From Paramacrobiotus metropolitanus (lineage: Eukaryota > Tardigrada > Eutardigrada > Parachela > Macrobiotidae), in NCBI RefSeq assembly GCF_019649055.1, contig NW_026570362.1, positions 186,001 through 250,000 of the forward strand: 64,000 bases of DNA, in the 5' to 3' direction. The notes beneath the pieces are model-generated. The model had not been told where the DNA came from. It was given only the letters and a program-made list of their open reading frames with translations, and made no database searches. The translations under genes and the position numbers were made by a program. Shown one piece after another: positions 1 through 64,000 of the stretch. Position 1 is the first letter of the stretch. The number at the start of each line of letters is the position of its first letter.

Positions 1-2547
1 CGCATCGTGGACCGAAGTCCAATCTTTAACGACATCCTTTTTGTTTTTAAATAAATCGTACAAGTTTCGAGTGATTTTCGCGTAATCTTTCACGAATTTT
101 CGATAGTAATTGGCTAAGCCAAGAAACGATCTTAATTTAGTTTCGGTAGTCGGCTTAGGGAATTCTCGAATCGCTGAAATCTTATCCTCATCGGTTCGAA
201 TACCACTTTCCGATATAACATGACCGAGAAAATGTAACTCGGTCTTAGCGATGTGACACTTCGACGGTTTAAGCGTTAAACCAGCTGCACGCAATCGCTC
301 GAATAATCGTCGTATTTTTATGAGTAATTCCGCTATCGTTTTAGCAGCGCAAATCAAATCGTCGAGGTAACCGAAAATTCCTTCGTCGCGTAGCGGACCG
401 AGAATCTTATCGATCATCGCCTGAAACGTTGCATGCCCGTTACAAACACCAAACGGCATACGAAGGAATTCGTAGAGGCCGTCCTGCGTTATAAACGCAG
501 TTTTCGCAATCGACTCTTCATCCATCGGGATTTGCCAGAATCCCGCGGAGCAATCGAAACCACAAAAATATTTATTGCCGGTTACCGCATCGAGTAAGAC
601 ATCGGGGTTTGGGAGGGGATAGCTGTTCTTTTTCGTAACGTTATTTAAAGCGATATAATTAATACAAAATCGAGTACCGATCGTCCCGTCTGGGTTCTTT
701 TTCACCGCGAGAACCACGGGAAAACACCAGTCGGAAATCGATGGTCGGATCACGCCTTGCTCAAGCATTTCTTCGACGTGCTCTTGGATGAAAGCACGGC
801 CTTTCCAGCTCGTTCGATGAGGTCTCGATTTAATCGGTTTCGCATCACCAGTATCGATTGTATGTTTATAACACGTAACATTTCCGTACGGTCGTTTCGA
901 CGTAGGAAATAAATCGGCAAATTCGACAAACAATTCCTGAACCTTTTTGTTTTCAGCATCGGTTAAATCGGGATTTATATGCATCTCATTAATCGATTTT
1001 AAAACCTCGCTGTGCTCTTCCAGCGTACGCGGCTTCACGTCTGCTGTAGCAACTACGGGGTCATCGTCCTCTTCGTAAGTTTCGATCACGCCAACCCAGG
1101 CGCCTTTCTTGACTTTCCGTCGAGACATCGAATGATTCGATACGAGTACTTCGAATGTACCATCGTTCGGTTTCACAAGCCCACATTCCGGCACCATTTT
1201 ACCGGAAGAGTACAGACTGGGATTACCGATGAAAATGTGCAACGGTGTGTCCAACTCAGCATTCCGCCTCGTTGAAACTGACACCCACGTCGCACCTGGA
1301 TCGATCGTGAAGTCATCGACTGCGTAAACTTTCACCATTTTTCGTTTCGGGCAAGGATTAGCGATCTCACACACTTCGAACGCATCCTCAAATTCCCATT
1401 TATCGGTATTCGATTCAATTACAGGTACCGATTTCTGTGAATTTTCAACTTTATCGACTGGCGTATTATTCCAAGCAGCAACGATTTCTTTCGGAGTTTT
1501 ATCGATCAACATTTTATCGTATTTATCCGCTTCTGCTGCATATTTAACTGCGGTTTCCTTCATCGATTGGCCGATTTTTAAAAGAGCCGACAAAGATGTT
1601 GACGCAGCGATTAAATTCTTATTCGAATATCCTGGATACGTATCGTGGATATTATGTCCTCTGCTTTTAAAAACATCATCGCTTTCTCGATAGTTAATCT
1701 TAACAGTATCGTCAATCTTCGGATTTTTATCGTTTTCCACTATGGGAGGTTTATCGGGTTTCGATATGGGATCGCTCGCTAGGGGCTTCTTGCTCTTTTT
1801 CATGCATGAATGCACGATAGGAGGGCCAAAAGACGGGAGGGGCGTATCGGTGCTTTGGATGTCCGGTGCAGCCGCCGCAGGGCTGCTTACCGGTACAACC
1901 GTGACGATTTTAGTAAATTCTGGTAGCTCGTCTTCAAATCGTATTCGTTTTGGCGTTTTAGGCTTAATTTTATCGTGAGTTATCGATAGAAGTTCCTTAA
2001 TTGGAACGTCCTCGAGTAACAGTTCGAGCGCGATCTTTCCGTCTTCAATAAACCGATTATGAATCATATCGACGGGGACATAAAGTCCACCCGGGGGCTG
2101 AATTTTGTCGTCGAGAAATTTTTGTCGTAACTGATCCTGGAATCCATTCCAGTGTTCGATTTCATGTTCGATATCGGTCTCGAGTGCCCAAAGTTCTACT
2201 TTGGCTGCCACGATGGCTCGATCATCTTCATTCTTACGCGCCTCTTCAAGTCGTTCTTGATAGTCAACGAGAAACCAATAATGATCCTGGACTGATCGCT
2301 GTATATCATCGATAAATACTCGATATTCTTCATATAAATTTCCCCAGGCGTTAATTTTAAATTTATCGTTGGCATTATCGGCGAAATTTTTCCGTGCCAC
2401 GGGCGTGGGGAAAAATTTCGCATTATCGCGATTACATTGAGGCATAAGTGCTTCCGTCTGAATCGATTTATTGGCCCTTTCGGGTATCGCATTAACCTTT
2501 ACAGGTATCGTTTCCTTTACAGGCATCGGTCCCTTTTCGGGTATTGT
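1..2547 (-). pseudogene. Reverse transcriptase and upstream linker of the Ty3-type pol, 3'-incomplete
   Basis: One minus-strand frame stays open from 2547 to position 1 and leaves the window. Near 541-600 it reads FDCSAGFWQI (palm motif A), near 421-480 RMPFGVCNGHATFQ (motif B), and near 358-372 GYLDDL (catalytic YxDD, motif C). FLGHVIS and FLGLANYYRKF follow, typical of Ty3 reverse transcriptase leading to RNase H. The upstream part (about 1000-2460) is a lysine- and acid-rich linker without a recognised domain. Synthesis would need readthrough of the stop at 2548-2550. Sequence direct: frame and motifs. Family knowledge: polymerase role in copying element RNA. Confidence 0.88.
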
Positions 2548-3360
2548 TCATTTTTCAGGCATCGCTCCCTTCGCGGGTATTATTCCTTTTTCAGGTATCG
2601 CTCCCTTTTCGGGCATTGTTTCCCTTGCGGGCATCGTTTCCTTTGCAGGTATTGTGGTTGCAGTTTTTCTCCGTGCCACGGGCGCGGGGAAAACTGGAAC
2701 CGGTATCGTGGCATCGATCGCAGTCGACGCAACATGTACAATGCTCGGACAATTTGAGTTCGATACGGTTTCCGGCGGAGGCTTACAGTCTCGCGCCAGT
2801 TCCATTTTTAATATCGAACTCTCACGAACAATATACTGAAATCGGACCAAGAAATCTTGGCCTAACAGTACTTGTACTGAATCGTTTATCGGTTTGACGT
2901 ATAAAGAATGGGGTATCGTTCGATCTTTTATCGTAATCATTACGGCGCAGAAGTCGGTAACTGGAAAGCTACGAGCACCACCAACGCCACGAATATCCAG
3001 CGGTTTCGATAATGGGAATCGGGGGATTCTATTCACACGTAAGAATTCATCGGAAACAAGAGATGTTTCCGCCCTTGAATCGATCAATGCGTTAACCTCA
3101 GCTCCATCGACACTGATGACATGCATCAGTGCACGAGTACGCTTCGGTTCGCATGAATTAGGTTTCAGCTGGGAAATCATGCAGGTGTCGTTATCGTTAT
3201 TCACATCGGTAATCGTATCGGTAATCGTAAATCCATTAATCGATATATCCGGCGGTTTGGGAGGTACTGGGACAGCAAAGCCGGTGTTTACTGCCCGTTC
3301 ACGTATCCCTGGCCGCCACCGAAGCCGCCCTTGGTACCACCGACAGAACCGCCGGGGCTC
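2548..3360 (-). pseudogene. Retropepsin-like protease segment of pol, active site altered, ends at a nonsense codon
   Basis: This frame is -1 relative to Gag and overlaps the Gag 3' end, as expected for -1 frameshifting in Ty3 elements. It reads NALIDSRAETSLV followed about 60 residues later by VLLGQDFL, the aspartic-protease pattern, but the catalytic triplet is Asp-Ser-Arg where Asp-Ser/Thr-Gly is the norm. The codon (complement 3073-3075) is AGG, one transition from GGG. The C-terminal part is an array of IPxKxxMPEK-like decapeptides that stops at a TGA (complement 2548-2550) and resumes in the same frame beyond it. Probably inactive protease in a once continuous pol. Confidence 0.8.
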
Positions 3361-4538
3361 CGAGCGCCTTGGCCGCCACCACCAGAACCGCCACCGTTCT
3401 GGCCGGACTGCGGTGCCTTATCGTTTGTCCACGAGTTTAATCGACGTCGATTTCCGTTATTTTGTCCCTGATAGTTATCGTTTCGACTTTGGGAATTTTC
3501 CCGGTTTCGGCGGAAGTCACTAGCGTAACGGCGGCTGCCGTCGGCGTAGTGATGCGCACAATAGATCGGGTTTTGATCGCGCGGTACATCTCGAAACTTA
3601 CATTCCTCAATCGTATGGTTATGGACATCGCAGTTAGTGCACAGCTTATTGGAATCGCTGTTACCAGAACCAACAGAGTACTGACGACCAGCGAAGCCAC
3701 CGTGACCACCAACTCCACCTCCGTTATTGCTGAAACCGCCTCGATTGTTTCCACCGCCACGGCCGAAGCTGCCGCGGTTTCCACCGAAATTACCACGACC
3801 ACGAGGCGCGCCACGGGCAGGTGACCGGGACCGGCCACCAAAGCCACCAGCAGCGCCATCGTTCGATTTTTCTCTCTGGCTGCCGCCGGCATCCGATCGT
3901 GCTTCGTCAGCATCGACCGCATGCACTGCAGCTGAATCGTTTTTCGATCTTTCCTGATTCTTTCGCGCCTTGTGATCGATAGGAACTTGGAAACCATCTG
4001 GATCGTTAGACACCAGATAACGAATATACTGGCGAAGCTGATCGATTGTTTCTGGCTGTTTCGTCATCACTTTATCGTACACTTTCTGATCGGTTTTCAA
4101 TCCACGCATAACGAACGATACAAAATGTTCCGGATCGCCCTGGAAATTCGCTCGATCACGAAGTATTTCCATCGTCTGGAGATACTGCTCAAGCGATTCT
4201 TGCCCAGGTCGGTATGATCGATTTGTCAGTTCCGTCAACGCGTTAACTGACTTCTTACTGTCACCAAATCGTTCAACCATCTTCGATAAGAACCCTTCGC
4301 TTGTAGTAGGTGCCGACGGCGAGGTCAACAACCCATCCAACCAAGTCAAGGCGTCGTCCTTGACAGCGTTAGCCAGATTGGCGAGTTTCTCCGACTCATC
4401 CCAACCGTTAGCTGTTGCTGCCAATCGGAATCGAAGGACAAAACTTTCGACATTATCTTTCGATCCACCGAACTTCGTTGGATTCACCGTATTACCCTTG
4501 AAGATCTTAGCCGAATCGGCTTTGACCTCGGGCAACGG
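3288..4538 (-). CDS. Gag capsid domain with CCHC zinc knuckle, no start codon
   Basis: About 415 residues. An alpha-helical retrotransposon Gag domain lies at residues 20-190 (SFVLRFRLAATANGW, LTELTNRSYRPGQESLEQY). A glycine-, arginine- and asparagine-rich stretch follows, then CTNCDVHNHTIEEC, an exact C-x2-C-x4-H-x4-C knuckle, and a second Gly-rich tail. The reading frame begins directly after a TAA (complement 4539-4541) and has no ATG until the middle of the domain. The frame upstream of that stop reads protein-like sequence, so Gag was probably once continuous with the upstream ORF. It would form particles packaging element RNA. Confidence 0.82.
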   Translation of the reverse strand, partial: PLPEVKADSAKIFKGNTVNPTKFGGSKDNVESFVLRFRLAATANGWDESEKLANLANAVKDDALTWLDGLLTSPSAPTTSEGFLSKMVERFGDSKKSVNALTELTNRSYRPGQESLEQYLQTMEILRDRANFQGDPEHFVSFVMRGLKTDQKVYDKVMTKQPETIDQLRQYIRYLVSNDPDGFQVPIDHKARKNQERSKNDSAAVHAVDADEARSDAGGSQREKSNDGAAGGFGGRSRSPARGAPRGRGNFGGNRGSFGRGGGNNRGGFSNNGGGVGGHGGFAGRQYSVGSGNSDSNKLCTNCDVHNHTIEECKFRDVPRDQNPIYCAHHYADGSRRYASDFRRNRENSQSRNDNYQGQNNGNRRRLNSWTNDKAPQSGQNGGGSGGGGQGARSPGGSVGGTKGGFGGGQGYVNGQ

Positions 4539-6098
4539 TTAAACGATTTCCTTAGCGATTGTCACTTCCTTTTCGGCATCGGCGGGAGAACGGGCAACCG
4601 TTCTCGACCTACCACTCACTGCCTTATCGATAATTGTTTCTTTAATCGACTGTCAACGGCGATATTCACCACTTCCGGTTGCTTCACCAGTCCGTTTTTC
4701 AACGGCCGGCGAACAACCACGACTAATTCCGGTTCCGCATCGTTCAGTTCGCGACGGTTGTCCCCGATGTCCGGCAGGCTGTGCCGGACTAACAGGGCGC
4801 GATCGCAACTGATTCTCCAAATCTTCGCACATCGTTTGTAGAGCATCATAATCTACCGCTAATCGATCATACCTATCCTGAGCTTCATTACGCTCACGGC
4901 GGTATCGATCTCGATCTGCCATAATCTGTTGCATTTCGGCATCCTGCTGCATCTTGGCATGACCAACCAAGAGCAGCTTTCCGCCATACTTCTTCACTTT
5001 TGCTTCCAGTTTCGTCTTCTCATCGACCAGTCCTCGTTGACTGATCGCGACTCTATCCTGAAACTTCTGCCTTTCAGCACGTAATCGAGCAATCGTTCCT
5101 TCGTGATCGGTAATCGTATCATCGCGTAACTTCAGAGCAGCTCTAAACGTGGAAATCTCTGCTTGCAGAGTTTTCAGACGCTCCAGAGCCTCGACCAAAA
5201 TCGATTCATCACCACCATCGGTTTTATCGGCATTTGCACGAATGACTTTCTTTAGTTCAGCGATTTCCTGGTGAGCCAACGTTAGCTCGTCCTGTAATTT
5301 ACCAGCGACTTCGCCCGCTAAACGCAGGTTGTGTGCGTACTCGGTACCAGTCATCGCAGATTTATCGATCGAAAATTTTCCTATTTTCTCGTGGTTTTCG
5401 GGCTCGATAGCCGACCGAAAACTCGTTTTACTTTCGTTCGATGATGGTGATTTTTCTTTTCCGAGCTTAGCAGGTATTTCGCCCATCGTCGGAAGCGGGC
5501 TGCGTCGTACAACCGTGCTTCGTTTGAAAGGCGTTCGCAAATCGACCGCTGTGGTGTTGTGGAGAGTGAGTTCGCCCTCACTGTCCACTTCACCCAGCGC
5601 ATACGGATCGCTATAATCTTCATTTCCCATCAGAATCGAATCGATAGACATTTCACTTGATCGCGAATCGTTCCGGTTTCCATCAGCTACTGATGAATTA
5701 TCGTTCCTCTCGTTATCGACCATATCAGCGATTTTTGACGTTGACGCCGGGCGGTCGCCGTCAATCGCTTCCGGAATTACTGCCGATTTTTCTGGGAGCG
5801 AGCTAGGCTCAGTGGTTTCCCGTGCAGGGGCTTCCGACTGGACCTGTCGATGCTTCGTCCCATATCGAGTGTTTACCGCATGAGTTACTGGAGGAGGGGG
5901 AACTACTACCTTCGCTTTCGTCCCTTTTTTAACTGCTGGCTTCGGTTTAACTGTCTGCGTATTCATCGATTCATTATCCTGATTTATCGCGTTATTCGAT
6001 TTGCTACGAGGAGAGAGGTTCTGTGCTATATTTTGCACCGAATCTACAATCGACGAAATGAATCCTTTTCTCTGCTGTCCTGTTGGTGATCTTATCAT
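4539..6098 (-). pseudogene. Coiled-coil N-terminal Gag extension, frameshifted
   Basis: From an ATG at complement 6096-6098 a 481-residue frame begins MIRSPTGQQRKGF. It is basic and Pro/Ser rich for 250 residues, then has heptad-like helix (about residues 265-450: LRLAGEVAGKLQDELTLAHQ, LRDDTITDHEGTIARLRAE) predicted as a coiled coil. The frame ends at 4653, but protein-like sequence continues in a second frame near 4616-4849 and a third frame from about 4620 to the TAA at 4539-4541, which is also the Gag frame. Two frameshifts and one stop therefore separate this segment from Gag. A long coiled-coil extension before capsid suggests multimerisation; no homologue is recognised. Confidence 0.6.
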
Positions 6099-7400
6099 TT
6101 TCGAATCGATAATATTAAAATCAACCTCAAAATCAATCGCAAAACTCAGTCGATAATAGTCTGAATTAAATTCACGATTAATTTTCAAATAATTTCTCAC
6201 AACCTCACTTCATTTCGTTCACACACATGGTATCGTTTCAGTCAACACGCATAATTAATCGATCAACTAATCTCATTTTTCAACGAAATTAACGATCGAG
6301 AATATTTTAGAAAGGTCAAAATCACGATATCATTGAATCAACACGGAAAATCAAGAAACCAACGCACGAACGTCGAACAATCGCATCAGGGCAAAAGTTC
6401 AACCAGGCATCGACACGATAATGACACATAAAATTTCGATTTTTACAGTATTATTATCGCATCCGTTATCATCGATTTCCTCTTCCGATAAAGATCTATA
6501 CTTGCTTTTGCAAGCAGAACTTACCAGAAATATCCAGGGGTCGTCAAAACGTGAAGAAACTCGTCCGTGCTTCACAAATCCGTAGGTTCTTCAGTTGCCA
6601 CCACGCACTTCCTCAGGACTCAACCGTCGATCGCAGGGCTTGTTAGGCGTCCTCCGATCCACAGGAATTCAGGAAAATCGTTCGGGTGGGCTGGGTATGG
6701 GGGAATAACGTTGCTGGTCCGGAGACACAGCAACAGGTTGAATCGGGAAATTGGAATCGGTTGTTCACGACGGTGTCGGTGAATTTCTTCGCTCCAACAC
6801 GCTATCGTACAGGGATCCACTAGGAATTAACCGTTTGCGCCTAATTGTCGACACAAACAGATTGAAAAACACAAAGTAATCGTAAACTCGCTCGTCAGGA
6901 TTAGAAAACTCGGCGCATCTGCTCAAACCACGCTTCTCCTTATAGATCGTAATATCAGTACAGGGTCGTTACACGACTCGCATCTCCACCATGAAAGGAT
7001 GGCTGATTTGAGCGATACGTTTGTACGTGAGCGAGAATCGGGATCGGAAATGCAACCAAACGAGATCGAATAAAATCGTATTTTATTAGATCGTAAACAA
7101 AAAGACCAATCATCAGCGAAAAGAAAAACAGAAAAACACCGAAGTGAAAATCTAGAGATCTTTCACTGAGGCCAAAATCATCGTAATGAATCGGTGGAAT
7201 CCGATGAATGGAGATCGCTGCACAAGAGCGGCTCGGCAGCTCCGAATCGGCGGTCCAATCCGAGACCGACATGAGCTCAGAGCCGAACGCTCTGGCAGGC
7301 GGTAGCGTGATATCATCTCCAGCGTGATGGCGGTCCGCCATTGTCCTATTGACCATATGCATGCTTTATGTATGCTCTCATCGTATGCTATAACATATTC
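6099..7400 (-). other. Leader and probable 5' LTR region of the Ty3-type element
   Basis: No protein-coding frame of interest. On the minus strand there is a TATAAGG box near 6935-6945 and a long untranslated leader down to the ATG at 6098. I could not identify a primer binding site with confidence. LTR limits cannot be set because the second LTR is outside the window. Confidence 0.35.
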
Positions 7401-7550
7401 GGCATGAAAGGGTTAATCAGCTCAGCCTTTTATTTAGCTTGGTTATGTTTGTTTTGCTTCTCTTCTCTTGGTTAAGATAAATAAAAGACGATTAACCACT
7501 TGGCGGTCGATGTCAACAAAGATTCGCTGTCAAAAACACGTCTAAATGGC

Positions 7551-7890
7551 GTACAAGCTTGTCCCGTAATTTCCATCGTAAAGGTACAGCTAGCGCGAAA
7601 ATTTGCGCTTGAAACGATGGCCACGTCACTACGCTAATCTGATTGCCTAAATCCGCTCCGTAGTTAGATTGTCCATTACCACACCGACTGTTTCTTAGTC
7701 ACCTCACGCCAAGCAGTTACTGTTATTCTCATTAAATTATATGGTGTGTACCAAGCCACCAGAAAGCCAAATGCATGTTACGTGTTTAAACAGTGTGGCG
7801 TGACGCGCCGTAGTACGGATTTACGCGCAACACGTTAATTTGTAATGTTCGCTGTTCTGATGCGATGGAAATTACGGGACAAGCTTGTAC
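7551..7890. mobile_element. MITE, 340 bp, perfect 28-bp terminal inverted repeats
   Basis: The first 28 bases (7551-7578, beginning GTACAAGCTTGTCCCG) are the exact reverse complement of the last 28 (7863-7890). If the duplicated target is the TA dinucleotide, the element proper begins CAAGCTTGTCCCG, which fits a Tc1/mariner-type non-autonomous element. There is no coding capacity. Confidence 0.85.
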
Positions 7891-8631
7891 ACTTCAATAT
7901 CTAAACAGCTCAAAAACAGAGATATACATATCTGTACAGAGTACCGGGTGGCTGAACAAAATTGTATGGGGGTCTGATTTGCCAGGTGGTGATGGATCCT
8001 TCCGCAGTGCTGGCCTACTGCCATCTTAGTTTCATTCAAAAGAGTAATGTCTTTCCCATAGGAATTTTAAGAAAAGCCAAGATTATTTAAGACTTTTGAA
8101 CCTTTTTCTGGATTATTTTGAAAAATGGTGGATTTCGAGGGAGTCCTGGAAGCAAAAATTTAAAAATAACCATTTCTAAATCAAAACTTTTTGTTTTTCA
8201 GCTAAGTTGATTAATTTGTCTTACTTTCGCGTTTTAGATAGAGGGGCTGTTTCTTGTTTTTTTTTTTTACTAAAAACAACCGCAATATTCTAGCAACTGT
8301 ATTTTGCCGGTAATCGGGATAACAAAAATTTCCCACGAATTATTTTCGTGAAATCCGCAAGAAGGTTGTTCGAAAACAAATTTTTGATCAACGCTTCGCA
8401 AGCTTATCTGGTTCAATTTTTTTCTGCAAGGACTAGGTAGCAGTTAGAGTTGAACCGACATTAATTTCTTGCTGCAATAGGCGTGCATCAAAATGTTTTA
8501 CAAAAAATACTCATAGAAGTAAACCTACAAACCGGCATTTTTTGGAAATGTCACGAAGTACGTTGTCTGCATAGACCGTCAACGTCATGCAAACTGCACA
8601 GCCATCTCATTAAAGCGGCCGTCGAATGGCA
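7891..8631. other. Intergenic, no gene seen
   Basis: AT-rich DNA with a short poly-T run near 8260 and no supported coding frame. It is the 3' flank of the BTB gene that ends at 8632. Confidence 0.6.
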
Positions 8632-11230
8632 CTACATTCTCATCGCCTTCCACTCCTCGAGGCGCTGACCGGCAATCTTCAGCTCCCAGAACTCCACACG
8701 ACATTCGCGCCCGGCAACGTTAACGATATGTAGCCCAGCCCGCAATGCGCCGTACGTCGCTTCCTTATATCCTCCGTCAATGTACGCTTCCACTGGCAGA
8801 CCATGCTTCAAGGTGTCCACAGCCCGAACGGTTTTATCCGGTTTGGAAAAGGCAACGCGACCTTTGCCCCGTGCATACACGACACTATCGCCGACAGTGG
8901 TGGCAGGCATCCAGTAGCCGGTTTCGAACAAACCGTACACGAAGATCTTCTCATCCAGTTTGTACAAGTACTGCGTCCCAATGTTACACAGCACATACTT
9001 GCGCGGCTCCTTGGAGAATTTCTGGAGGTTATTACTGGCTGCATGTTTGATCTGGTACAGCGTATCGAGTTCCGTTTTTGTCAGCAGCTTATCCTTGTCC
9101 TACAATGAAGCGAAGCAGTTCTGGTTCAGCTGATAGTTTCTCGCCTTTAAACACAGTCTGCCAAGATAAATAAATTAATACGAACCTTAAAGGGACCCGT
9201 GGCCAGCTGCTCGTCGGTCATTAAGGGAAACCGCACACGGTATAGTGCACTACCCAGGATGCGGCGCCGATGGGCGGCATCGGCAGGCAGATTCTTCCGC
9301 GCGCAAGCAGCCCTTGCCCATCTGTGGACATACAACGATTTTTTTATTTTTATTTTCCCCTACGGTCTATCTCACCCATAAGCTTAATCATTAATGATGC
9401 CATCCATCAACTGTTATTGGGAAATTAATATTCTGGTCAGTGTTCGAGCAGGCTGAGGATTTCTTGCACTGTTTTTCTATGTTCATCAACATACAAATTA
9501 CTCGTACATGTACTTCCAGAAGCATAAAAGATTTTCATGTCCGAAAGTCTTCCCAGTAGCAAAATATCAAGACAGAACAGGGTCAGCCCTGTTTTTACAA
9601 CAAAAACAACACTGTTCGTGGTCGATATCTATCAAAAGATGAAACTCTTCATCTTCCCGATAGAAGTAAGGAAAATTTGTGTAAAACATATGTTGCCCAC
9701 ACCTAACAAAAGTTAGCTCGGAACTATGGTGTTGCTAAAGAAGCAGTTTTTACGCGCGAAAAGAATCCGGTGGTGTCAAAAAGCAGTAAAGCGGAAAACC
9801 AAGAAAATGTGCGTCTTGTAAAAGCTAATTATTTTAATTTGAAAAAGTTTGGGTTTGGAAGTACATATTTTACCGTTATGACAATAACAAGATTACAACA
9901 AGCATTCAATAACTTTAAAACGATAATGGAAAGAAAGCCTTGAGGAAAAGAAAGACGTAATAAAACAAGCGATTTTTAGGTGTGATAGGTGTAAGACTGC
10001 CAAACTACGTATAACACCCACTAGGCTGTTTTCTTATGGCCATTTCTTCATCGATAATTGAACTCTTATTTTGTCTTTCGATAGCTTAGCGAATAAATTA
10101 TGCATATAAATATTTGGATGGCTTAGCGCTTAAACGGCAAGCAGGGAAAATAGGGGAAAAGTTATAGTAGCGCCCTTCCTACGTTGATACAATAATGCTT
10201 GACCTTTGCCGCCGTGCGAACGCTTGCGAAGCGCCGACACGTCGTTTCGTATAATTCTGCGATGGTTGTAAGTTTACACACAGAAAATTGGCTACCTATT
10301 TTTTTCTGCAGTGCCACCTACTTTTCCGCAGCCAAGTAGACGGTATTCTCTTCCGCCGACAATGTGTTGCGCTGCAGAAGCATGTCCAGCGTTGTCCATT
10401 CCATCTCGCTGAAATAATCCGACTGGAGAACAGCCTCGCTGGATGCATCCACAATGTCCCAGCACTTTTCGATCACAACATCGCAGTCCTTCGTCCAATG
10501 CAGCGCCTACCAAGCCGGTCAACTTGTGTGTGCATTTGCGCAAAGCACAGCGTTTTACTACTATTCTACACTCACATTTTCCAGATGCATCAGGCAGTTT
10601 TCCGGTTTCAAGAGATCCAGGACAAATTCCGTGCAGAGATCCGCCAACCACGGTAGCTCGTACTTGTCGGCGCAGTACAGCGTTGGCTGAACATTGTCTT
10701 CGTTGAGATCCTTAACCGAGCCAGTGTAAATGTAGCTGGAAAGTGAAAAACGGCTCATTTTAACCAAGATACTTTGTCCAATACGCGAATTCATATTGTG
10801 AAAATGTCCGGAATGCGAAAATCGTCGGGGTATAAGAAACACGCAGTCAAACTAGAAAATGACTGGACGGTTACCTGAGCATGTTGGTGAAGGCCTCCGG
10901 AGTGATGTCCGGGATCTGGATGGGTGTGCCGTTGGGCTCGGCCGAATTTCCGGTCAACATGTTGTTGAATGCGTCGCTGCTGATGCTAAGCGTTAACCTA
11001 ACGAAAACTAGGGAACTTATTTGTTGCCACTCGCGAACGAGCGTTGTCACACCATGCCTGTGAGCTCGAATCATCTTCGCTGCACCACATTCGATATCTC
11101 GTCCGACGGCGAATTCCACATCCGTTAAATGGTTATTGGCTAGAGCATGGTTCCAGCGATCGGCAACCTGGGGGAGTGCGCCTCGACGATGCGCCCTGGC
11201 AGTTGGTGTGATCGTGGGCGTCGTAGTCAT
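8632..11230 (-). CDS. BTB-BACK domain protein, paralogue A (intact, 414 aa)
   Basis: Six exons on the complement: 11230-11058, 10997-10875, 10735-10576, 10506-10322, 9321-9186, 9099-8632. They join in frame to 414 residues. Exons 1-3 are the BTB/POZ fold (DVEFAVG, then an AHR-L-LSISSDAF junction, YIYTGSVKDL, LYCADKYELPWL). Exon 4 is the BACK helices (ALHWTKDCDVVIEKCWDIVD, TLSAEENTVY). Exon 5 holds ILGSALYRVRFPLM, as in BTBD1/2/3/6-type proteins. Exon 6 has two strand-rich units (KIFVYGLFETGYWMP; VEAYIDGGYKEATYG) where those proteins have a PHR domain. The first intron begins GC. Likely a cullin-3 adaptor or scaffold, by family. The apparent TAG ending exon 4 belongs to a GTAGGT donor. Confidence 0.82.
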
Positions 11231-11648
11231 GATTGTAGGTTCCGCTAACAGGTAACGTCACTAACTTATGAGTTATTATAACCCGCAGATTGCAGCAAAG
11301 CAAATGTTCAGCAAAGGCGGTGCACCAGCTTCGGTGTAAGGAAAAAACGATGTACCGTGATCCGCTAGGACCAAACTGAGAAATCTGAATGTCTCCGTGA
11401 CTTGGAGTTTTTCGTTTAAATTTAGCAAAATCCTCCTCTTTCCTCCTGAAGACAAAAACACTGGAACCGATACGGTAATAATAGCAAAGCGCTATAAAGT
11501 GCATGGAAAAACGCTGAATGCACCGGATGTCAAACAGACAGAATGATTAGTCGTATACTCCATAAAGACATCGGTAAAGTTCTGTCAGTTGCTAGACAAC
11601 GACACAATCTTGCTATACGCTACAGCATCCATAATATAATGTTCCTTT
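11231..11648 (-). promoter_or_regulatory. 5' flank of BTB paralogue A up to the LTR insertion
   Basis: About 420 bp between the start codon of paralogue A and the 16-kb LTR element. An ACCGATACGGTAAT block near 11467 recurs upstream of pseudogene C near 54725, so the flanks were duplicated with the genes. The LTR element may have separated this gene from distal promoter sequence now at 27768 onward. Confidence 0.4.
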
Positions 11649-11998
11649 TGTTGGGCCAGTCGCTATGGCAGCCTACGAGTAGACAGCCAGCGACAGTCCC
11701 GCTTCCGGTGTGCTGACTCACACCGAGTCGCACTCGCTCTCGTACGCCGTATCGGCCTCGACTCTGGCTCGGCTACGCCTTACCACGCCTTCGGCTATAC
11801 GTCTCGGCCAATCAGCGTTCGTTCGCTCGTGTTGGATCAGCCCAGTGCCGCAGATAGGCATTTTCCATGTTACGGCTCATTCAGCCGATCATTCTTGTCA
11901 GTCATGATTTTGCTCACGCACTGTGATGTACTTTATTGCATTCACACAATAAAGCCTATTTCCTCACTATCGTGAGCCTCTGTTCGCCAGCTGTCACA
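11649..11998 (+). repeat. 5' LTR, 350 bp
   Basis: Direct repeat of 27418-27767, TG...CA ends, with an AATAAA polyadenylation signal near 11947. Short frames inside it (for example 11710-11907) recur identically in the other LTR and are not taken as genes. Confidence 0.93.
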
Positions 11999-13688
11999 TG
12001 CTAGCAGATCTCGGTTTTTCCTTCTGTGGAACCTTTTGAGAGACGGTGTAGACCTACATCCGTAACGGCCAACGAACAGGCAGGGGAGAGCTGAAACCCA
12101 GTTCCCATCCCCACCCGAACGTTGCCAGCCAGAACGGTGTTCTTCTCTCTTGCGGACGCGGGCAGAACGACCTGCGGACCCTCTTCTCTTACGCGGACAG
12201 AACGATCCTTGCGCGGACGACCAGCGGCACGGATCTCACGGACCTTCTGGACGGAACGTTCTGGATACGGGTTCGTTACGAGAGCCTGCAGCGCGAAGGA
12301 TTAATCATACGGGGTCACCTTTGCGTTAAGTCGCACCCGCAACTTTACCATCGCGGACAAGCGGATCAAGCGCGCGGAATCCACCGGATAACCCAGCAGA
12401 ACGACTCGGATTAACCCGGTAAAAAGGGTCGATTGACCCTCGGTAAACCCTGTAGAGCCTCAGTAGACCCGATATAGCCGGGCTACTTCGATTTTCCACC
12501 GACGAAAACTAGTTTCGGTCGGCTAGAAACCTTTTTTACCCGGAAAAACGGGCTTAGAAACATCTTTTACGGGTAGATTAGGGGTTAGCCAACCTTACTA
12601 GGTCGGACCCTCGAAGCCTCGGTGTAGACCCTCTGAGCCTCGGTTAACTGCTTCCTATAATTTCGGAAAATTAAGGGATAAATTTTCTCCCGGCTAAATT
12701 AATTTTGGTCGGCTAAATAAATTTTTCTGAATTTTTCCTGATTTTTTCGGAATTTTTCAATCGCGGAAATTAATTAATTCAAATTTTAAAATAATTGTGA
12801 CGTCACGGTAGCCGATATACAGTACTTTACGGCAGCCAATCAGCGTAACGGGGAGATTCCCTATGCTAAGTGCCCGTAGTGAGTCATACATGTTTACAAA
12901 TTTTTGCGCCCGGCACTAAACTTGTGACGTAGGCAGCAATTAGCAAGATCATTTTGTGTGACGTCACAGTGCTTAACGACCGTAGTATAGGACGTACGTA
13001 ATAACCGTACCGTACTGTAACCTGTACTGAGTCACAAGTAGTACGAGCACACCCACCACATCACCCCCCCACCCCACCGGACCTGTGCCCCCCACGGACC
13101 CTCGGAGGCTCTTCAACCCAAGGAAGTCCGACTCAACCGGAAGTCCCCAATAGGGATATTCGGTTGATCCAACGGAGGCTCGAAATCAACTTAGCGAAGG
13201 TTTGACTTGACCAAGAGGTCCCCAATAGGGATATCTGGTCAACCCGGCTGAAGCGAAAACCGCTTAAGCCTCCACCTTCAGTGGTAATCGGACATTGTTG
13301 GACGGACGTCCCCAATTAGGGACTCCGACCGACTTCCGCAGATTGCCGGAACCACCGCATCCGGACCTTCGAGGCCGGACATATCGAAGCCTCGACCCTT
13401 GACCCTCGAAGCCGGACGTACCGAGGTTGATCAACTTGAACCCGTTGACATCGGACGGTCCCCAAATAGGGATAGTCTGTACGTCTCGGCAGAGGTGCTG
13501 AAGCATCAAACCGATTACCGGACCCTCGAAGCCGGGTATACCGAAGCCTGAACCCTCGAAGCCGGACGTACCGAGGCTGAACCAGCTGAACCTGTCAACA
13601 TCAGACGGCCCCCAAATAGGGATAGTCTGTACGTCCCGGCCGAGGCATCACATCTCCATTTCCTGGGTTACCAAGGCTGAGCGTCAGA
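11999..13688 (+). other. Leader of the pol-less LTR element
   Basis: 1.7 kb with no supported ORF. It includes AT-rich DNA (12650-12960), a C-rich run near 13060, and from 13140 a repeated GTCCCCAATAGGGAT motif, the first members of the hairpin array. A primer binding site should follow 11998 but I do not recognise the matching tRNA. Confidence 0.55.
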
Positions 13689-15341
13689 ATGAGCGCTCAG
13701 ACCCGTAGTTACCAGACTCCACCGGAACCGATGAAGACCGGGGGCTACGACCCTCATCATGTTAGTCCTGCTGGCCGCGACGTACCATCCACGGGCCCAA
13801 TTAGGCTAGTGGGGGTACAGGTAACCCCTTCACCGGGACAGAATGTCCCTCATATCGGCCTCGGGGCTTCACCTCAGTCGGACCCTTGGTACGCAACCCC
13901 GGTGGACTGTAGACCCGACCCATCAGAAGGGCGCGAACAGAACTCGCCACTTCTCCAGCAGATTGCTGGCCTCCTAGGGCAACTGCAAGCGAATTCAGCG
14001 CAGAGCTTTGGCACCCTACAGCAGAACTTTGGCATCTTGCAACAGAACCAGACGGACACCCTGCAGGCCGTCGGTACTTTGCAGAAAAACCAGACGGAAA
14101 CTCTGCAGGCTGTGGGTACACTTCAGCTGGAGCACACGGAAACCCGGCATGCCCTCGGCACCCTACAGAGTGAAACCCAGCATGCCCTTGGCACCCTGCA
14201 GCGGAACCTCGGCAACTTGCAGACGGCTACCAGGCAGGACATGGAAGCCTTACACCGGCGGATCTCCAACTTGGAGCAGCAGCAGCCTGTGCTGGAGCCA
14301 GCGTCACAACAGCCTCATTACCCGGCAGTTATTGTGTCTGCACCTCAGAATGAGGTTACCGGACCCCATCCTGCGGATTCCAGCCGGGACCGACCCTCGA
14401 GGGTGCTGCTAGACCAGCAACCGAAGCACGTTCTGCCGCAGCAGACCCTAAATATGACCCAAATAGGTCTAATTGAGGGTCGCGACCAGTTACCGGACCA
14501 TTACTCGGAGTCATCTTCATCCAGCCCGACCCCCGGAGACCCGACTGGGGCTTATCGTCGACTGCAGAATCAGCCGACTTGGGCAGATCCTAGCCTCCGC
14601 ATACAAATCGCCGGACGGATGCCGCAGAATGCGGCTGCGCCAGAACATCTGAGACCATTGGTACCGGGAGATCGACCCAACTTGGTCGACCCACCTGGTC
14701 TACCCGACATACAGGGCAACCATCCGGCTCAGTACCCGATTCAACCTCCGGTCCCATACCTGGCTCAACCCCCGGCTCAATACCAGGTTCAACTACAGCC
14801 GGCTCAACCGCAGCTCATTCCGGTGGCCCAACAAGGCTACCCGGCCCCTCAACACGGTCCCGACGCAGAACGTGTCTTGGCAGCCCTACGGCATGCCCGG
14901 GATCGCGAGGAGAGATTGCTTCGGAGGATTGACCGCGGCAACCGACCCCAGTTACCGAAGTTTGACGGAGTCTGCACAAACCTGGACAGATGGGTGAAAT
15001 CCATCCGACGGATTTACGGACCGGACGGCGACCTGGATGAACCGGACGTGAACTTCACGACCGCCCTGGAAACTGCCCTCTCCGGCCCGGCCCTCGAATG
15101 GTTTGAAAACCAGTCGACCTCCGAGCCTGAAGAAGGCTGGACCGTCAATGAATGGCTGGATAAATTCATCGACCGGTTTGCGGAGAGCAACAAGCAGGCC
15201 AACGCCATAGCGGAGATCAGCCAACGGACGTACCGCTTTGGGCTAGAGACACCGGAGCAGTACTACGATGCCATGATGAATATTAAGGCACGTGGTGGTC
15301 TTTCGGAAAAGCTGGCCCTCACCTACTTACGGAAAACGTAA
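13689..15341 (+). CDS. Gag, first frame (550 aa), retrotransposon capsid domain
   Basis: Begins MSAQTRSYQTPPEPMKT. Residues 95-200 are a run of about a dozen GTLQ-containing units (LQQNQ, LQAVGTLQ, ALGTLQSE) that look helical and self-associating. A Pro/Gln-rich stretch follows. Residues 415-550 are the capsid-like domain (LPKFDGVCTNLDRWVKSI, ALEWFENQ, WLDKFIDRFAESNKQANAI, RTYRFGLETPEQYY), clearly related to the Gag of the 5' element in this window. The frame stops at 15339-15341 inside the domain. The remainder, with the zinc knuckle, is in the -1 frame. Confidence 0.82.
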   Translation: MSAQTRSYQTPPEPMKTGGYDPHHVSPAGRDVPSTGPIRLVGVQVTPSPGQNVPHIGLGASPQSDPWYATPVDCRPDPSEGREQNSPLLQQIAGLLGQLQANSAQSFGTLQQNFGILQQNQTDTLQAVGTLQKNQTETLQAVGTLQLEHTETRHALGTLQSETQHALGTLQRNLGNLQTATRQDMEALHRRISNLEQQQPVLEPASQQPHYPAVIVSAPQNEVTGPHPADSSRDRPSRVLLDQQPKHVLPQQTLNMTQIGLIEGRDQLPDHYSESSSSSPTPGDPTGAYRRLQNQPTWADPSLRIQIAGRMPQNAAAPEHLRPLVPGDRPNLVDPPGLPDIQGNHPAQYPIQPPVPYLAQPPAQYQVQLQPAQPQLIPVAQQGYPAPQHGPDAERVLAALRHARDREERLLRRIDRGNRPQLPKFDGVCTNLDRWVKSIRRIYGPDGDLDEPDVNFTTALETALSGPALEWFENQSTSEPEEGWTVNEWLDKFIDRFAESNKQANAIAEISQRTYRFGLETPEQYYDAMMNIKARGGLSEKLALTYLRKT

Positions 15342-16210
15342 CCGAATCAGAGTTACGCCGGGCTTTGGACATTAGGATGCCGGAAACCACGGCTGACTTC
15401 TTAGCATATATCCGGAAGTTCACCGCTGGAAAGCCGGAGTATAAGATGCCAATCGAGGACTCAATTGTCCGGAACGTGATCCTGGCCCCAAGACATGAAC
15501 GAGCAGTGCACTTTGCGTCCCCAATAGGGATGCCAGCCGTGCAGCCCCGGGCCCCGTTGCCTTCTTACGGTGGTCCCGGCCAGTACCCAGGAAGTGGGTT
15601 CGCCGGCCAGAATGGAGGCTACCACGGAGGGTGCAATAGCGGAAACGGATTCTGGCAGGGTACCTATGGTCAGGGGAGAAACTTCGGCCAGAATGGTCAG
15701 AACCCCTGGCCTAATCAGCGCCAGCGGACCCTGGATGCCTACGTGGACAGACAGGAGGGCCTGTTCTGGCAATGGACATTCGAGAATGGGATTACCTGCG
15801 GCAATTGCATGTGGGGCAATCACCATAGCAATGCCTGCGCGTACGCGAACGTTGACCCGGCGTTCAACCCGAACCTGCGCTGGTACAAGGACTGGCGTCA
15901 GAGGTATGATGGCGGTTGCCCGATAGGCTCAGCAAATCCGAACCGCGCGGCCTTGGTTCCTTTGCGCCCAATAGGTGCAGGGAGACCGAGAAGAAGGGTC
16001 AACCGGAACCAGCCCCTCGAAAGAAGGGTTAATGGTGGAGGTCAGCCAGATGAAGGTGGATACTCCTCCGAACCTGACGGATACCAGTATCCCGCCGGAC
16101 GGATGCAGGAGCCAATAGCTCCGCAGCCCTCAGGGTCGGCACCTTACGCCCCCAATAACGGTGGAGGATCAGCCCCGGTATACCTGACGGGAAACGAGTA
16201 TGGTCAGTAA
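15320..16210 (+). CDS. Gag, second frame, nucleocapsid part with CCHC knuckle
   Basis: The -1 frame takes over where the first frame stops; codons before the first ATG at 15380 already read as a smooth continuation of the capsid helices (TESELRRALDIRMPETTADF). After a Gly/Asn/Gln-rich segment, CGNCMWGNHHSNAC (about 15797-15838) is an exact C-x2-C-x4-H-x4-C RNA-binding knuckle. The tail is basic, then Gly/Pro rich. Either a programmed -1 shift at the AAAA run just before the TAA or a one-base mutation explains the split. Confidence 0.75.
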   Translation, partial: HLLTENVTESELRRALDIRMPETTADFLAYIRKFTAGKPEYKMPIEDSIVRNVILAPRHERAVHFASPIGMPAVQPRAPLPSYGGPGQYPGSGFAGQNGGYHGGCNSGNGFWQGTYGQGRNFGQNGQNPWPNQRQRTLDAYVDRQEGLFWQWTFENGITCGNCMWGNHHSNACAYANVDPAFNPNLRWYKDWRQRYDGGCPIGSANPNRAALVPLRPIGAGRPRRRVNRNQPLERRVNGGGQPDEGGYSSEPDGYQYPAGRMQEPIAPQPSGSAPYAPNNGGGSAPVYLTGNEYGQ

Positions 16211-16233
16211 GAAACGGTGCCTTAGCTGACCGC

Positions 16234-17859
16234 TTGCCACCAACCGAGCCACCGGACAAAGACAACCCATTTGGAGGATCCGCTGCAGGCGCCCATAATC
16301 GCGCCGGAGTTTCCCCACCCGACGAGAGAATCTTCGCCGGACCTCCTAAAATTCGTAAGAAAAAAGCTAAAACTTCAAAACCTAAGAGGTTACCGAAGAA
16401 AGGGGCCACCGTAGGCGCCAATAGCTGCCGCGGTCGGCCCGTGCCCGACAAGAGAATCTTGGACGGCCCGGATGGTATCCGAACTGGAACCATCCTAAAC
16501 AGCAACGACAACGTTGCCGGACCCTTGACAGCGACTCATGCCGTAAAGCTGACTGGCGACAATATCGCCGTCAGCCCACCACGGACACGGTCGCCGACGA
16601 CTCAGGGTAAATCCGGACGTTCAGCTGAACCGAGTCCACCGACCATGGGATCCACCACGGTAGCCCAATTAGGCTCCAGTGGCTCTCAGCCTCAGCAGGA
16701 GACCCTTAAAGGACGACATGGTTCCCAAAAAGGAATAGTGTCGTCCGGTAGCATCAATGCTGCCGGGTCGTCCGGCGCCAATATGGCCGCCAAACCAGCC
16801 GGTGCCATCAACGGCGCCGTGCCCCTCGGACCCTCCGGTGCCATTAACGGCACTTCGTCTACCGGAACGTCGGGCGTCAATAACGTCGCCAGACCAATGG
16901 GTGCCAAGAACGGCGCCTTACCAACCGGACCGGACGGCGCCACTAAAGTCGCCACGGCAACCGGACCTCGAGCCTCGGAGGAAAGGTGTAACATGACCCC
17001 CCAGGATTCGAGGAGGCCTCTTGGATTCTTCACCGCACCCCCAGCGGATGGAATGCCCGTCAAAATGACGGAAGGATCCCCCGGTAAAGCTCCTGGTGGA
17101 TCGTCCGCTAAAATTACGGACAAGGTTACCTCCCACGGGCCCAGGGATGGAACCTCGGCAACTGCAAGTAATGTCGCCGGATACAAGGAGGCTTACGCTC
17201 GGACGCATGGTAACGGGGTCGCTACCTGTTCCACTGCGCTCGGCACAAGCCAGGCAAATCCGCCGGTGAGCATAGGGAAGTTGCTGCAAAGGAACGTCCG
17301 GTCGAGAAGTATAATCCCAACGGACCCTCCGGTCGACCGGACACCTCAACTGCTTAACCCTGTGGAAAAGTCTATCCCGATACCAGAGGCATCGGGCAGT
17401 GTGGAAAAACGGGTAAACCGGAATGTGCACACCGGTGAAAACCGTATCCCCTGCCAGGATCAGACTGGCGAAGGACAGAAGGTTCCGGCAGCAAAGCAGG
17501 ACGAAGCCCGCAAGGTAAACGGGACAGTAAAGCCTATCCCGATACCAGAGGCATCGGGCAGTGCGGACAAACTGGTACAACAGAAGGTTGATACCCCCGA
17601 AAACCGCACCCTCGTCCAGGATTGCACCGGTAAGCGACAGACGATTGCCCCGGAAAAAGAAGCTCCGAAGGTGGACCAACCCGGAAGGGAGGATGAGACA
17701 GTGAAGTCAATCCCGATACCAGAGGCATCGGGCACTGAGCGGCAGATAGAAGAGCCGCTAATGTCTCTTTCGAGCCAGGCCAAGTTAGCAGCCATGCAAG
17801 CCGAGGTAGAAGCACTTTGGGGCAATGAGAAGCTCCTGACGGAGTGGTTCTTTAGATGA
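16234..17859 (+). CDS. Low-complexity ORF of unknown function (up to 541 aa)
   Basis: Open frame immediately after Gag, rich in Gly, Ala, Thr and Pro. It has a central array of NGAVPLGPSGAINGT-like units and three PIPEASGS/T units (near 17380, 17540 and 17720) spaced by about 55 residues. No enzyme motif is seen. The frame survives 1.6 kb of GC-rich sequence on the coding strand of the element, which favours real coding, but the start codon is uncertain. A structural or linker protein of the element is possible; function unknown. Confidence 0.45.
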   Translation: MPPTEPPDKDNPFGGSAAGAHNRAGVSPPDERIFAGPPKIRKKKAKTSKPKRLPKKGATVGANSCRGRPVPDKRILDGPDGIRTGTILNSNDNVAGPLTATHAVKLTGDNIAVSPPRTRSPTTQGKSGRSAEPSPPTMGSTTVAQLGSSGSQPQQETLKGRHGSQKGIVSSGSINAAGSSGANMAAKPAGAINGAVPLGPSGAINGTSSTGTSGVNNVARPMGAKNGALPTGPDGATKVATATGPRASEERCNMTPQDSRRPLGFFTAPPADGMPVKMTEGSPGKAPGGSSAKITDKVTSHGPRDGTSATASNVAGYKEAYARTHGNGVATCSTALGTSQANPPVSIGKLLQRNVRSRSIIPTDPPVDRTPQLLNPVEKSIPIPEASGSVEKRVNRNVHTGENRIPCQDQTGEGQKVPAAKQDEARKVNGTVKPIPIPEASGSADKLVQQKVDTPENRTLVQDCTGKRQTIAPEKEAPKVDQPGREDETVKSIPIPEASGTERQIEEPLMSLSSQAKLAAMQAEVEALWGNEKLLTEWFFR

Positions 17860-19351
17860 TTGTCTGGTGACCATTCCTGAATGCCATGAGATACTTGGAG
17901 AATGACCGGAATAGAACTTCCCAAGAGCCATCCCAAATTGGATCCGAGGTTCCGACTTGCCCAATAGGCAAGAATACCGTGAACCCGGAGGCTCAGGTTG
18001 GCTTTGAGCGCCCAATAGGTGCCATGCCAACCATCCCTCCAATCAACGGAGACTCGTACCCGGCACTAGCCGTTGCCGCGGTGTCATCAAACCTCGATGA
18101 CCCGGTGTTACCCCAATGAGGTGACACGGTTACCAGAACGGATCCGGAATGGATCCAAGGGACTTCTTTCCCGACATGGAAGGTGACTCACAAGGCGAGT
18201 TCACCGGGTGGAATTCTGATGTTCCTGACTTGGAGCCTCTTACCACTGAGAAGCAACCCTAGCTATCCGAAAAGGACCGAGAATCGGCCTTGCCGGACCG
18301 AGCAAGACGTTTGGGGACCCCAAACGCACCCCCGAAGGATGAACCTCGGACCCTCCCAAATGATGGTCGGAACCCTCAATTGAGGGTCCGGACCCTACCT
18401 TCACCGAGTAAGATCGCTGGGAAACTCGTTTTGTCTGGGCAAAAATGCCATTTCCCCGGCGAAAACTCCAACTTCGTCGGCTAGAAGAGGTATACCACCG
18501 ACCCTCGGATTATAGCCAGACATCATGGGAAGGAACAGCCGAATCGCCACTGAACGGAGTAATTAACCGGACAGAAGCGCAGGAGGCGACCAACCCAGGA
18601 CATGGCTGAACACCACGGAGTGGAAACCCCCAGTTCGCTCTTGGACGGAGTAATTAACCGGACAGAAGCGCGGGAGGTGACCGAGCCGAGGTTGACATCC
18701 GAAGGATAACCCTCCTTTTAATGGTTCCATCTTGCCCAATAGGCAAGAACGCGGTAAACCCGGAGCTTACAAGCCGGATGTGGCACCCAATAGGTGCCAC
18801 GAGGATCACATTCGAGGGTGCCTCGCACCTTGCATCAAGTTGAAGACACCTTAACTCGGATGCTGAGAAGCCTCGGACGCTAATATAGAAGCCTCGGAGA
18901 ACCCGAAGCCCCGATCCTGGACGCCCGGTTAGACAGCCTGGATTTCCCTGAAACTGTGAGGACAACGGCACAGACCGAGCCTTGATTTCAACATCGACTC
19001 TCTACGACGGTGCAAGACCCCCATGAAGGTCGGCCTGACGTAGATATTGGGCTCTTCCAAATTACCCAGGGCTGCATCGGACAAGCCGAAGAAGCCCGAA
19101 CGACAGAAGGTTGAGGCAGAACCAGCCAAGTCAACCGGACCAGCGAAGGAAACACCACAAAACACCTCATTAATAGGGCCACAGCTAACTCAGAATTAGT
19201 TAGGACTTAGCTAGGAATTAGTTAGGTTAAGAATGGACCTTCGGTGTCGGAATGAAACCTCTTCAGTTGACCATGGAACCCTTCGGTTGAACCCCTTTGG
19301 CCATCTCAGAATGTTAATTGGCCTTATTTCCTTTATTCCAACAGTTTCACC
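17860..19351 (+). other. Non-coding spacer with repeats inside the LTR element
   Basis: No supported ORF. It contains strong CAATA hairpins (about 17955, 18011, 18731-18747, 18780-18800), a perfect ACCCTCAATTGAGGGT palindrome near 18373, and a direct duplication around GGAGTAATTAACCGGACAGA (about 18556 and 18645). A small ATTAGTTAGG-type tandem array is at 19190-19232. Confidence 0.6.
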
Positions 19352-21739
19352 ATGTCAGAACGGCGGAGGGACCCATCATCAAGCGGATCGGGGAGCAGCC
19401 GGAGGGATAGCCGACGATCGCACCCCTATGATCGGACAAGCTCCCGAGCTGACCCACGCTCGACTACCCGGACGTCCATGCCACAGGTACAGAATGTACA
19501 GGCGAATCTTACCGCCGACGTCTTAGCAGGGTTAACGGTCGGGTCCAGAACGGCACTCCAGCCCTCGACAACTACTCAATGGAACTTACCACTTGGTATG
19601 ACGCTTGATGGAACCGGATTACTGGTAAACGAAAGCGCGGCGCCAAATACCTCGGCAGCATCGATCGACCCAATAGGTCAGATCAACTTGCCACGTTTAC
19701 CGGGACCTAGTTTGGTCCCGCCAACCTTTGTAACCGGAACACTTTCGACGTCATCTGTCGCGGCAAACCCGATTTGGCCGACAATCCCGGTCAACCAACA
19801 GGTCCCAATAGGACCGTGGGTGACTCAACCTGGGATAGGCCTTCATCCAGACCAGATGTTCACGCTGTTTTCTCAATGGTATAACCAGATGACCATGAAT
19901 CAACTTCGAGGAAGCCAGATGCAGTTGACGGGGTATAACCCACCGTTGGGACCGACACAAGGAGTCGGATACCCGGTGAACCCGTCAACCTCAGCAACGA
20001 TAGCGACCCGCCCGGAAGGAACACTATCCTCTCCGATTTTGTCCACGGAAACACGACAGCAAGGGCCCGGAGCCGACATTGAGGCTATCCAGAACGAGAT
20101 AGCCGGGACCGGACGGTTAGCCGAAGACTTAGCCATTCAAATTGCCCGATTCGACGATCGAACTCCGGCTCAGAAGAAGCTCAAGGAGTCATTGCGGGAT
20201 CAGCAGAGGATTGCTTTGACGCAAGTCCGAGACTTGAGGGTGAAACTTGAGGAAGTGAGCCGCAAAACGGTTCCACCTCAACCAGCAACACCCCGGTCTA
20301 CTTTCTTTGGGTTGACTTCCGCAGAGCAGGCAGTGACACATCGGACGGGACGTAGAGGTACCCCAAGCACGGACCCATCCGCTTCACCTACTCTGCTTCA
20401 ACTGACCCAGACAATCAGGGAGGAGATGCTACGAACCCCTGGTAGCCACCGCAAAACGCGGACCTCCGGAGAAACCCCTGCAAAACACCGTCAGGAAGTC
20501 AGCAGGAAGCCAGCCGAACCCACTAGAACCCATAAGGTAACAGTGGTAGCACCAAAGAGACCCTCAGAACGAACTCAGAAATCATCTGTACAAGTAACGG
20601 ATGAACCCATGCCCAGCACAAGTGGCATGGTGATTCAGTCTGCCAATTCAACCGGGCAGAAGAAAAGGGATATTAAGAAAGGAACCCAGGACATACCGAA
20701 ACGGTTGCCCAAAAAGACCCGTCTGGAAGGGGACACTGACGTCTCCGATGTTGAACACCGACATAAGAAGAACAAACGAAGGTTCCGACCCGAACAGTCA
20801 TCCTCGGATAGGGACTCAGACACCCAACCGGGACGGTCTGAGCCTTCCACCAACAAGAGTCCCAGTCAAAACCAGCCCGGCGAGCATAATGATTGGATCA
20901 ATGTCTGGTATCACGAACCTGATACAGACCAGTCAGAACTCCCTGCACCTGACGATGAACGAGACGGATTGCCGGAAAGAAAGCCCGAGGAAGCCGAAGC
21001 CCAGTTCCCTAGGGAAGAGCTTAACGAAGAAATCACCCGCATTATTCAAGCGGCGGAGCTCCAGGGCCGGGACATCTATCGAGAACTGGTCCGGGAGTTA
21101 TCGCAAGCGTACCACCTCGAAGGCCAACAAAATTGGCTGACTTCAGAAATGATGCGGAGGATCGTAGCCTGGACCCAAGACGAAGGAAAGGCACTCATAG
21201 TACATCGGGCATGGGAAACGATGGGCGAGATGATCGTTCCAAAGGCCCCGACGAAGTTGAGACAATCCGAATCGGAAGCAGAGAGAGTAGTCCGAGCTAT
21301 CGGCTACTATCGGAACCCGAGAGGATCGACGACCCTCCAGATCGCACGATTCCAGAATGTCATGTACAAATTTGGAAGCACGCCTAAAGGTGGAGCTGAG
21401 ATTGATGACATCATCCTCCGGATAGAGCCTATAATCAAGGAAATGGTAACTCACCGTGAACTTCAGACTACCAATGCGGAACGCGGACAACATCTGCGGT
21501 ATACCGTACCGGACTTTATACCTCAAGAGCACCGGGAGGGCCAGAGGCTCCGGATGTCCTACATTCAGGAAGAGGAATTCCAACCTGGAGGGTCAGAAGT
21601 ACGGCTAGAACCAACGGAAGAACCGGCCGAACAGGCTAGAGTATGGCTGAAACTTGCCCGATCAACAGCAGCAGCCTCGTACTCCCGGTTGCCGTTGACC
21701 CGACCTAGAGCCCCCCCGCGAGCCAAGACCCTCGGTTAA
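19352..21739 (+). CDS. Large ORF of unknown function (795 aa) in the LTR element
   Basis: Begins MSERRRDPSSSGSGSSRRDSR, an Arg/Ser-rich N-terminus. Residues 70-230 are Pro/Thr/Gln rich. Residues 245-310 (AEDLAIQIARFDDRT, RVKLEEV-like) are helical. A basic Lys/Arg-rich middle with nuclear-signal-like clusters (KKRDIKK, RHKKNKRRF) is followed by a charged C-terminal region (ITRIIQAAELQGRDIYRELV, ERVVRAIGYYRNPRGSTTL) that looks globular. No pol, envelope or known viral domain is recognised. It may be a second structural or RNA-binding protein unique to the element. Confidence 0.6.
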   Translation: MSERRRDPSSSGSGSSRRDSRRSHPYDRTSSRADPRSTTRTSMPQVQNVQANLTADVLAGLTVGSRTALQPSTTTQWNLPLGMTLDGTGLLVNESAAPNTSAASIDPIGQINLPRLPGPSLVPPTFVTGTLSTSSVAANPIWPTIPVNQQVPIGPWVTQPGIGLHPDQMFTLFSQWYNQMTMNQLRGSQMQLTGYNPPLGPTQGVGYPVNPSTSATIATRPEGTLSSPILSTETRQQGPGADIEAIQNEIAGTGRLAEDLAIQIARFDDRTPAQKKLKESLRDQQRIALTQVRDLRVKLEEVSRKTVPPQPATPRSTFFGLTSAEQAVTHRTGRRGTPSTDPSASPTLLQLTQTIREEMLRTPGSHRKTRTSGETPAKHRQEVSRKPAEPTRTHKVTVVAPKRPSERTQKSSVQVTDEPMPSTSGMVIQSANSTGQKKRDIKKGTQDIPKRLPKKTRLEGDTDVSDVEHRHKKNKRRFRPEQSSSDRDSDTQPGRSEPSTNKSPSQNQPGEHNDWINVWYHEPDTDQSELPAPDDERDGLPERKPEEAEAQFPREELNEEITRIIQAAELQGRDIYRELVRELSQAYHLEGQQNWLTSEMMRRIVAWTQDEGKALIVHRAWETMGEMIVPKAPTKLRQSESEAERVVRAIGYYRNPRGSTTLQIARFQNVMYKFGSTPKGGAEIDDIILRIEPIIKEMVTHRELQTTNAERGQHLRYTVPDFIPQEHREGQRLRMSYIQEEEFQPGGSEVRLEPTEEPAEQARVWLKLARSTAAASYSRLPLTRPRAPPRAKTLG

Positions 21740-21743
21740 AGGA

Positions 21744-22297
21744 ATGTTGTCAAGCCGGCATTCTGTCACGAAGCGAACCTTGCACTCTGTCCGAGACTCG
21801 GCAGGGAGGTTTGTCAAGAACACGCCATCCGGGATGTCTGCAACCCAACAACCCGGACCATCGACATCCCAACGACCCCCACTCAGTAGTCCGGGTACCT
21901 CCCGATCTGGTACCTCAATTAAGGTTCGGTCGGGAGGGAAGGAAAAGAATAGGAAATCCAGGATGCCGACGGACGCAGCTTTTCCTCGGAGGAAGCGTCG
22001 GAGGATGATGACGACAAGGACGACCATCAACCATCTGGTGAGTCGGAGGAGTCTGACGGGGATGACAATGTTGGACAGCCGCCAATAGCGGCTAACCGAC
22101 ATTCGAAACCGGAAACCCCGGATAATGCCCCACGTCACCGCACCCGGCACGACATAAAGCTACCGGCTGCCTCAACTTCGACCCCCGGTCAACCAATGTC
22201 AGCCCCTACTTCGAAGCGGAAGTCAAAGAGAACCACCCGGGCACAATCTGAAGATCCTGTCAGAATTCTTGCCCGCAGAATTCCACCAAACGGATGA
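21744..22297 (+). pseudogene. Basic then acidic ORF, one apparent frameshift
   Basis: The first frame starts with ATG at 21744 and is basic and Ser/Pro rich to about 21985. The continuing protein-like sequence is in another frame, an acidic run (EEASEDDDDKDD), then KRKSKRTTRAQSEDPVRI and a stop at about 22297. A one-base change near 21980 would explain it. A CAATA hairpin (22077-22093, AGCCGC/GCGGCT) lies inside. No known domain. Confidence 0.4.
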
Positions 22298-22463
22298 TTG
22301 ACGCCGAATGCGTCAGGGGGATCGCAGAATCGACCTCCCCCATGGCGGATACGAGCGAGAACCGGCCGTACCCGACCGTAGTAACCATAGGACGTAATTT
22401 ATAGGGAGCCATAGAACTCGGTAGAATTATAGACTGTGGATTGTACCTTAACCTGACAATTTA

Positions 22464-23291
22464 GTGCTCTGTCTACAGAACCAGACAGAAGCCTATGACC
22501 CCGGATGCAGACGCTGCCGTGCGAGTAACCACAATTATGGTCCCCGGCATGCTTGTGCAGAATGCATTCTCGCCCGGCTGGATAGACAGTCCCTGGACGG
22601 GAGAGCTCACCGCGTCGATCAAGCTAACACCCTGTACCTTCAGGCTGTGGCTGGGAACTTGAGCGCGTACCTGTACCTGGTTGGTCACCAACAAGTGATA
22701 GACCAGTTGCAGGGAGAGCCTTTGCTGCATCTTTCGGATCTGCATCGTCACCGTCAACGTACTCGTGAACCTGGCTGGGAACATACCCCACCACCCCCGG
22801 AGAATCCGAGGTTGGTTAACGCCCGGGAACAACGTCGCGAGGAATTTCGCGAGGACGAACGGCGCAGAACCGCAGAAGTAAATGTTCGGCAACCATCGCT
22901 CAACGCGGAACCCAATAAGTTCCCGAATGAGCAGTTCGCGCCGACTCATCTGCCGACGACAGCCATACTGACCGGACCGGACGGTGCTCATTACGTAGCC
23001 CAGCTAACGCGGATCAAAGCCCTGGTGAGAGCACCACCAGTCAGCTTACCGGTTAGCAGGGCACCTCAGCCTATCAGCCTCCAACCGAATATCGTACCGA
23101 GACAACCCCTGGTACAACCTCCGATGGTGGTGTTGACCCCAACAGGGTCGACCCCATCAACTCAGAAAAGCTCACCCGACCCCAGACCATCGTCTGGAGA
23201 ATCGCGCCGATGGACGGAAGCTGGTCACCGAAGTAAACCGGAAGCTCAACATAAGTCCGATAGACATCGGACAGCAAAAGAGCCTCGGTGA
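22464..23291 (+). CDS. Cys/His-rich ORF of unknown function (up to 275 aa)
   Basis: The N-terminal 45 residues contain CRRCRASNHNYGPRHACAEC, a possible zinc-binding cluster. A helical stretch (LYLQAVAGNLSAYLYLVGHQ) follows and then a charged, Pro-rich tail. It resembles neither the integrase HHCC motif nor the Gag knuckle closely enough to name. It is the last ORF before a 4-kb non-coding, repeat-dense 3' region. Confidence 0.45.
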   Translation: MLCLQNQTEAYDPGCRRCRASNHNYGPRHACAECILARLDRQSLDGRAHRVDQANTLYLQAVAGNLSAYLYLVGHQQVIDQLQGEPLLHLSDLHRHRQRTREPGWEHTPPPPENPRLVNAREQRREEFREDERRRTAEVNVRQPSLNAEPNKFPNEQFAPTHLPTTAILTGPDGAHYVAQLTRIKALVRAPPVSLPVSRAPQPISLQPNIVPRQPLVQPPMVVLTPTGSTPSTQKSSPDPRPSSGESRRWTEAGHRSKPEAQHKSDRHRTAKEPR

Positions 23292-23559
23292 ATTGGAACT
23301 CAATGGTAGCCGGACCCCAATAGGGTTAAGCTCACCATGAAACTAGCTGGAAATGGTCACGACGACGTCCCCAACAGGGACATGGACAATAGTCCCCGGA
23401 CATTGCTACCGCAGATTGCGGCATTCACCTTGTTCCCGCTACTAGCCGGACCCTCAATAAGGGACACGGCAGTAGACCCTTTGTGGACTGCAGTCTAACC
23501 GCATCTTCTACCATACGGACCCTCAATAAGGGATACGGTGGTAGAATGGACCGGAAGCG

Positions 23560-26160
23560 CAGATCGTATCAACTACGCTCTGCTAACCAACCGGACCCTC
23601 AATAAGGGATACGTTGGTTGAACCCTCCTCGAAAATTCTAAGCCCAATCCAACCCTCGGTGGAGAAGCCTAAGTCTAACTCCACCTTCTGAGGATTAACT
23701 TTGCAAATCCGACTGAACGGACTCCCCGGACTGACCCGGCAAATACGGGTGCAGCCGTCAGAATTTCAGTGCTTGCACCGTACCGGAACGTCTTCCGCGG
23801 TTTCCCCCGGACAGTATCCGTCAGAACGTTCGGATCCTCCGGCACCAGCAACCTTCATGGCACAGATCGTGTCATTAACCACATCTGCTACCAGCACCGC
23901 AGACCGCGACCTTAACCACGTTTGGCTACCATGACCGGCCCAGAACGGAGCCTTTGCCCGAGCCAACGATGTCTAACCTGCAGATCGCGGCTAACCACGC
24001 TCTGCTACCGAAGAAAAGTGACAGAGGACCGCCACAAGTACGGCCGTCCGTGGAGATCTTCGCGACCATATCCCATCCGCAGATCGCGGCTCTTAACCAC
24101 GATTTGCTACGTCGCAGTCTTCAGCCATATCAAGCCACTGAACGGATGGATCGTTAATAACCTTCCCGGACCCTAAAGGCTCCGGAGCTTGAGGCCTAAT
24201 AGGTGTCCAACTTAACCCTTGTGGAAATTCTAAGTCCCAATCCGCCCTTGAACGAACATCAAAGTCCTATTTAACCCTTGGTCAAGAAGCCTAGAACACC
24301 GAGAAAGAACCCCATCGGAGTTGACAGAACAGGGGCCAGACTCTCGCCCAGTGGATGCTAAGCTAGCCTTTCACGGACCAGGACGGCTCCCAATAGGAGC
24401 CTCCGTCCCGACCGGAAGGAAAAAAATTCATCGGAGCCGGACTCGGACTCCAGCCCAGAGCCTTAACCTCAGACACCGAGGTTACTCTCATCCGACCTCG
24501 GAAGGCCGGTGATACCCCCCTCCACGTTGCCCAATAGGCGACAGGAGACGAAATTAAGGGTTTTGCCCGGCGAAACGCCGAAGATTCAGCTTAGCCAAGG
24601 GCCAGACTGAGGCTAACCCGGTCGCCGAGCCTATCTTGGACATGGAGGATAACCCGATCGGGATTTCCAAGTCCAGCAATAACCCTCTCTATGTTGCCCA
24701 GTAGGCGACTGGAGACGAAAATAAGGGTTTCGCCCGGATGGAACATCGGAAATCCGACCCACCAGACTGCCAAACCCCGGACATGAACGGTCTCCCCGGA
24801 TTGACCCGGTAAACATGAGTGCAGCCGTCAGAATTTCAGTGCTCGCACCGTACCGGAACATCTTCCGAGGTTTCCCCCGGACAGAATCCGTCAGACGTTC
24901 GGATCCTCCGGCATCAACAACCTCAGCACCGCAGACCGTGGTCTCCAACCACGACTTGCCACCATTTCGGCCCAAAACGGAGCCTTCACCCTAGCCAGCG
25001 CAGGTCGCGACTAACCACGATCTGAAGGCAGGGCTTCTTACGGACTTCAACTTGCCAGCCGGGGCTTCAGGGCTGCCAATGGACTTTAACTCGGCAGCCG
25101 GGGCTGTAAGGCTACATTTAGACTTTAACTCAGCAACCCCCTGGCAACCCTCGGATTGGACCCTCGAAGTCCAGTCTTATCCGGTCCACGTTGCCCAATA
25201 GGCGACTGGACACGGAACTGACAGGTTTGCCCGGACAAAAGACCTCGAAACTTGAAAAGCTGACCGACTGCAGGGGCTCGGACTGGGACTTTACCTCAGC
25301 AACCGAGGCTGCGGTCGAATTCAACCCATAACTCTGGCGGAATCCATGGTACGAAAAGCGACGGGACGGTGCTGCGCGGCGCGATCTGCTTCGCTCCACC
25401 GGCCTGTCCCTCCGGCAGAAGGACCCTCGGAGAATGCGAGCCTTCGCAGATCGCGTATAACCACGATCCCTACCTTACCAAGGATGCCCATCGAGGCCCA
25501 ATAGCCCTTGCTTCCACCCCGGAATGAGGCCAGTCTCGTTACCGAGGTTCGGACCCTGTCTGGAGGCCGATTGACCCCCGGACATCGAGGCTAACTGACT
25601 CTCGGATACCTGTTTGAACTCTGTCCAGAGGCATTGACCCTCTCCATGTTACCCAATAGGTGACGGGAGATGTTAAAAAGGGTTTCTGCCCGGGCAGAAC
25701 GCCTTAGGACCAGCCTTAGCGGAGGCTGACTACCTCACCACCGAGGCTACCCCGGACACGGAGGCTGCCTCCGGTAGCGACTTCATCTTATCGGTAAGAC
25801 CCTCGGTAGAGTTGCCCAATAGGCGACCTACATCGCGAATAAGGGTTTTGCCGAGATGGAATGACCATCAGACCCTCGGGTACCGAGGCTCGGAACCTCC
25901 GACCCTCGAGGGTCGAACCCCTCAACCTTCAAAGTCCGGAATCCACCTTCTCCGAGTCACCCAATAGGTGGCAGGAGGCGGATTTGAGGATTTTTACCGG
26001 AACAGAACGACCATCAGACCGAGGCTAACCTACCCTCGGACTTCAACCCTCGAAGTCTGGAACCCACCCTTTCCGAGTTACCCAATAGGTAACCACGGAT
26101 GGATTTGGGATTTCAACCGGACGGAACACCAGCAAAATCGCAGAACTACGACTTATCTGC
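23560..26160 (+). repeat. Second hairpin family, GCAGATCG...TAACCACGATCTGC type
   Basis: About eight variants (near 23562, 23897, 23980-24005, 24077-24105, 24930, 25002, 25446 and 26136) have GCAGATCG-like and CGATCTGC-like arms around a loop usually ending in AACCA. Arms vary (CGCTCTGC, CGATTTGC). Pairing is less regular than in the CAATA family. Confidence 0.6.
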
Positions 26161-26590
26161 GCGGCCGAGGCTCGGACCTCCGACCCTCGAGGGTTGAACC
26201 TCTGACCCTCGGGCTCGGACCCTCGGACCCCTTGAACCCCGGCGATCATCCTCTCCGAGTTACCCAATAGGTGACAGGAGACGAACTTAGGATTTTCAGC
26301 CGAGCGGAACATCACCACACCCATTTGCCAGTGCAGCCGAGGGTACAACCTGGACTCTAACTCGAGTACCGAGGCTGCCAATGGACTTAGACTCAGCAAC
26401 CGAGGCTGGGCTTGGACTCTGATTTTGCAACCGGAGCTGACCCTCGGTCACCGAGGCTACCATCGGACTTCACAACCTTGAAGTCAACCGGATATAGGGT
26501 CGGACTCCCGCACAGAGACCATACCATCACTCGGACCGGAATGGAGACCAGGCATTAACCGGTCCTTGTTTCCCAATAGGCGACCGGACA
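24520..26590 (+). repeat. Nine extended two-stem CAATA modules
   Basis: Near 24520, 24687, 25184, 25641, 25806, 25950, 26072, 26252 and 26562 the inner six-pair hairpin is flanked by a second short stem, usually offset by two bases on the 5' side and one on the 3' side. Outer stems: CTCC/GGAG (24520), GTCC/GGAC (25184, 26562), TCTCC/GGAGA (25641, 26252), GTAG/CTAC (25806). The copy at 26072 has a looser outer stem. Most are followed at similar distance by AAGGGTTT-like and CCCGG...GGAAC-like words, so the unit is about 60 nt. Confidence 0.82.
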
Positions 26591-27417
26591 CAACATTACG
26601 GTTTGCCCGGATCAAACCTCGGATCACCGGACTTCCCCGGAGGATCCACCGATCAATAGACCCAATAGGTCTTATCCTGCACTCAGAGAGGGTACCTTAT
26701 GGTATTCGCGACTGCGACAGTGCCTCTCCATCAACCCTACCCGATGAACCTCAGCTGGACGTAAGTACGAGCTGTCTTACCCGGCTACGAAGGTTCCAAT
26801 CAACATTTCACCGGAGGATCCCAGTCGAAAAGTGTGTTTCACGCCCGTTTCGCACCCGACGACGGAGATCCAAAGTCAATACCCGAAGTCAATAGGGTCG
26901 AACCTCTGACCCTCGAAGGTCGAGCCTCCGACCCTCGGTGAATCGAACCGGTAACATCGGGTATCCCGAGAACCGATGCCTCGGACCTGGATGACCGGAC
27001 ACCTTGAGGACAGGAGACCCCGGAAACGGACGTCTTCCTTGTCGGAATGAGCACCCGGACCAAAGCCCCGGACCAAAGACTTTGATTTTGTTTTTCTGTT
27101 CTTCTAACTATGAAATAATGTTTTATTAAGAGAGAGAGATTGATGTTCTTTTATTTTTTTTACTTTCATTTTCTTGCCGTTACGGATGTTCATCAACAGA
27201 AGCCTACACCGGTCCAACAAGAAACCCGACCGACCTTCGGATTTCTGCCGTGAGTTGTTTCGCCACCACGGGTCCGGAGGAGAACGCGGCACCGAGAGAC
27301 CTTCATCGGACATCACCGAGGCGCAGCCACCGACCCCAATAGGGTCGAGTGCGGAGCGGGCACTGGAGCGGTACGAGGCCGGTCCTTCGCAGGGGCTCGG
27401 ACTCCCGCCCAGAGGCA

Positions 27418-27767
27418 TGTTGGGCCAGTCGCTATGGCAGCCTACGAGTAGACAGCCAGCGACAGTCCCGCTTCCGGTGTGCTGACTCACACCGAGTCGC
27501 ACTCGCTCTCGTACGCCGTATCGGCCTCGACTCTGGCTCGGCTACGCCTTACCACGCCTTCGGCTATACGTCTCGGCCAATCAGCGTTCGTTCGCTCGTG
27601 TTGGATCAGCCCAGTGCCGCAGATAGGCATTTTCCATGTTACGGCTCATTCAGCCGATCATTCTTGTCAGTCATGATTTTGCTCACGCACTGTGATGTAC
27701 TTTATTGCATTCACACAATAAAGCCTATTTCCTCACTATCGTGAGCCTCTGTTCGCCAGCTGTCACA
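27418..27767 (+). repeat. 3' LTR, 350 bp
   Basis: Indistinguishable by eye from 11649-11998 and followed by the CTTT target duplication. No convincing polypurine tract precedes it. Confidence 0.93.
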
Positions 27768-27819
27768 CTTTTAAGTTTTAGGTGCGTACTTAAAGCACGT
27801 GTGTAAGTGTGTTCATTTA

Positions 27820-27890
27820 TTTCATTTATCGATCCGTACTGTGAATTTTGCCAGATTTCATTTATCGATCCGTACTGTGAATTTTGCGCT
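27820..27890. repeat. Two-copy tandem repeat, about 35 bp
   Basis: The unit beginning TTTCATTTATCGATCCGTAC occurs twice in succession just outside the 3' LTR. Confidence 0.8.
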
Positions 27891-27899
27891 GATCAAATC

Positions 27900-30008
27900 G
27901 TTGCCATACTGCCGACAACCTTCCTAACTAGGTCTTACGTTTTCCTAATACTCCTACAAACAAAACCGCGAATTTATTTATATACAAAAAAAATAAAAGG
28001 AAATACCATAAAGTTATTTGAAAGCGGAAGAGAAATACACCTTTCCTCGTACTATCCACCTGCCAGCCCCTCTAAAGTAAAGTGTTAGCATAAAGCATCA
28101 CGCGTTCCCTTGCGATTTACGGGCTTCCTGTTCTTCAATGTGGTGGTGGGTAGTCTTCAGCGTCATTCAGTTCAAACTATGGTCCTGTCGGGCGACGGTG
28201 ACCTTATATTAACCATCACATTATGCGCCGTGTGTCCGTTGTAGTTCCCAGTGTTAATTTTTACCCCTTTATTACAGTGCGCTTGCTTTCATCCACCTTC
28301 ATGGGTAAACCAACTTCATTCTATCAAAGTTCGCAACTTTGTATATATGCTGCAGGATGAACTTTAGGCGTCCAGAGCGATTGCCTCAACCGAAAGTTGC
28401 ATGCCGGTGCGCACGTGCCGGCCTTGGTTTCGATCCCTGAAGTTTCAAAACGCCCGGCAGTACTGTAGCCGCCCGCACAAGTTGCCCCACAGAGTGAGGT
28501 ATACGGATATTTGGCCTCACATTGCTCGCTGTTCAGCGCAGTGTGTGCAGGGAGAAGGCAGCGGCCGGATCTGCCAATGGAGCAACTTGTGCGGGCGGCT
28601 ACAGTATTAACCGCTTGTAGGATTGCATTTGTAGCGTATCTGGTGAGGATTTTATAGGTAACGATTTACCGGTCGGAAACAACACCAACCTTTGCCTATA
28701 CCGGCGAGGATAATACGTACGCCTGGTACAAATCTTGTTCTTATGTGGCTTTTTTCCTATATTTTACATTCCTATTACAGTAAAACGAATGCCTGGTATG
28801 TGCAGGATGTTACCCATATTACTCGTGATTAAAGGTCACTTATAACTACAGCTGTGCTCTGATTAAATCTTGCTTGATTGCCTCTGCTTCCATCTGGCGC
28901 TGACGTTGTGTTTGCTCCTCTGCAGGTCTGGAGACACGACATCGGATTGTTCTCGTATATGTTGAGCGGAATATACTACACTGAGCTTCAGGTCATATGT
29001 TTCCACTCGAGTTTCAGGTCAATGTCGCAGAACTTTACTTACCGTATGTGTTGAGGAAAGGTCAGGTATATTCGTCCGCCTCCGCTACACATGACACGTT
29101 ATAGTGAGGTACAGAAGAACAAGAAGGATATCCAAGCAAACAACTTGCTAACCACCAGTTATACTTGCCTTTGTCTTTGTTGATCTACAACTAGATTAAA
29201 ATTATATAGTCTGAGTAAGTACATAGCTCCATCATAGAGATGACGCGAGCACGTACATGAGCACTAGCGGCTTCCCGGATTAATTATGGATGAGGTTTTG
29301 CTCCGCTCGCTTCTGACTAATCTTGGCTTGGCTAGAATCTTTCCACTGAGTATAATAATGGTGCCAATGCACTACGTTATAATTCACGTGTTTCGGGGTT
29401 TCACTATAATTTTTTTTCCTGAGCAGATAGTTCTAATCAATTTTGCATATTTAATGTCATGTACGGCAACTGTACAACGTGCAAAATTGTACAGTAATAC
29501 TTTGGTTCTAGTACAGTACTCGCACTAACTAATGAATAATGTGGCTTTGTCCCGGTTTTAAGATTCTTTTACCTCGCTACTGATTCGGAAGTCACCTTTC
29601 GGAATAAGACCTCAAAAGGCGGTACAGGCATTACATTTCCAAGAAGCTTTCACATAATACATGCCAACCAGTTGAGTGCACCATCCACACTCTGCACCGA
29701 ACTCGATATAAAATTAAGCATCAATTACGCACAAGTTTACAACGGATAAAATATTACCGCATTGCAAAAACACGATGGCACCGAAGACGCCAAAAAGAAT
29801 TCTAATCTACCAAAAACAAAGAAATTCATTGCTAAGAAATCTGTTTCAACACAACTGAAGACTTTTCACGAATTAAAAAAAAGGTATACAGTAACAGTAA
29901 TATTTACTGTTACGCATGTTAAAAGGCATCACAAACTGCAGGGCCACGTATCATACCCAACACTCTGCGTTTTAAGAGCTCCAGCCCTTTACCCCTTCAA
30001 AGTGCTCC
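27900..30008. other. Intergenic, no host gene seen apart from a MITE
   Basis: About 27955-28075 resembles 54885-55000 (shared words CAAACAAAA, CGAATTT, CCTCGTACT), which lies upstream of BTB pseudogene C. Allowing for the 16-kb LTR insertion, this block lies a comparable distance upstream of paralogue A, so it is probably duplicated promoter-side DNA. The rest shows no supported coding frame. Confidence 0.5.
28463..28604. mobile_element. MITE, 142 bp, 23-bp inverted repeats, TA target duplication
   Basis: CTGTAGCCGCCCGCACAAG... at 28463-28485 is the exact reverse complement of 28582-28604, flanked by TA on both sides (28461-28462, 28605-28606). Typical of a Tc1/mariner-derived non-autonomous element; no ORF. 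Confidence 0.85.
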
Positions 30009-30108
30009 TTACTTTCTGCTCGCTTTCCACTCATCGACGTGTTTTCCCGCAATCTTGAAAGTGTCCCAGTCCACAACATATTCCCGACCGGAAAGGTTAA
30101 CGGTGTAT
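30009..30108 (-). pseudogene. BTB paralogue B, severed 3' end of the last exon
   Basis: The minus strand encodes the last 33 codons of the family (VNLSGREYVVDW...VDEWKASRK, stop at complement 30009-30011). Its missing upstream part is at 49080-51350. The 6-bp GTGTAT at 30103-30108 is repeated at 49080-49085; removing the intervening Polinton and one copy makes the two pieces contiguous in the coding frame. After insertion, transcription from the BTB promoter would run into Polinton DNA. Confidence 0.9.
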
Positions 30109-30141
30109 AGAAGAAATAGCAATGGATTGTGGTCACAACAA
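30109..30141 (+). repeat. Polinton left terminal inverted repeat (core)
   Basis: 33 bp exact inverted match to 49047-49079; similarity continues with gaps into AT-rich sequence to about 30210. The core is short for a Polinton, whose repeats commonly reach hundreds of bp. Confidence 0.9.
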
Positions 30142-31253
30142 TAAATAAATAATATATATTTATTTCTTTATTTACTTGTTTATTTCAGTATTTTAATTAT
30201 ATTTCATATTTATTGCTAATATTACTGTGTGGCCATTGTGTACACCGCACACAATGGCCAAGACATGGCTTACTGGAACCCCTATCCGCAGCCTGTTACA
30301 TAATCGTAGCAGGATACGCGGACCACAGGGCAGCACATAATAGCACGCGCATCCGTGTGGATGTTTTGCTGAGCGCTGTCTGAATGGTGACAAAGGCCAC
30401 TTGTTCCCGGATACGTGCACTTTGGCGAAGCGATCATTGTGTGATGGCCTATAAAACGCCACTGACTGCAACACAATTTGCCAGTCGGAATCGTGGATCG
30501 GTGCAGTGCACAGGATTTTTCTTACAGTGTATAGTACTGTGTGTTCTACTTAGATTGACCTATGTGTTAAGTTGTAGTTATAGTGTTAGTAGATTTCTGT
30601 GTGTATGGATTTCCTTTCGCTGGATTACTGGGAGTCAGGTATGTGCAACTGCTCTGTCGATCTGTCTCACTATTCTGTTCTATCTCTATGTAGTATGGGT
30701 GCATAGTTGTACATATTACTCTTGCTCTGGGCACTATCAAGCCGAGGCCTTAGTACGGTTGCTGACCCATCCCATTGCTGGGGAACTAAAGCCGGTGGTG
30801 AGACTGCTGCGTGCGAAAGGTGCGTCGGGGACTCGTACGAACGCTGTAGACCCTTGATCTGACCTTCGAGCAAGTACTAGTAGTAAACTATGCAATTTTT
30901 GGGGTGGTTTATTTTCTCTTATTTCTACTATTTTCCGATCACATCAGCAAAAACCCACAATATTTTATTGATTTTTCATTTCCATCAACCCTAATTTCAG
31001 AAACTGTTTACAATGAGATGATCAGGCAGGCGTGAATAGCATATGCAGCAGTGTTTAACAAAAACATCAGGTTATTTCAAGAAAATGAGATTTTAGCTGA
31101 GACAAAGAAGACAAAAAATTTTAAGAGTCGTTAATCAAAAATGTTTTTCGTCAATCAAAATCAGTCGTTAATCATTCGTTAATCAAAAATGTTAATCATT
31201 CATTTTCGTTAATCATTCGTTAATCAAAAATTTCTTTACACAAAAATCAGAAT
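30142..31253. other. Polinton left subterminal region, no convincing ORF
   Basis: It contains a hairpin with 12-bp perfect arms TGGCCATTGTGT/ACACAATGGCCA (30230-30241 and 30249-30260) and a plus-strand TATAAAA box at 30450-30456. A GTTAATCA-type short repeat array is at 31125-31240. A plus-strand frame at 30384-30857 has no recognisable features; the TATA box suggests a transcript from near 30480 that I cannot interpret. Confidence 0.5.
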
Positions 31254-32416
31254 TTAAAACTTGCGTTTCTTAGCGTTAGGCATTTCCAGTTCAGAGTTAT
31301 TAGCATCCCGCTTTGGGTTCCCTACATAAATAACTTTGACGTCAGCGTCATCTTCACTCCCCGAGTCCGAGCCATTCTCCAGGTTGCTCTCGACGTCAGC
31401 TTCGTGTTGCTCGGATGAGACGTCAGAGAACACTCCAAACAGAGACATATCGAGGTCGGAATCATGAACAGAGTCTTCGTCTTCTTCTTCGGCAGGCTCA
31501 GGCGAGGGGGGCGGTTGGTAATCCAGTTCGTTGGCTGCACCGCCGTCAACGATGACTTCCGGAGCCATTGCATTCTCCGCTTGCAATGGTATCCAAAACA
31601 CTGCAGGTTCATCCAGTTCAAGTTCAGGTAGGGCGGGTTGTGGAGGCGGAGGAGGTGGTATGACCGGCGCAGGCAGGTAAATTATAGGTTCAGGTTCCTG
31701 GGGGAGGGCAGGTGGTTGCAGTAGATGAGGTGGCATGGGAGGAAGGTCAGGTTCAGGCGGAGGCGGGAAGACAGGTGGGAGTTGAATGTCGGGGTGGGTA
31801 AGGTGAATTAAACTGCCTCGTTCGAAGACACCAATTTCGCTCTACAAAATTATAGATAAATATAAATGAAGGTTAAATTTCTTTATAAAAGTTTAATTTA
31901 ATTTTAATTAAATAAATTATATAAAATATTAAACAACTTAGTTTAATTTGAGTTAAAAATTAAGTTTTGCTCACCATGACGCGCTCCACCCAGCGAAGGC
32001 CGATTACCCAAAACCAGTGTGGTCTCCGCACTGGTTTATAAATTAGGAAATGTCGTCGCCATCCTAGCATTCTACCTGAAATATAAAACCCGATATCAGT
32101 AGGCTTTTGCAACAGTGAAAAAAGTTTGTTGAACTTGCTATAAATTAATAAAATTTTGTAAAATAATTTTAAAAACCATGGAAAATTCCTTACTCTTGAA
32201 TGCCGCTGCCTGTCTCCGCTGATCTGCCGGACTAAGATAGAACCAGTGACGGTATTCGTCAAAAGTGTAGCCTGCAAATTAATATTTTTCTGAAATATGA
32301 AATAATAAAAGATTTTGCAGAAATACCACAAAAAAATACGTACCTTCACAGTGTTGCCAGTGCCAGAAGAACTCGTTGTCGCCACCTTCAATCACCCAGG
32401 CCCAGTTCCCATCCAT
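31254..32416 (-). CDS. Spliced acidic/proline-rich protein, Polinton accessory gene (279 aa)
   Basis: Four exons on the complement: 32416-32344, 32271-32194, 32075-31975, 31841-31254. All introns are GT-AG and the frame joins cleanly. Exons 1-3 are Trp/Tyr/Arg rich (MDGNWAWVIEGGDN, YRHWFYLSPADQRR, LGWRRHFLIYKPVRRP). Exon 4 is a Pro-rich stretch with a PPPPPP run, an acidic region (AEEEDEDSVHDSDLD, DSGSEDDADVKV) and a terminal KKRKF basic signal. No known domain. The start codon is at the outer end of the long palindrome, mirrored by the gene at 33198. Layout (acidic segment plus nuclear signal) suggests a nuclear regulator; this is inference. Confidence 0.68.
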
Positions 32417-32439
32417 GATAGTTGCGAAAGGTCACAAAA

Positions 32440-33170
32440 CGCAAAAACACAGTGATAATATAGTGTCGTGATACTATATTGGTAAAACACTAACTAAATA
32501 CTTCAGTATATTCAGAAGTTACAAGTCGCATAACACAAAATGTCCAACTGAAGGAACGCGATGCGGTTAGCATGGAAAGCAAACGATTTAAATACCTGAT
32601 TGCTTCAGGAAGCACATGGTTCCATTCCGTTCGCCATTGTTCCCCAGTTCTATTCAAGTTAAAGAAGGGAGGCAGCGATCAGGGTTGAAGGTCTTCTAGA
32701 AAGTTACTTGGTTCGGTGTACAGCTTCTCTCTTATCTGTATGTTTTTTAAGTATCTTGCATCATTGATCCGGGAAAAAGTTTGCATCGTACAGAAAAAAG
32801 TTTGCGAAGAAATTTTTAAGTATTTTTCCCGGATCAATGATGCAAGATACTTGAAAAACATACAGATAAGAGAGAAGCTGTACACCGAACCAAGTAATTT
32901 TCTAGAAGACCTTCAACCCTGATCGCTGCCTCCCTTCTTTAACTTGAATAGAACTGGGGAACAATGGCGAACGGAATGGAACCATGTGCTTCCTGAAGCA
33001 ATCAGGTATTTAAATCGTTTGCTTTCCATGCTAACCGCATCGCGTTCCTTCAGTTGGACATTTTGTGTTATGCGACTTGTAACTTCTGAATATACTGAAG
33101 TATTTAGTTACTGTTTTACCAATATAGTATCACGCTACTATATCATCCCTGCGTATACGCATTTCAGCGT
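32440..33170. repeat. Long internal palindrome, about 330-bp arms, 44-bp spacer
   Basis: The left arm (about 32450-32778) and right arm (32823 to about 33146) are near-perfect reverse complements; the innermost pairs are GGGAAAAA (32771-32778) and TTTTTCCC (32823-32830). Identity decays toward the outside, but a GTGACCTTTCGCAA block directly before both start codons (32416 on minus, 33198 on plus) is conserved. The same 68-residue frame appears on both strands because of the palindrome and is not a gene. It acts as a divergent 5' region for the two spliced genes, and could also be a replication or recombination structure. Confidence 0.88.
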
Positions 33171-33197
33171 TGGCTTTGGTGACCTTTCGCAATTACC

Positions 33198-35391
33198 ATG
33201 GATCCCTACACAAGTGAGTTCTGAAACATTGTTTAAATTTTAATACTTTTGAGCAGTCAATAGATTTGGTGTTTGATCAGAAAATAGAGAATCTAATATT
33301 TTTTATGCTTTTGCATTCAGCCCGCGTTTAGCAAAAATGATGAACACTTAATAAAATTTTTCACGAAAACCAATTGAAGCCAGTTCGTTTCGATGAAGTC
33401 AAAACCCAGTTAATTATATTTGTTCAACCACGGTTTTTTAATTTATTTATAAATCCATAAAATAAAAACTGGTAATAAATATTTGCAGTTAGAATTTTCT
33501 ATGCAAAAAATTTGGTTGTAACCCAATTCAATCGGCTTGTTAACAAAACCACAGCATAATACTTGCACAAAACGAAGGAAAAATAAAGTTACATAATCTG
33601 ACTTCACATCCTGTAGCAGTTTTGCGATTACTTTGTTTGAGGTTCCGGTTACGGTGACCGCAGTTTTCAGAACCAGGCCATTAACCCATTTCCGTAATGA
33701 AACCGGATCTTAGACCTTGAATTCTTTTTATTGAATGGCCTAGTTCATAAAATTGCGGTCAACTCAACCAGAACTATGAACAAAAGAAACAAAAAACTGC
33801 TTCAGGATGTGAGGTCAAATATTCCCGATTTATTTTTATTAAAAGTTTAATTTCTTGCAAGTATTTTAACCGAATTTTTTTTGCATTTTAAAGTTACTTG
33901 TTAATAAATTTTAATTTTGAAATTAAGTTGAAGTTATATTTTCTACATGATATTTTTCAAGAGCATTTTCGATGTGTTTACCTGACATGATATACAGCAG
34001 AATTTCATATTTTAAACAAACCACTAAAAGTGTTACCGAAGCTAATCTACAGAAATGTTTCACAGCAAGCTTATTTTTATTCCCGTTTTTTAGTTTTGGT
34101 GAACTCGTTGTGCGACGACTGGGACAACTTTTCTCCAGTTGAACGTGTTCGTAATGCTCGCGGAATTCGAAACCGCGTTATCGCCGCCAAGTACTTGCTC
34201 ATTATCGCCCATTTTTACTTGGAGATGTTTGCGGAGGAATTCCTGCAGCATTTTGAGAATCTGGGTTATGTCCAGGTAATTAAAATTTAAATCAGCAAAT
34301 AACCAGTATTTTAATGATAATTCAGGTATTAATAACCAAAAGCTACTTACATATTGAAAACACTAGTTCATCAATATTAAATAGTTAATTGCTTTGATTA
34401 TTGTTCAGAATCATCATCTAAAGTGAGTAATATTTTTATCATTAGAATATCGTTTTTTGTAATATTACTGTCATAAAAATTACATTAGGGATCGTCTTGG
34501 CATGTTACTAAATCAAAACTTTAATTTTTTAGAACGAAACTTATTGGGTGCAAGTAGCGCAGCGCCCTGGATGGTTCAACAGGCTGTTCGATGTGGAGTC
34601 GTACAGCGACGACATGGTATATGGTCTGTGTGAGTACTGGGACGACATGACGCCTGATCAAAGAGTGGATTCCACGTCGGATTTCAATAAGACGGTTGTC
34701 CTGGCGAAATACTTCCTTATTTTGGCTTACTTTTACTACGATATGGAAGCGGAAGAGTTCGCTGAACTAATGGAGTACTTGGACTACGCTCAGGTATTTA
34801 ATTTTGAACTTAATATTTGTCTGATTTTCACTTCGCAAAGATAGTTCTTGTGCTGATTTTTCTAAGAATTTGTTAAACTCTAAATAGTTGTTTGCACAAA
34901 AAACTATTTATTCTAGTTCTTATTCCTTCATTTTCTTCCATATTTACCTTACGTGATTTGCCGATTATACTTTGTTTTTGTAGAATGACTGTTACTGGGT
35001 CGAGATGATTGAGGCAGCGCGCCGTGATGAAGGTTCCCCAGAGTTGCCTCCCGACTCCGACTACTTTTCGGAAGGCGATGAAGAATCGGACTTGCAGTCT
35101 GACGATGATGATGAAGAGGATGACGACGATGATCTGGGTTCGCAGTCGGATTCTGAAGAGGGGGATTCAGAGGCAGAAGACGATGCTGACTCGTTGCTTG
35201 GGTCGGATGGGGGAGGTTTGAATCACAGCGATATCAGCAATGAAGAAGAGGAGGATGAAGAAGATGGTGATTACGGGAACCCGTACATCGAGTATGAGGC
35301 CAGGGAGGTCGGTTACAAACGCGAGCATGATGAAGACGACGATGATCCGGATGCGTACGTTCCCGAATACAAGCGACCGCGATGCGACTAA
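33198..35391 (+). CDS. Spliced protein with duplicated helical domain and acidic tail (288 aa)
   Basis: Exons 33198-33213, 34094-34275, 34533-34793 and 34984-35391 join in frame across GT-AG introns. Exons 2 and 3 encode related units: LCDDWDNFSPVERVRN...AAKYLLIIAHFYLEMFAEEF and LCEYWDDMTPDQRVDS...LAKYFLILAYFYYDMEAEEF. Exons 3 and 4 both begin with related NETYWV/NDCYWV, so internal exon duplication is likely. Residues from about 185 on are highly acidic (DDDDEEDDDDDLGSQSDSEE), ending in a KRPR basic cluster. No known domain. Same exon number, size class and acidic-plus-basic end as the divergent partner gene at 31254. Confidence 0.7.
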
Positions 35392-35824
35392 ATTTTTGCG
35401 TGTGTTATTGCTGTTTCTTTCTAGTGTGTGTAATTACTTTGTTTTTGCTCAAATATTGGGGTCGATGTACAGCCTATTTTTCAATTTGTAACCAATCGGA
35501 GTAATTAAAAGTTCATAGAAGGCGGAGAGATTGAGATATTTATTGACCAATCGGAACGGGGAAGTGCGATTTTCTTATAAATTATTTTGTTTAACTAATG
35601 TGATAATTCTGTTTCTGCCTGCAAACGTTTTCACTAACCAATCAAGTTACTTGTAAACGGTAAAAGGCGGAGCTACAAAGCTGTTTTTAACCAATGAGAG
35701 CTAATAAAAATAAAGGCGTGGCCAAAATTCACCTATTCCAAGCAGGTGTTGTGTACAGAATCAAAGCGCTGAATTTTGTATAAAAAGGCTTCCCGAATGA
35801 GCTTCTACAATCAGTCCATCTAAA
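35392..35824 (+). promoter_or_regulatory. Intergenic region and PolB promoter
   Basis: A TATAAAAAGG box at 35779-35788 lies 37 bases before the PolB start codon. Three copies of a CCAAT-type sequence (ACCAATCGGA near 35490 and 35548, ACCAATCAAG near 35637, ACCAATGAGA near 35690) precede it and may be activator sites. Confidence 0.6.
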
Positions 35825-38800
35825 ATGTCTGTCGATAATTCCCTTCCAGACCTATCGGGTCTGTTTAAGTTGGTGAAGCAGAGTGAGCGTAGTATTACAA
35901 AGTTTAATAGCACGGAACATCGGTATAGTGTTGAAATAGCCCCTCTACCTAGGATCTTTTCGAGGGATGAAACAATGACAATTATGCCGGAAATTTTGCG
36001 TGTTGTAATGGATCTTTGTTTCGAAGATTTTCAAGATTCTGATCGTGTTGTTGTGTCTCTCGATTCATCAGAGCTCGAACGGGCTATCTACCTGACTATG
36101 CGCAAATTGTCAGATTTCAATATACAGAGCTTCTTACATCGTATAGAGCTGTTAAACTCCCAGAAAAAGCTGATTGTCGATGAGTCTTTTACTATTCGTA
36201 TTTTTCGCACCCCAATGCCTAGTGGTGGAAACTGGTCACGAAAGCATCAACACATTGCTCGCGATAATCGTCGGTTTCAAAAATCAATCGTTACCGTTAA
36301 TGTAGAACATGATCTGTGTTTACCTGCTGCTCTGTACCTTGGTAAGTTTCGACTTACGCACGATACTTCTGGTAAAGACGTTCATCGTTGGAAAAACTTG
36401 ATTAGGTCAGACCGGAAGCGTAAACTCGAGCATGAAGCTAGAGAAATTTTACTGGAGTGCGATTTACCGTTTGACCATCAGTACGATTTGGACGATCTAG
36501 TTGTCATGCAAGAAAACGCCTTTCCGGAGTTCCAGATTAAAGTTATATCAGCTGATCATGGCAATATGGTTATCTCGCGCGTTCCGGAACGTAAAACATC
36601 GGCCATGCAATGTATTTATTTGCTGTTAGAGAACGAGCACTTCAGCTTGATTACAACACCTGGAGGATTTCACTGTTCCGGTTACTATTGCGAAGAGTGC
36701 GATCGTCCATATTCAGGCAAGGAGCGGCACAGATGCTCCGGTAAGTGTAGACTGTGTTATCGATACAGTAGTGACTGTGTTGCGACATTGCAAGTGCGGT
36801 GTGATGATTGTGGTCGCAGCTTTAATAACCAAAATTGTTTTGATATACATAAGGAGATTAGAAAAAACAATTTGACGTATTGCTCGCGGTTGTTTGTTTG
36901 TCAGTTGTGTGGTGTTTTTGTGTCCTTGTTGAATCGAAAGAAGGATGCGGTACATCAGTGTGGTGAGATGTACTGCAGAAAATGCAACGGTTATTACCAG
37001 CAAGACAGTCATAAATGTTATTTAAAAACCTTACCAAAACCGAAAGCTTCTGATACGCTTCGGTACATATTTTTCGATTATGAGACCTATAATGATCCTA
37101 TTTTGGGACACCAACCCGCTTGTGTCGTTGCGCACTACGCTGACGGAACTGAATTCCGTTTTCCCAAGGATGGTCAGCCTATGACCACGAGTGTGGGGAC
37201 TGAATTTGGGGAATGGTTGTTCTCTGAACAGCATCGCGGCTATACGATTGTGGCACACAACTTTAGAGGATACGACGGTCACTTTGTTCTGAAGCATTTG
37301 CTTGACAATAAGCTGAAAGGTATAGAGGTAATTAAACGAGGAAGTCAGTTGCTGGAGCTGCGGTATCGGTCGTTAAAGATTCGATCACGTGACACCTTGA
37401 ACTTTTTACCAATGAAGTTGTCCAATATGCCAAAAGCTGTCGGCCTTTCCTTGGAAATTAAAAAAGGCGATTTCCCCCACAAATTCAACCAACCTGGGAA
37501 TTGGGATAAGATTCATGCGTGGCCGCCACCGGAAATGTACATGATAGACGGAATGAAATACGCTGAGCGACAAAAGTTTTTGAAATGGCATGCCCAAGCC
37601 AAGGAAGTAGCCAACAACGTTTTCGATTTTCGCGAACAAATAATAACCTACTGCTCCAACGATGTCACTGTGTTACGTTGTTGTGCACTAAAATTCATCC
37701 AGGATTTTCAGAGTCTTACTTCACTCAACCCGCTGGATAGTGTTACGATGCCGGCCGCCTGCTACCGCTTTTTCCGCACATTTCTTTTGGCTCCCGACAA
37801 GATTGCTGTCCTTTCAACGCACGGACCTCACCAGAATCGTCGCACTAGTATTCAAGCAACGCAGTGGTTGGAGTACTTGAATAAAAGCTGTACGGGTCGA
37901 ATCCAGCATGGTCGAAATGGAAAAGAAGTCCGGTTAGGTCGATATTTCGTCGATGGAATGGATGCTTTAACGAAAACAGTGTATGAGTACAATGGTTGCG
38001 TTTTTCATGGACACCCCAGCTGTACAGAACCCGACGACCTTGTTCCATACTCCAAAAAGAAGATGAGTCAAGCCTTCGAGGAATTCGAGGAACGCGTCCG
38101 ATATATTCAAAGTTTAGGTTTCAGTGTTACTGTGATGTGGTCATGTCAGTGGACTCAACAGAGAATGGATCCTCTCATCACGCAGTTTTTGTCGGAACAT
38201 AATTTTCGTGAACCTTTAAACCCATGCGACGCATTCAAAGGTGGTCGCACCAATGCCAGCTGCTTGTACTACGTTACGCAAGGTGAAGAAAAAATCCTGC
38301 ATTTTGACGTTGTAAGCTTATATCCTTTTGTTAATAAAAACAAAGAATATCCCATAGGCCATCCTGAAATTATTATCTCGAATTTTCTCGACATTCGGCA
38401 GTATTATGGGTTGGTCTACTGTAAAGTTTTACCTCCTAATGAGTGTCTATACCCAGTTTTGCCATGCACAGTCAAGGGCAAATTGGTTTTTGCATTATGT
38501 CCAGCTTGTACAGCTGTCAAAGCCACAACATTTTGTCAACATAGTGACGAGGAACGATGCCTTGAAGGGGTTTGGGTTACTCCCGAACTCCATCATGCTC
38601 TTGATGTCGGATATACAATTGTCACAGTATATGAAGTTTGGCACTGGCACACCAAAGAAGCTGGATTGTATGCCAAATACATGAATCTGTTTCTCAAAGT
38701 GAAAATGGAAGCCAGTGGTTGGCCAAACTGGTGTGATACAGCGGAAAAACGGGCTGCGTTCATTCAACTTGTTAAAGAACGTGAAGGAATTGACCTGGAT

Positions 38801-39601
38801 CCAGAAGCCATGAGCTTTGATGCTGGAAAAAAAACGGCAGCCAAAGTTGCTGCGAATTCATTGTGGGGTAAAAGCGGACAGAAAGACGATGAATGCAGCA
38901 CCGAGTTTGTGCACACACCCAAAAGATATCTGGATTTGTGTCGCTCAAAGGCTATCGAAATTCACGATGTATTTGCAGTGAATGACGAGTGTCTAATGGT
39001 GACTCACGCAAAGGCCGACGCCTACAACGAGGGTAACAATACTACCAATGTGGCATTGGCGGCGTTTACTACCGCTTACGCAAGACTAATCTTGCTTTCT
39101 CTCATGGAAAAATTGGGTGAGCGCTTATTGTACTACGATACCGATTCTGTAATTTTTGTTCATGGTCCAGGTGACTGGATTCCTGAAACTGGCAGTGTTC
39201 TCGGCGACTGGGACAATCAGCTAGAAGCGGGGGAAAGCCACATTGTGAAGATTGTCTCCTGCGGGCCAAAGGTTTACAGTTACGAAACCGACACCGGGCG
39301 AACTGAACTGAAGGTCAAAGGTATGACCCAAAACGGATTTTCGGAAAATATTTTGGACTGGGTTGAAGTAACACAAACCTATAAACGATCCGGCCGAGCA
39401 TTGGATTTCGACCAACTGAAACGGATCCTGGATGGGATAGATCCGCACGTTCAAGTCCTGTACCCGGATTTCATACGGCGCAACGCAAAAACACAAGAGA
39501 TTAGCAGTGTAAAGTTGTTTAAAAAACTACAGTTGGTTTACGATAAGCGCATGCTTTTTCCGGACTTCACCACCTTGCCTTTTGGAACAAAGCGAAACTA
39601 G
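35825..39601 (+). CDS. Protein-primed family B DNA polymerase, Polinton type (1258 aa)
   Basis: Replicates the linear element using a terminal-protein primer (family knowledge). Exonuclease motifs: FFDYETYND near residue 416, VAHNFRGYDGHF near 475, YCSNDVTVL near 609. Polymerase motifs: FDVVSLYPFVNK near 827, KVAANSLWGKSG near 1007, YYDTDSVIF near 1103. All catalytic acidic residues are present. A Cys/His-rich region (about residues 285-400, many CxxC pairs) sits between an N-terminal domain and the exonuclease. The frame is intact and length fits Polinton PolB. Transcribed from its own TATA box, opposite to the capsid gene cluster. Confidence 0.95.
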   Translation: MSVDNSLPDLSGLFKLVKQSERSITKFNSTEHRYSVEIAPLPRIFSRDETMTIMPEILRVVMDLCFEDFQDSDRVVVSLDSSELERAIYLTMRKLSDFNIQSFLHRIELLNSQKKLIVDESFTIRIFRTPMPSGGNWSRKHQHIARDNRRFQKSIVTVNVEHDLCLPAALYLGKFRLTHDTSGKDVHRWKNLIRSDRKRKLEHEAREILLECDLPFDHQYDLDDLVVMQENAFPEFQIKVISADHGNMVISRVPERKTSAMQCIYLLLENEHFSLITTPGGFHCSGYYCEECDRPYSGKERHRCSGKCRLCYRYSSDCVATLQVRCDDCGRSFNNQNCFDIHKEIRKNNLTYCSRLFVCQLCGVFVSLLNRKKDAVHQCGEMYCRKCNGYYQQDSHKCYLKTLPKPKASDTLRYIFFDYETYNDPILGHQPACVVAHYADGTEFRFPKDGQPMTTSVGTEFGEWLFSEQHRGYTIVAHNFRGYDGHFVLKHLLDNKLKGIEVIKRGSQLLELRYRSLKIRSRDTLNFLPMKLSNMPKAVGLSLEIKKGDFPHKFNQPGNWDKIHAWPPPEMYMIDGMKYAERQKFLKWHAQAKEVANNVFDFREQIITYCSNDVTVLRCCALKFIQDFQSLTSLNPLDSVTMPAACYRFFRTFLLAPDKIAVLSTHGPHQNRRTSIQATQWLEYLNKSCTGRIQHGRNGKEVRLGRYFVDGMDALTKTVYEYNGCVFHGHPSCTEPDDLVPYSKKKMSQAFEEFEERVRYIQSLGFSVTVMWSCQWTQQRMDPLITQFLSEHNFREPLNPCDAFKGGRTNASCLYYVTQGEEKILHFDVVSLYPFVNKNKEYPIGHPEIIISNFLDIRQYYGLVYCKVLPPNECLYPVLPCTVKGKLVFALCPACTAVKATTFCQHSDEERCLEGVWVTPELHHALDVGYTIVTVYEVWHWHTKEAGLYAKYMNLFLKVKMEASGWPNWCDTAEKRAAFIQLVKEREGIDLDPEAMSFDAGKKTAAKVAANSLWGKSGQKDDECSTEFVHTPKRYLDLCRSKAIEIHDVFAVNDECLMVTHAKADAYNEGNNTTNVALAAFTTAYARLILLSLMEKLGERLLYYDTDSVIFVHGPGDWIPETGSVLGDWDNQLEAGESHIVKIVSCGPKVYSYETDTGRTELKVKGMTQNGFSENILDWVEVTQTYKRSGRALDFDQLKRILDGIDPHVQVLYPDFIRRNAKTQEISSVKLFKKLQLVYDKRMLFPDFTTLPFGTKRN

Positions 39602-39704
39602 AGCAGTATTCTTGTTTGTTTTTAGTTCTGTTTGTTTATTTTAGGAAATGGTTATTCCTGTTGCAAAAAAAAGGCTCATAAAAAAGCCATTATTTCTAAC
39701 TCCT
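39602..39704. terminator. Convergent gene ends, PolB (+) and membrane ORF (-)
   Basis: Short AT-rich spacer with poly-A and poly-T runs where plus- and minus-strand transcription units meet. Confidence 0.35.
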
Positions 39705-40010
39705 TCAACTTGAAAGACTAGTGTTCAAGCTGACAGCGTTGGGAATTATTGCTTTCTTTAGAGGCGGCGGCGGCGGGGTTATTTGGTCACTCACCGGCCC
39801 TGCCGGTGAGTGGCCAAATAACGTGCCGTTATGAAGAGCTTCAGAGTCGCTCAGCATTATATCTAGAACATGCTGAGTTATTTGTTTGGACTGTGTCAAG
39901 TTGGAATTTTGAGAGACGTGATTACAAATTTCCAGGACATTGAAAACAATCAACACGACAACAAGTAAGCCCCAGAAAATCGTTGTAGCTATCTTTTGTT
40001 GTTTATCCAT
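39705..40010 (-). CDS. Small single-pass membrane protein, unknown (101 aa)
   Basis: ATG at complement 40008-40010. One hydrophobic segment (about residues 10-25, IFWGLLVVVLIVFNVL) after a short basic N-terminus, then a polar part with Asn-linked-type sequons (NSNLT, HNGTL), and a PPPPP run. Position next to the protease and convergent with PolB is consistent with a small viral membrane protein; no homologue recognised. A 20-bp hairpin (39779-39821) lies in its coding sequence. Confidence 0.5.
   Translation of the reverse strand: MDKQQKIATTIFWGLLVVVLIVFNVLEICNHVSQNSNLTQSKQITQHVLDIMLSDSEALHNGTLFGHSPAGPVSDQITPPPPPLKKAIIPNAVSLNTSLSS
39779..39821. repeat. Hairpin, 20-bp stem with one mismatch, 3-base loop
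   Basis: TTATTTGGTCACTCACCGGC, loop CCT, then the reverse complement with one mismatch. It lies inside the membrane ORF, close to the convergent transcript ends. Confidence 0.85.
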
Positions 40011-40502
40011 GTTTTAGCATTTGTCGTATGAAACTGTCGTCGCGTAACACTGTGCGCAGGTGAAAGTATTTGTTTATAAATTTGCATACAAATTTGTCGT
40101 TCAATCCTTTATGCTTGGTTAGCGCGGACATAACATCTTCGTATGAATATCCTCGACACCGAAGTAGTATGTAAAACATACAGTATTGACCACAGACTGT
40201 AGAATCTATACTCTGCCGCATTGTGTTTGACATTATTATGTAATCTTTTGCTATCCACTGCTTGATATGTATTGAATACTCTGTAGGATTACGTCCAAAG
40301 GAGTCGAATGCCTCTATAGAGCCGGGTTTAGTGCAAAAAATGCCACCCAGTGCTCGCCTGTAGTCCCGCTGGGTTGCGTATTGACAATGTATGCACCGGG
40401 AACTCTTTCTCAGGTATAAGATCACTTGGGAAAACACCAACAAAAAATATCGCGAACTTGAGGATCCCGTTTCAAGGTACTGTCTATTTCTGTACTGTTC
40501 AT
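40003..40502 (-). pseudogene. Adenain-type cysteine protease, broken by about three frameshifts
   Basis: Start ATG at complement 40500-40502 overlaps the capsid stop. Conserved pieces of the adenovirus-like maturation protease occur in order but in different frames: the N-terminal GVFPSDLIPE motif, the AYIVNT and EHWVAFF segment with the catalytic His, then FDSFGRNPTEY and CGQYCMFYI with the catalytic Cys. Shifts fall near 40442, near 40390-40400 and near 40325-40335. In intact elements the enzyme cleaves capsid precursors. This copy cannot make an intact enzyme by normal decoding. Confidence 0.85.
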
Positions 40503-41845
40503 GGTGCGAAATCGAACAGCACCTGCCTGTTGTTATTAATTTCAATGACGTTGTCGAATACTAACATGGCTACACACACCACACCTTCCTTTAAAGGCTT
40601 TCCGAATTTAAAATTTACATTGAGGTTGCCTTGTCTTATTAACGAAAGGGCTCCACGACCTGTGTGCCCACGAGTGAAGTCGAATCCGTAAATGCAGAAG
40701 CCACCGGAATTAAATTCGGTGCGGTCAAATGGTAGCTCACCCGGTCCTTCTCCTAGGCGTTCTAATGTGTCCAGGAGTCCTTCATATGCTTCGGCTGTTG
40801 CCCCGTTGTCATAATCTAGGTTATATCCCCGAGAAGGAAACAGTTGCCCGTCAATCTCGGCGTGTACGTAAGACAGATTGAAATGATCAAAATTAAAAGG
40901 TGTGGACTTGTACTCACCAACAAAAGAGCGACTGGGAGACAGGGCAAGAAACATAACCTTTGGAAGCTGACCAATTACTATATTAGCCCACACGTGCTGT
41001 TGCTGCCCAGTAAGTAAAGTGCATTGTCTCATGGCAACGCGCTCGATGTGGTACTTGGCGTTATGACTAACCAACTGTTTTGTCATTGCAGCCAGGTAAT
41101 CGGGTGCCGGTTCGTATTTGCGTATACGTAACCGCGGATTTCGAAGGCCAACAACCTTTGGTGCGGCCAGGTCGCTATCGGCAAGAAAAGCTAGATTTTT
41201 TCTGTTACGAACCATTTTGATGCTTAGCTCCACGCCCGGTATTAATGGACGGTCCTGTTGAAACAAATCACAATGTAGTTTACCAGATAATTGCAGTGGT
41301 TTGCAAGTTTGTAGCCACTTACGCCGTTTTTCTGCACCTTCAGAATGAAACGTCGATTTTCCATCTACTTTTTCCGTGAATATTGGATCTTTGGCCATTT
41401 CTGTGTCCATGGCGAAACCGCTAAGACTAAGTTGTGTAAGTTGAGCCTGCTTTGTGTACCCTAGAAGGTTTTCCATGTAAGCGCGTACGTGATACATGGA
41501 ACTGCTGTCGGGAATACTACGACCACCTATGGTAACAGTAACTTGCTCGAAAAGGCTATGTAATATATTGTTAATAGGTGCTAAACAATCGTTGTCAGTT
41601 GGCATAGTGCCAGCTGAATTAGTGACATGTAAGTCACACGTAAAGCGAACATCGGCCAAACTCACCAGTTCCGACTGACAGGGGGCTACGGTAAAAATAA
41701 AATCATTGGAATCGTCAGTAGTGGCTTGGGAAGGACCCAAATAATAGTCTCTGGTATTCCATCTTTCGGTAAGTGTCGATGGTAAGTAAAATAAATGACT
41801 TTCTAAGAGCATTGAAGGCTCAGATCCATTTTCGATTAGTGCCAT
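40499..41845 (-). CDS. Polinton major capsid protein, double jelly-roll type (448 aa)
   Basis: ATG at complement 41843-41845, stop overlapping the protease start (ATGA). Recognised by overall pattern and place in the cluster: PCQSELVSLADVRFTCDLHV near residue 55, LFEQVTVTIGGRSIPDSSSMYHVRAYMENLLGY near 95-130, LVSHNAKYHIERV, a long beta-rich core, and a C-terminal GGFCIYGFDFTRGHTG. The family is the hexon-like capsomer of Polintons and adintoviruses. The frame is intact. Flanked by protease, pVI-like and penton-like genes. Confidence 0.85.
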   Translation of the reverse strand: MALIENGSEPSMLLESHLFYLPSTLTERWNTRDYYLGPSQATTDDSNDFIFTVAPCQSELVSLADVRFTCDLHVTNSAGTMPTDNDCLAPINNILHSLFEQVTVTIGGRSIPDSSSMYHVRAYMENLLGYTKQAQLTQLSLSGFAMDTEMAKDPIFTEKVDGKSTFHSEGAEKRRKWLQTCKPLQLSGKLHCDLFQQDRPLIPGVELSIKMVRNRKNLAFLADSDLAAPKVVGLRNPRLRIRKYEPAPDYLAAMTKQLVSHNAKYHIERVAMRQCTLLTGQQQHVWANIVIGQLPKVMFLALSPSRSFVGEYKSTPFNFDHFNLSYVHAEIDGQLFPSRGYNLDYDNGATAEAYEGLLDTLERLGEGPGELPFDRTEFNSGGFCIYGFDFTRGHTGRGALSLIRQGNLNVNFKFGKPLKEGVVCVAMLVFDNVIEINNNRQVLFDFAP

Positions 41846-41846
41846 G

Positions 41847-42212
41847 TTAAAGTTTGTCTTTTATTGCATCAATTGCTCGTTGCCTTTTGCTTAATATTTT
41901 CTTCTTTCGTCCCTTAATACCCGAGCCGCTCTGTTGACGTAGCTTCTCGCTGACATGTTCAACTGCTTTATCTACTGCCGACTCTACCGCTTTCGAGGCC
42001 ATAGTTTTAACGTGAGGCTGAGCCGTAGCAATCATGTTGTTAATGTGGGGAGCAGCTTTACTAAATAAACCTCGCGCAAATCCTATGATACGGCCCCAAA
42101 AGCTGCCACCCGTCATCGGGGCGCCACGGTACACCGGCATCCCGTATCCGTGCTGACGGTTAAATATTTGAATGTAGCGTGACTCATCAAATTTAAGTTC
42201 TTGTAGAACCAT
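41847..42212 (-). CDS. Adenovirus pVI-like minor capsid/lytic protein (121 aa)
   Basis: A short protein with MTGGS at about residues 33-37, which fits the adenain cleavage consensus (M/I/L)-x-G-G|x. An amphipathic helix (FWGRIIGFARGLFSKAAPHIN) follows directly, then helical Ala/Val/Lys repeats and a very basic C-terminus (GRKKKILSKRQR). Family knowledge: pVI-type proteins link capsid and core, and their N-terminal helix disrupts membranes after cleavage. Assignment rests on the site, helix and gene order. Confidence 0.68.
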   Translation of the reverse strand: MVLQELKFDESRYIQIFNRQHGYGMPVYRGAPMTGGSFWGRIIGFARGLFSKAAPHINNMIATAQPHVKTMASKAVESAVDKAVEHVSEKLRQQSGSGIKGRKKKILSKRQRAIDAIKDKL

Positions 42213-42215
42213 TTT

Positions 42216-42959
42216 TTAGTGCTTTTTTGGTCGGAAATGTAGTTTCACTACAGCAATACCTGGGTGAAAGCACACTTCATTACCTAAATCATCGCAGACT
42301 TTTATTTGAACTGTTTGAAAAGTATGTCGAGCTAAGGGTACATAGTGTGGATTTTCAAAGCGAAGGGATGTATCTTTAAAAGAGTTGGCTTGTGTTGCTA
42401 TTGTCCGTAGTAGGGGAACCATGGCATCACCCATTAATCCATATTCAATAACGTCACAATAAATATGAACAATGCGATTATGCTTACCAGGATGGAGAAT
42501 ATACGTAGGGCTGTCTCCGCCAGTGTAACTATAGTCTTGCAGTAAACCTAATGCACGGACATACTCTGAACCGTGGAAAGTAAGCGTAGTATCTGGACGA
42601 ATAGTCAGTTGGGTTGTATGCCCGCTTACCATAATGTGTCCAAACAAAACCTTTTCACCTTCCGCGCCAACACCGGTGAGGAGAGTGTTGATTGCGTGAA
42701 TCAAACTGTTCTCATCGGGATACGACGTTTCCGATAAGAAACGTGTTTCTTGTGTGGGAAAACCTGTTCTTGCAATCCCAATAACTAGATCACTGTTGAA
42801 TTTTAGTTGCATAGGAGGAAGTATAAGCTCTGAAAGCGCGACTTCCCATAACCCATCAAGGTCTATCGCCCTGGCTAATAAAGTTGTAAAATTCCCTGAG
42901 CAGTTTTTTGGGTACAAATCGTGGGATGCCGTCGACGGCAACGTTAAGTAGAAGCTCAT
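42216..42959 (-). CDS. Penton-like minor capsid protein, single jelly-roll type (247 aa)
   Basis: ATG at complement 42957-42959 (MSFYLTLPSTASHDLYP); the stop of the upstream integrase gene overlaps it as ATGA. Beta-rich throughout: NFTTLLARAIDLDGLWEVAL, LTIRPDTTLTFHGSEYVRALG, YILHPGKHNRIVHIYCDVIEYG. The N-terminal NCSGNFTT...LARAIDLDG...WEVALSEL pattern is characteristic of Polinton penton-like proteins. Intact. Confidence 0.82.
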   Translation of the reverse strand: MSFYLTLPSTASHDLYPKNCSGNFTTLLARAIDLDGLWEVALSELILPPMQLKFNSDLVIGIARTGFPTQETRFLSETSYPDENSLIHAINTLLTGVGAEGEKVLFGHIMVSGHTTQLTIRPDTTLTFHGSEYVRALGLLQDYSYTGGDSPTYILHPGKHNRIVHIYCDVIEYGLMGDAMVPLLRTIATQANSFKDTSLRFENPHYVPLARHTFQTVQIKVCDDLGNEVCFHPGIAVVKLHFRPKKH

Positions 42960-44014
42960 TTTAGTTCGTCTGCGTTTTCCCAAGAGTCATACGCTGGGCC
43001 GTAGCCATACCACCGTATTAAGTACTGCTTTTTACCTTTACGCACGCGCTCCCGTAATATCCGAGAGATTCTGTGGAACGGCCTCTCTGTCATTACAAAC
43101 TTCGACAGTTCAGACGCATAGAAGGTACCATCCACAGGCTCACCGGCCAGATCTTCAATAGCATATAAATGGTGGCTTTTATGTTGCAGTACTTTAACCA
43201 CTTTAAAAATTTCTTCTGTATAATTTGTTTTATAACCTTTTTCAAAAGTATTTTTCTTTTTAGCTATTCGGACATGGTCTCCAACAGCAAAAGTGGGAGC
43301 TTCACGTTTCTGCTGGTCAACGAGCATGCGTTCTAAAATTACATTACTTTCCTTGACTCCAACAGCACTTGGAGCATATCCTGTAGCTGAATGTTCAGCG
43401 TTGTTATACCCCAACATGATCTGTGGTAGCACTTCCAAGTAGCGAAAAGTATTATTTTCTGTCATGTAAACGTACAGGCGGTTTTTGATTGTGCGGTTAA
43501 GGCGTTCCACCATTGCACATTTGACATCATCATTCCTCGTAGTGAAGAAATTGACATTACACTCTCTGAAAAACTTCCGCATTTCACGTCCAACAAATTC
43601 TTTCCCGTTGTCACTTTGGCAACGCAAAGGCGGGCCACACTGTTTGTAAATTTTGCTCAGCGCACCAGCGATTTCAGTCGGCCTTTTTGATTTCACTGGT
43701 TCTGCCCAGCCATACCTTGAAAAACAATCTATACATGTCAAAACATAATTAATACCGTCGTTCTGTAAGCGAAATTTCTGCATATCCATTAAATCAATTT
43801 GATGTTGGTCACCTACATTAACTGATAAAATTTTTCTTCTTCTAAATTTTGACCTGTATGGCTTATGTTGCGTGTAAGCATCTTTAGTTTGTAAATACGA
43901 TTCAACTTGCTCGTGTGAATAATTGTGCTTTTGTGCTTCTTTATACAATCGCTCGATACCTCATAAGCTGCCGGGGTTGGCAGCATCTAAGTAAATTTCA
44001 TCCAATGTCGGCAT
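42956..44014 (-). pseudogene. Retroviral-type integrase with chromodomain, nonsense codon at position 18
   Basis: The ATG is at complement 44012-44014; seventeen codons later an in-frame TGA (complement 43961-43963) interrupts a conserved Gly position, after which the frame stays open to the stop at 42956. The catalytic DDE core is present: DLMDMQ, SDNGKEF, and VERLNRTIKNR. The C-terminus is a chromodomain (YLIRWYGYGPAYDSWENADEL). Family role: inserts element DNA with 6-bp duplication. No suitable ATG lies between the stop and the catalytic core. Apart from this codon the gene looks intact, so the loss is recent, a polymorphism, or read through. Confidence 0.9.
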
Positions 44015-44020
44015 GTTTTT

Positions 44021-45022
44021 TTACGCAAATGTAAGCCAACCGCCGTTTTGCGCTGTTCGTTGCTTTTTTCTTGGTGGTCCGTAAAATTTTGTTGGCGCCC
44101 TAGCAATTCTTCTCCTATATGCGGAAGGTTCTTGTGTTTCGTCTGTTACTGCAGCTACATCTTCCTGCGATGGTTTGTACGTTATTGCTTTTTTGACTAC
44201 CCCTTGAATCGGCAACACGGTTGGTAGCGCAGACCCTTCAATAGCCAATCGCGGGATTGATTGGGGCAAAGCAGTTTGCTTACGAACGCTTCGACGTACT
44301 GCAATTTTGTTAGAAGATTGCGAAGGTCCTGTAACGGCCAACTGTGGAGATGCGTATGGCAGTGCTGCATTTTTACGTTGTAACGAAGTTTTTTCTGGAT
44401 TAAAAGCGAGGGTTTTTGTTTTTGTACTTTGTGAAAGTGCAGGTGTGTCGATTGTTTCGTACTCCAAAATCCCGTCAGGTGGAAACTCGATAATTGGTGG
44501 TTCCTGGGGAGTCTCTTGTGTTAAACTCGGTGGGGTGGGCGCATATTCAATTACAGGTAAATTGGATCGAGCGGTTGCCGCTTTCCTTGTTCCAACCTTT
44601 TTCTTTCTTATTACGCGGCTGTTGGCTGATTTATACACATGCTTTACCAGAGTCCGTGACGGTGTGGGTACATATTGAACAACTGGGTCGCTTTGAACAG
44701 GGGTGGGTACATAATGCACGACAGGATCAGCCGGAACAGTAACATACTGCACCTGCGGTTCGCTATGAATATATTCAATCTGGGGTGGCATACTAGCTTG
44801 GACTTGCTGGTCCGTGGTAGTACGTACAGCTTGCACACCGCGACTGTCGTAAGAAGGACCGGCTTGAAAGTACGCATCTTGTGTAAGTGGTTTCGCTCCG
44901 GTAAATTTAGATGCTGTTAATGGTTTCTGCACAAGATCTTGCGGAACAGCATTATTCTCTATAGTTTCCACGGCCGGTATTCGTGTTACTGGTCGCTGAT
45001 TTTCCAGGGCAGCTCGTGCCAT
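44021..45022 (-). CDS. Basic, Pro/Thr-rich Polinton protein, unknown (333 aa)
   Basis: ATG at complement 45020-45022, ending six bases before the integrase ATG. Low complexity, with repeated (V/I)xY(V/A)PTP units (HYVPTPVQ, QYVPTPSR, EYAPTPPS) and related QYVT and IEYIH segments spaced 15-25 residues apart. Several basic clusters occur (RKKKVGTRKAATAR, RRSVRKQ, PPRKKQR). No fold is recognised. A DNA-binding core protein or precursor is plausible from composition and position between integrase and the ATPase; this is inference. Confidence 0.55.
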   Translation of the reverse strand: MARAALENQRPVTRIPAVETIENNAVPQDLVQKPLTASKFTGAKPLTQDAYFQAGPSYDSRGVQAVRTTTDQQVQASMPPQIEYIHSEPQVQYVTVPADPVVHYVPTPVQSDPVVQYVPTPSRTLVKHVYKSANSRVIRKKKVGTRKAATARSNLPVIEYAPTPPSLTQETPQEPPIIEFPPDGILEYETIDTPALSQSTKTKTLAFNPEKTSLQRKNAALPYASPQLAVTGPSQSSNKIAVRRSVRKQTALPQSIPRLAIEGSALPTVLPIQGVVKKAITYKPSQEDVAAVTDETQEPSAYRRRIARAPTKFYGPPRKKQRTAQNGGWLTFA

Positions 45023-45028
45023 TAATTG

Positions 45029-45139
45029 TTAAGTCATATCATTGCTAATGGTCTGAGCTTTTTTCCATGGAGATGCTAGACTTTTGTTCATTTGAGTATT
45101 AGTGAATTCTGATTCCGGTACTAGCACATACGTCTTCAT
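45029..45139 (-). CDS. Small ORF, 36 aa
   Basis: ATG at complement 45137-45139, stop 45029-45031. Begins MKTYVLVPESEF. Its ATG overlaps the stop of the preceding short frame (ATGA), the same arrangement as at two other junctions in this cluster, which supports translation. It ends 6 bases before the next start codon. Function unknown. Confidence 0.45.
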   Translation of the reverse strand: MKTYVLVPESEFTNTQMNKSLASPWKKAQTISNDMT

Positions 45140-45243
45140 TTTGTTAAAAAGGTGGTCAATAGGGTCCCTAAAACCGGCAAAAGCACTCCCAGAAACCCGC
45201 CTTTTTGCTGCAGAAGTTTTCTTTTCTTAACTCGCGTTACACA
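45136..45243 (-). pseudogene. Short basic-hydrophobic frame without start codon
   Basis: The frame reads RVKKRKLLQQKGGFLGVLLP and then a further hydrophobic run to the stop at 45136. A basic head followed by GGFLG and a hydrophobic helix looks like a small membrane-active or core peptide. It has no ATG: its 5' end abuts the truncated end of the ATPase frame. A deletion removing the ATPase 3' end and this ORF's start is the simplest explanation. Confidence 0.5.
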
Positions 45244-45593
45244 TTTTTATGATGTACATCACGCGTAAACAATGTCGACGCTTTGGGTGTTACAGCGATT
45301 TCTTCCATAAGATCGTCTAAAATCAGAAGTGTTGCCACATTTCTTTGAAAAAAATCTTCATCATTTAAAATTTTGTCCATTCCTTGTATAAGTTCTATAG
45401 AATTATCGAATGTCAAGAAAACCTCTTGCCATGTGCCGTATGCGTACACGATCCGCATAGGAACTGGAACAAAGTGTTGCGAAACGCTTCTTATAAGTTC
45501 TAGAGTGAAAGTCGATTTGCCGGACATAGTTGGTCCAGAAACGTAGATAGAACATGGAGTTTTAAAGCGAAAATCAAAAGTCAGTTTCTGCAT
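45237..45593 (-). pseudogene. Packaging ATPase (FtsK/HerA-A32 type), C-terminally truncated (118 aa)
   Basis: ATG at complement 45591-45593. Walker A is GPTMSGKST (near residue 20) and Walker B is LLILDDLM (near residue 92), followed by FTRDVHHKNV and an immediate stop. Polinton ATPases run to roughly 200 residues or more; the C-terminal strand and sensor region expected after the HHKN motif are absent. Family role: drives genome packaging into capsids. Probably inactive here. Confidence 0.85.
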
Positions 45594-45620
45594 TATGAAA
45601 ACGTCTCCCTTTTCTACGTT

Positions 45621-46244
45621 TTACCTATGGTAATACCCGTACAGCACACGACAAAAATCTCCAAGATTTTCCAGTGCCGAATTCCTGAAGCGGTGCAAAC
45701 TCTGCAATTCTACGTTAATAATTGTAGAAGATTTTCTATTGTTTTGTATACTGCCGTCAACTGCGCCACGGAAGTACAGCCCAATAGGACGCAATTTCCA
45801 GTATGGAACACATTGACTGTTGCGTTCAGATACTTTAACCTTAATTGAACTGCAGGAAATAGCGGGCTCGTAAAAAACTTTGCTTCTTTCTTTGAAAGTT
45901 TTACTTTTGCTATAAAATGCAACAAGATTAACGGAAGCGTTGTAACGATATGTACTGACAATATTTGCTACAGTACATACCTTAATCTCTAAATCAAAAT
46001 CGTGTAAACGCAACATGAGTTTATAGAAACTTAATAAATTCTCAGCTTCTTCCACAGACTTACCGCCGTTTATTATGGCCCTACCATTTGCAAATAGCTG
46101 ACAGAACGACCGTCCCTGCAAACGCAGGTTAACAGCATTAAAATTTTTCATTCTGCTTGCAAAAGTTCCAAACACAGGAGTTAAGGCATCCAGGTCAATT
46201 GTTTTATCAAACTTGACGGACAGGATAATGTTGTGGATTTCCAT
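45621..46244 (-). CDS. TATA-binding-protein-like (TBP-fold) protein (about 207 aa)
   Basis: Two imperfect repeats as in TBP. Repeat 1: IHNIILSVKFDKTIDLDAL, FNAVNLRL, CQLFANGRAIINGGKSVEEA. Repeat 2: VANIVSTYRYNASVNL, KVFYEPA, WKLRPIGLYF. These match TBP signatures (NIVST strand, F-AV-R, FxxG--xxxGxKS-EEA, YEP). I chose ATG at complement 46242-46244: it begins the first strand and lies about 40 bases after a TATATAAAG box (complement 46283-46291); the frame is open further upstream. A viral TBP could redirect pol II initiation to element promoters, several of which have TATA boxes. TBP fold by pattern; role by inference. Confidence 0.75.
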   Translation of the reverse strand: MEIHNIILSVKFDKTIDLDALTPVFGTFASRMKNFNAVNLRLQGRSFCQLFANGRAIINGGKSVEEAENLLSFYKLMLRLHDFDLEIKVCTVANIVSTYRYNASVNLVAFYSKSKTFKERSKVFYEPAISCSSIKVKVSERNSQCVPYWKLRPIGLYFRGAVDGSIQNNRKSSTIINVELQSLHRFRNSALENLGDFCRVLYGYYHR

Positions 46245-46473
46245 GGCCGCGCTCTTTAATTGTGGCAGAATGAGCATGAACTCTTTATATACCTTTCTTA
46301 CCCAGTCTGCCACAAATAAAGGCTTTAGCCTCTTTTTTTTCCAACAATTTCCGTTTGAAACTGTTAAGAAACATGTGAGTAAAAAGACAACAAATATTAC
46401 CTAAATCACCAAAACATTACAACCTTGCAGAAAAAACAGGTACACACAAAGCTACCAATTCTAATAGTACATT

Positions 46474-46932
46474 TTAATCATCCATGACTTCGCCTTCAGG
46501 ACCCCAAAAACTGTCTCGCGCTATACCAACAACATCCAGAAATCCTCTGTACGGGATCTGCAACGAGCGACCAGGTTGAGAGAAGCGAATCATCCGACCA
46601 TATTTAGGATGGATACTGAGATACAGGTCCAAACAAGCCGGTCCAGCAAGGGTAACCTTTTCCGCCGATTTGCTTGTGATTGATTTGTCAACGGCATCTT
46701 GGATGGCTCCTCCTTTTAGCTTATTCAGGACATCCGAAATTTCGTTGCACCCCGAGCGCACACCTTTTCGGAATGCTTCCGCATGATCCTTATGTCCGTC
46801 CGTTTCTTGGTCAAAAGCTAGAACAAGGCTGACCTTTTTGGTGCTCCAGAACATACTTACAACATTGTTGACCTTGTAGATGGTGTATCCGTTCAGCTCC
46901 CCCAAAATCTCCAGAGGGCGTGTAAAGTCCAT
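46474..46932 (-). CDS. Unknown Polinton protein (152 aa)
   Basis: ATG at complement 46930-46932 (MDFTRPLEILGELNGYTIYKV). A mixed alpha/beta, probably globular protein with no low complexity; YTIYKVNNVVSMFWSTKKVSLVLA and LDLYLSIHPKYGRMIRFSQPG look like strands. A TATAAAA box lies upstream near complement 47019-47026. The first gene of the leftward cluster and divergent from IAP. I do not recognise it; a small single-strand DNA-binding or PC4-like fold is a weak guess. Confidence 0.6.
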   Translation of the reverse strand: MDFTRPLEILGELNGYTIYKVNNVVSMFWSTKKVSLVLAFDQETDGHKDHAEAFRKGVRSGCNEISDVLNKLKGGAIQDAVDKSITSKSAEKVTLAGPACLDLYLSIHPKYGRMIRFSQPGRSLQIPYRGFLDVVGIARDSFWGPEGEVMDD

Positions 46933-47328
46933 TTCTTCCAATGTACGCAAATGCTAGTAATACTTAGGTCGGAGGAATAATGAAAGGCAACTGACTTTGC
47001 AACCACTTTTCGCCAGCGTTTTATACTGCCCGATCCGACTCTATCCGAAATATGTGGTGCCATGATTGGTAGAAAAGTCCCTTCCAACTCCGCCTTTTTT
47101 CTTAAAACTGCGTTTCTATTCGCTCTGCAAAGCTTGAAGCTGTTTTGCTACCATTGGTCGAAAATAAATTTGTTAAGCTCCGCCTGGTTCTCTCTACACC
47201 CTTTACTCGAGAGTGAGGAATGGGCGGAGTCTCGAAACACAGTTCCAACCTTGCAGTTAATAAAAGAGCCGCGGCGCTCGGTTTTCATCAGAATTGGAAG
47301 TTTTCAATCATTTCGTTACTGCAGTAAA
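46933..47328. promoter_or_regulatory. Bidirectional promoter, unknown 152-aa gene (-) and IAP (+)
   Basis: TATAAAA on the minus strand near 47019-47026 and TTAATAAAAG on the plus strand at 47258-47266 point outward to the two start codons. Two GGCGGAG-type words (CTCCGCC near 47091 and 47178, GGCGGAG near 47223) recur, as in the region before PolB (35521). Confidence 0.6.
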
Positions 47329-48162
47329 ATGGATATGCGTAACGTGCTTAATCGCTTGGCGACATTCAGAGATTCCAACTGGGACTGTACGTTCCTTCCT
47401 CCTACGTATCTAGCGTTATCCGGCCTGTTTTACCGAGGAAACGGGGATGAAGTGCAATGCGCGTTTTGCGACGGGGTTATGAGCGGATGGAGTCGAGTTC
47501 GGAGTCCAAGACGAAACCACCAGCAGCTCTTTCCCAACTGTCCAATGTCAAAGAGGTTGCCACAACCCATTTCCGCAGAGGATTCCGGTGAAGATGTAGT
47601 GGAGGTGTACGCAACAACATCAGTCCCTATCCCTGGGTTTCACCACTACCAAGTGCGCTTTCCCACAATGATGGAATACAAAGCTCGGTTCTCTACTTTT
47701 TCCGAATGGCCGGAATCCAAAGCTCAACATCCTCGAGTCATGGCCCAGGCAGGATTCTTTTACACGGGCACCAGTGACCTTGTACAATGCTTTCACTGTG
47801 GTCGAGAGCTTGAGAGATGGGTCACTGAGGATGGTGCATGGGAAGAGCATGCTAGAGCATCGCCGATGTGCCCGTTCGTTATTGCACAAAAGGGAGAACA
47901 TTTTGTTTATGAAGTCCAGAACAGGCAGGCAATGGAATCGGCAAAAGTTTGTGAAAAAGCCGCGCTAGCATACGCGGCTAGAAAAACTGATAATGACCCC
48001 ATGGAAAAAGTGCGGTGCAAAGTCTGTTTGGATAAAGAAGTTCAAGTTCTTTTTCGACCATGTAATCATCTGGTGTGCTGTCACACTTGTTCCGATAGAT
48101 TAATACAGTGTCCGGTATGCAGAACTATGCTGTTTCAAAAAATTCTAATTTTTATGTGCTGA
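47329..48162 (+). CDS. Inhibitor of apoptosis protein, two BIR domains and RING (277 aa)
   Basis: ATG at 47329-47331 (MDMRNVLNRLATFRDSNW). BIR1 (about residues 8-70): VQCAFCDGVMSGW, then H and C zinc ligands. BIR2 (about 110-180): RFSTFSEWPESKAQHPRVMA, QAGFFYTG, VQCFHCGRELERW, H and C ligands. RING (about 228-265): CKVCLDKEVQVLFRPCNHLV, CC-H-TC, CPVC. This is the BIR-BIR-RING layout of insect and baculovirus IAPs, which bind caspases and ubiquitinate targets. Intact, single exon, TATA-driven, the only rightward gene in the right third. Probably captured from an animal host and used to block death of infected cells (inference). Confidence 0.93.
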   Translation: MDMRNVLNRLATFRDSNWDCTFLPPTYLALSGLFYRGNGDEVQCAFCDGVMSGWSRVRSPRRNHQQLFPNCPMSKRLPQPISAEDSGEDVVEVYATTSVPIPGFHHYQVRFPTMMEYKARFSTFSEWPESKAQHPRVMAQAGFFYTGTSDLVQCFHCGRELERWVTEDGAWEEHARASPMCPFVIAQKGEHFVYEVQNRQAMESAKVCEKAALAYAARKTDNDPMEKVRCKVCLDKEVQVLFRPCNHLVCCHTCSDRLIQCPVCRTMLFQKILIFMC

Positions 48163-49046
48163 TTTATTGTTGATTTGTTCAGTCAGATTTCAAAGGAAAA
48201 AAAGAAAAGTAAAATATTTAAGACAACCAAAAAATACATAAAGCTGATTTTAAAACTGAAAAGCTTTGACCTGACAACAAAAAATATGACACCTTGAAAA
48301 CAAAGAAGTAAATTAATTTTTGTGTAAACATTTGTTAACTTTAAAAATGAAAAAAAGAAGAAATCAATGAAAAAGCAACAAAAAAATAAAAATAGAAAAG
48401 CAAAATAAAAAATGAATAAAAAACATTCGATTATGTTGACAGATATTTCTAGGAAAGGGGAAAAGGGAGGGGGAAAAATAAATCAAAGAAAGGGGAAATG
48501 AAGGGAGGGGAAAATTAATCAAAGAAAGGGGAAATAATGGGAGGGAGGCTGCCTGACAGCCGATCAGCTCGAGTCATCCGGGTAACAATATTTTGTTCCA
48601 AATACTTAAACAAACATAATTTGAAAAGACCTTCGATCACCTATAACACATTTCTCTGTCGTCTGTCTCCATCCTTTTCAACCCTATGTGTTTGCTCTGA
48701 TGTTCCACCCTGCTGTTCCACACTATTGTTCCACCCTGCTGCTCCTACCTTTGTCCCGCTCGGGTCACTCGGGTGCTCGGGTACAAATACAATATTTCAA
48801 ATGATAAGCAAATAAACGAAAACAGTAAACCTAGCATTATAATACTGTGTTCTAATCCCTGCTGTTCCACCTTGTTGTTCCATCCTGTTGTTCCACCCTG
48901 TTGCTCCACCCTGCTGCTCCTACCTTTGTCCCGCTCGGGTCACTCGAGTACTCGAGTATAAATATAATATTGCAAATTATAAAATAAACAAGTAAATAAA
49001 CAAATAACTAAAGTAAATACAGAATAAATAATATTATTTATTAATT
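48163..49046. repeat. Polinton right subterminal low-complexity region
   Basis: A-rich DNA (48180-48540) with GGGGAAA repeats near 48455-48535 is followed by an imperfect tandem duplication of about 150 bp (about 48700-48830 and 48855-48995). Each copy has runs of TTCCACCCTGYTG units, then CCGCTCGGGTCACTCG and an AT-rich tail. No gene. Confidence 0.65.
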
Positions 49047-49079
49047 TTGTTGTGACCACAATCCATTGCTATTTCTTCT
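49047..49079 (-). repeat. Polinton right terminal inverted repeat (core)
   Basis: Exact inverted match of 30109-30141, followed outward by the GTGTAT duplication (49080-49085). Confidence 0.9.
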
Positions 49080-51350
49080 GTGTATCTATCAGCACGGTGT
49101 GCTCCGTACGTCGCTTCCTTAAAGGTTCCGTCCATGTAGACCAACACGGGCAGACCACGTTTCAGAATATTCCACCGCCCGAATGCGCAGAACTTGTAGT
49201 ACGACCGCTTCTTTATCCTTTTCTTCCTTTTTGGCATTCTCCGATTTAAACAAATCGCAAAACACTTTATAATCATTGGTCATAATGGCAGGATACCAAT
49301 AGCCGCTGGAAGCCGGGAAGAAGATCTTCTCTCCCTTCTTGAACGTTGCACCTCCGCTCGTCCGACAGACGATATGGGCTCGTGGTCTCGAGGAAAACTC
49401 CATCAACGGCGCAGCAGGATCGTGTTTGTGCTGGCCAATCTGGCACACTTCTTTGGGATTGAGTAGCCCGGTCTGCAAAGAAACCAGCGAACAGCGTAAG
49501 CCGCAGCATCGGTTATTGCGTCACTCCAGTGTTCCTGCAGAACGCTAACTTTCAGGAAAGACCATATTCTAACCTTAGCTGGTCCGCAAAAGAGCTGAGC
49601 ATCCGTCATCAACGGGAAGCGGACACGGAACAATGCGGTCCCTAACATTCGACGACGATTCGACGGTGTTGAGGCTAAGTTCTTCCTGTCGCACGCTGCG
49701 GTTGCCCATCTAGAACATCACAACGTGAATAATTCTACGAAATGTCGGCAGTGAATTTTTCACCGTAAACTGCATTTCTGTCAAGAAATTATTAGTGTTG
49801 TTGATTTTTTAAAGTTTGCTCTGAAAACGATTTATCTGTTTGAATAATCTCTTGTTAAGGCTAGCTGCCATTTTTACCGGCCAGACATTAAAGTCCCGTT
49901 AACCGGGTTGCCTACACTTGATATATGACTGACTGAATGCGATTTCTTTGGGTGAACCATGAACGGAGCTTGTGTCTTTCTTTACATTAGAAGCTGTAAC
50001 TGTGCTGAACTGTGTAGTAAGCAGCTTTATAATTACACTGGATTTAAAATGATGTTACAGAACATCCACTTGTATTCATAGCGCTATCGACTGTGGGTGT
50101 AAAATCTCTATGAAGTCCACTGTTTGTCTGCAGATCTCGAAAAGGAGAGCTTTTTTGTATTTGCAGATGTTGAGCATTAACCCTCGAACTTACATAATAA
50201 CAAAAAGCAGTCACTCACTTTTCTACCGCCGTGTACACTGCATGCTCTTCGGCTGACAGTGCATCACGCCGCAGCAACAACTCCAACTGGGCCCGGTCCA
50301 ACTGCACGAAATAGTCCGACTGGAGAACGGCCACCGTGGATTCATCCACCACGCCCCAACATTTTTCCAGCACAGGATCACAATCCGGCGTCCAGCGTAG
50401 TGCCTGCCAAGTCGCAGAAAGTGTCACCATACAGATAGTACGTATAAATATAGCAGCACAGTTTGGGCAGTAATATTCTATACTAACATTTGCCAGGTAC
50501 ATCAAGCAGTTGTCGGGTTTCAGTTGGTCGAGAACGAAGTCCGTGGAGAGCTCCGCAAGCCACGGTAGATCGTACTTATCGGCGCAGTACAATGTCTGCA
50601 GCACGTTCTCTGGCTTCAAATCGTCCACCGAACCCGTGTATATATAACTAAATAATTAACAAAAGACAATCATTGCGATGTTTCGCCGTTTATCGCATTT
50701 CGGACACTTACACATGGATCCGCGTATCGGACACTAGAACCTAGAGGCAAGGTATTCTCGGCGTCGTTCCACTTTTTACAGCTTGATAATCTCTTGTCAG
50801 TCAAGTGTACAAGCTTGTATAAAAACACTACTCGTAATTATCACACAATCAATTTTTAAAACAGCTTTCGCCATGAAAAACTACGCGGAGAATGCCGTGC
50901 CTCTGGTCGCGAATTCATAATGTGAAAATGTCCGGAATGCGAACAACGTCCTGATTGTGCAACGTCAACGGTTCTACACTTTTACCAGAGCATGTTGTCG
51001 AAAGCGTTGGGAGGAATGTCCGGGATGTCGATGGCAGCGCCAACCCGTTCGGTTAAACTCCCGTTGAACATGGTATGAAAAACATCGCTGCTCATGCTCA
51101 GGATTAACCTACACCAACCATACCCTTGATTGCTCTTTGAGCCAATAATGCAGGATAGTTTTGTCTTAAGAGGATACAAAGTTGTCAAAACATGCCTGTG
51201 CGCTCGGATCGTCTTCGCTCCGCCACACTGGCGTCCCACGGCAAACTCCACGTCTGTCAACTCTCTCGACGCTAGAGCATTCTTCCAGCGATTGGCAATC
51301 TGGACGCCTCGACGTTCGGAACTGACAAACGATGCGGGTGATTGCGCCAT
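49080..51350 (-). pseudogene. BTB-BACK paralogue B, 5' part, split by the Polinton
   Basis: Exons on the complement: 51350-51196, 51108-50986, 50647-50488, 50403-50219, 49709-49574, 49472 to 49080, where the Polinton begins; the last 33 codons are at 30009-30108. BTB (YIYTGSVDDLKPEN, LYCADKYDLPWL) and BACK (ALRWTPDCDPVLEKCWGVVD) are intact. Intron 1 starts GC. In exon 6 a one-base shift near 49170 separates two frames: VVLQVLRIRA then NILKRGLPVLVYMDGTFKEA. The gene therefore has both an insertion and a frameshift and is presumably dead; which came first is unknown. Confidence 0.85.
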
Positions 51351-52434
51351 TGGGAAAGCTTACGCCAAAACTGCGCAAATCGCTAAACTGGCGCAGGATA
51401 ACTTTGGAGTTTGCAGCCTGGACCTGTCACTTGACACTTGACAGAGGCTAGGCGCAGACAAGCATATTAATTGATGAGAAACTCTCACACATTTATGGTT
51501 GCTACAGATTTCAGGGTAGAAAATGTAAAATCTAGTGCTGAAGACAGAATTGTAAGGATTAACAAAACAAACAGACTGGAGAAAACATCAGTATATTTAA
51601 CAGTTAGCACAGCGAGAGTTCGTAGTGAAAACCCAAGAAAAACAGGAATAACGCTGCCTACCGCCTGCTGGCGGAAGCGCAAGAAAGAGACCCAGCTGTT
51701 TGCCCGGGGTGGTAGCGACTAACGAGGCTTATTACTTCGGCGAGGCCGTCACTTACTTCCGGGTGACCCAATCAAAGAAATCGGTGAACTATTTTATTTA
51801 GGTACTAATTGTTTAGTGGTTGCCGTTGGTACTTATCAAAAGTTAACAAATTTGCATGCGCGATTGCGATGCTGAAATTTTTCAGCATGAGAGCCAGCGT
51901 ATCGTCATGATTTTAGCAGGACTTCGAATGTCCGTTCGCGATAAGGTTTTATTTGTTCTCTATAAATACAACTTTCACACCCACTGCGTTCGGCCAGACT
52001 TCCAGCCAAAAAAAGGAGCGTCCAAATTCAGAAAATCAGTACTTCGACATTCTCCACGAGCCGTACACATTTGTTATATAGTATATGTCCCAAGTCCCAA
52101 CGAACCGAACATTCCACAACGTGAGCGCGGCTATTTAACACTAGTTAACAGTTTTAACAAGCTTGTTTTTGGCTACATCCGGGATAGATTCCATTGCGCG
52201 GTTGAGACTCAAGCGCGCATTGGCTAATGTGATGTTGTGCTTACTCGACGCAATTACCTGCAGAGAAGTGTTCAATTCGTCAAGAATGTCAAAGTATTCA
52301 CACTGTTTTTAATCGATCCAGAACAATTAAAAAACAACCAAAAAACTGGCCACATAGGAGACAGAATCCTGTTAGCCTATGACAGGCCCTATGTCACAAC
52401 CAAAGGACTTCCCACGAAGATTTCACGCATGACA
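51351..52434. other. Intergenic, no gene seen
   Basis: Flank between pseudogene C and the start of paralogue B. No ORF has family similarity or composition suggesting a gene. Confidence 0.55.
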
Positions 52435-54488
52435 CTACTTTCCAGCCACTTTCCATTCCTCCACGTGTTTCCCGGCAATCTTCAGCTCCTTAAACTGCAC
52501 ACTGCAGTCTCGTCTGGCGACGTTGATCGTATCATTCGTATGCACTCCCGCTCGTTGTGCGCCGTATGTGGCCTCCCTATACTCTCCGTCAATGTACGCG
52601 TACACTGGGCGACTGCGCTTCAGGATACCCGCAGCCCGAGACGGTCTGGCTGGGAACCACCAGGGCACCTCTGTCCTGTACCGTCTCCATGCTAAACTCG
52701 GTTGCAGCTCCACTGACTCTGACTGGATACCAGTAGCCGTTGGCATATAAGATGAATACATTCTCGTTCTGCTTGTACCACTGTGACCCAATACGACGCA
52801 TCACGCGCTTTCGGGGCTCGGCACAAAATTCTAGCGCGTCATCGCTGGCTGAATGTTTGTAGATGTACAGTTGACGCATTTCCTTATCGTTCAGCAAATC
52901 GCTCTGCAAATGCAGAGTGAAGCGGTTAATCGTCAGGATCCACTAATAAACAGAGGTTAAAACAGTACTGGATTTCAACCTTAACGGGTCCGCTGACCAG
53001 TTGAGCATCCGTCATCCGCAGAAAGCATACTAGGAACAACGCCGGACCCAGCATCCTACGGCGATTGCAGGGCGTCGGCTCCAGATTTTGGCGATCACAC
53101 GCTGCCAGCGCCCACCTACGATCAAGAACTGTGACTACCACAGTTTGATATTTCAAACGGTCTGGAAAAAAACGAATCCAAAGGATGTATGTTAGCACGC
53201 AAAATATTTCGCCAGTGTGGCATCGTTTTCCTAATTAGGTTTCCAACTGTTGAGTCTCCTATACTTCTCCGCAGCCTTGTAGACGCTATTTCCTCCGCCG
53301 ATAGTGTGCAACGCTACAGAACCATATCGAGTGTTGTCCACTCTATCTGACTGAAATAGTCCGACTGGAGAACAGCCTCGCTGGATGCATCCACAATGTC
53401 CCACCACTTCTTCTGCACAACGTCGCAGTCCTTCGTCCAGTGCAGCGCCTATCAAGACGTACGAGTAACACTGTATAACACTGTAACGTAGTGCGCAATT
53501 GCGCACACCGGTGTATTGCCGAATAATCACTAAAATCTTCAAGATGCATCCAGCAGTTTTCCGGCTTTAACAGATCCACGACAAAGTCCATGCAGAGCTC
53601 TGCCAACTACGGTAACTCGTACTTGTCGGCGCAGTACAGAGTGGGCAGAACATTGTCCTCGGTCAGACCCTCTACCGACCCCCTAACTGGATAGTGAAAA
53701 CCAATACATTTACCATAGACTTTTTACTTTACCATAGATACGCGTGTAGAAATTATGGAGCCTGCAGAATCTGCCCCAACGTTAGGTAGTCCGGCATAAC
53801 CGTGGACGTTACAAGTTACAACGGACCTTTCGACGTTCTTCGCATTCCGGACATGTTAACAAATAACAATATAATTTTACGTGCCGTACGCCATGTTCTC
53901 CGCGTTATTTCACAAAGCACTTTCAAAAACTGATTAACGTTATGATAGTGTCTTTATATCAGCTTGTACACGAGATTAATAAAACATATCATCAAGTTTT
54001 CCAATGTGGAACAACACAGCGGATGCTGTCTGTATTGCCCGATAGGTCAATTAATATTGCAAAAACGACCGGAATGCGATAAACTCATAGTATAAGAACA
54101 TGCTGTGACTGCTGTCAAACAAATGTCTAACTGGACGTTTACCTGAGCATATGGGTGAAGGCGTCGGGAGGAATGCCCGGGATCTGGATGGGTGGACTGT
54201 CTTGCTCGGCCGCAATCCTGGAAAGCCTGGTGGTGAATGCGTCACTGCTGATGCTGGTTAACCTAGCGGAAACAAGAGCACCAATTTGTTGCCACCCGCT
54301 AAAAAACGTTGTTAAATCATGCCTATGTGCTCGAATCATCTTACTGCGCCACGCTGTCGCCCGACTGCAAATTCCACATCCGTTAAGTGACCATCCGCTA
54401 AAGCATTCTGCCAGCGATCGGTAACTTGGGAGAAAGCGCCTCGACTTTTCGCGCTGGCAGTTGGTGTGATCATGGGCGCCTGGGTCAT
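52435..54488 (-). pseudogene. BTB-BACK paralogue C, pseudogene
   Basis: All six family exons can be located, but disabled. Exon 1 (ATG at complement 54486-54488) has a one-base frameshift just before the MIRAHR end. Exon 3 has TAG for a conserved Trp (complement 53607-53609), lacks the YIYT start, and its donor GT reads TT. Exon 4 has TAG for Gln (complement 53314-53316). Exon 6 shifts frame near 52650 (ALVVPSQTV to RAAGILKRSRPVYAYIDG). Exon 4 closely resembles paralogue A, suggesting origin by duplication of an A-like gene. Intron 1 begins GC. Confidence 0.88.
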
Positions 54489-56287
54489 GATTCCGCGGTC
54501 ACCAGGGTTCGATGATTGCTTAACTTGCGATTGCAGCAAAGCAGTTGTCCAGCAAAATCAGCACACAAGCTACAACACGGGGATATAACGCTGCGCCGTA
54601 TACCGCTGAGGTCAACTGACCCAAAATGGTTTTCGCGACCGTAGAATTTCGGTAACAATTTAATGATCTACTCTACCTCCTGGAGAGTAGATCATTAAAT
54701 TACCGTATCGGTACACGGAATTTGTACCGATACGGTAATTGCAGCAATGCGCAGTAAACTGAGTGAAGTACTCTGAAAAGCACTAAATACACGTATTCGT
54801 AGTAGTATTTCGTACTGATTGAAGGCATACTGCGCTTCAATCCCGCCGACAACGCAGACAAGTTGTCTACTTTTTTCTAAAAACCCTTCAAACAAAAACA
54901 CGAATTTGTATGCAAAAAATAAACCGAGGTACCATGGAAGTTATTCACTAACTCAAAAGAAATTCACCCTTCTTCGTACTGCCTACACCATCCCTCCCAT
55001 AAAGAAAGCGTTTGATCAGCTTTCTGTCCTCCGGTGTACTCGTCGGCAGGCCAAATGACCGCAACGGGACTCGGCGAGCGCCAACGCTCCCAAAACAGCC
55101 GATCGCAGCTGCTACTTTACCACGGGTGACCTTTGTCTCCAACCCGATCAACAAACTCAGTTTACCACAACCAGGGGGCCACGTCTCTGTCGACCTGAAA
55201 AACTGCTGCGCGGGTGACCAAACGCACCTAAAACACCTAACGACATATCGACAAATTCCCGCACGCGCCCAAACAACCGACCGGATTTTGCGATAGATAA
55301 CCGAGTCAATTACCATGATCAATGTGCTGTGCTATAAAATCACCGCCGTGGCTGCAGTAAAGCGATAGTTTTGTTGTTTCAGCAGCCCAAATGAATACAA
55401 ACCGTTTTTTCCCATTTGATTAAGTAACTCGGCCAATTAATTCGAAATAAAATGTCCTGTATTTCAGTACGGTTGTTACAACTGCAACTGAGCGGATTGA
55501 TGTAGCACTGCGATTACCGTCGTAAATGCATCTTATGTACCAGATTTTAGTTAGCCGGGGAGACTTGAATTATTAGAAGTATAAATAAACAGCTGCATAA
55601 GATGAGATCTGTGGTTTAATTTGTTTTTTTAAAAATTATATAAGGAAGCGGCCTGTCCAGTGTCCACTTTTGCTGATGTAGAAGCCCAACCGAGTTTAAT
55701 AATTAATACGAATAGGACGAAATCGCAGTAAAGATCGAATTTTTTCTGTATTACGACGTAACGACATGGTCGACGTCTTAAGTTTTCCCTTTGTTTAGAC
55801 ATACTGTATAATTATACAGCAGTCGAAATGCGTATATGGTTATCTGGTTTACACCGTATGGCGGCGTATGCATCGAACTGGACATCAACTATCAGTCAAA
55901 ATTTTATTAAATACAAATGAAAACCAATTCAATCAAAACTGCACGAATCAAAACAAATTCAATGACACTTAACAAGTTTTCTAATCGTACATAAGCAGTT
56001 ATGCAAAAGTGAAGAATTTGCAGATAACAGATTTACAAAGGGAAACAACAAAATAGGCCAGTCATTACAAACTGAAGCAATGAAGTGACCTGCATCACGT
56101 CATATTATCAAACAATGCCTCTTGGAAGTCAGTAACCAAATCAACGACATTATTGCCCTTAAATGCTATTCATTTAGATCATTATCCATTTACGCAAGAC
56201 TTTCGTAAGGAGCATAGAAACCTGTAAGCTGATCGCAACCGAAGAATTCCAACGTACGCCTGTACATCGCCATACCCGCTCACAACA
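54489..56287. other. Intergenic between BTB C and D; hairpin, no gene seen
   Basis: A perfect 18-bp hairpin is at 54657-54674/54684-54701 (AATTTAATGATCTACTCT arms, nine-base loop). The block 54885-55000 resembles 27955-28075. Overlapping frames at 54948-55322 on both strands have odd composition and no recognised domain, so I leave them uncalled. Confidence 0.5.
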
Positions 56288-57955
56288 TTACTCTTGGGCC
56301 GCTTTCCATTCCTCCACGTGCTTATCGGCAATCCTCAGCTCCTTAAACTGCACACTGCATTCGCGGCCGGCGACGCTGACGGTATGTCGACCAGCCCGCT
56401 GCGAGCCATACGTGGCCTCTTTGTACACTTCGCCTATGTACGCATACACTGGCCGACCACGCTTCAGAATATCCGCTGCACGGACGGTTTGGGTTGGAGC
56501 GGCGAACTCGTTTTTTTCCTTCACCTTCTCTACTGCATAGTTCGAAAGACACTCCAGCGTCTGCTCCCCCTTGACTTTCACGGGATGCCAGAAACCATTC
56601 GTATATGAAATGAATATCTTCTCTCCCTGTTTGTATGAGCGCGACCCGATGGGATGCATCACGTTCTTCCGGGGCTCCACAGAAAATCCCAGCAACCAGG
56701 AAGCCGAGAAACTCTTGGCTGAATGTTTGAAGGTATACAGTTTCCGCACTTCTTCATCGTTCAGTAAACCACTCTGCACACCAGGGAAGCCGTTAGTCGA
56801 CACGAAGGAAGCGATGTCAGATTGTGAGCACAGTAAACAAGATCATCCTAACCTGAATGGGCCCGTCGACAAGTTGAGCGTCCGTCATCAGCGGAAAGCG
56901 GACAAAGGACAATGTCGGTCCCAGCATTCGTCGGCGATTACTGGACTTGTGGTCTACATTCTTGCGATCGCACGCTGCCGTAGCCCATCTAAAGGAACAC
57001 ATATTACACTTTGCGAAACCGAGTTTAAGTCAACAACACTATATTCTTTGTCCAGCATTAACTGCCGACAAAACCGATTGACCTGAAGATCACCTACCGT
57101 TCCACAGCCAAATACACTGCATTCTCTTTAGCTGACAGTGTGCCCCGGCGCAGCAGCATCTCCAACTGTGTCTGGTTGATTTTGGTGAAGTGCCCTGACT
57201 CCAAAACAGCTTCGGTGGACGCATCCACCACATCCCAACACTTATCCAGCACGTGATCACAATTCGGAGTCCAGCGTAGTGCCTGCCAAAACGGAAATTA
57301 GACACTGTACCATAGAGTTTTCACGATATCTGGACAGTGAGCTGCATTACTCTACGGACATTTTCTAGGTACATCAAGCAGTTGTCGGGTTTCACTTGGT
57401 CGAGGACAAAGTCGGTGCAGAGTTCGGATAGCCACGGCAGATCGTATTTTTCGGCGCAGTACACTGTCTGCAGTGCGTTGCCTTGCTTGATATCGTCCAC
57501 CGAACCCGTATAAATGTAGCTGGAAAAAAGGAAACCGAATGAAACCACGAAGGCTTGCGAATCTGGCACTTGTTACTTTAGCATGTTGGTGAACGCATCG
57601 GGAGGAATGTCCGGAATGTCAATGGCCGCGTCACCACGCTCGGCCAAGCTCCCGTTGAACATTGTGTGGAAAACATCACTGCCAAGGCTCAGAATTAACC
57701 TATAAGAAACACTTATTGTTATTGGTCACTGAGAAATACTGAATAGCGCTAGTAGCTTTGACAGGCGAACGAAACATTATTACACCGTTCAGACCTGTGG
57801 GCTCGGATCTTCTTCACTTCGCCACACTGGCGGCCAACGGCGAACTCCACATCCGTCAAATCACTACTCGCTAAAGCATTCTGATAGCGATTGGTAATCT
57901 GGGCAATGGCGCCCCGACGTTCAGAGCTGACGAATGACGCGGACGGCTGGGTCAT
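56288..57955 (-). CDS. BTB-BACK domain protein, paralogue D (intact, 416 aa)
   Basis: Exons on the complement: 57955-57795, 57699-57577, 57519-57360, 57282-57098, 56988-56853, 56773-56288; total 417 codons including stop, all phases consistent. BTB: DVEFAVGRQCGEVKKIRAH, YIYTGSVDDIKQGN, VYCAEKYDLPWLSEL. BACK: ALRWTPNCDHVLDKCWDVVD. Exon 5: RMLGPTLSFVRFPLMTDAQL. Exon 6: EKIFISYTNGFWHPVKV and VYAYIGEVYKEATYGSQ, ending VEEWKAAQE. Intron 1 starts with normal GT (AG|GTCTG); intron 3 has a weak GTCCGT donor. Closest by eye to B and E. Confidence 0.84.
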
Positions 57956-59175
57956 TGTGGTACGCTTCACGATGAACCCAAGTTGGAAAGTGCAGAAGGC
58001 CAGCCAACCTGGCCCAACCAGAAAAACGCACTAAGAATCCGTTGCAGTCAGATTTTAGGCTAGAGTAAAGTGACGATGATCAGACATACCACCGCTCTTG
58101 CTGCTGCCTCAGATTCTGGCGAAAATACAAACTGTACTGGAAAAAACCGTTAAAAATAACCCAAACATGTAAAACATCAAAAATAAACAATCAGAATCGC
58201 AGCAGAAGTTTGAAACAAAGAAGCGATTCAGCGAAAAGCCGAGGTTGCAGAAAACGGAAAACTCGCGACAGCGGTGGCGATGCCTAATTGCCTGTCCTGC
58301 CGGGTGGCTGCTGACAGGAAACGGAAAGTAGTTGCCGGCCCGTGGGAAGATGCTGATCTGATATACGCCTTATTAACTTATCGCGCGAGGTAAGTACAGT
58401 ACAACTGCTCATTAACTGAAAACATGTTACAAATTTTTTCGCGATGTCGCAATTGCCAGTGAATTGTCACCATCATATGACATCATTAATTTTGTTTGCG
58501 CTTATGTATTTGCCTATTTGGCAACTCCCAGCGTTGAGTATTACTGGTAGCATGAGGGAGTGCGTAATTGTTTGCGTAAACATCACGCAATAATAATACA
58601 GTACTGTACCTTTCTTTACTTAGAATTAATTACGCCTGTGTTTTCGTCAGATTGTACTTGTACTGCAGTTTTTTTGATAAATTTGGTTTTGATGTTGCTC
58701 AAATGCTCCTGACGGCTGACCTGCCTCGGAGTGCCTCGAGAGTTTGTCTGCTCAAAGATTAACGACACTAATCCATGTACTGATGTACGCAGTAATTACC
58801 GGTATAAGTTGTTGGCAGTTAGATTTATGATTTACCTTTAATTTTAGTCACTCAGGCACCAACACTGATATTCTATTACCGAAATCGGACAAATGGGCAA
58901 CTCAACAAAATCTGTCTGCATCACTGCACAGAAAACTACTTCAGGATACATTTTAGGCGCACACAAATTTGGGCCAAAACAACAAGAATTTAATGTAAGC
59001 CTGTAACACAACGATAATGGGTGGGTGTTATACGCAAATTAAACGCCATAGATCATTCCTTAAGAGTTCTAACAAATTCTTTCGAAAAGCCAGAAAAAAA
59101 CAACCTCGGTAAATAGAATTCGGCAAATGGAGTGCGACAGGAACAATAAAAACCTTAAAACTATTCGGAGTGTCA
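57956..59175. other. Intergenic between BTB D and E, no gene seen
   Basis: 1.2 kb without supported ORFs or obvious repeats. It contains the promoter of D and the 3' flank of E. Confidence 0.5.
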
Positions 59176-61546
59176 CTATTTTCGAGCGGCTTTCCATTCC
59201 TCAACATGCCGGCGCGCAATTTTCAGCTGCACAAACTCCACGTTGTATTCGCGGTCAGCGATGTCGACCGTATGTCGGCCAGCCCGCAATGCGCCGTACG
59301 TCGCCTTTTTGTAACCTCCGTCAATGTATGCTTCCACAGCCAGGCCACGCTTCAGAATATCCGCAGCCCGCACAGTCTTCCTACGCCGATGGATACCGCC
59401 TCTCTCCTCCTCTCTCTCCAGTTTATTCTCGCGGTACAAATTCAACTTGTCGTCTCCCGTGACCGCAGCCGGATACCAGTAGCCGTTGTCGTACTGGATG
59501 AAGATCTTCTCCGTCATTTTATACACGTATTTTGAGGTGATACGACACATTACGCGTTTCCGGGGTTCCGTAGAAAACTCTAATGGTCCCTGACCGGTTT
59601 TATGTTTGCAGAGCAGTAGTCGCGCAACTTCTTTGTCTTTCAGTAAACCACTCTGCAAACGAAACGCGAACGAGTACAAGAGCACTCAACAACGCGACTA
59701 ACGGTTTTAATGTGTTTTCAGTGTATAAAATTTATCATTTTTATAAGGCAAAGCTGAGCAAGCGTATTATAATAAACCGACAATCTTCAACACCGTTATA
59801 ACCTGTTACGAATTCTTACCTGAACGGGCCCGTTGGCAAGTTGCGCCTCATTCAGCAAGGCAAAACGCACGAGAAACAGTGCACCACCCAACATCCGGCG
59901 GCGATTACTGGGCGAAGGAGGCAGCTTTTTGCGAGCGCAAGCCGCCGCTGCCCATCTACAACAAAAAATATTTTAAGGCGCCACAGGTCAAACCCAGCAG
60001 CTATGAACCTAAATGCCGCTACATGCATCCATCATGAGGTTTCGCGAGAGCTGCCCGCAGTAGTGTTACCCACTTTTCAACAGCCACGTAGACAACGTTC
60101 TCTCCCGCCGACAACGTGCTGCGCTGCAGAATCCTCTCCAGCGTCTTTCGCTCCAACTTGGTGAAGTAACTGGACTGGAAGACAGCCTCGATGGATTCAT
60201 CTATCACGTCCAAGCATGCCTCCACCACCCGATCGCAATTTGGTGACCAACGTAGTGCCTGTAAAGTCCCGCATCATCACATAATTATATACGTCTATGG
60301 AAACGGAACAGGCGCGCCCTTGGCTAGTATTCCATCTTCCGAAGGGAGACAACGGGGAAATGGTGTGCCAGGAGCCGGCGCAAGAAAATGGACCCGGAGG
60401 GGGGATGTGGGGGAAGGAGAAAATTTCATGAAATTTAGTTTTTAGTTTACTGAAAATTGGAGAGAATTGGCTGGTACTGATTTTGCTGTTATGCCTATAC
60501 AGACTACACTGTTGTACATTAGTGAAGTTGTAAAACGCATTTTTGCCCTTTGACTTTTTCCTTGCGCTGCTGGTGATATCCTGAATGCATCCCAGCTTGT
60601 CAATATGCCTTCCAACACTCTTGAATGCATCCTGGGCAATACACTCCAGATTTTATTTTCGTCCCTGATATCTGCTTCACGCAGTTACTGCTCTTTCGCA
60701 TAATCTCATACATCGTCTTTCACATCTTTTAACTATGCAGTTTGTGCATTACAGTATAGTTTTATGCGGCTGTCGAAGAGCTGCGAGGTCATGCGCCTCC
60801 CCCACCCACACTCTAAACGTGTCTGATATTATAGAATTAGCAGATCACTAACACGTATTACGTATATAATATTTCACAGAAGCACATACTCGTATAAGCT
60901 AAACTAATTATCTGGGTACGAATACACAAACATTTTCCAAATACAGCAAGCAGTTGCGCGTTCCCACGTCGTCCAGAATAAAGTCGCTGCAGAGCTCCGC
61001 CAGCCACGGCAGGTCGTATTTGTCAGCAATGAACAACGTCTGCACAGCATTTTCCAGCTGGAGATCTTCCACAGAACCGGTGTAAATGTAGCTACGGCAG
61101 GGAAAAATGAAACAAATTCAGCCTGAACGTGGCGAGGAATCTGTGGACTGTACCGCTTACCTCAGCATGTTATGGAAAGCGTCGGGCGGGATGTCTGGGA
61201 TGTCGATGGCAGTACCAGCACGCTTGACCACGCTCCCGTTTAACATGTTATGGAACACATCGCTGCTCAGACTTAAAGCCAACCTAGCCGAAAACCAGTG
61301 GCGTTACGCCATTCCTGACTATGCCATCAGAATCCTGGCTAACTGACAGCGGAGGAGAGATGCTACAATCTGCCCTAGAACTTACTTATGTGCGTAGATA
61401 ATTTCCACTTCGCCACACAGGCGTCCAACTGCGAATTTCACATCGCACAAGTCATTTTTCTCTAAGGCATTCTTCCAACGATTTACGACCTGGGAGACCT
61501 TGCCTCGACGTTTAGAACTCTCAAAGGATGTGGATTTCTGCGCCAT
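59176..61546 (-). CDS. BTB-BACK domain protein, paralogue E (intact, 413 aa)
   Basis: Exons on the complement: 61546-61386, 61283-61161, 61091-60932, 60258-60074, 59955-59820, 59652-59176; 414 codons including stop. BTB: DVKFAVGRLCGEVEIIYAH, LALSLSSDVFHNML, YIYTGSVEDL. BACK: ALRWSPNCDRVVEACLDVID, TLSAGENVVYVAVEKW. Exon 5: RRRMLGGALFLVRFALLNEA. Exon 6: EKIFIQYDNGYWYPAAVTGD, KTVRAADILKRGLAVEAYID, ending VEEWKAARK. Intron 1 is AA|GTAAGT, a strong normal donor. Intron 3 is long (670 bp). Confidence 0.84.
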
Positions 61547-61820
61547 AGTGGCAGCGTCACAGCGTGCGTAGGTGCCCTGGGGAATCAGTACGATTAAACT
61601 TACAACTTCGGATAAGTCAAACTCTGGAGAGGAATAGCATAAGAACGATGTATTCGAGCTCAGCAGCCTTATCGCCGCTGCCGATTTCTGCAAAAAATAA
61701 GAATTTATCCCTTTCTCCCGAAGTAAAAACGATGGAACATAAAATTTATAAATACAAAGAACTAAGTTACTGACAAACAAAACGAAGAGCTCTCACAAAT
61801 TACTAGTACTAATATCGGTA

Positions 61821-62220
61821 TCATCCCATTTCGCCAACCGGACATTTCGCCAACCGGACATGTCGCCAACGGGACATTTCGACAACCGTAGTTTTTGGTA
61901 CTTTCTTTGGTTTTCTTAGGTTCTTAGGTTTCTTAGATTTTTTTACTTTTCTTAGTCCTCTTAAGGTTTCTTAGGTTTTCTTAGGTTTTCTTAGGTTTCT
62001 TAGGTTTTCTTAGGTTTCTTAGGTTTCTTAATTTTTTTTAGGTTCTTAGATTTTCAGGTTTCTTTGGTTCTGTTTATAGGTTTTTATTTGCTCCTTTTTA
62101 AACTTTTCGAACCGTTGGTGTCACTTGGGGATAATTTGGATTCGAACTGCCGTGTTATGTGTTATCAAATTGAACTGCTGCTGTCTGGTTGGCGAAATGT
62201 CCCGTTGGCGAAATGGGTGG
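61821..62220. mobile_element. MITE-like element, 400 bp, CATTTCGCCAAC inverted repeats
   Basis: CCCATTTCGCCAACCGGACA... at about 61825-61860 matches in inverse the end at 62182-62217 with about two mismatches. The 18-base word CATTTCGCCAACSGGACA is repeated within each arm. TA dinucleotides flank it (61819-61820, 62221-62222). The interior is a pyrimidine-rich tandem array of TTTCTTAGG units (about 61905-62060). No coding capacity. Confidence 0.8.
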
Positions 62221-62525
62221 TAGCCCTAATATCACAATGCAGAAAAGACTATTGCCACGGGCGGCGGCGGGTGCGATCAGAATTGAACGCGGCAGAACCG
62301 AAGACATGTAGCTTTTCCCCGGGGGTGGTTCATAACTTCGTTGTAGCGCACAACGTCACAAAGCTCTGTACAGAGAGACATTAAAATGGAACCAACTTTA
62401 TCAGCTGCAAAAAGATTTGCAAAAATAGCTCATGACGCGGCAACAAAATCACATGTGCAAGGCATCGGGGCTGAGTCAAACACATAATTCCCTAATATTA
62501 ATGACATTAGCAGCATACCGGCTGT

Positions 62526-63031
62526 TTACAGGAGCAGAAAGGAAATGGCCGCCATCATGCCTACCACCATACCGGCGTTGAACATGCCTACGAAAATATT
62601 ATACGATCGCCAATCCCGCGGCGCAGAGCACTTAGTACATCTTCCACCAGCCGGAGCCAATTTCGTGAACTCCAGCTTATCCCAAAAGGCATATTCTTTG
62701 CCGTTACGGTGGCAATTATAGGAGTGGGTGCCATTGTCTCATACTCCACACCATAGGGAGCCAAGCGCGTCCAGAACAGTCCGGCAAAAACGGACTCGAA
62801 GAGGAAAACGGATGCAGTCAGCACGTAGAAAGCCAGAATGAGGTTGTGCACGGATAACAGGCATGCCTTCAGCACGGCATCCTCCAACGGGTTGTTACAT
62901 TGGTGGTCAAAGCGGTATCGGTGTAGCTGCTGCATTCCACCATGGCGTCGATGTCCTGTGTCAAGTTTCCGAGATACTCCGCCATCGTCCGCTCGTAATA
63001 GTTGCTCTTAAGCGATACAACGGTGTCATTG
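62526..63031 (-). pseudogene. Membrane protein gene fragment, frameshifted, family unknown
   Basis: Three successive minus-strand frames read like one protein. The first is an ectodomain-like part (SNYYERTMAEYLGNLTQDID), starting after a possible AG acceptor at 63032-63033. The second has a strong hydrophobic helix (LILAFYVLTASVFLFESVFA). The third is KEYAFWDKLEFTKLAPAGG followed by CTKC and a terminal hydrophobic helix (GMFNAGMVVGMMAAISFLLL), stopping at complement 62526-62528. Shifts fall near 62885-62905 and 62697-62706. Either a pseudogene or an unrecognised intron pattern. At least two membrane passes; family not recognised. Confidence 0.45.
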
Positions 63032-64000
63032 CTGTGAGCGTGTGAGGAGGTATGGTGCTGATGTACAACACTGCTGCAACTCTTCCAAAAATCCCCCGAA
63101 TGTGACCATGTTTTCTTGAGCCTTTTTGATTATTGGTTGTAGATTTTGAGTCATATCCCTTATCCCTTGCAGATTGTCCATGATCGCTTGTGTTTTTTGG
63201 ACGTAATTAGGTAATTAGGATCTACCTTTTGCCTTGTGCAACCTTCCATCGTTTTATCTTGTGAAACAAGTAAATCCACCTATTGCTTCTTTTGAAAGAG
63301 TGCACAATATATCGGTTTTTACGACAATTTATCGCAGTAGCTCCAGGTCATCAGTTGAAGCGTTCACTCAGTGATTCCGTTTCCCGTTGTGCTTCCGCTA
63401 ATTTGGCACAACTTTGTACTAAAGCGACAAAAACGGTCCAGAAACGCTATTGTGAAGTATTGTATAAGTAATACTTTAATAGTTAATTAATACTACATAA
63501 TTAATGATGTGAACAGCAACTGCGCAGCAGGTAGAATGACAGGAATATAACAGGAAGACTTATGAAGTAAAACAGTACTAGTTGCTAAGACAGAAACGAA
63601 CACGACAGCTATAGACTTTAATACGACTCCAATGTCGTTAAGTACTTAATGATTACCTGCAGTTTGTTAGATATACATTTGTATGTTCCGTCACTTCCAC
63701 GAAAGTTGTTGCTGCTGTTTGAGACAAATGATAGACATGACTTAACGTGCATTTATCACCGACAGGTACAAGGCAGCTTCCTAACGTACTGTACTATTTC
63801 TTATTTCCTTTCCTAAATTATTAGAATGCGCGCGGCGAAAATTGCAGTCGATAAATCAACTTTTTTCGCGTGATAAACAGGAAGCAGACGGGGATATCTG
63901 ATACTGTCGCATTTCAAAGGCATAGCAGACCACAACCATCTAGAAGGGAATGAAATAATTATAAAGTTGCAGAGACTAAAGCGGAAGAAATATTGTATGT
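63032..64000. other. No gene seen at the right edge
   Basis: AT-rich; could contain further exons of the membrane-protein gene, but none is supported. Confidence 0.4.

Follow-up and report, generated by a model that had tools for sequence, protein, structure and literature searches.

Evidence for RNA-level selection on dispersed CAAUA-loop hairpins in a giant LTR element of the tardigrade Paramacrobiotus metropolitanus

The packaging of retroviral and retrotransposon RNA is usually described in terms of one compact 5′ signal, and retroviral packaging signals usually lie near the 5′ end. With RNA viruses, multiple dispersed hairpins that share a coat-protein recognition loop have been described (PMC6281560, in part). 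To export unspliced RNA, the C. elegans element Cer1 depends on its own CERV protein, MPMV on an RNA structure that binds NXF1, and HIV-1 on Rev (PMC10309623, in part).

The window analyzed here, a stretch of 64,000 nucleotides from P. metropolitanus (contig NW_026570362.1), contains an LTR element of 16,119 bp at 11649–27767 that houses an array of small hairpins. Its LTRs of 350 bp are 100% identical, and a 4-bp target site duplication (TSD), CTTT, flanks it at 11645–11648 and 27768–27771. The features of the element, all on the plus strand, are as follows.

11649–11998 (+): 5′ LTR, 350 bp, TG...CA, 100% identity with the 3′ LTR
13626–15341 (+): P0001, 571 aa, frame for the N-terminal part of gag and the capsid; weak PF03732, own-genome matches
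15287–16210 (+): gag C-terminal frame P0002; CCHC knuckle at about 15797, by regular expression
16159–17859 (+): orf3, P0003, 566 aa, three IPIPEASG repeats
17860–19270 (+): interval where the larger relative has pol (PR-RT-RH-IN); pol absent in the window copy
19271–21739 (+): orf4, P0004, 822 aa; conserved C-terminal domain, fold without assignment
22452–23291 (+): orf5, P0005, 279 aa, Cys-rich N-terminus
27418–27767 (+): 3′ LTR, 350 bp

A sequence-only reading of this DNA had assigned the hairpins, located correctly at 13140–27345, to an LTR element. The identical LTRs and the TSD bear this out, with the qualification that the window copy lacks pol and that its gag is split, P0002 lying in a different frame from P0001; in the relative C32, a single open frame of 848 aa spans the gag match. 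The P0001 frame has 82 matches in its own genome, and PF03732 gives weak capsid support (E 0.014–0.016, under the Pfam cut-off). Paired TG...CA LTRs, a short TSD and a gag with a CCHC knuckle (the capsid match being weak) are the Ty3/gypsy features found in the window copy. The order PR-RT-RNaseH-IN is absent from it and present in the larger Ty3/gypsy relative C4 (locus L042), which spans approximately 22 kb from gag match to 3′ LTR, and hence the window copy is termed a pol-less derivative and not a full Ty3/gypsy member. A Pfam-type domain search of the five ORFs found no PR, RT, RNaseH or IN, and the pol frames of C4 matched the window element in just one stretch of orf3. Given the missing pol and the split gag, the window copy was probably mobilized in trans. 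The extra ORFs of the lineage are without known relatives. A homologous-protein search with P0004 and P0001 returned nothing at E 0.001, and the orf4 domain of the window copy had no PDB match below E 0.11 and no Pfam match above the cut-off; first judged by eye to be basic, this domain is not so (K+R 37, D+E 47).

In the repeated motif, a stem of approximately 6 bp, free in its sequence, carries the loop CAAUA or, more rarely, CAAAUA, CAAUUA, CAACA or CAGUA. Counting loops CAATA, CAAATA or CAATTA with at least four contiguous pairs gave 35 sense hairpins; two with CAACA (23140, 23372) and one with CAGTA (24699) bring the number to 38, in agreement with the approximately 38 copies first reported, and all seven stems quoted at that time are present.

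13136–13164 (+): hairpin, CAATA loop 13148
13211–13239 (+): hairpin, CAATA loop 13223
13301–13330 (+): hairpin, CAATTA loop 13313
13451–13480 (+): hairpin, CAAATA loop 13463
13786–13815 (+): hairpin in gag, CAATTA loop 13798
14448–14477 (+): hairpin in gag, CAAATA loop 14460
15510–15538 (+): hairpin in gag, CAATA loop 15522
15957–15985 (+): hairpin in gag, CAATA loop 15969
16101–16129 (+): hairpin in gag, CAATA loop 16113
16548–16576 (+): hairpin in orf3, CAATA loop 16560
16654–16683 (+): hairpin in orf3, CAATTA loop 16666
16866–16894 (+): hairpin in orf3, CAATA loop 16878; predicted probability 0.0 in 220-nt context
17950–17978 (+): hairpin, CAATA loop 17962
18001–18029 (+): hairpin, CAATA loop 18013
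18725–18753 (+): hairpin, CAATA loop 18737
18776–18804 (+): hairpin, CAATA loop 18788
19659–19687 (+): hairpin in orf4, CAATA loop 19671
19794–19822 (+): hairpin in orf4, CAATA loop 19806; compensated in L016
21904–21933 (+): hairpin, CAATTA loop 21916
22071–22099 (+): hairpin, CAATA loop 22083; compensatory change in L028
22520–22549 (+): hairpin in orf5, CAATTA loop 22532
23128–23156 (+): hairpin in orf5, CAACA loop 23140
23306–23334 (+): hairpin, CAATA loop 23318
23360–23388 (+): hairpin, CAACA loop 23372; likely L041 counterpart has CAATA loop and compensated stem
23443–23471 (+): hairpin, CAATA loop 23455
23512–23540 (+): hairpin, CAATA loop 23524
23588–23616 (+): hairpin, CAATA loop 23600
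24379–24407 (+): hairpin, CAATA loop 24391
24520–24548 (+): hairpin, CAATA loop 24532, 61-nt repeat family
24687–24715 (+): hairpin, CAGTA loop 24699, 61-nt repeat family
25184–25212 (+): hairpin, CAATA loop 25196, 61-nt repeat family
25642–25670 (+): hairpin, CAATA loop 25654, 61-nt repeat family
25805–25833 (+): hairpin, CAATA loop 25817, 61-nt repeat family
25950–25978 (+): hairpin, CAATA loop 25962, 61-nt repeat family
26071–26099 (+): hairpin, CAATA loop 26083, 67-nt repeat family D13
26253–26281 (+): hairpin, CAATA loop 26265, 61-nt repeat family
26651–26679 (+): hairpin, CAATA loop 26663
27325–27353 (+): hairpin, CAATA loop 27337, adjoins 3′ LTR; nearly unchanged in L041

The loop and its strand are highly specific. 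Among 125 sense pentaloop hairpins with stems of at least 5 bp, 24 carry CAATA and the next commonest loops three each; among the 214 antisense hairpins of this kind, CAATA lies outside the four commonest loops listed, and a 5-bp stem is lacking at all four CAATA words of that strand. In 300 dinucleotide shuffles, CAATA hairpins of at least 5 bp numbered 0.09 on average and two at most, and no single loop exceeded four. When all 43 sense CAATA words of the element were taken without preselecting stems, the paired fraction was 0.63–0.79 at positions 1–6 and 0.26–0.28 at positions 7–8, and 24 had a 5-bp stem (mean 2.3, maximum 9 in 2000 shuffles of partners); the other 19 did not, and thus not every CAATA word sits in a hairpin. 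Elsewhere in the window, a 5-bp stem was found at none of 93 CAATA words. A covariance model gave 31 matches in the window at E up to 1, 30 of them on the plus strand of the element, 24 of which had been used in training. The hairpins lie both in and between ORFs, as had been noted, 11 of 35 inside and 24 outside; since those inside use all three codon frames, a peptide-driven motif (PIG codons) was rejected. Also rejected were kissing loops between hairpins, there being no sense hairpin of at least 4 bp with the complementary loop TATTG, and a known RNA family, Rfam giving no match at E up to 1 over 11649–27767. Density is approximately twofold higher in the 3′ non-ORF region: of the 38 hairpins, 16 occupy the 4.1 kb that precede the 3′ LTR, whereas the remaining 11.3 kb contain 22.

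The stems themselves bear the marks of selection on RNA. Between copies, most stems and flanking sequences otherwise show no relation; some copies fall within 61–67-nt repeat families, indicating that duplication contributes. Stems of the element contain 30 G-U against six A-C oppositions (p = 7e-8 given the composition of the window element). For one stem type, which forms 52 clusters in the P. metropolitanus genome (reversed-pattern controls gave 0), pair 3 is G-C in 94 cases, A-U in 74, G-U in six and A-C in four, and pair 4 is a U-G wobble (GGCGAC, not GGCAAC) in 89 of the 94 GC-type sites. In context, 34 of 35 hairpins were predicted to fold, compared to 20 of 61 control hairpins. Pairing runs for approximately 6 bp and then breaks, often with a second, imperfect helix below a small bulge or mismatch; several copies have a 5′ bulge under the apical stem. 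Swapping the 3′ flanks worsened the mean MFE strongly, from -19.57 to -15.48 (sd 0.51), and an outer-stem count over 25 sequences gave a paired fraction of 0.88 (shuffled mean 0.67, maximum 0.80). Tests of the lower stem in a fixed register were weak (5/31; shuffled mean 2.1, maximum 7), also in group B (5/28; shuffled mean 1.6, maximum 6).

Relatives of the element point the same way. Group A pools 18 of the 20 loci L021–L040, L021 and L034 being excluded as flanking DNA; CAATA capped 140 of 1343 sense hairpins, including 10 from the minus strand of L036 that are absent from the covariance-model list and probably a tandem repeat, and three of 1914 antisense hairpins. Two of these three antisense matches come from L036, whose opposite strand bears a fragment of another copy. 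The count of CAATA hairpins in group B covers all 10 kb of L041, including one (4898) past the LTR. With weak hairpins included, orthologue comparison yielded 274 broken single changes where 368 were expected and 29 pairing double changes where 14 were expected, with loop changes (115/1065) at the overall mismatch rate; this signal is mild, and several related copies appear decayed. C4 has the same hairpins, absent over the approximately 5.3 kb covering RT-IN, and so they are not needed everywhere. Among the loci examined, the motif is confined to one retroelement lineage of giant Ty3/gypsy elements, across which it recurs; copies without pol have retained it, the window copy with its identical LTRs among them. 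Taken together, shuffles, unselected pairing, G-U excess and relatives strongly support selection of the motif as RNA on the sense strand. The sequence-only reading thus holds in this respect, and also where it could have failed, because composition does not reproduce the motif and stems in relatives are compensated; its suggestion of Gag binding or packaging stays inferential.

One shared loop on differing but matched stems suggests an RNA studded with protein-docking sites, and the array is best read as such a repeated site on the genomic RNA. An element-encoded protein, with the Gag nucleocapsid region as first candidate and the orf4 or orf5 product as second, would dock at many CAAUA loops, marking and condensing a genomic RNA of 16–24 kb for selective packaging; pol-less derivatives, obliged to ride in the particles of a partner, would compete for packaging through their hairpins. 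This full proposal stands at about the balance of probability. The most likely role is a putative one in packaging or condensing the RNA, carried out by Gag or a different protein of the element, and putative nuclear export is its main rival. Counted in favor of docking are the loop and strand specificity, the compensated counterparts, the G-U excess, folding in context, and the presence of hairpins both in a pol-less, split-gag copy with identical LTRs and in C4 with its PR-RT-RH-IN. Counted against the proposal are the lack of any clustering of hairpins toward the 5′ end, the RT-IN gap of C4, the mild orthologue signal and the more distant L043 (C8 lineage, gag 40% identical), which has a similar CCHC knuckle and no CAATA hairpin in the 7 kb examined; the zinc knuckle alone may therefore be insufficient as loop reader.

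A multivalent nuclear-export or RNA-stability element, in which the repeated hairpins would draw a protein of the element or of the host to the very long unspliced RNA and so bring it out of the nucleus or protect it from decay, is a less probable but serious alternative: LTR elements need a route for such RNA, the lineage has its orphan ORFs, and the hairpins are densest in the 3′ non-ORF region. Known export elements, however, are single compact structures, unlike dozens of small hairpins running through coding sequence. Reading by a host RNA-binding protein, for germ-granule localization, translation control or escape from small-RNA silencing, would spare the element from encoding a reader, and a short apical loop on a stem of free sequence is a common format for protein recognition; confinement to one lineage among the loci examined and the lack of an Rfam match make it unlikely. 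Palindromes acting as DNA, through cruciforms, sites for transcription factors or recombination, or the spread of a miniature palindromic element find some support in the copies that lie in repeat families, but the loop keeps to one strand on largely unrelated stems and flanks, and these readings were rejected on the wobble asymmetry at pair 4 and of G-U over A-C, with a very small residual probability. Chance or composition, whereby CA-rich sequence would yield CCAATAGG with paired flanks, is negligible against 24 hairpins observed and the shuffles and outside words given above.

Returning to docking, a broader proposal is tentative and less probable than not: a genome-wide RNA docking code may operate in this giant LTR lineage, in which a protein encoded by the element, perhaps the product of the orphan orf4, would read the CAAUA hairpins and package or chaperone RNAs of 16–24 kb, with pol-less parasites living by the code and duplication of 3′ hairpins perhaps the way in which copies compete. 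The 3′-region stem type also occurs near matches of the pol-keeping lineage, and thus its amplification in pol-less copies is conjectural. Natural variation supplies dozens of sites per RNA and the genomic clusters of one stem type, with the pol-less copies serving as natural experiments, and whether retroelements use dispersed packaging signals can thereby be put to a direct test; the loop-stem design also poses an unusually clean problem of RNA-protein recognition.

Compared with described systems, the element resembles Cer1, an LTR element with an extra protein, CERV, that handles genomic RNA, and differs in its hairpin array, which is not described in the part of that source cited here (PMC10309623). 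Like the giant Ty3/gypsy element Burro, it is oversized and carries extra ORFs; Burro is characterized by additional protein domains, the cited part of its description mentioning no hairpin array (PMC6431247). Against Burro may be set the ~22 kb of C4 and the 16 kb of the window copy without pol. Sirevirus elements (Ty1/copia) are likewise LTR retrotransposons in which short, strongly conserved motifs recur, an inverted repeat at the PPT among them, but these motifs, PPT copies and CGG-CCG boxes in linker and LTRs, are conserved in sequence (PMC2829016, in part). Multiple identical PPTs ahead of the 3′ LTR are a further mark of Sirevirus. Here, by contrast, stems vary and covary, and hairpins occupy coding and non-coding RNA; moreover, IN follows RT in L042, whereas it precedes RT in Sirevirus. 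A literature search found no such hairpin array for any LTR retrotransposon, and if the docking code is true, this would be, to our knowledge, the first retroelement with an MS2-like array of dispersed signals. A further likeness in form is to the packaging hairpins of MS2-type ssRNA viruses, many and small on one genomic RNA, partly in ORFs, with a shared loop and variable stems and, as in several window copies, a bulge on the 5′ side beneath the apical stem; the present array differs from these in its CAAUA loop with few variants, its setting in a 16–24 kb LTR retroelement and its putative coat contact (PMC6281560, in part). Two hallmarks of dispersed packaging signals were found here: many shared-loop hairpins per genomic RNA and RNA-level selection in relatives.

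The CAATA hairpin is a sense-strand RNA structure in which the loop is fixed and the stem is free to vary yet remains paired, and it is under selection across its lineage and in copies that lack pol. It occurs within the following element, given in window coordinates:

11649-27767, + strand: LTR element with 350-bp LTRs that are 100% identical, TG...CA ends and a 4-bp duplication (CTTT) on either side
15287-15341, + strand: gag frame switch, gag lying in two frames in the window copy

The + strand ORFs begin with a gag frame and, overlapping it, a frame that encodes a CCHC knuckle; orf3, orf4 and orf5 follow. The match of the gag frame to the capsid-type model PF03732 is weak (E 0.014-0.016) and below cut-off, and neither RT nor integrase was found in the ORFs of the element. 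Within the assembly (169.8 Mb, 533 contigs; the window corresponds to C142:186001-250000), at least 82 scored matches were obtained for the gag frame (P0001) and at least 67 for the orf4 product (P0004). In a larger relative on contig C4, gag and an orf4-like region are separated by protease, RT, RNaseH and integrase, whereas orf3 leads directly to orf4 in the window element, without pol genes of the C4 type between them. In the C4 relative, about 22 kb separate the gag match at 172891 from the point where the LTR match ends (194614), and the whole element is thus estimated at about 24 kb. Alignments with the copies on C59 (minus strand) and C352 run over the junction with no room for pol, and the flanking matches of a C32 copy are only about 2.6 kb apart; hence, the pol-less layout is common to several copies. 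The C32 gag match falls within a single open frame of 848 amino acids, unlike the split gag of the window copy, and stops are present in gag of several related copies. The identical LTRs, absent pol and split gag suggest that the window copy was recently mobilised in trans; alternatively, the split could reflect later damage or sequence error. A peptide repeat, IPIPEASG, is present three times in orf3 (17332-17737) and recurs in the protease-bearing frame of the C4 relative (L042, 1769-5434).

CAATA forms the loop of 24 of the element's 125 sense pentaloop hairpins with stems of at least 5 bp, the next loops occurring three times each. The array is not reproduced by shuffling, the check set by the sequence-only reading: shuffled sequence gave a mean of 0.09 CAATA hairpins and a maximum of 2 (300 shuffles). 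The word itself is found 43 times in sense and 4 times in antisense. Around all 43 sense words, taken without selection of stems, the flanks paired at 0.77, 0.77, 0.79, 0.79, 0.74 and 0.63 over positions 1-6 and at 0.26 thereafter, and the summed score was 5.02 compared with 3.54 when partners were shuffled (maximum 4.26 in 2000). This test is fairer than an alignment of 37 hairpins, in which 94.6% of cells are paired and both sides vary at all six pairs, because members of the latter were preselected for 5-bp stems. A covariance model, trained on 24 of the hairpins that it then recovered, gave 31 window hits at E <=1, 30 of them on the + strand of the element. Addition of CAAATA and CAATTA loops led to 35 hairpins with at least 4 bp, and CAACA (2) and CAGTA (1) brought the total to 38, matching the approximately 38 of the sequence-only reading. 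Mean top-stem pairing probability in a 220-nt context exceeded 0.5 for 34 of the 35, compared with 20 of 61 control pentaloop hairpins with stems of at least 5 bp; 24 of the 35 lie outside ORFs, and the 11 inside them use all three frames. The 4.1 kb preceding the 3' LTR holds 16 of the 38. Also in the long 3' non-ORF region is a 61-nt repeat family (24507-26609) of eight copies, each with one CAATA or CAGTA site, which suggests that hairpins multiply through local duplication.

Where at least 4 of a hairpin's 6 pairs were Watson-Crick, the cells left over comprised 19 G-U, 3 A-C and 14 other mismatches in the window element; the corresponding counts were 11, 3 and 9 in group B, the loci with orf4 47-55% identical to that of the window element. 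The pooled excess of G-U (30) over A-C (6) has a p value of 7e-8 given the element composition, which itself favours A-C. Concerning the lower helix, swapping of lower 3' flanks (31 hairpins, 200 swaps) made the mean MFE less favourable, at -15.48 (sd 0.51) compared with -19.57 unswapped; a fixed-register count of pairing gave a weak signal. Outer pairs of the GTYRCC family (n=25 distinct sequences) were paired in 0.88 of cells compared with 0.67 when shuffled (maximum 0.80 in 2000), and exchange between C-G and G-C was seen at these pairs.

The hairpins recur in related copies. In group B, where seven loci represent six elements, 21 of the 233 sense pentaloop hairpins had a CAATA loop, compared with 0 of 503 in antisense. 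For group A, the respective counts were 140 of 1343 and 3 of 1914, as obtained from 18 of the 20 loci L021-L040 (L021 and L034 were excluded as flanking DNA); the count takes in 10 from the minus strand of L036, outside the covariance-model hits and probably a tandem repeat, and two of the three antisense hits are in L036, where a fragment of another copy sits on the opposite strand. The model gave 160 hits at E <=1 in 23 related loci and none in L021, L034 or L043. At L043, the C8 relative (gag 40% identical), CAATA was absent from 44 sense pentaloop hairpins, the word being present three times in 7 kb; as this is one locus, covering gag and flanks without the 3' region, the trait is lineage-specific only to that extent. 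No CAATA hairpin was found in L042 4130-9482, which spans RT to IN.

For the pattern GTTNCC-CAATA-GGNRAC, the third pair genome-wide was G-C at 94 sites, A-T at 74, G-T at 6 and A-C at 4 (Fisher p 2e-37, with sites treated as independent though copies are related); the reversed patterns had no sites. CpG decay does not account for this, since the window beyond the element shows no CpG depletion (observed/expected 1.14). The GC-type sites, 94 in all, fall into 52 clusters, of which one has mixed strand, and 89 of the sites retain a U-G wobble at pair 4 (manual count). In comparisons using 69 of the 82 gag and 55 of the 67 orf4 matches, all 40 sites lying no more than 25 kb from a gag match were on its strand, one being upstream of gag, as were 28 of 30 near an orf4 match, both exceptions being on C138. 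Sites also occur near group B matches, and thus the stem type is not limited to pol-less copies.

With orthologues of core hairpins (upper stem of at least 5 bp; expectations assume independent sites), single changes breaking a pair numbered 31 versus 67.3 expected, those keeping it 26 versus 34.0, double changes still pairing 7 versus 3.2 and broken double changes 5 versus 3.5, with 15 gaps. Loop bases were altered at 42 of 486 positions compared with 528 of 3671 in flanks. Examples of compensation, by loop position and related locus, are:

22083 vs L028: pair 2, G-C to A-T
26083 vs L028: pair 3, A-T to G-C
19806 vs L016: pair 4, G-C to A-T
23372 vs L041: pair 2, C-G to T-A

Inclusion of weak hairpins made the compensation signal smaller and left the loop no more conserved than the average base; decay dilutes the test, several copies having gag stops.

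Other features of the window include a gene cluster resembling Maverick/Polinton elements and a presumed BTB-type multigene family, a gene content consistent with an invertebrate animal:

35825-48162: the cluster, including DNA polymerase B (PF03175, 3.8e-43)
42956-43948: integrase core and chromodomain, in the cluster
45621-46313: TBP-like ORF, in the cluster
47062-48162: IAP with BIR and RING, in the cluster
3288-4535, minus strand: gag-like ORF of a second retroelement (PF03732, E 6.9e-5), bearing a separate CCHC motif near 3600-3641
32437-33164: 342-nt inverted repeat, 96% complementary, 44-nt spacer
8600-11250 and 49000-61600: diverged repeats resembling several copies of a host gene family with multiple exons, BTB-like by eye

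A protein presumably recognises the loop. Such a candidate would read CAATA at many sites along the long genomic RNA, and docking there would promote packaging or condensation of this RNA. That role is favoured, at about even probability, because the sites are spread over the RNA and survive in copies dependent on the proteins of others. Its main rival, an export or stability signal, is considered doubtful, and reading by a host factor, ranked next, is unlikely. Regarding the protein that would serve packaging or condensation, a point against Gag is that the C8 relative has a knuckle of the same type as that of the window element, yet no CAATA hairpins in the stretch examined. An open candidate is the following domain:

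20903-21715, + strand: orf4 C-terminal domain, an orphan 54-56% identical to four aligned relatives at other loci

It is slightly acidic overall and has no convincing relative in Pfam or PDB.

No report of a comparable hairpin array was found in the accessible portions of the openly licensed literature. According to excerpts of PMC6281560, dispersed packaging signals of ssRNA viruses act as proposed here for the array, and the MS2 hairpins combine an apical-loop motif with a 5' bulge. Sirevirus motifs are sequence repeats of another kind than the CAATA hairpins. Burro provides a precedent for giant gypsy elements carrying extra domains, and Cer1 for an RNA export factor encoded by the element.
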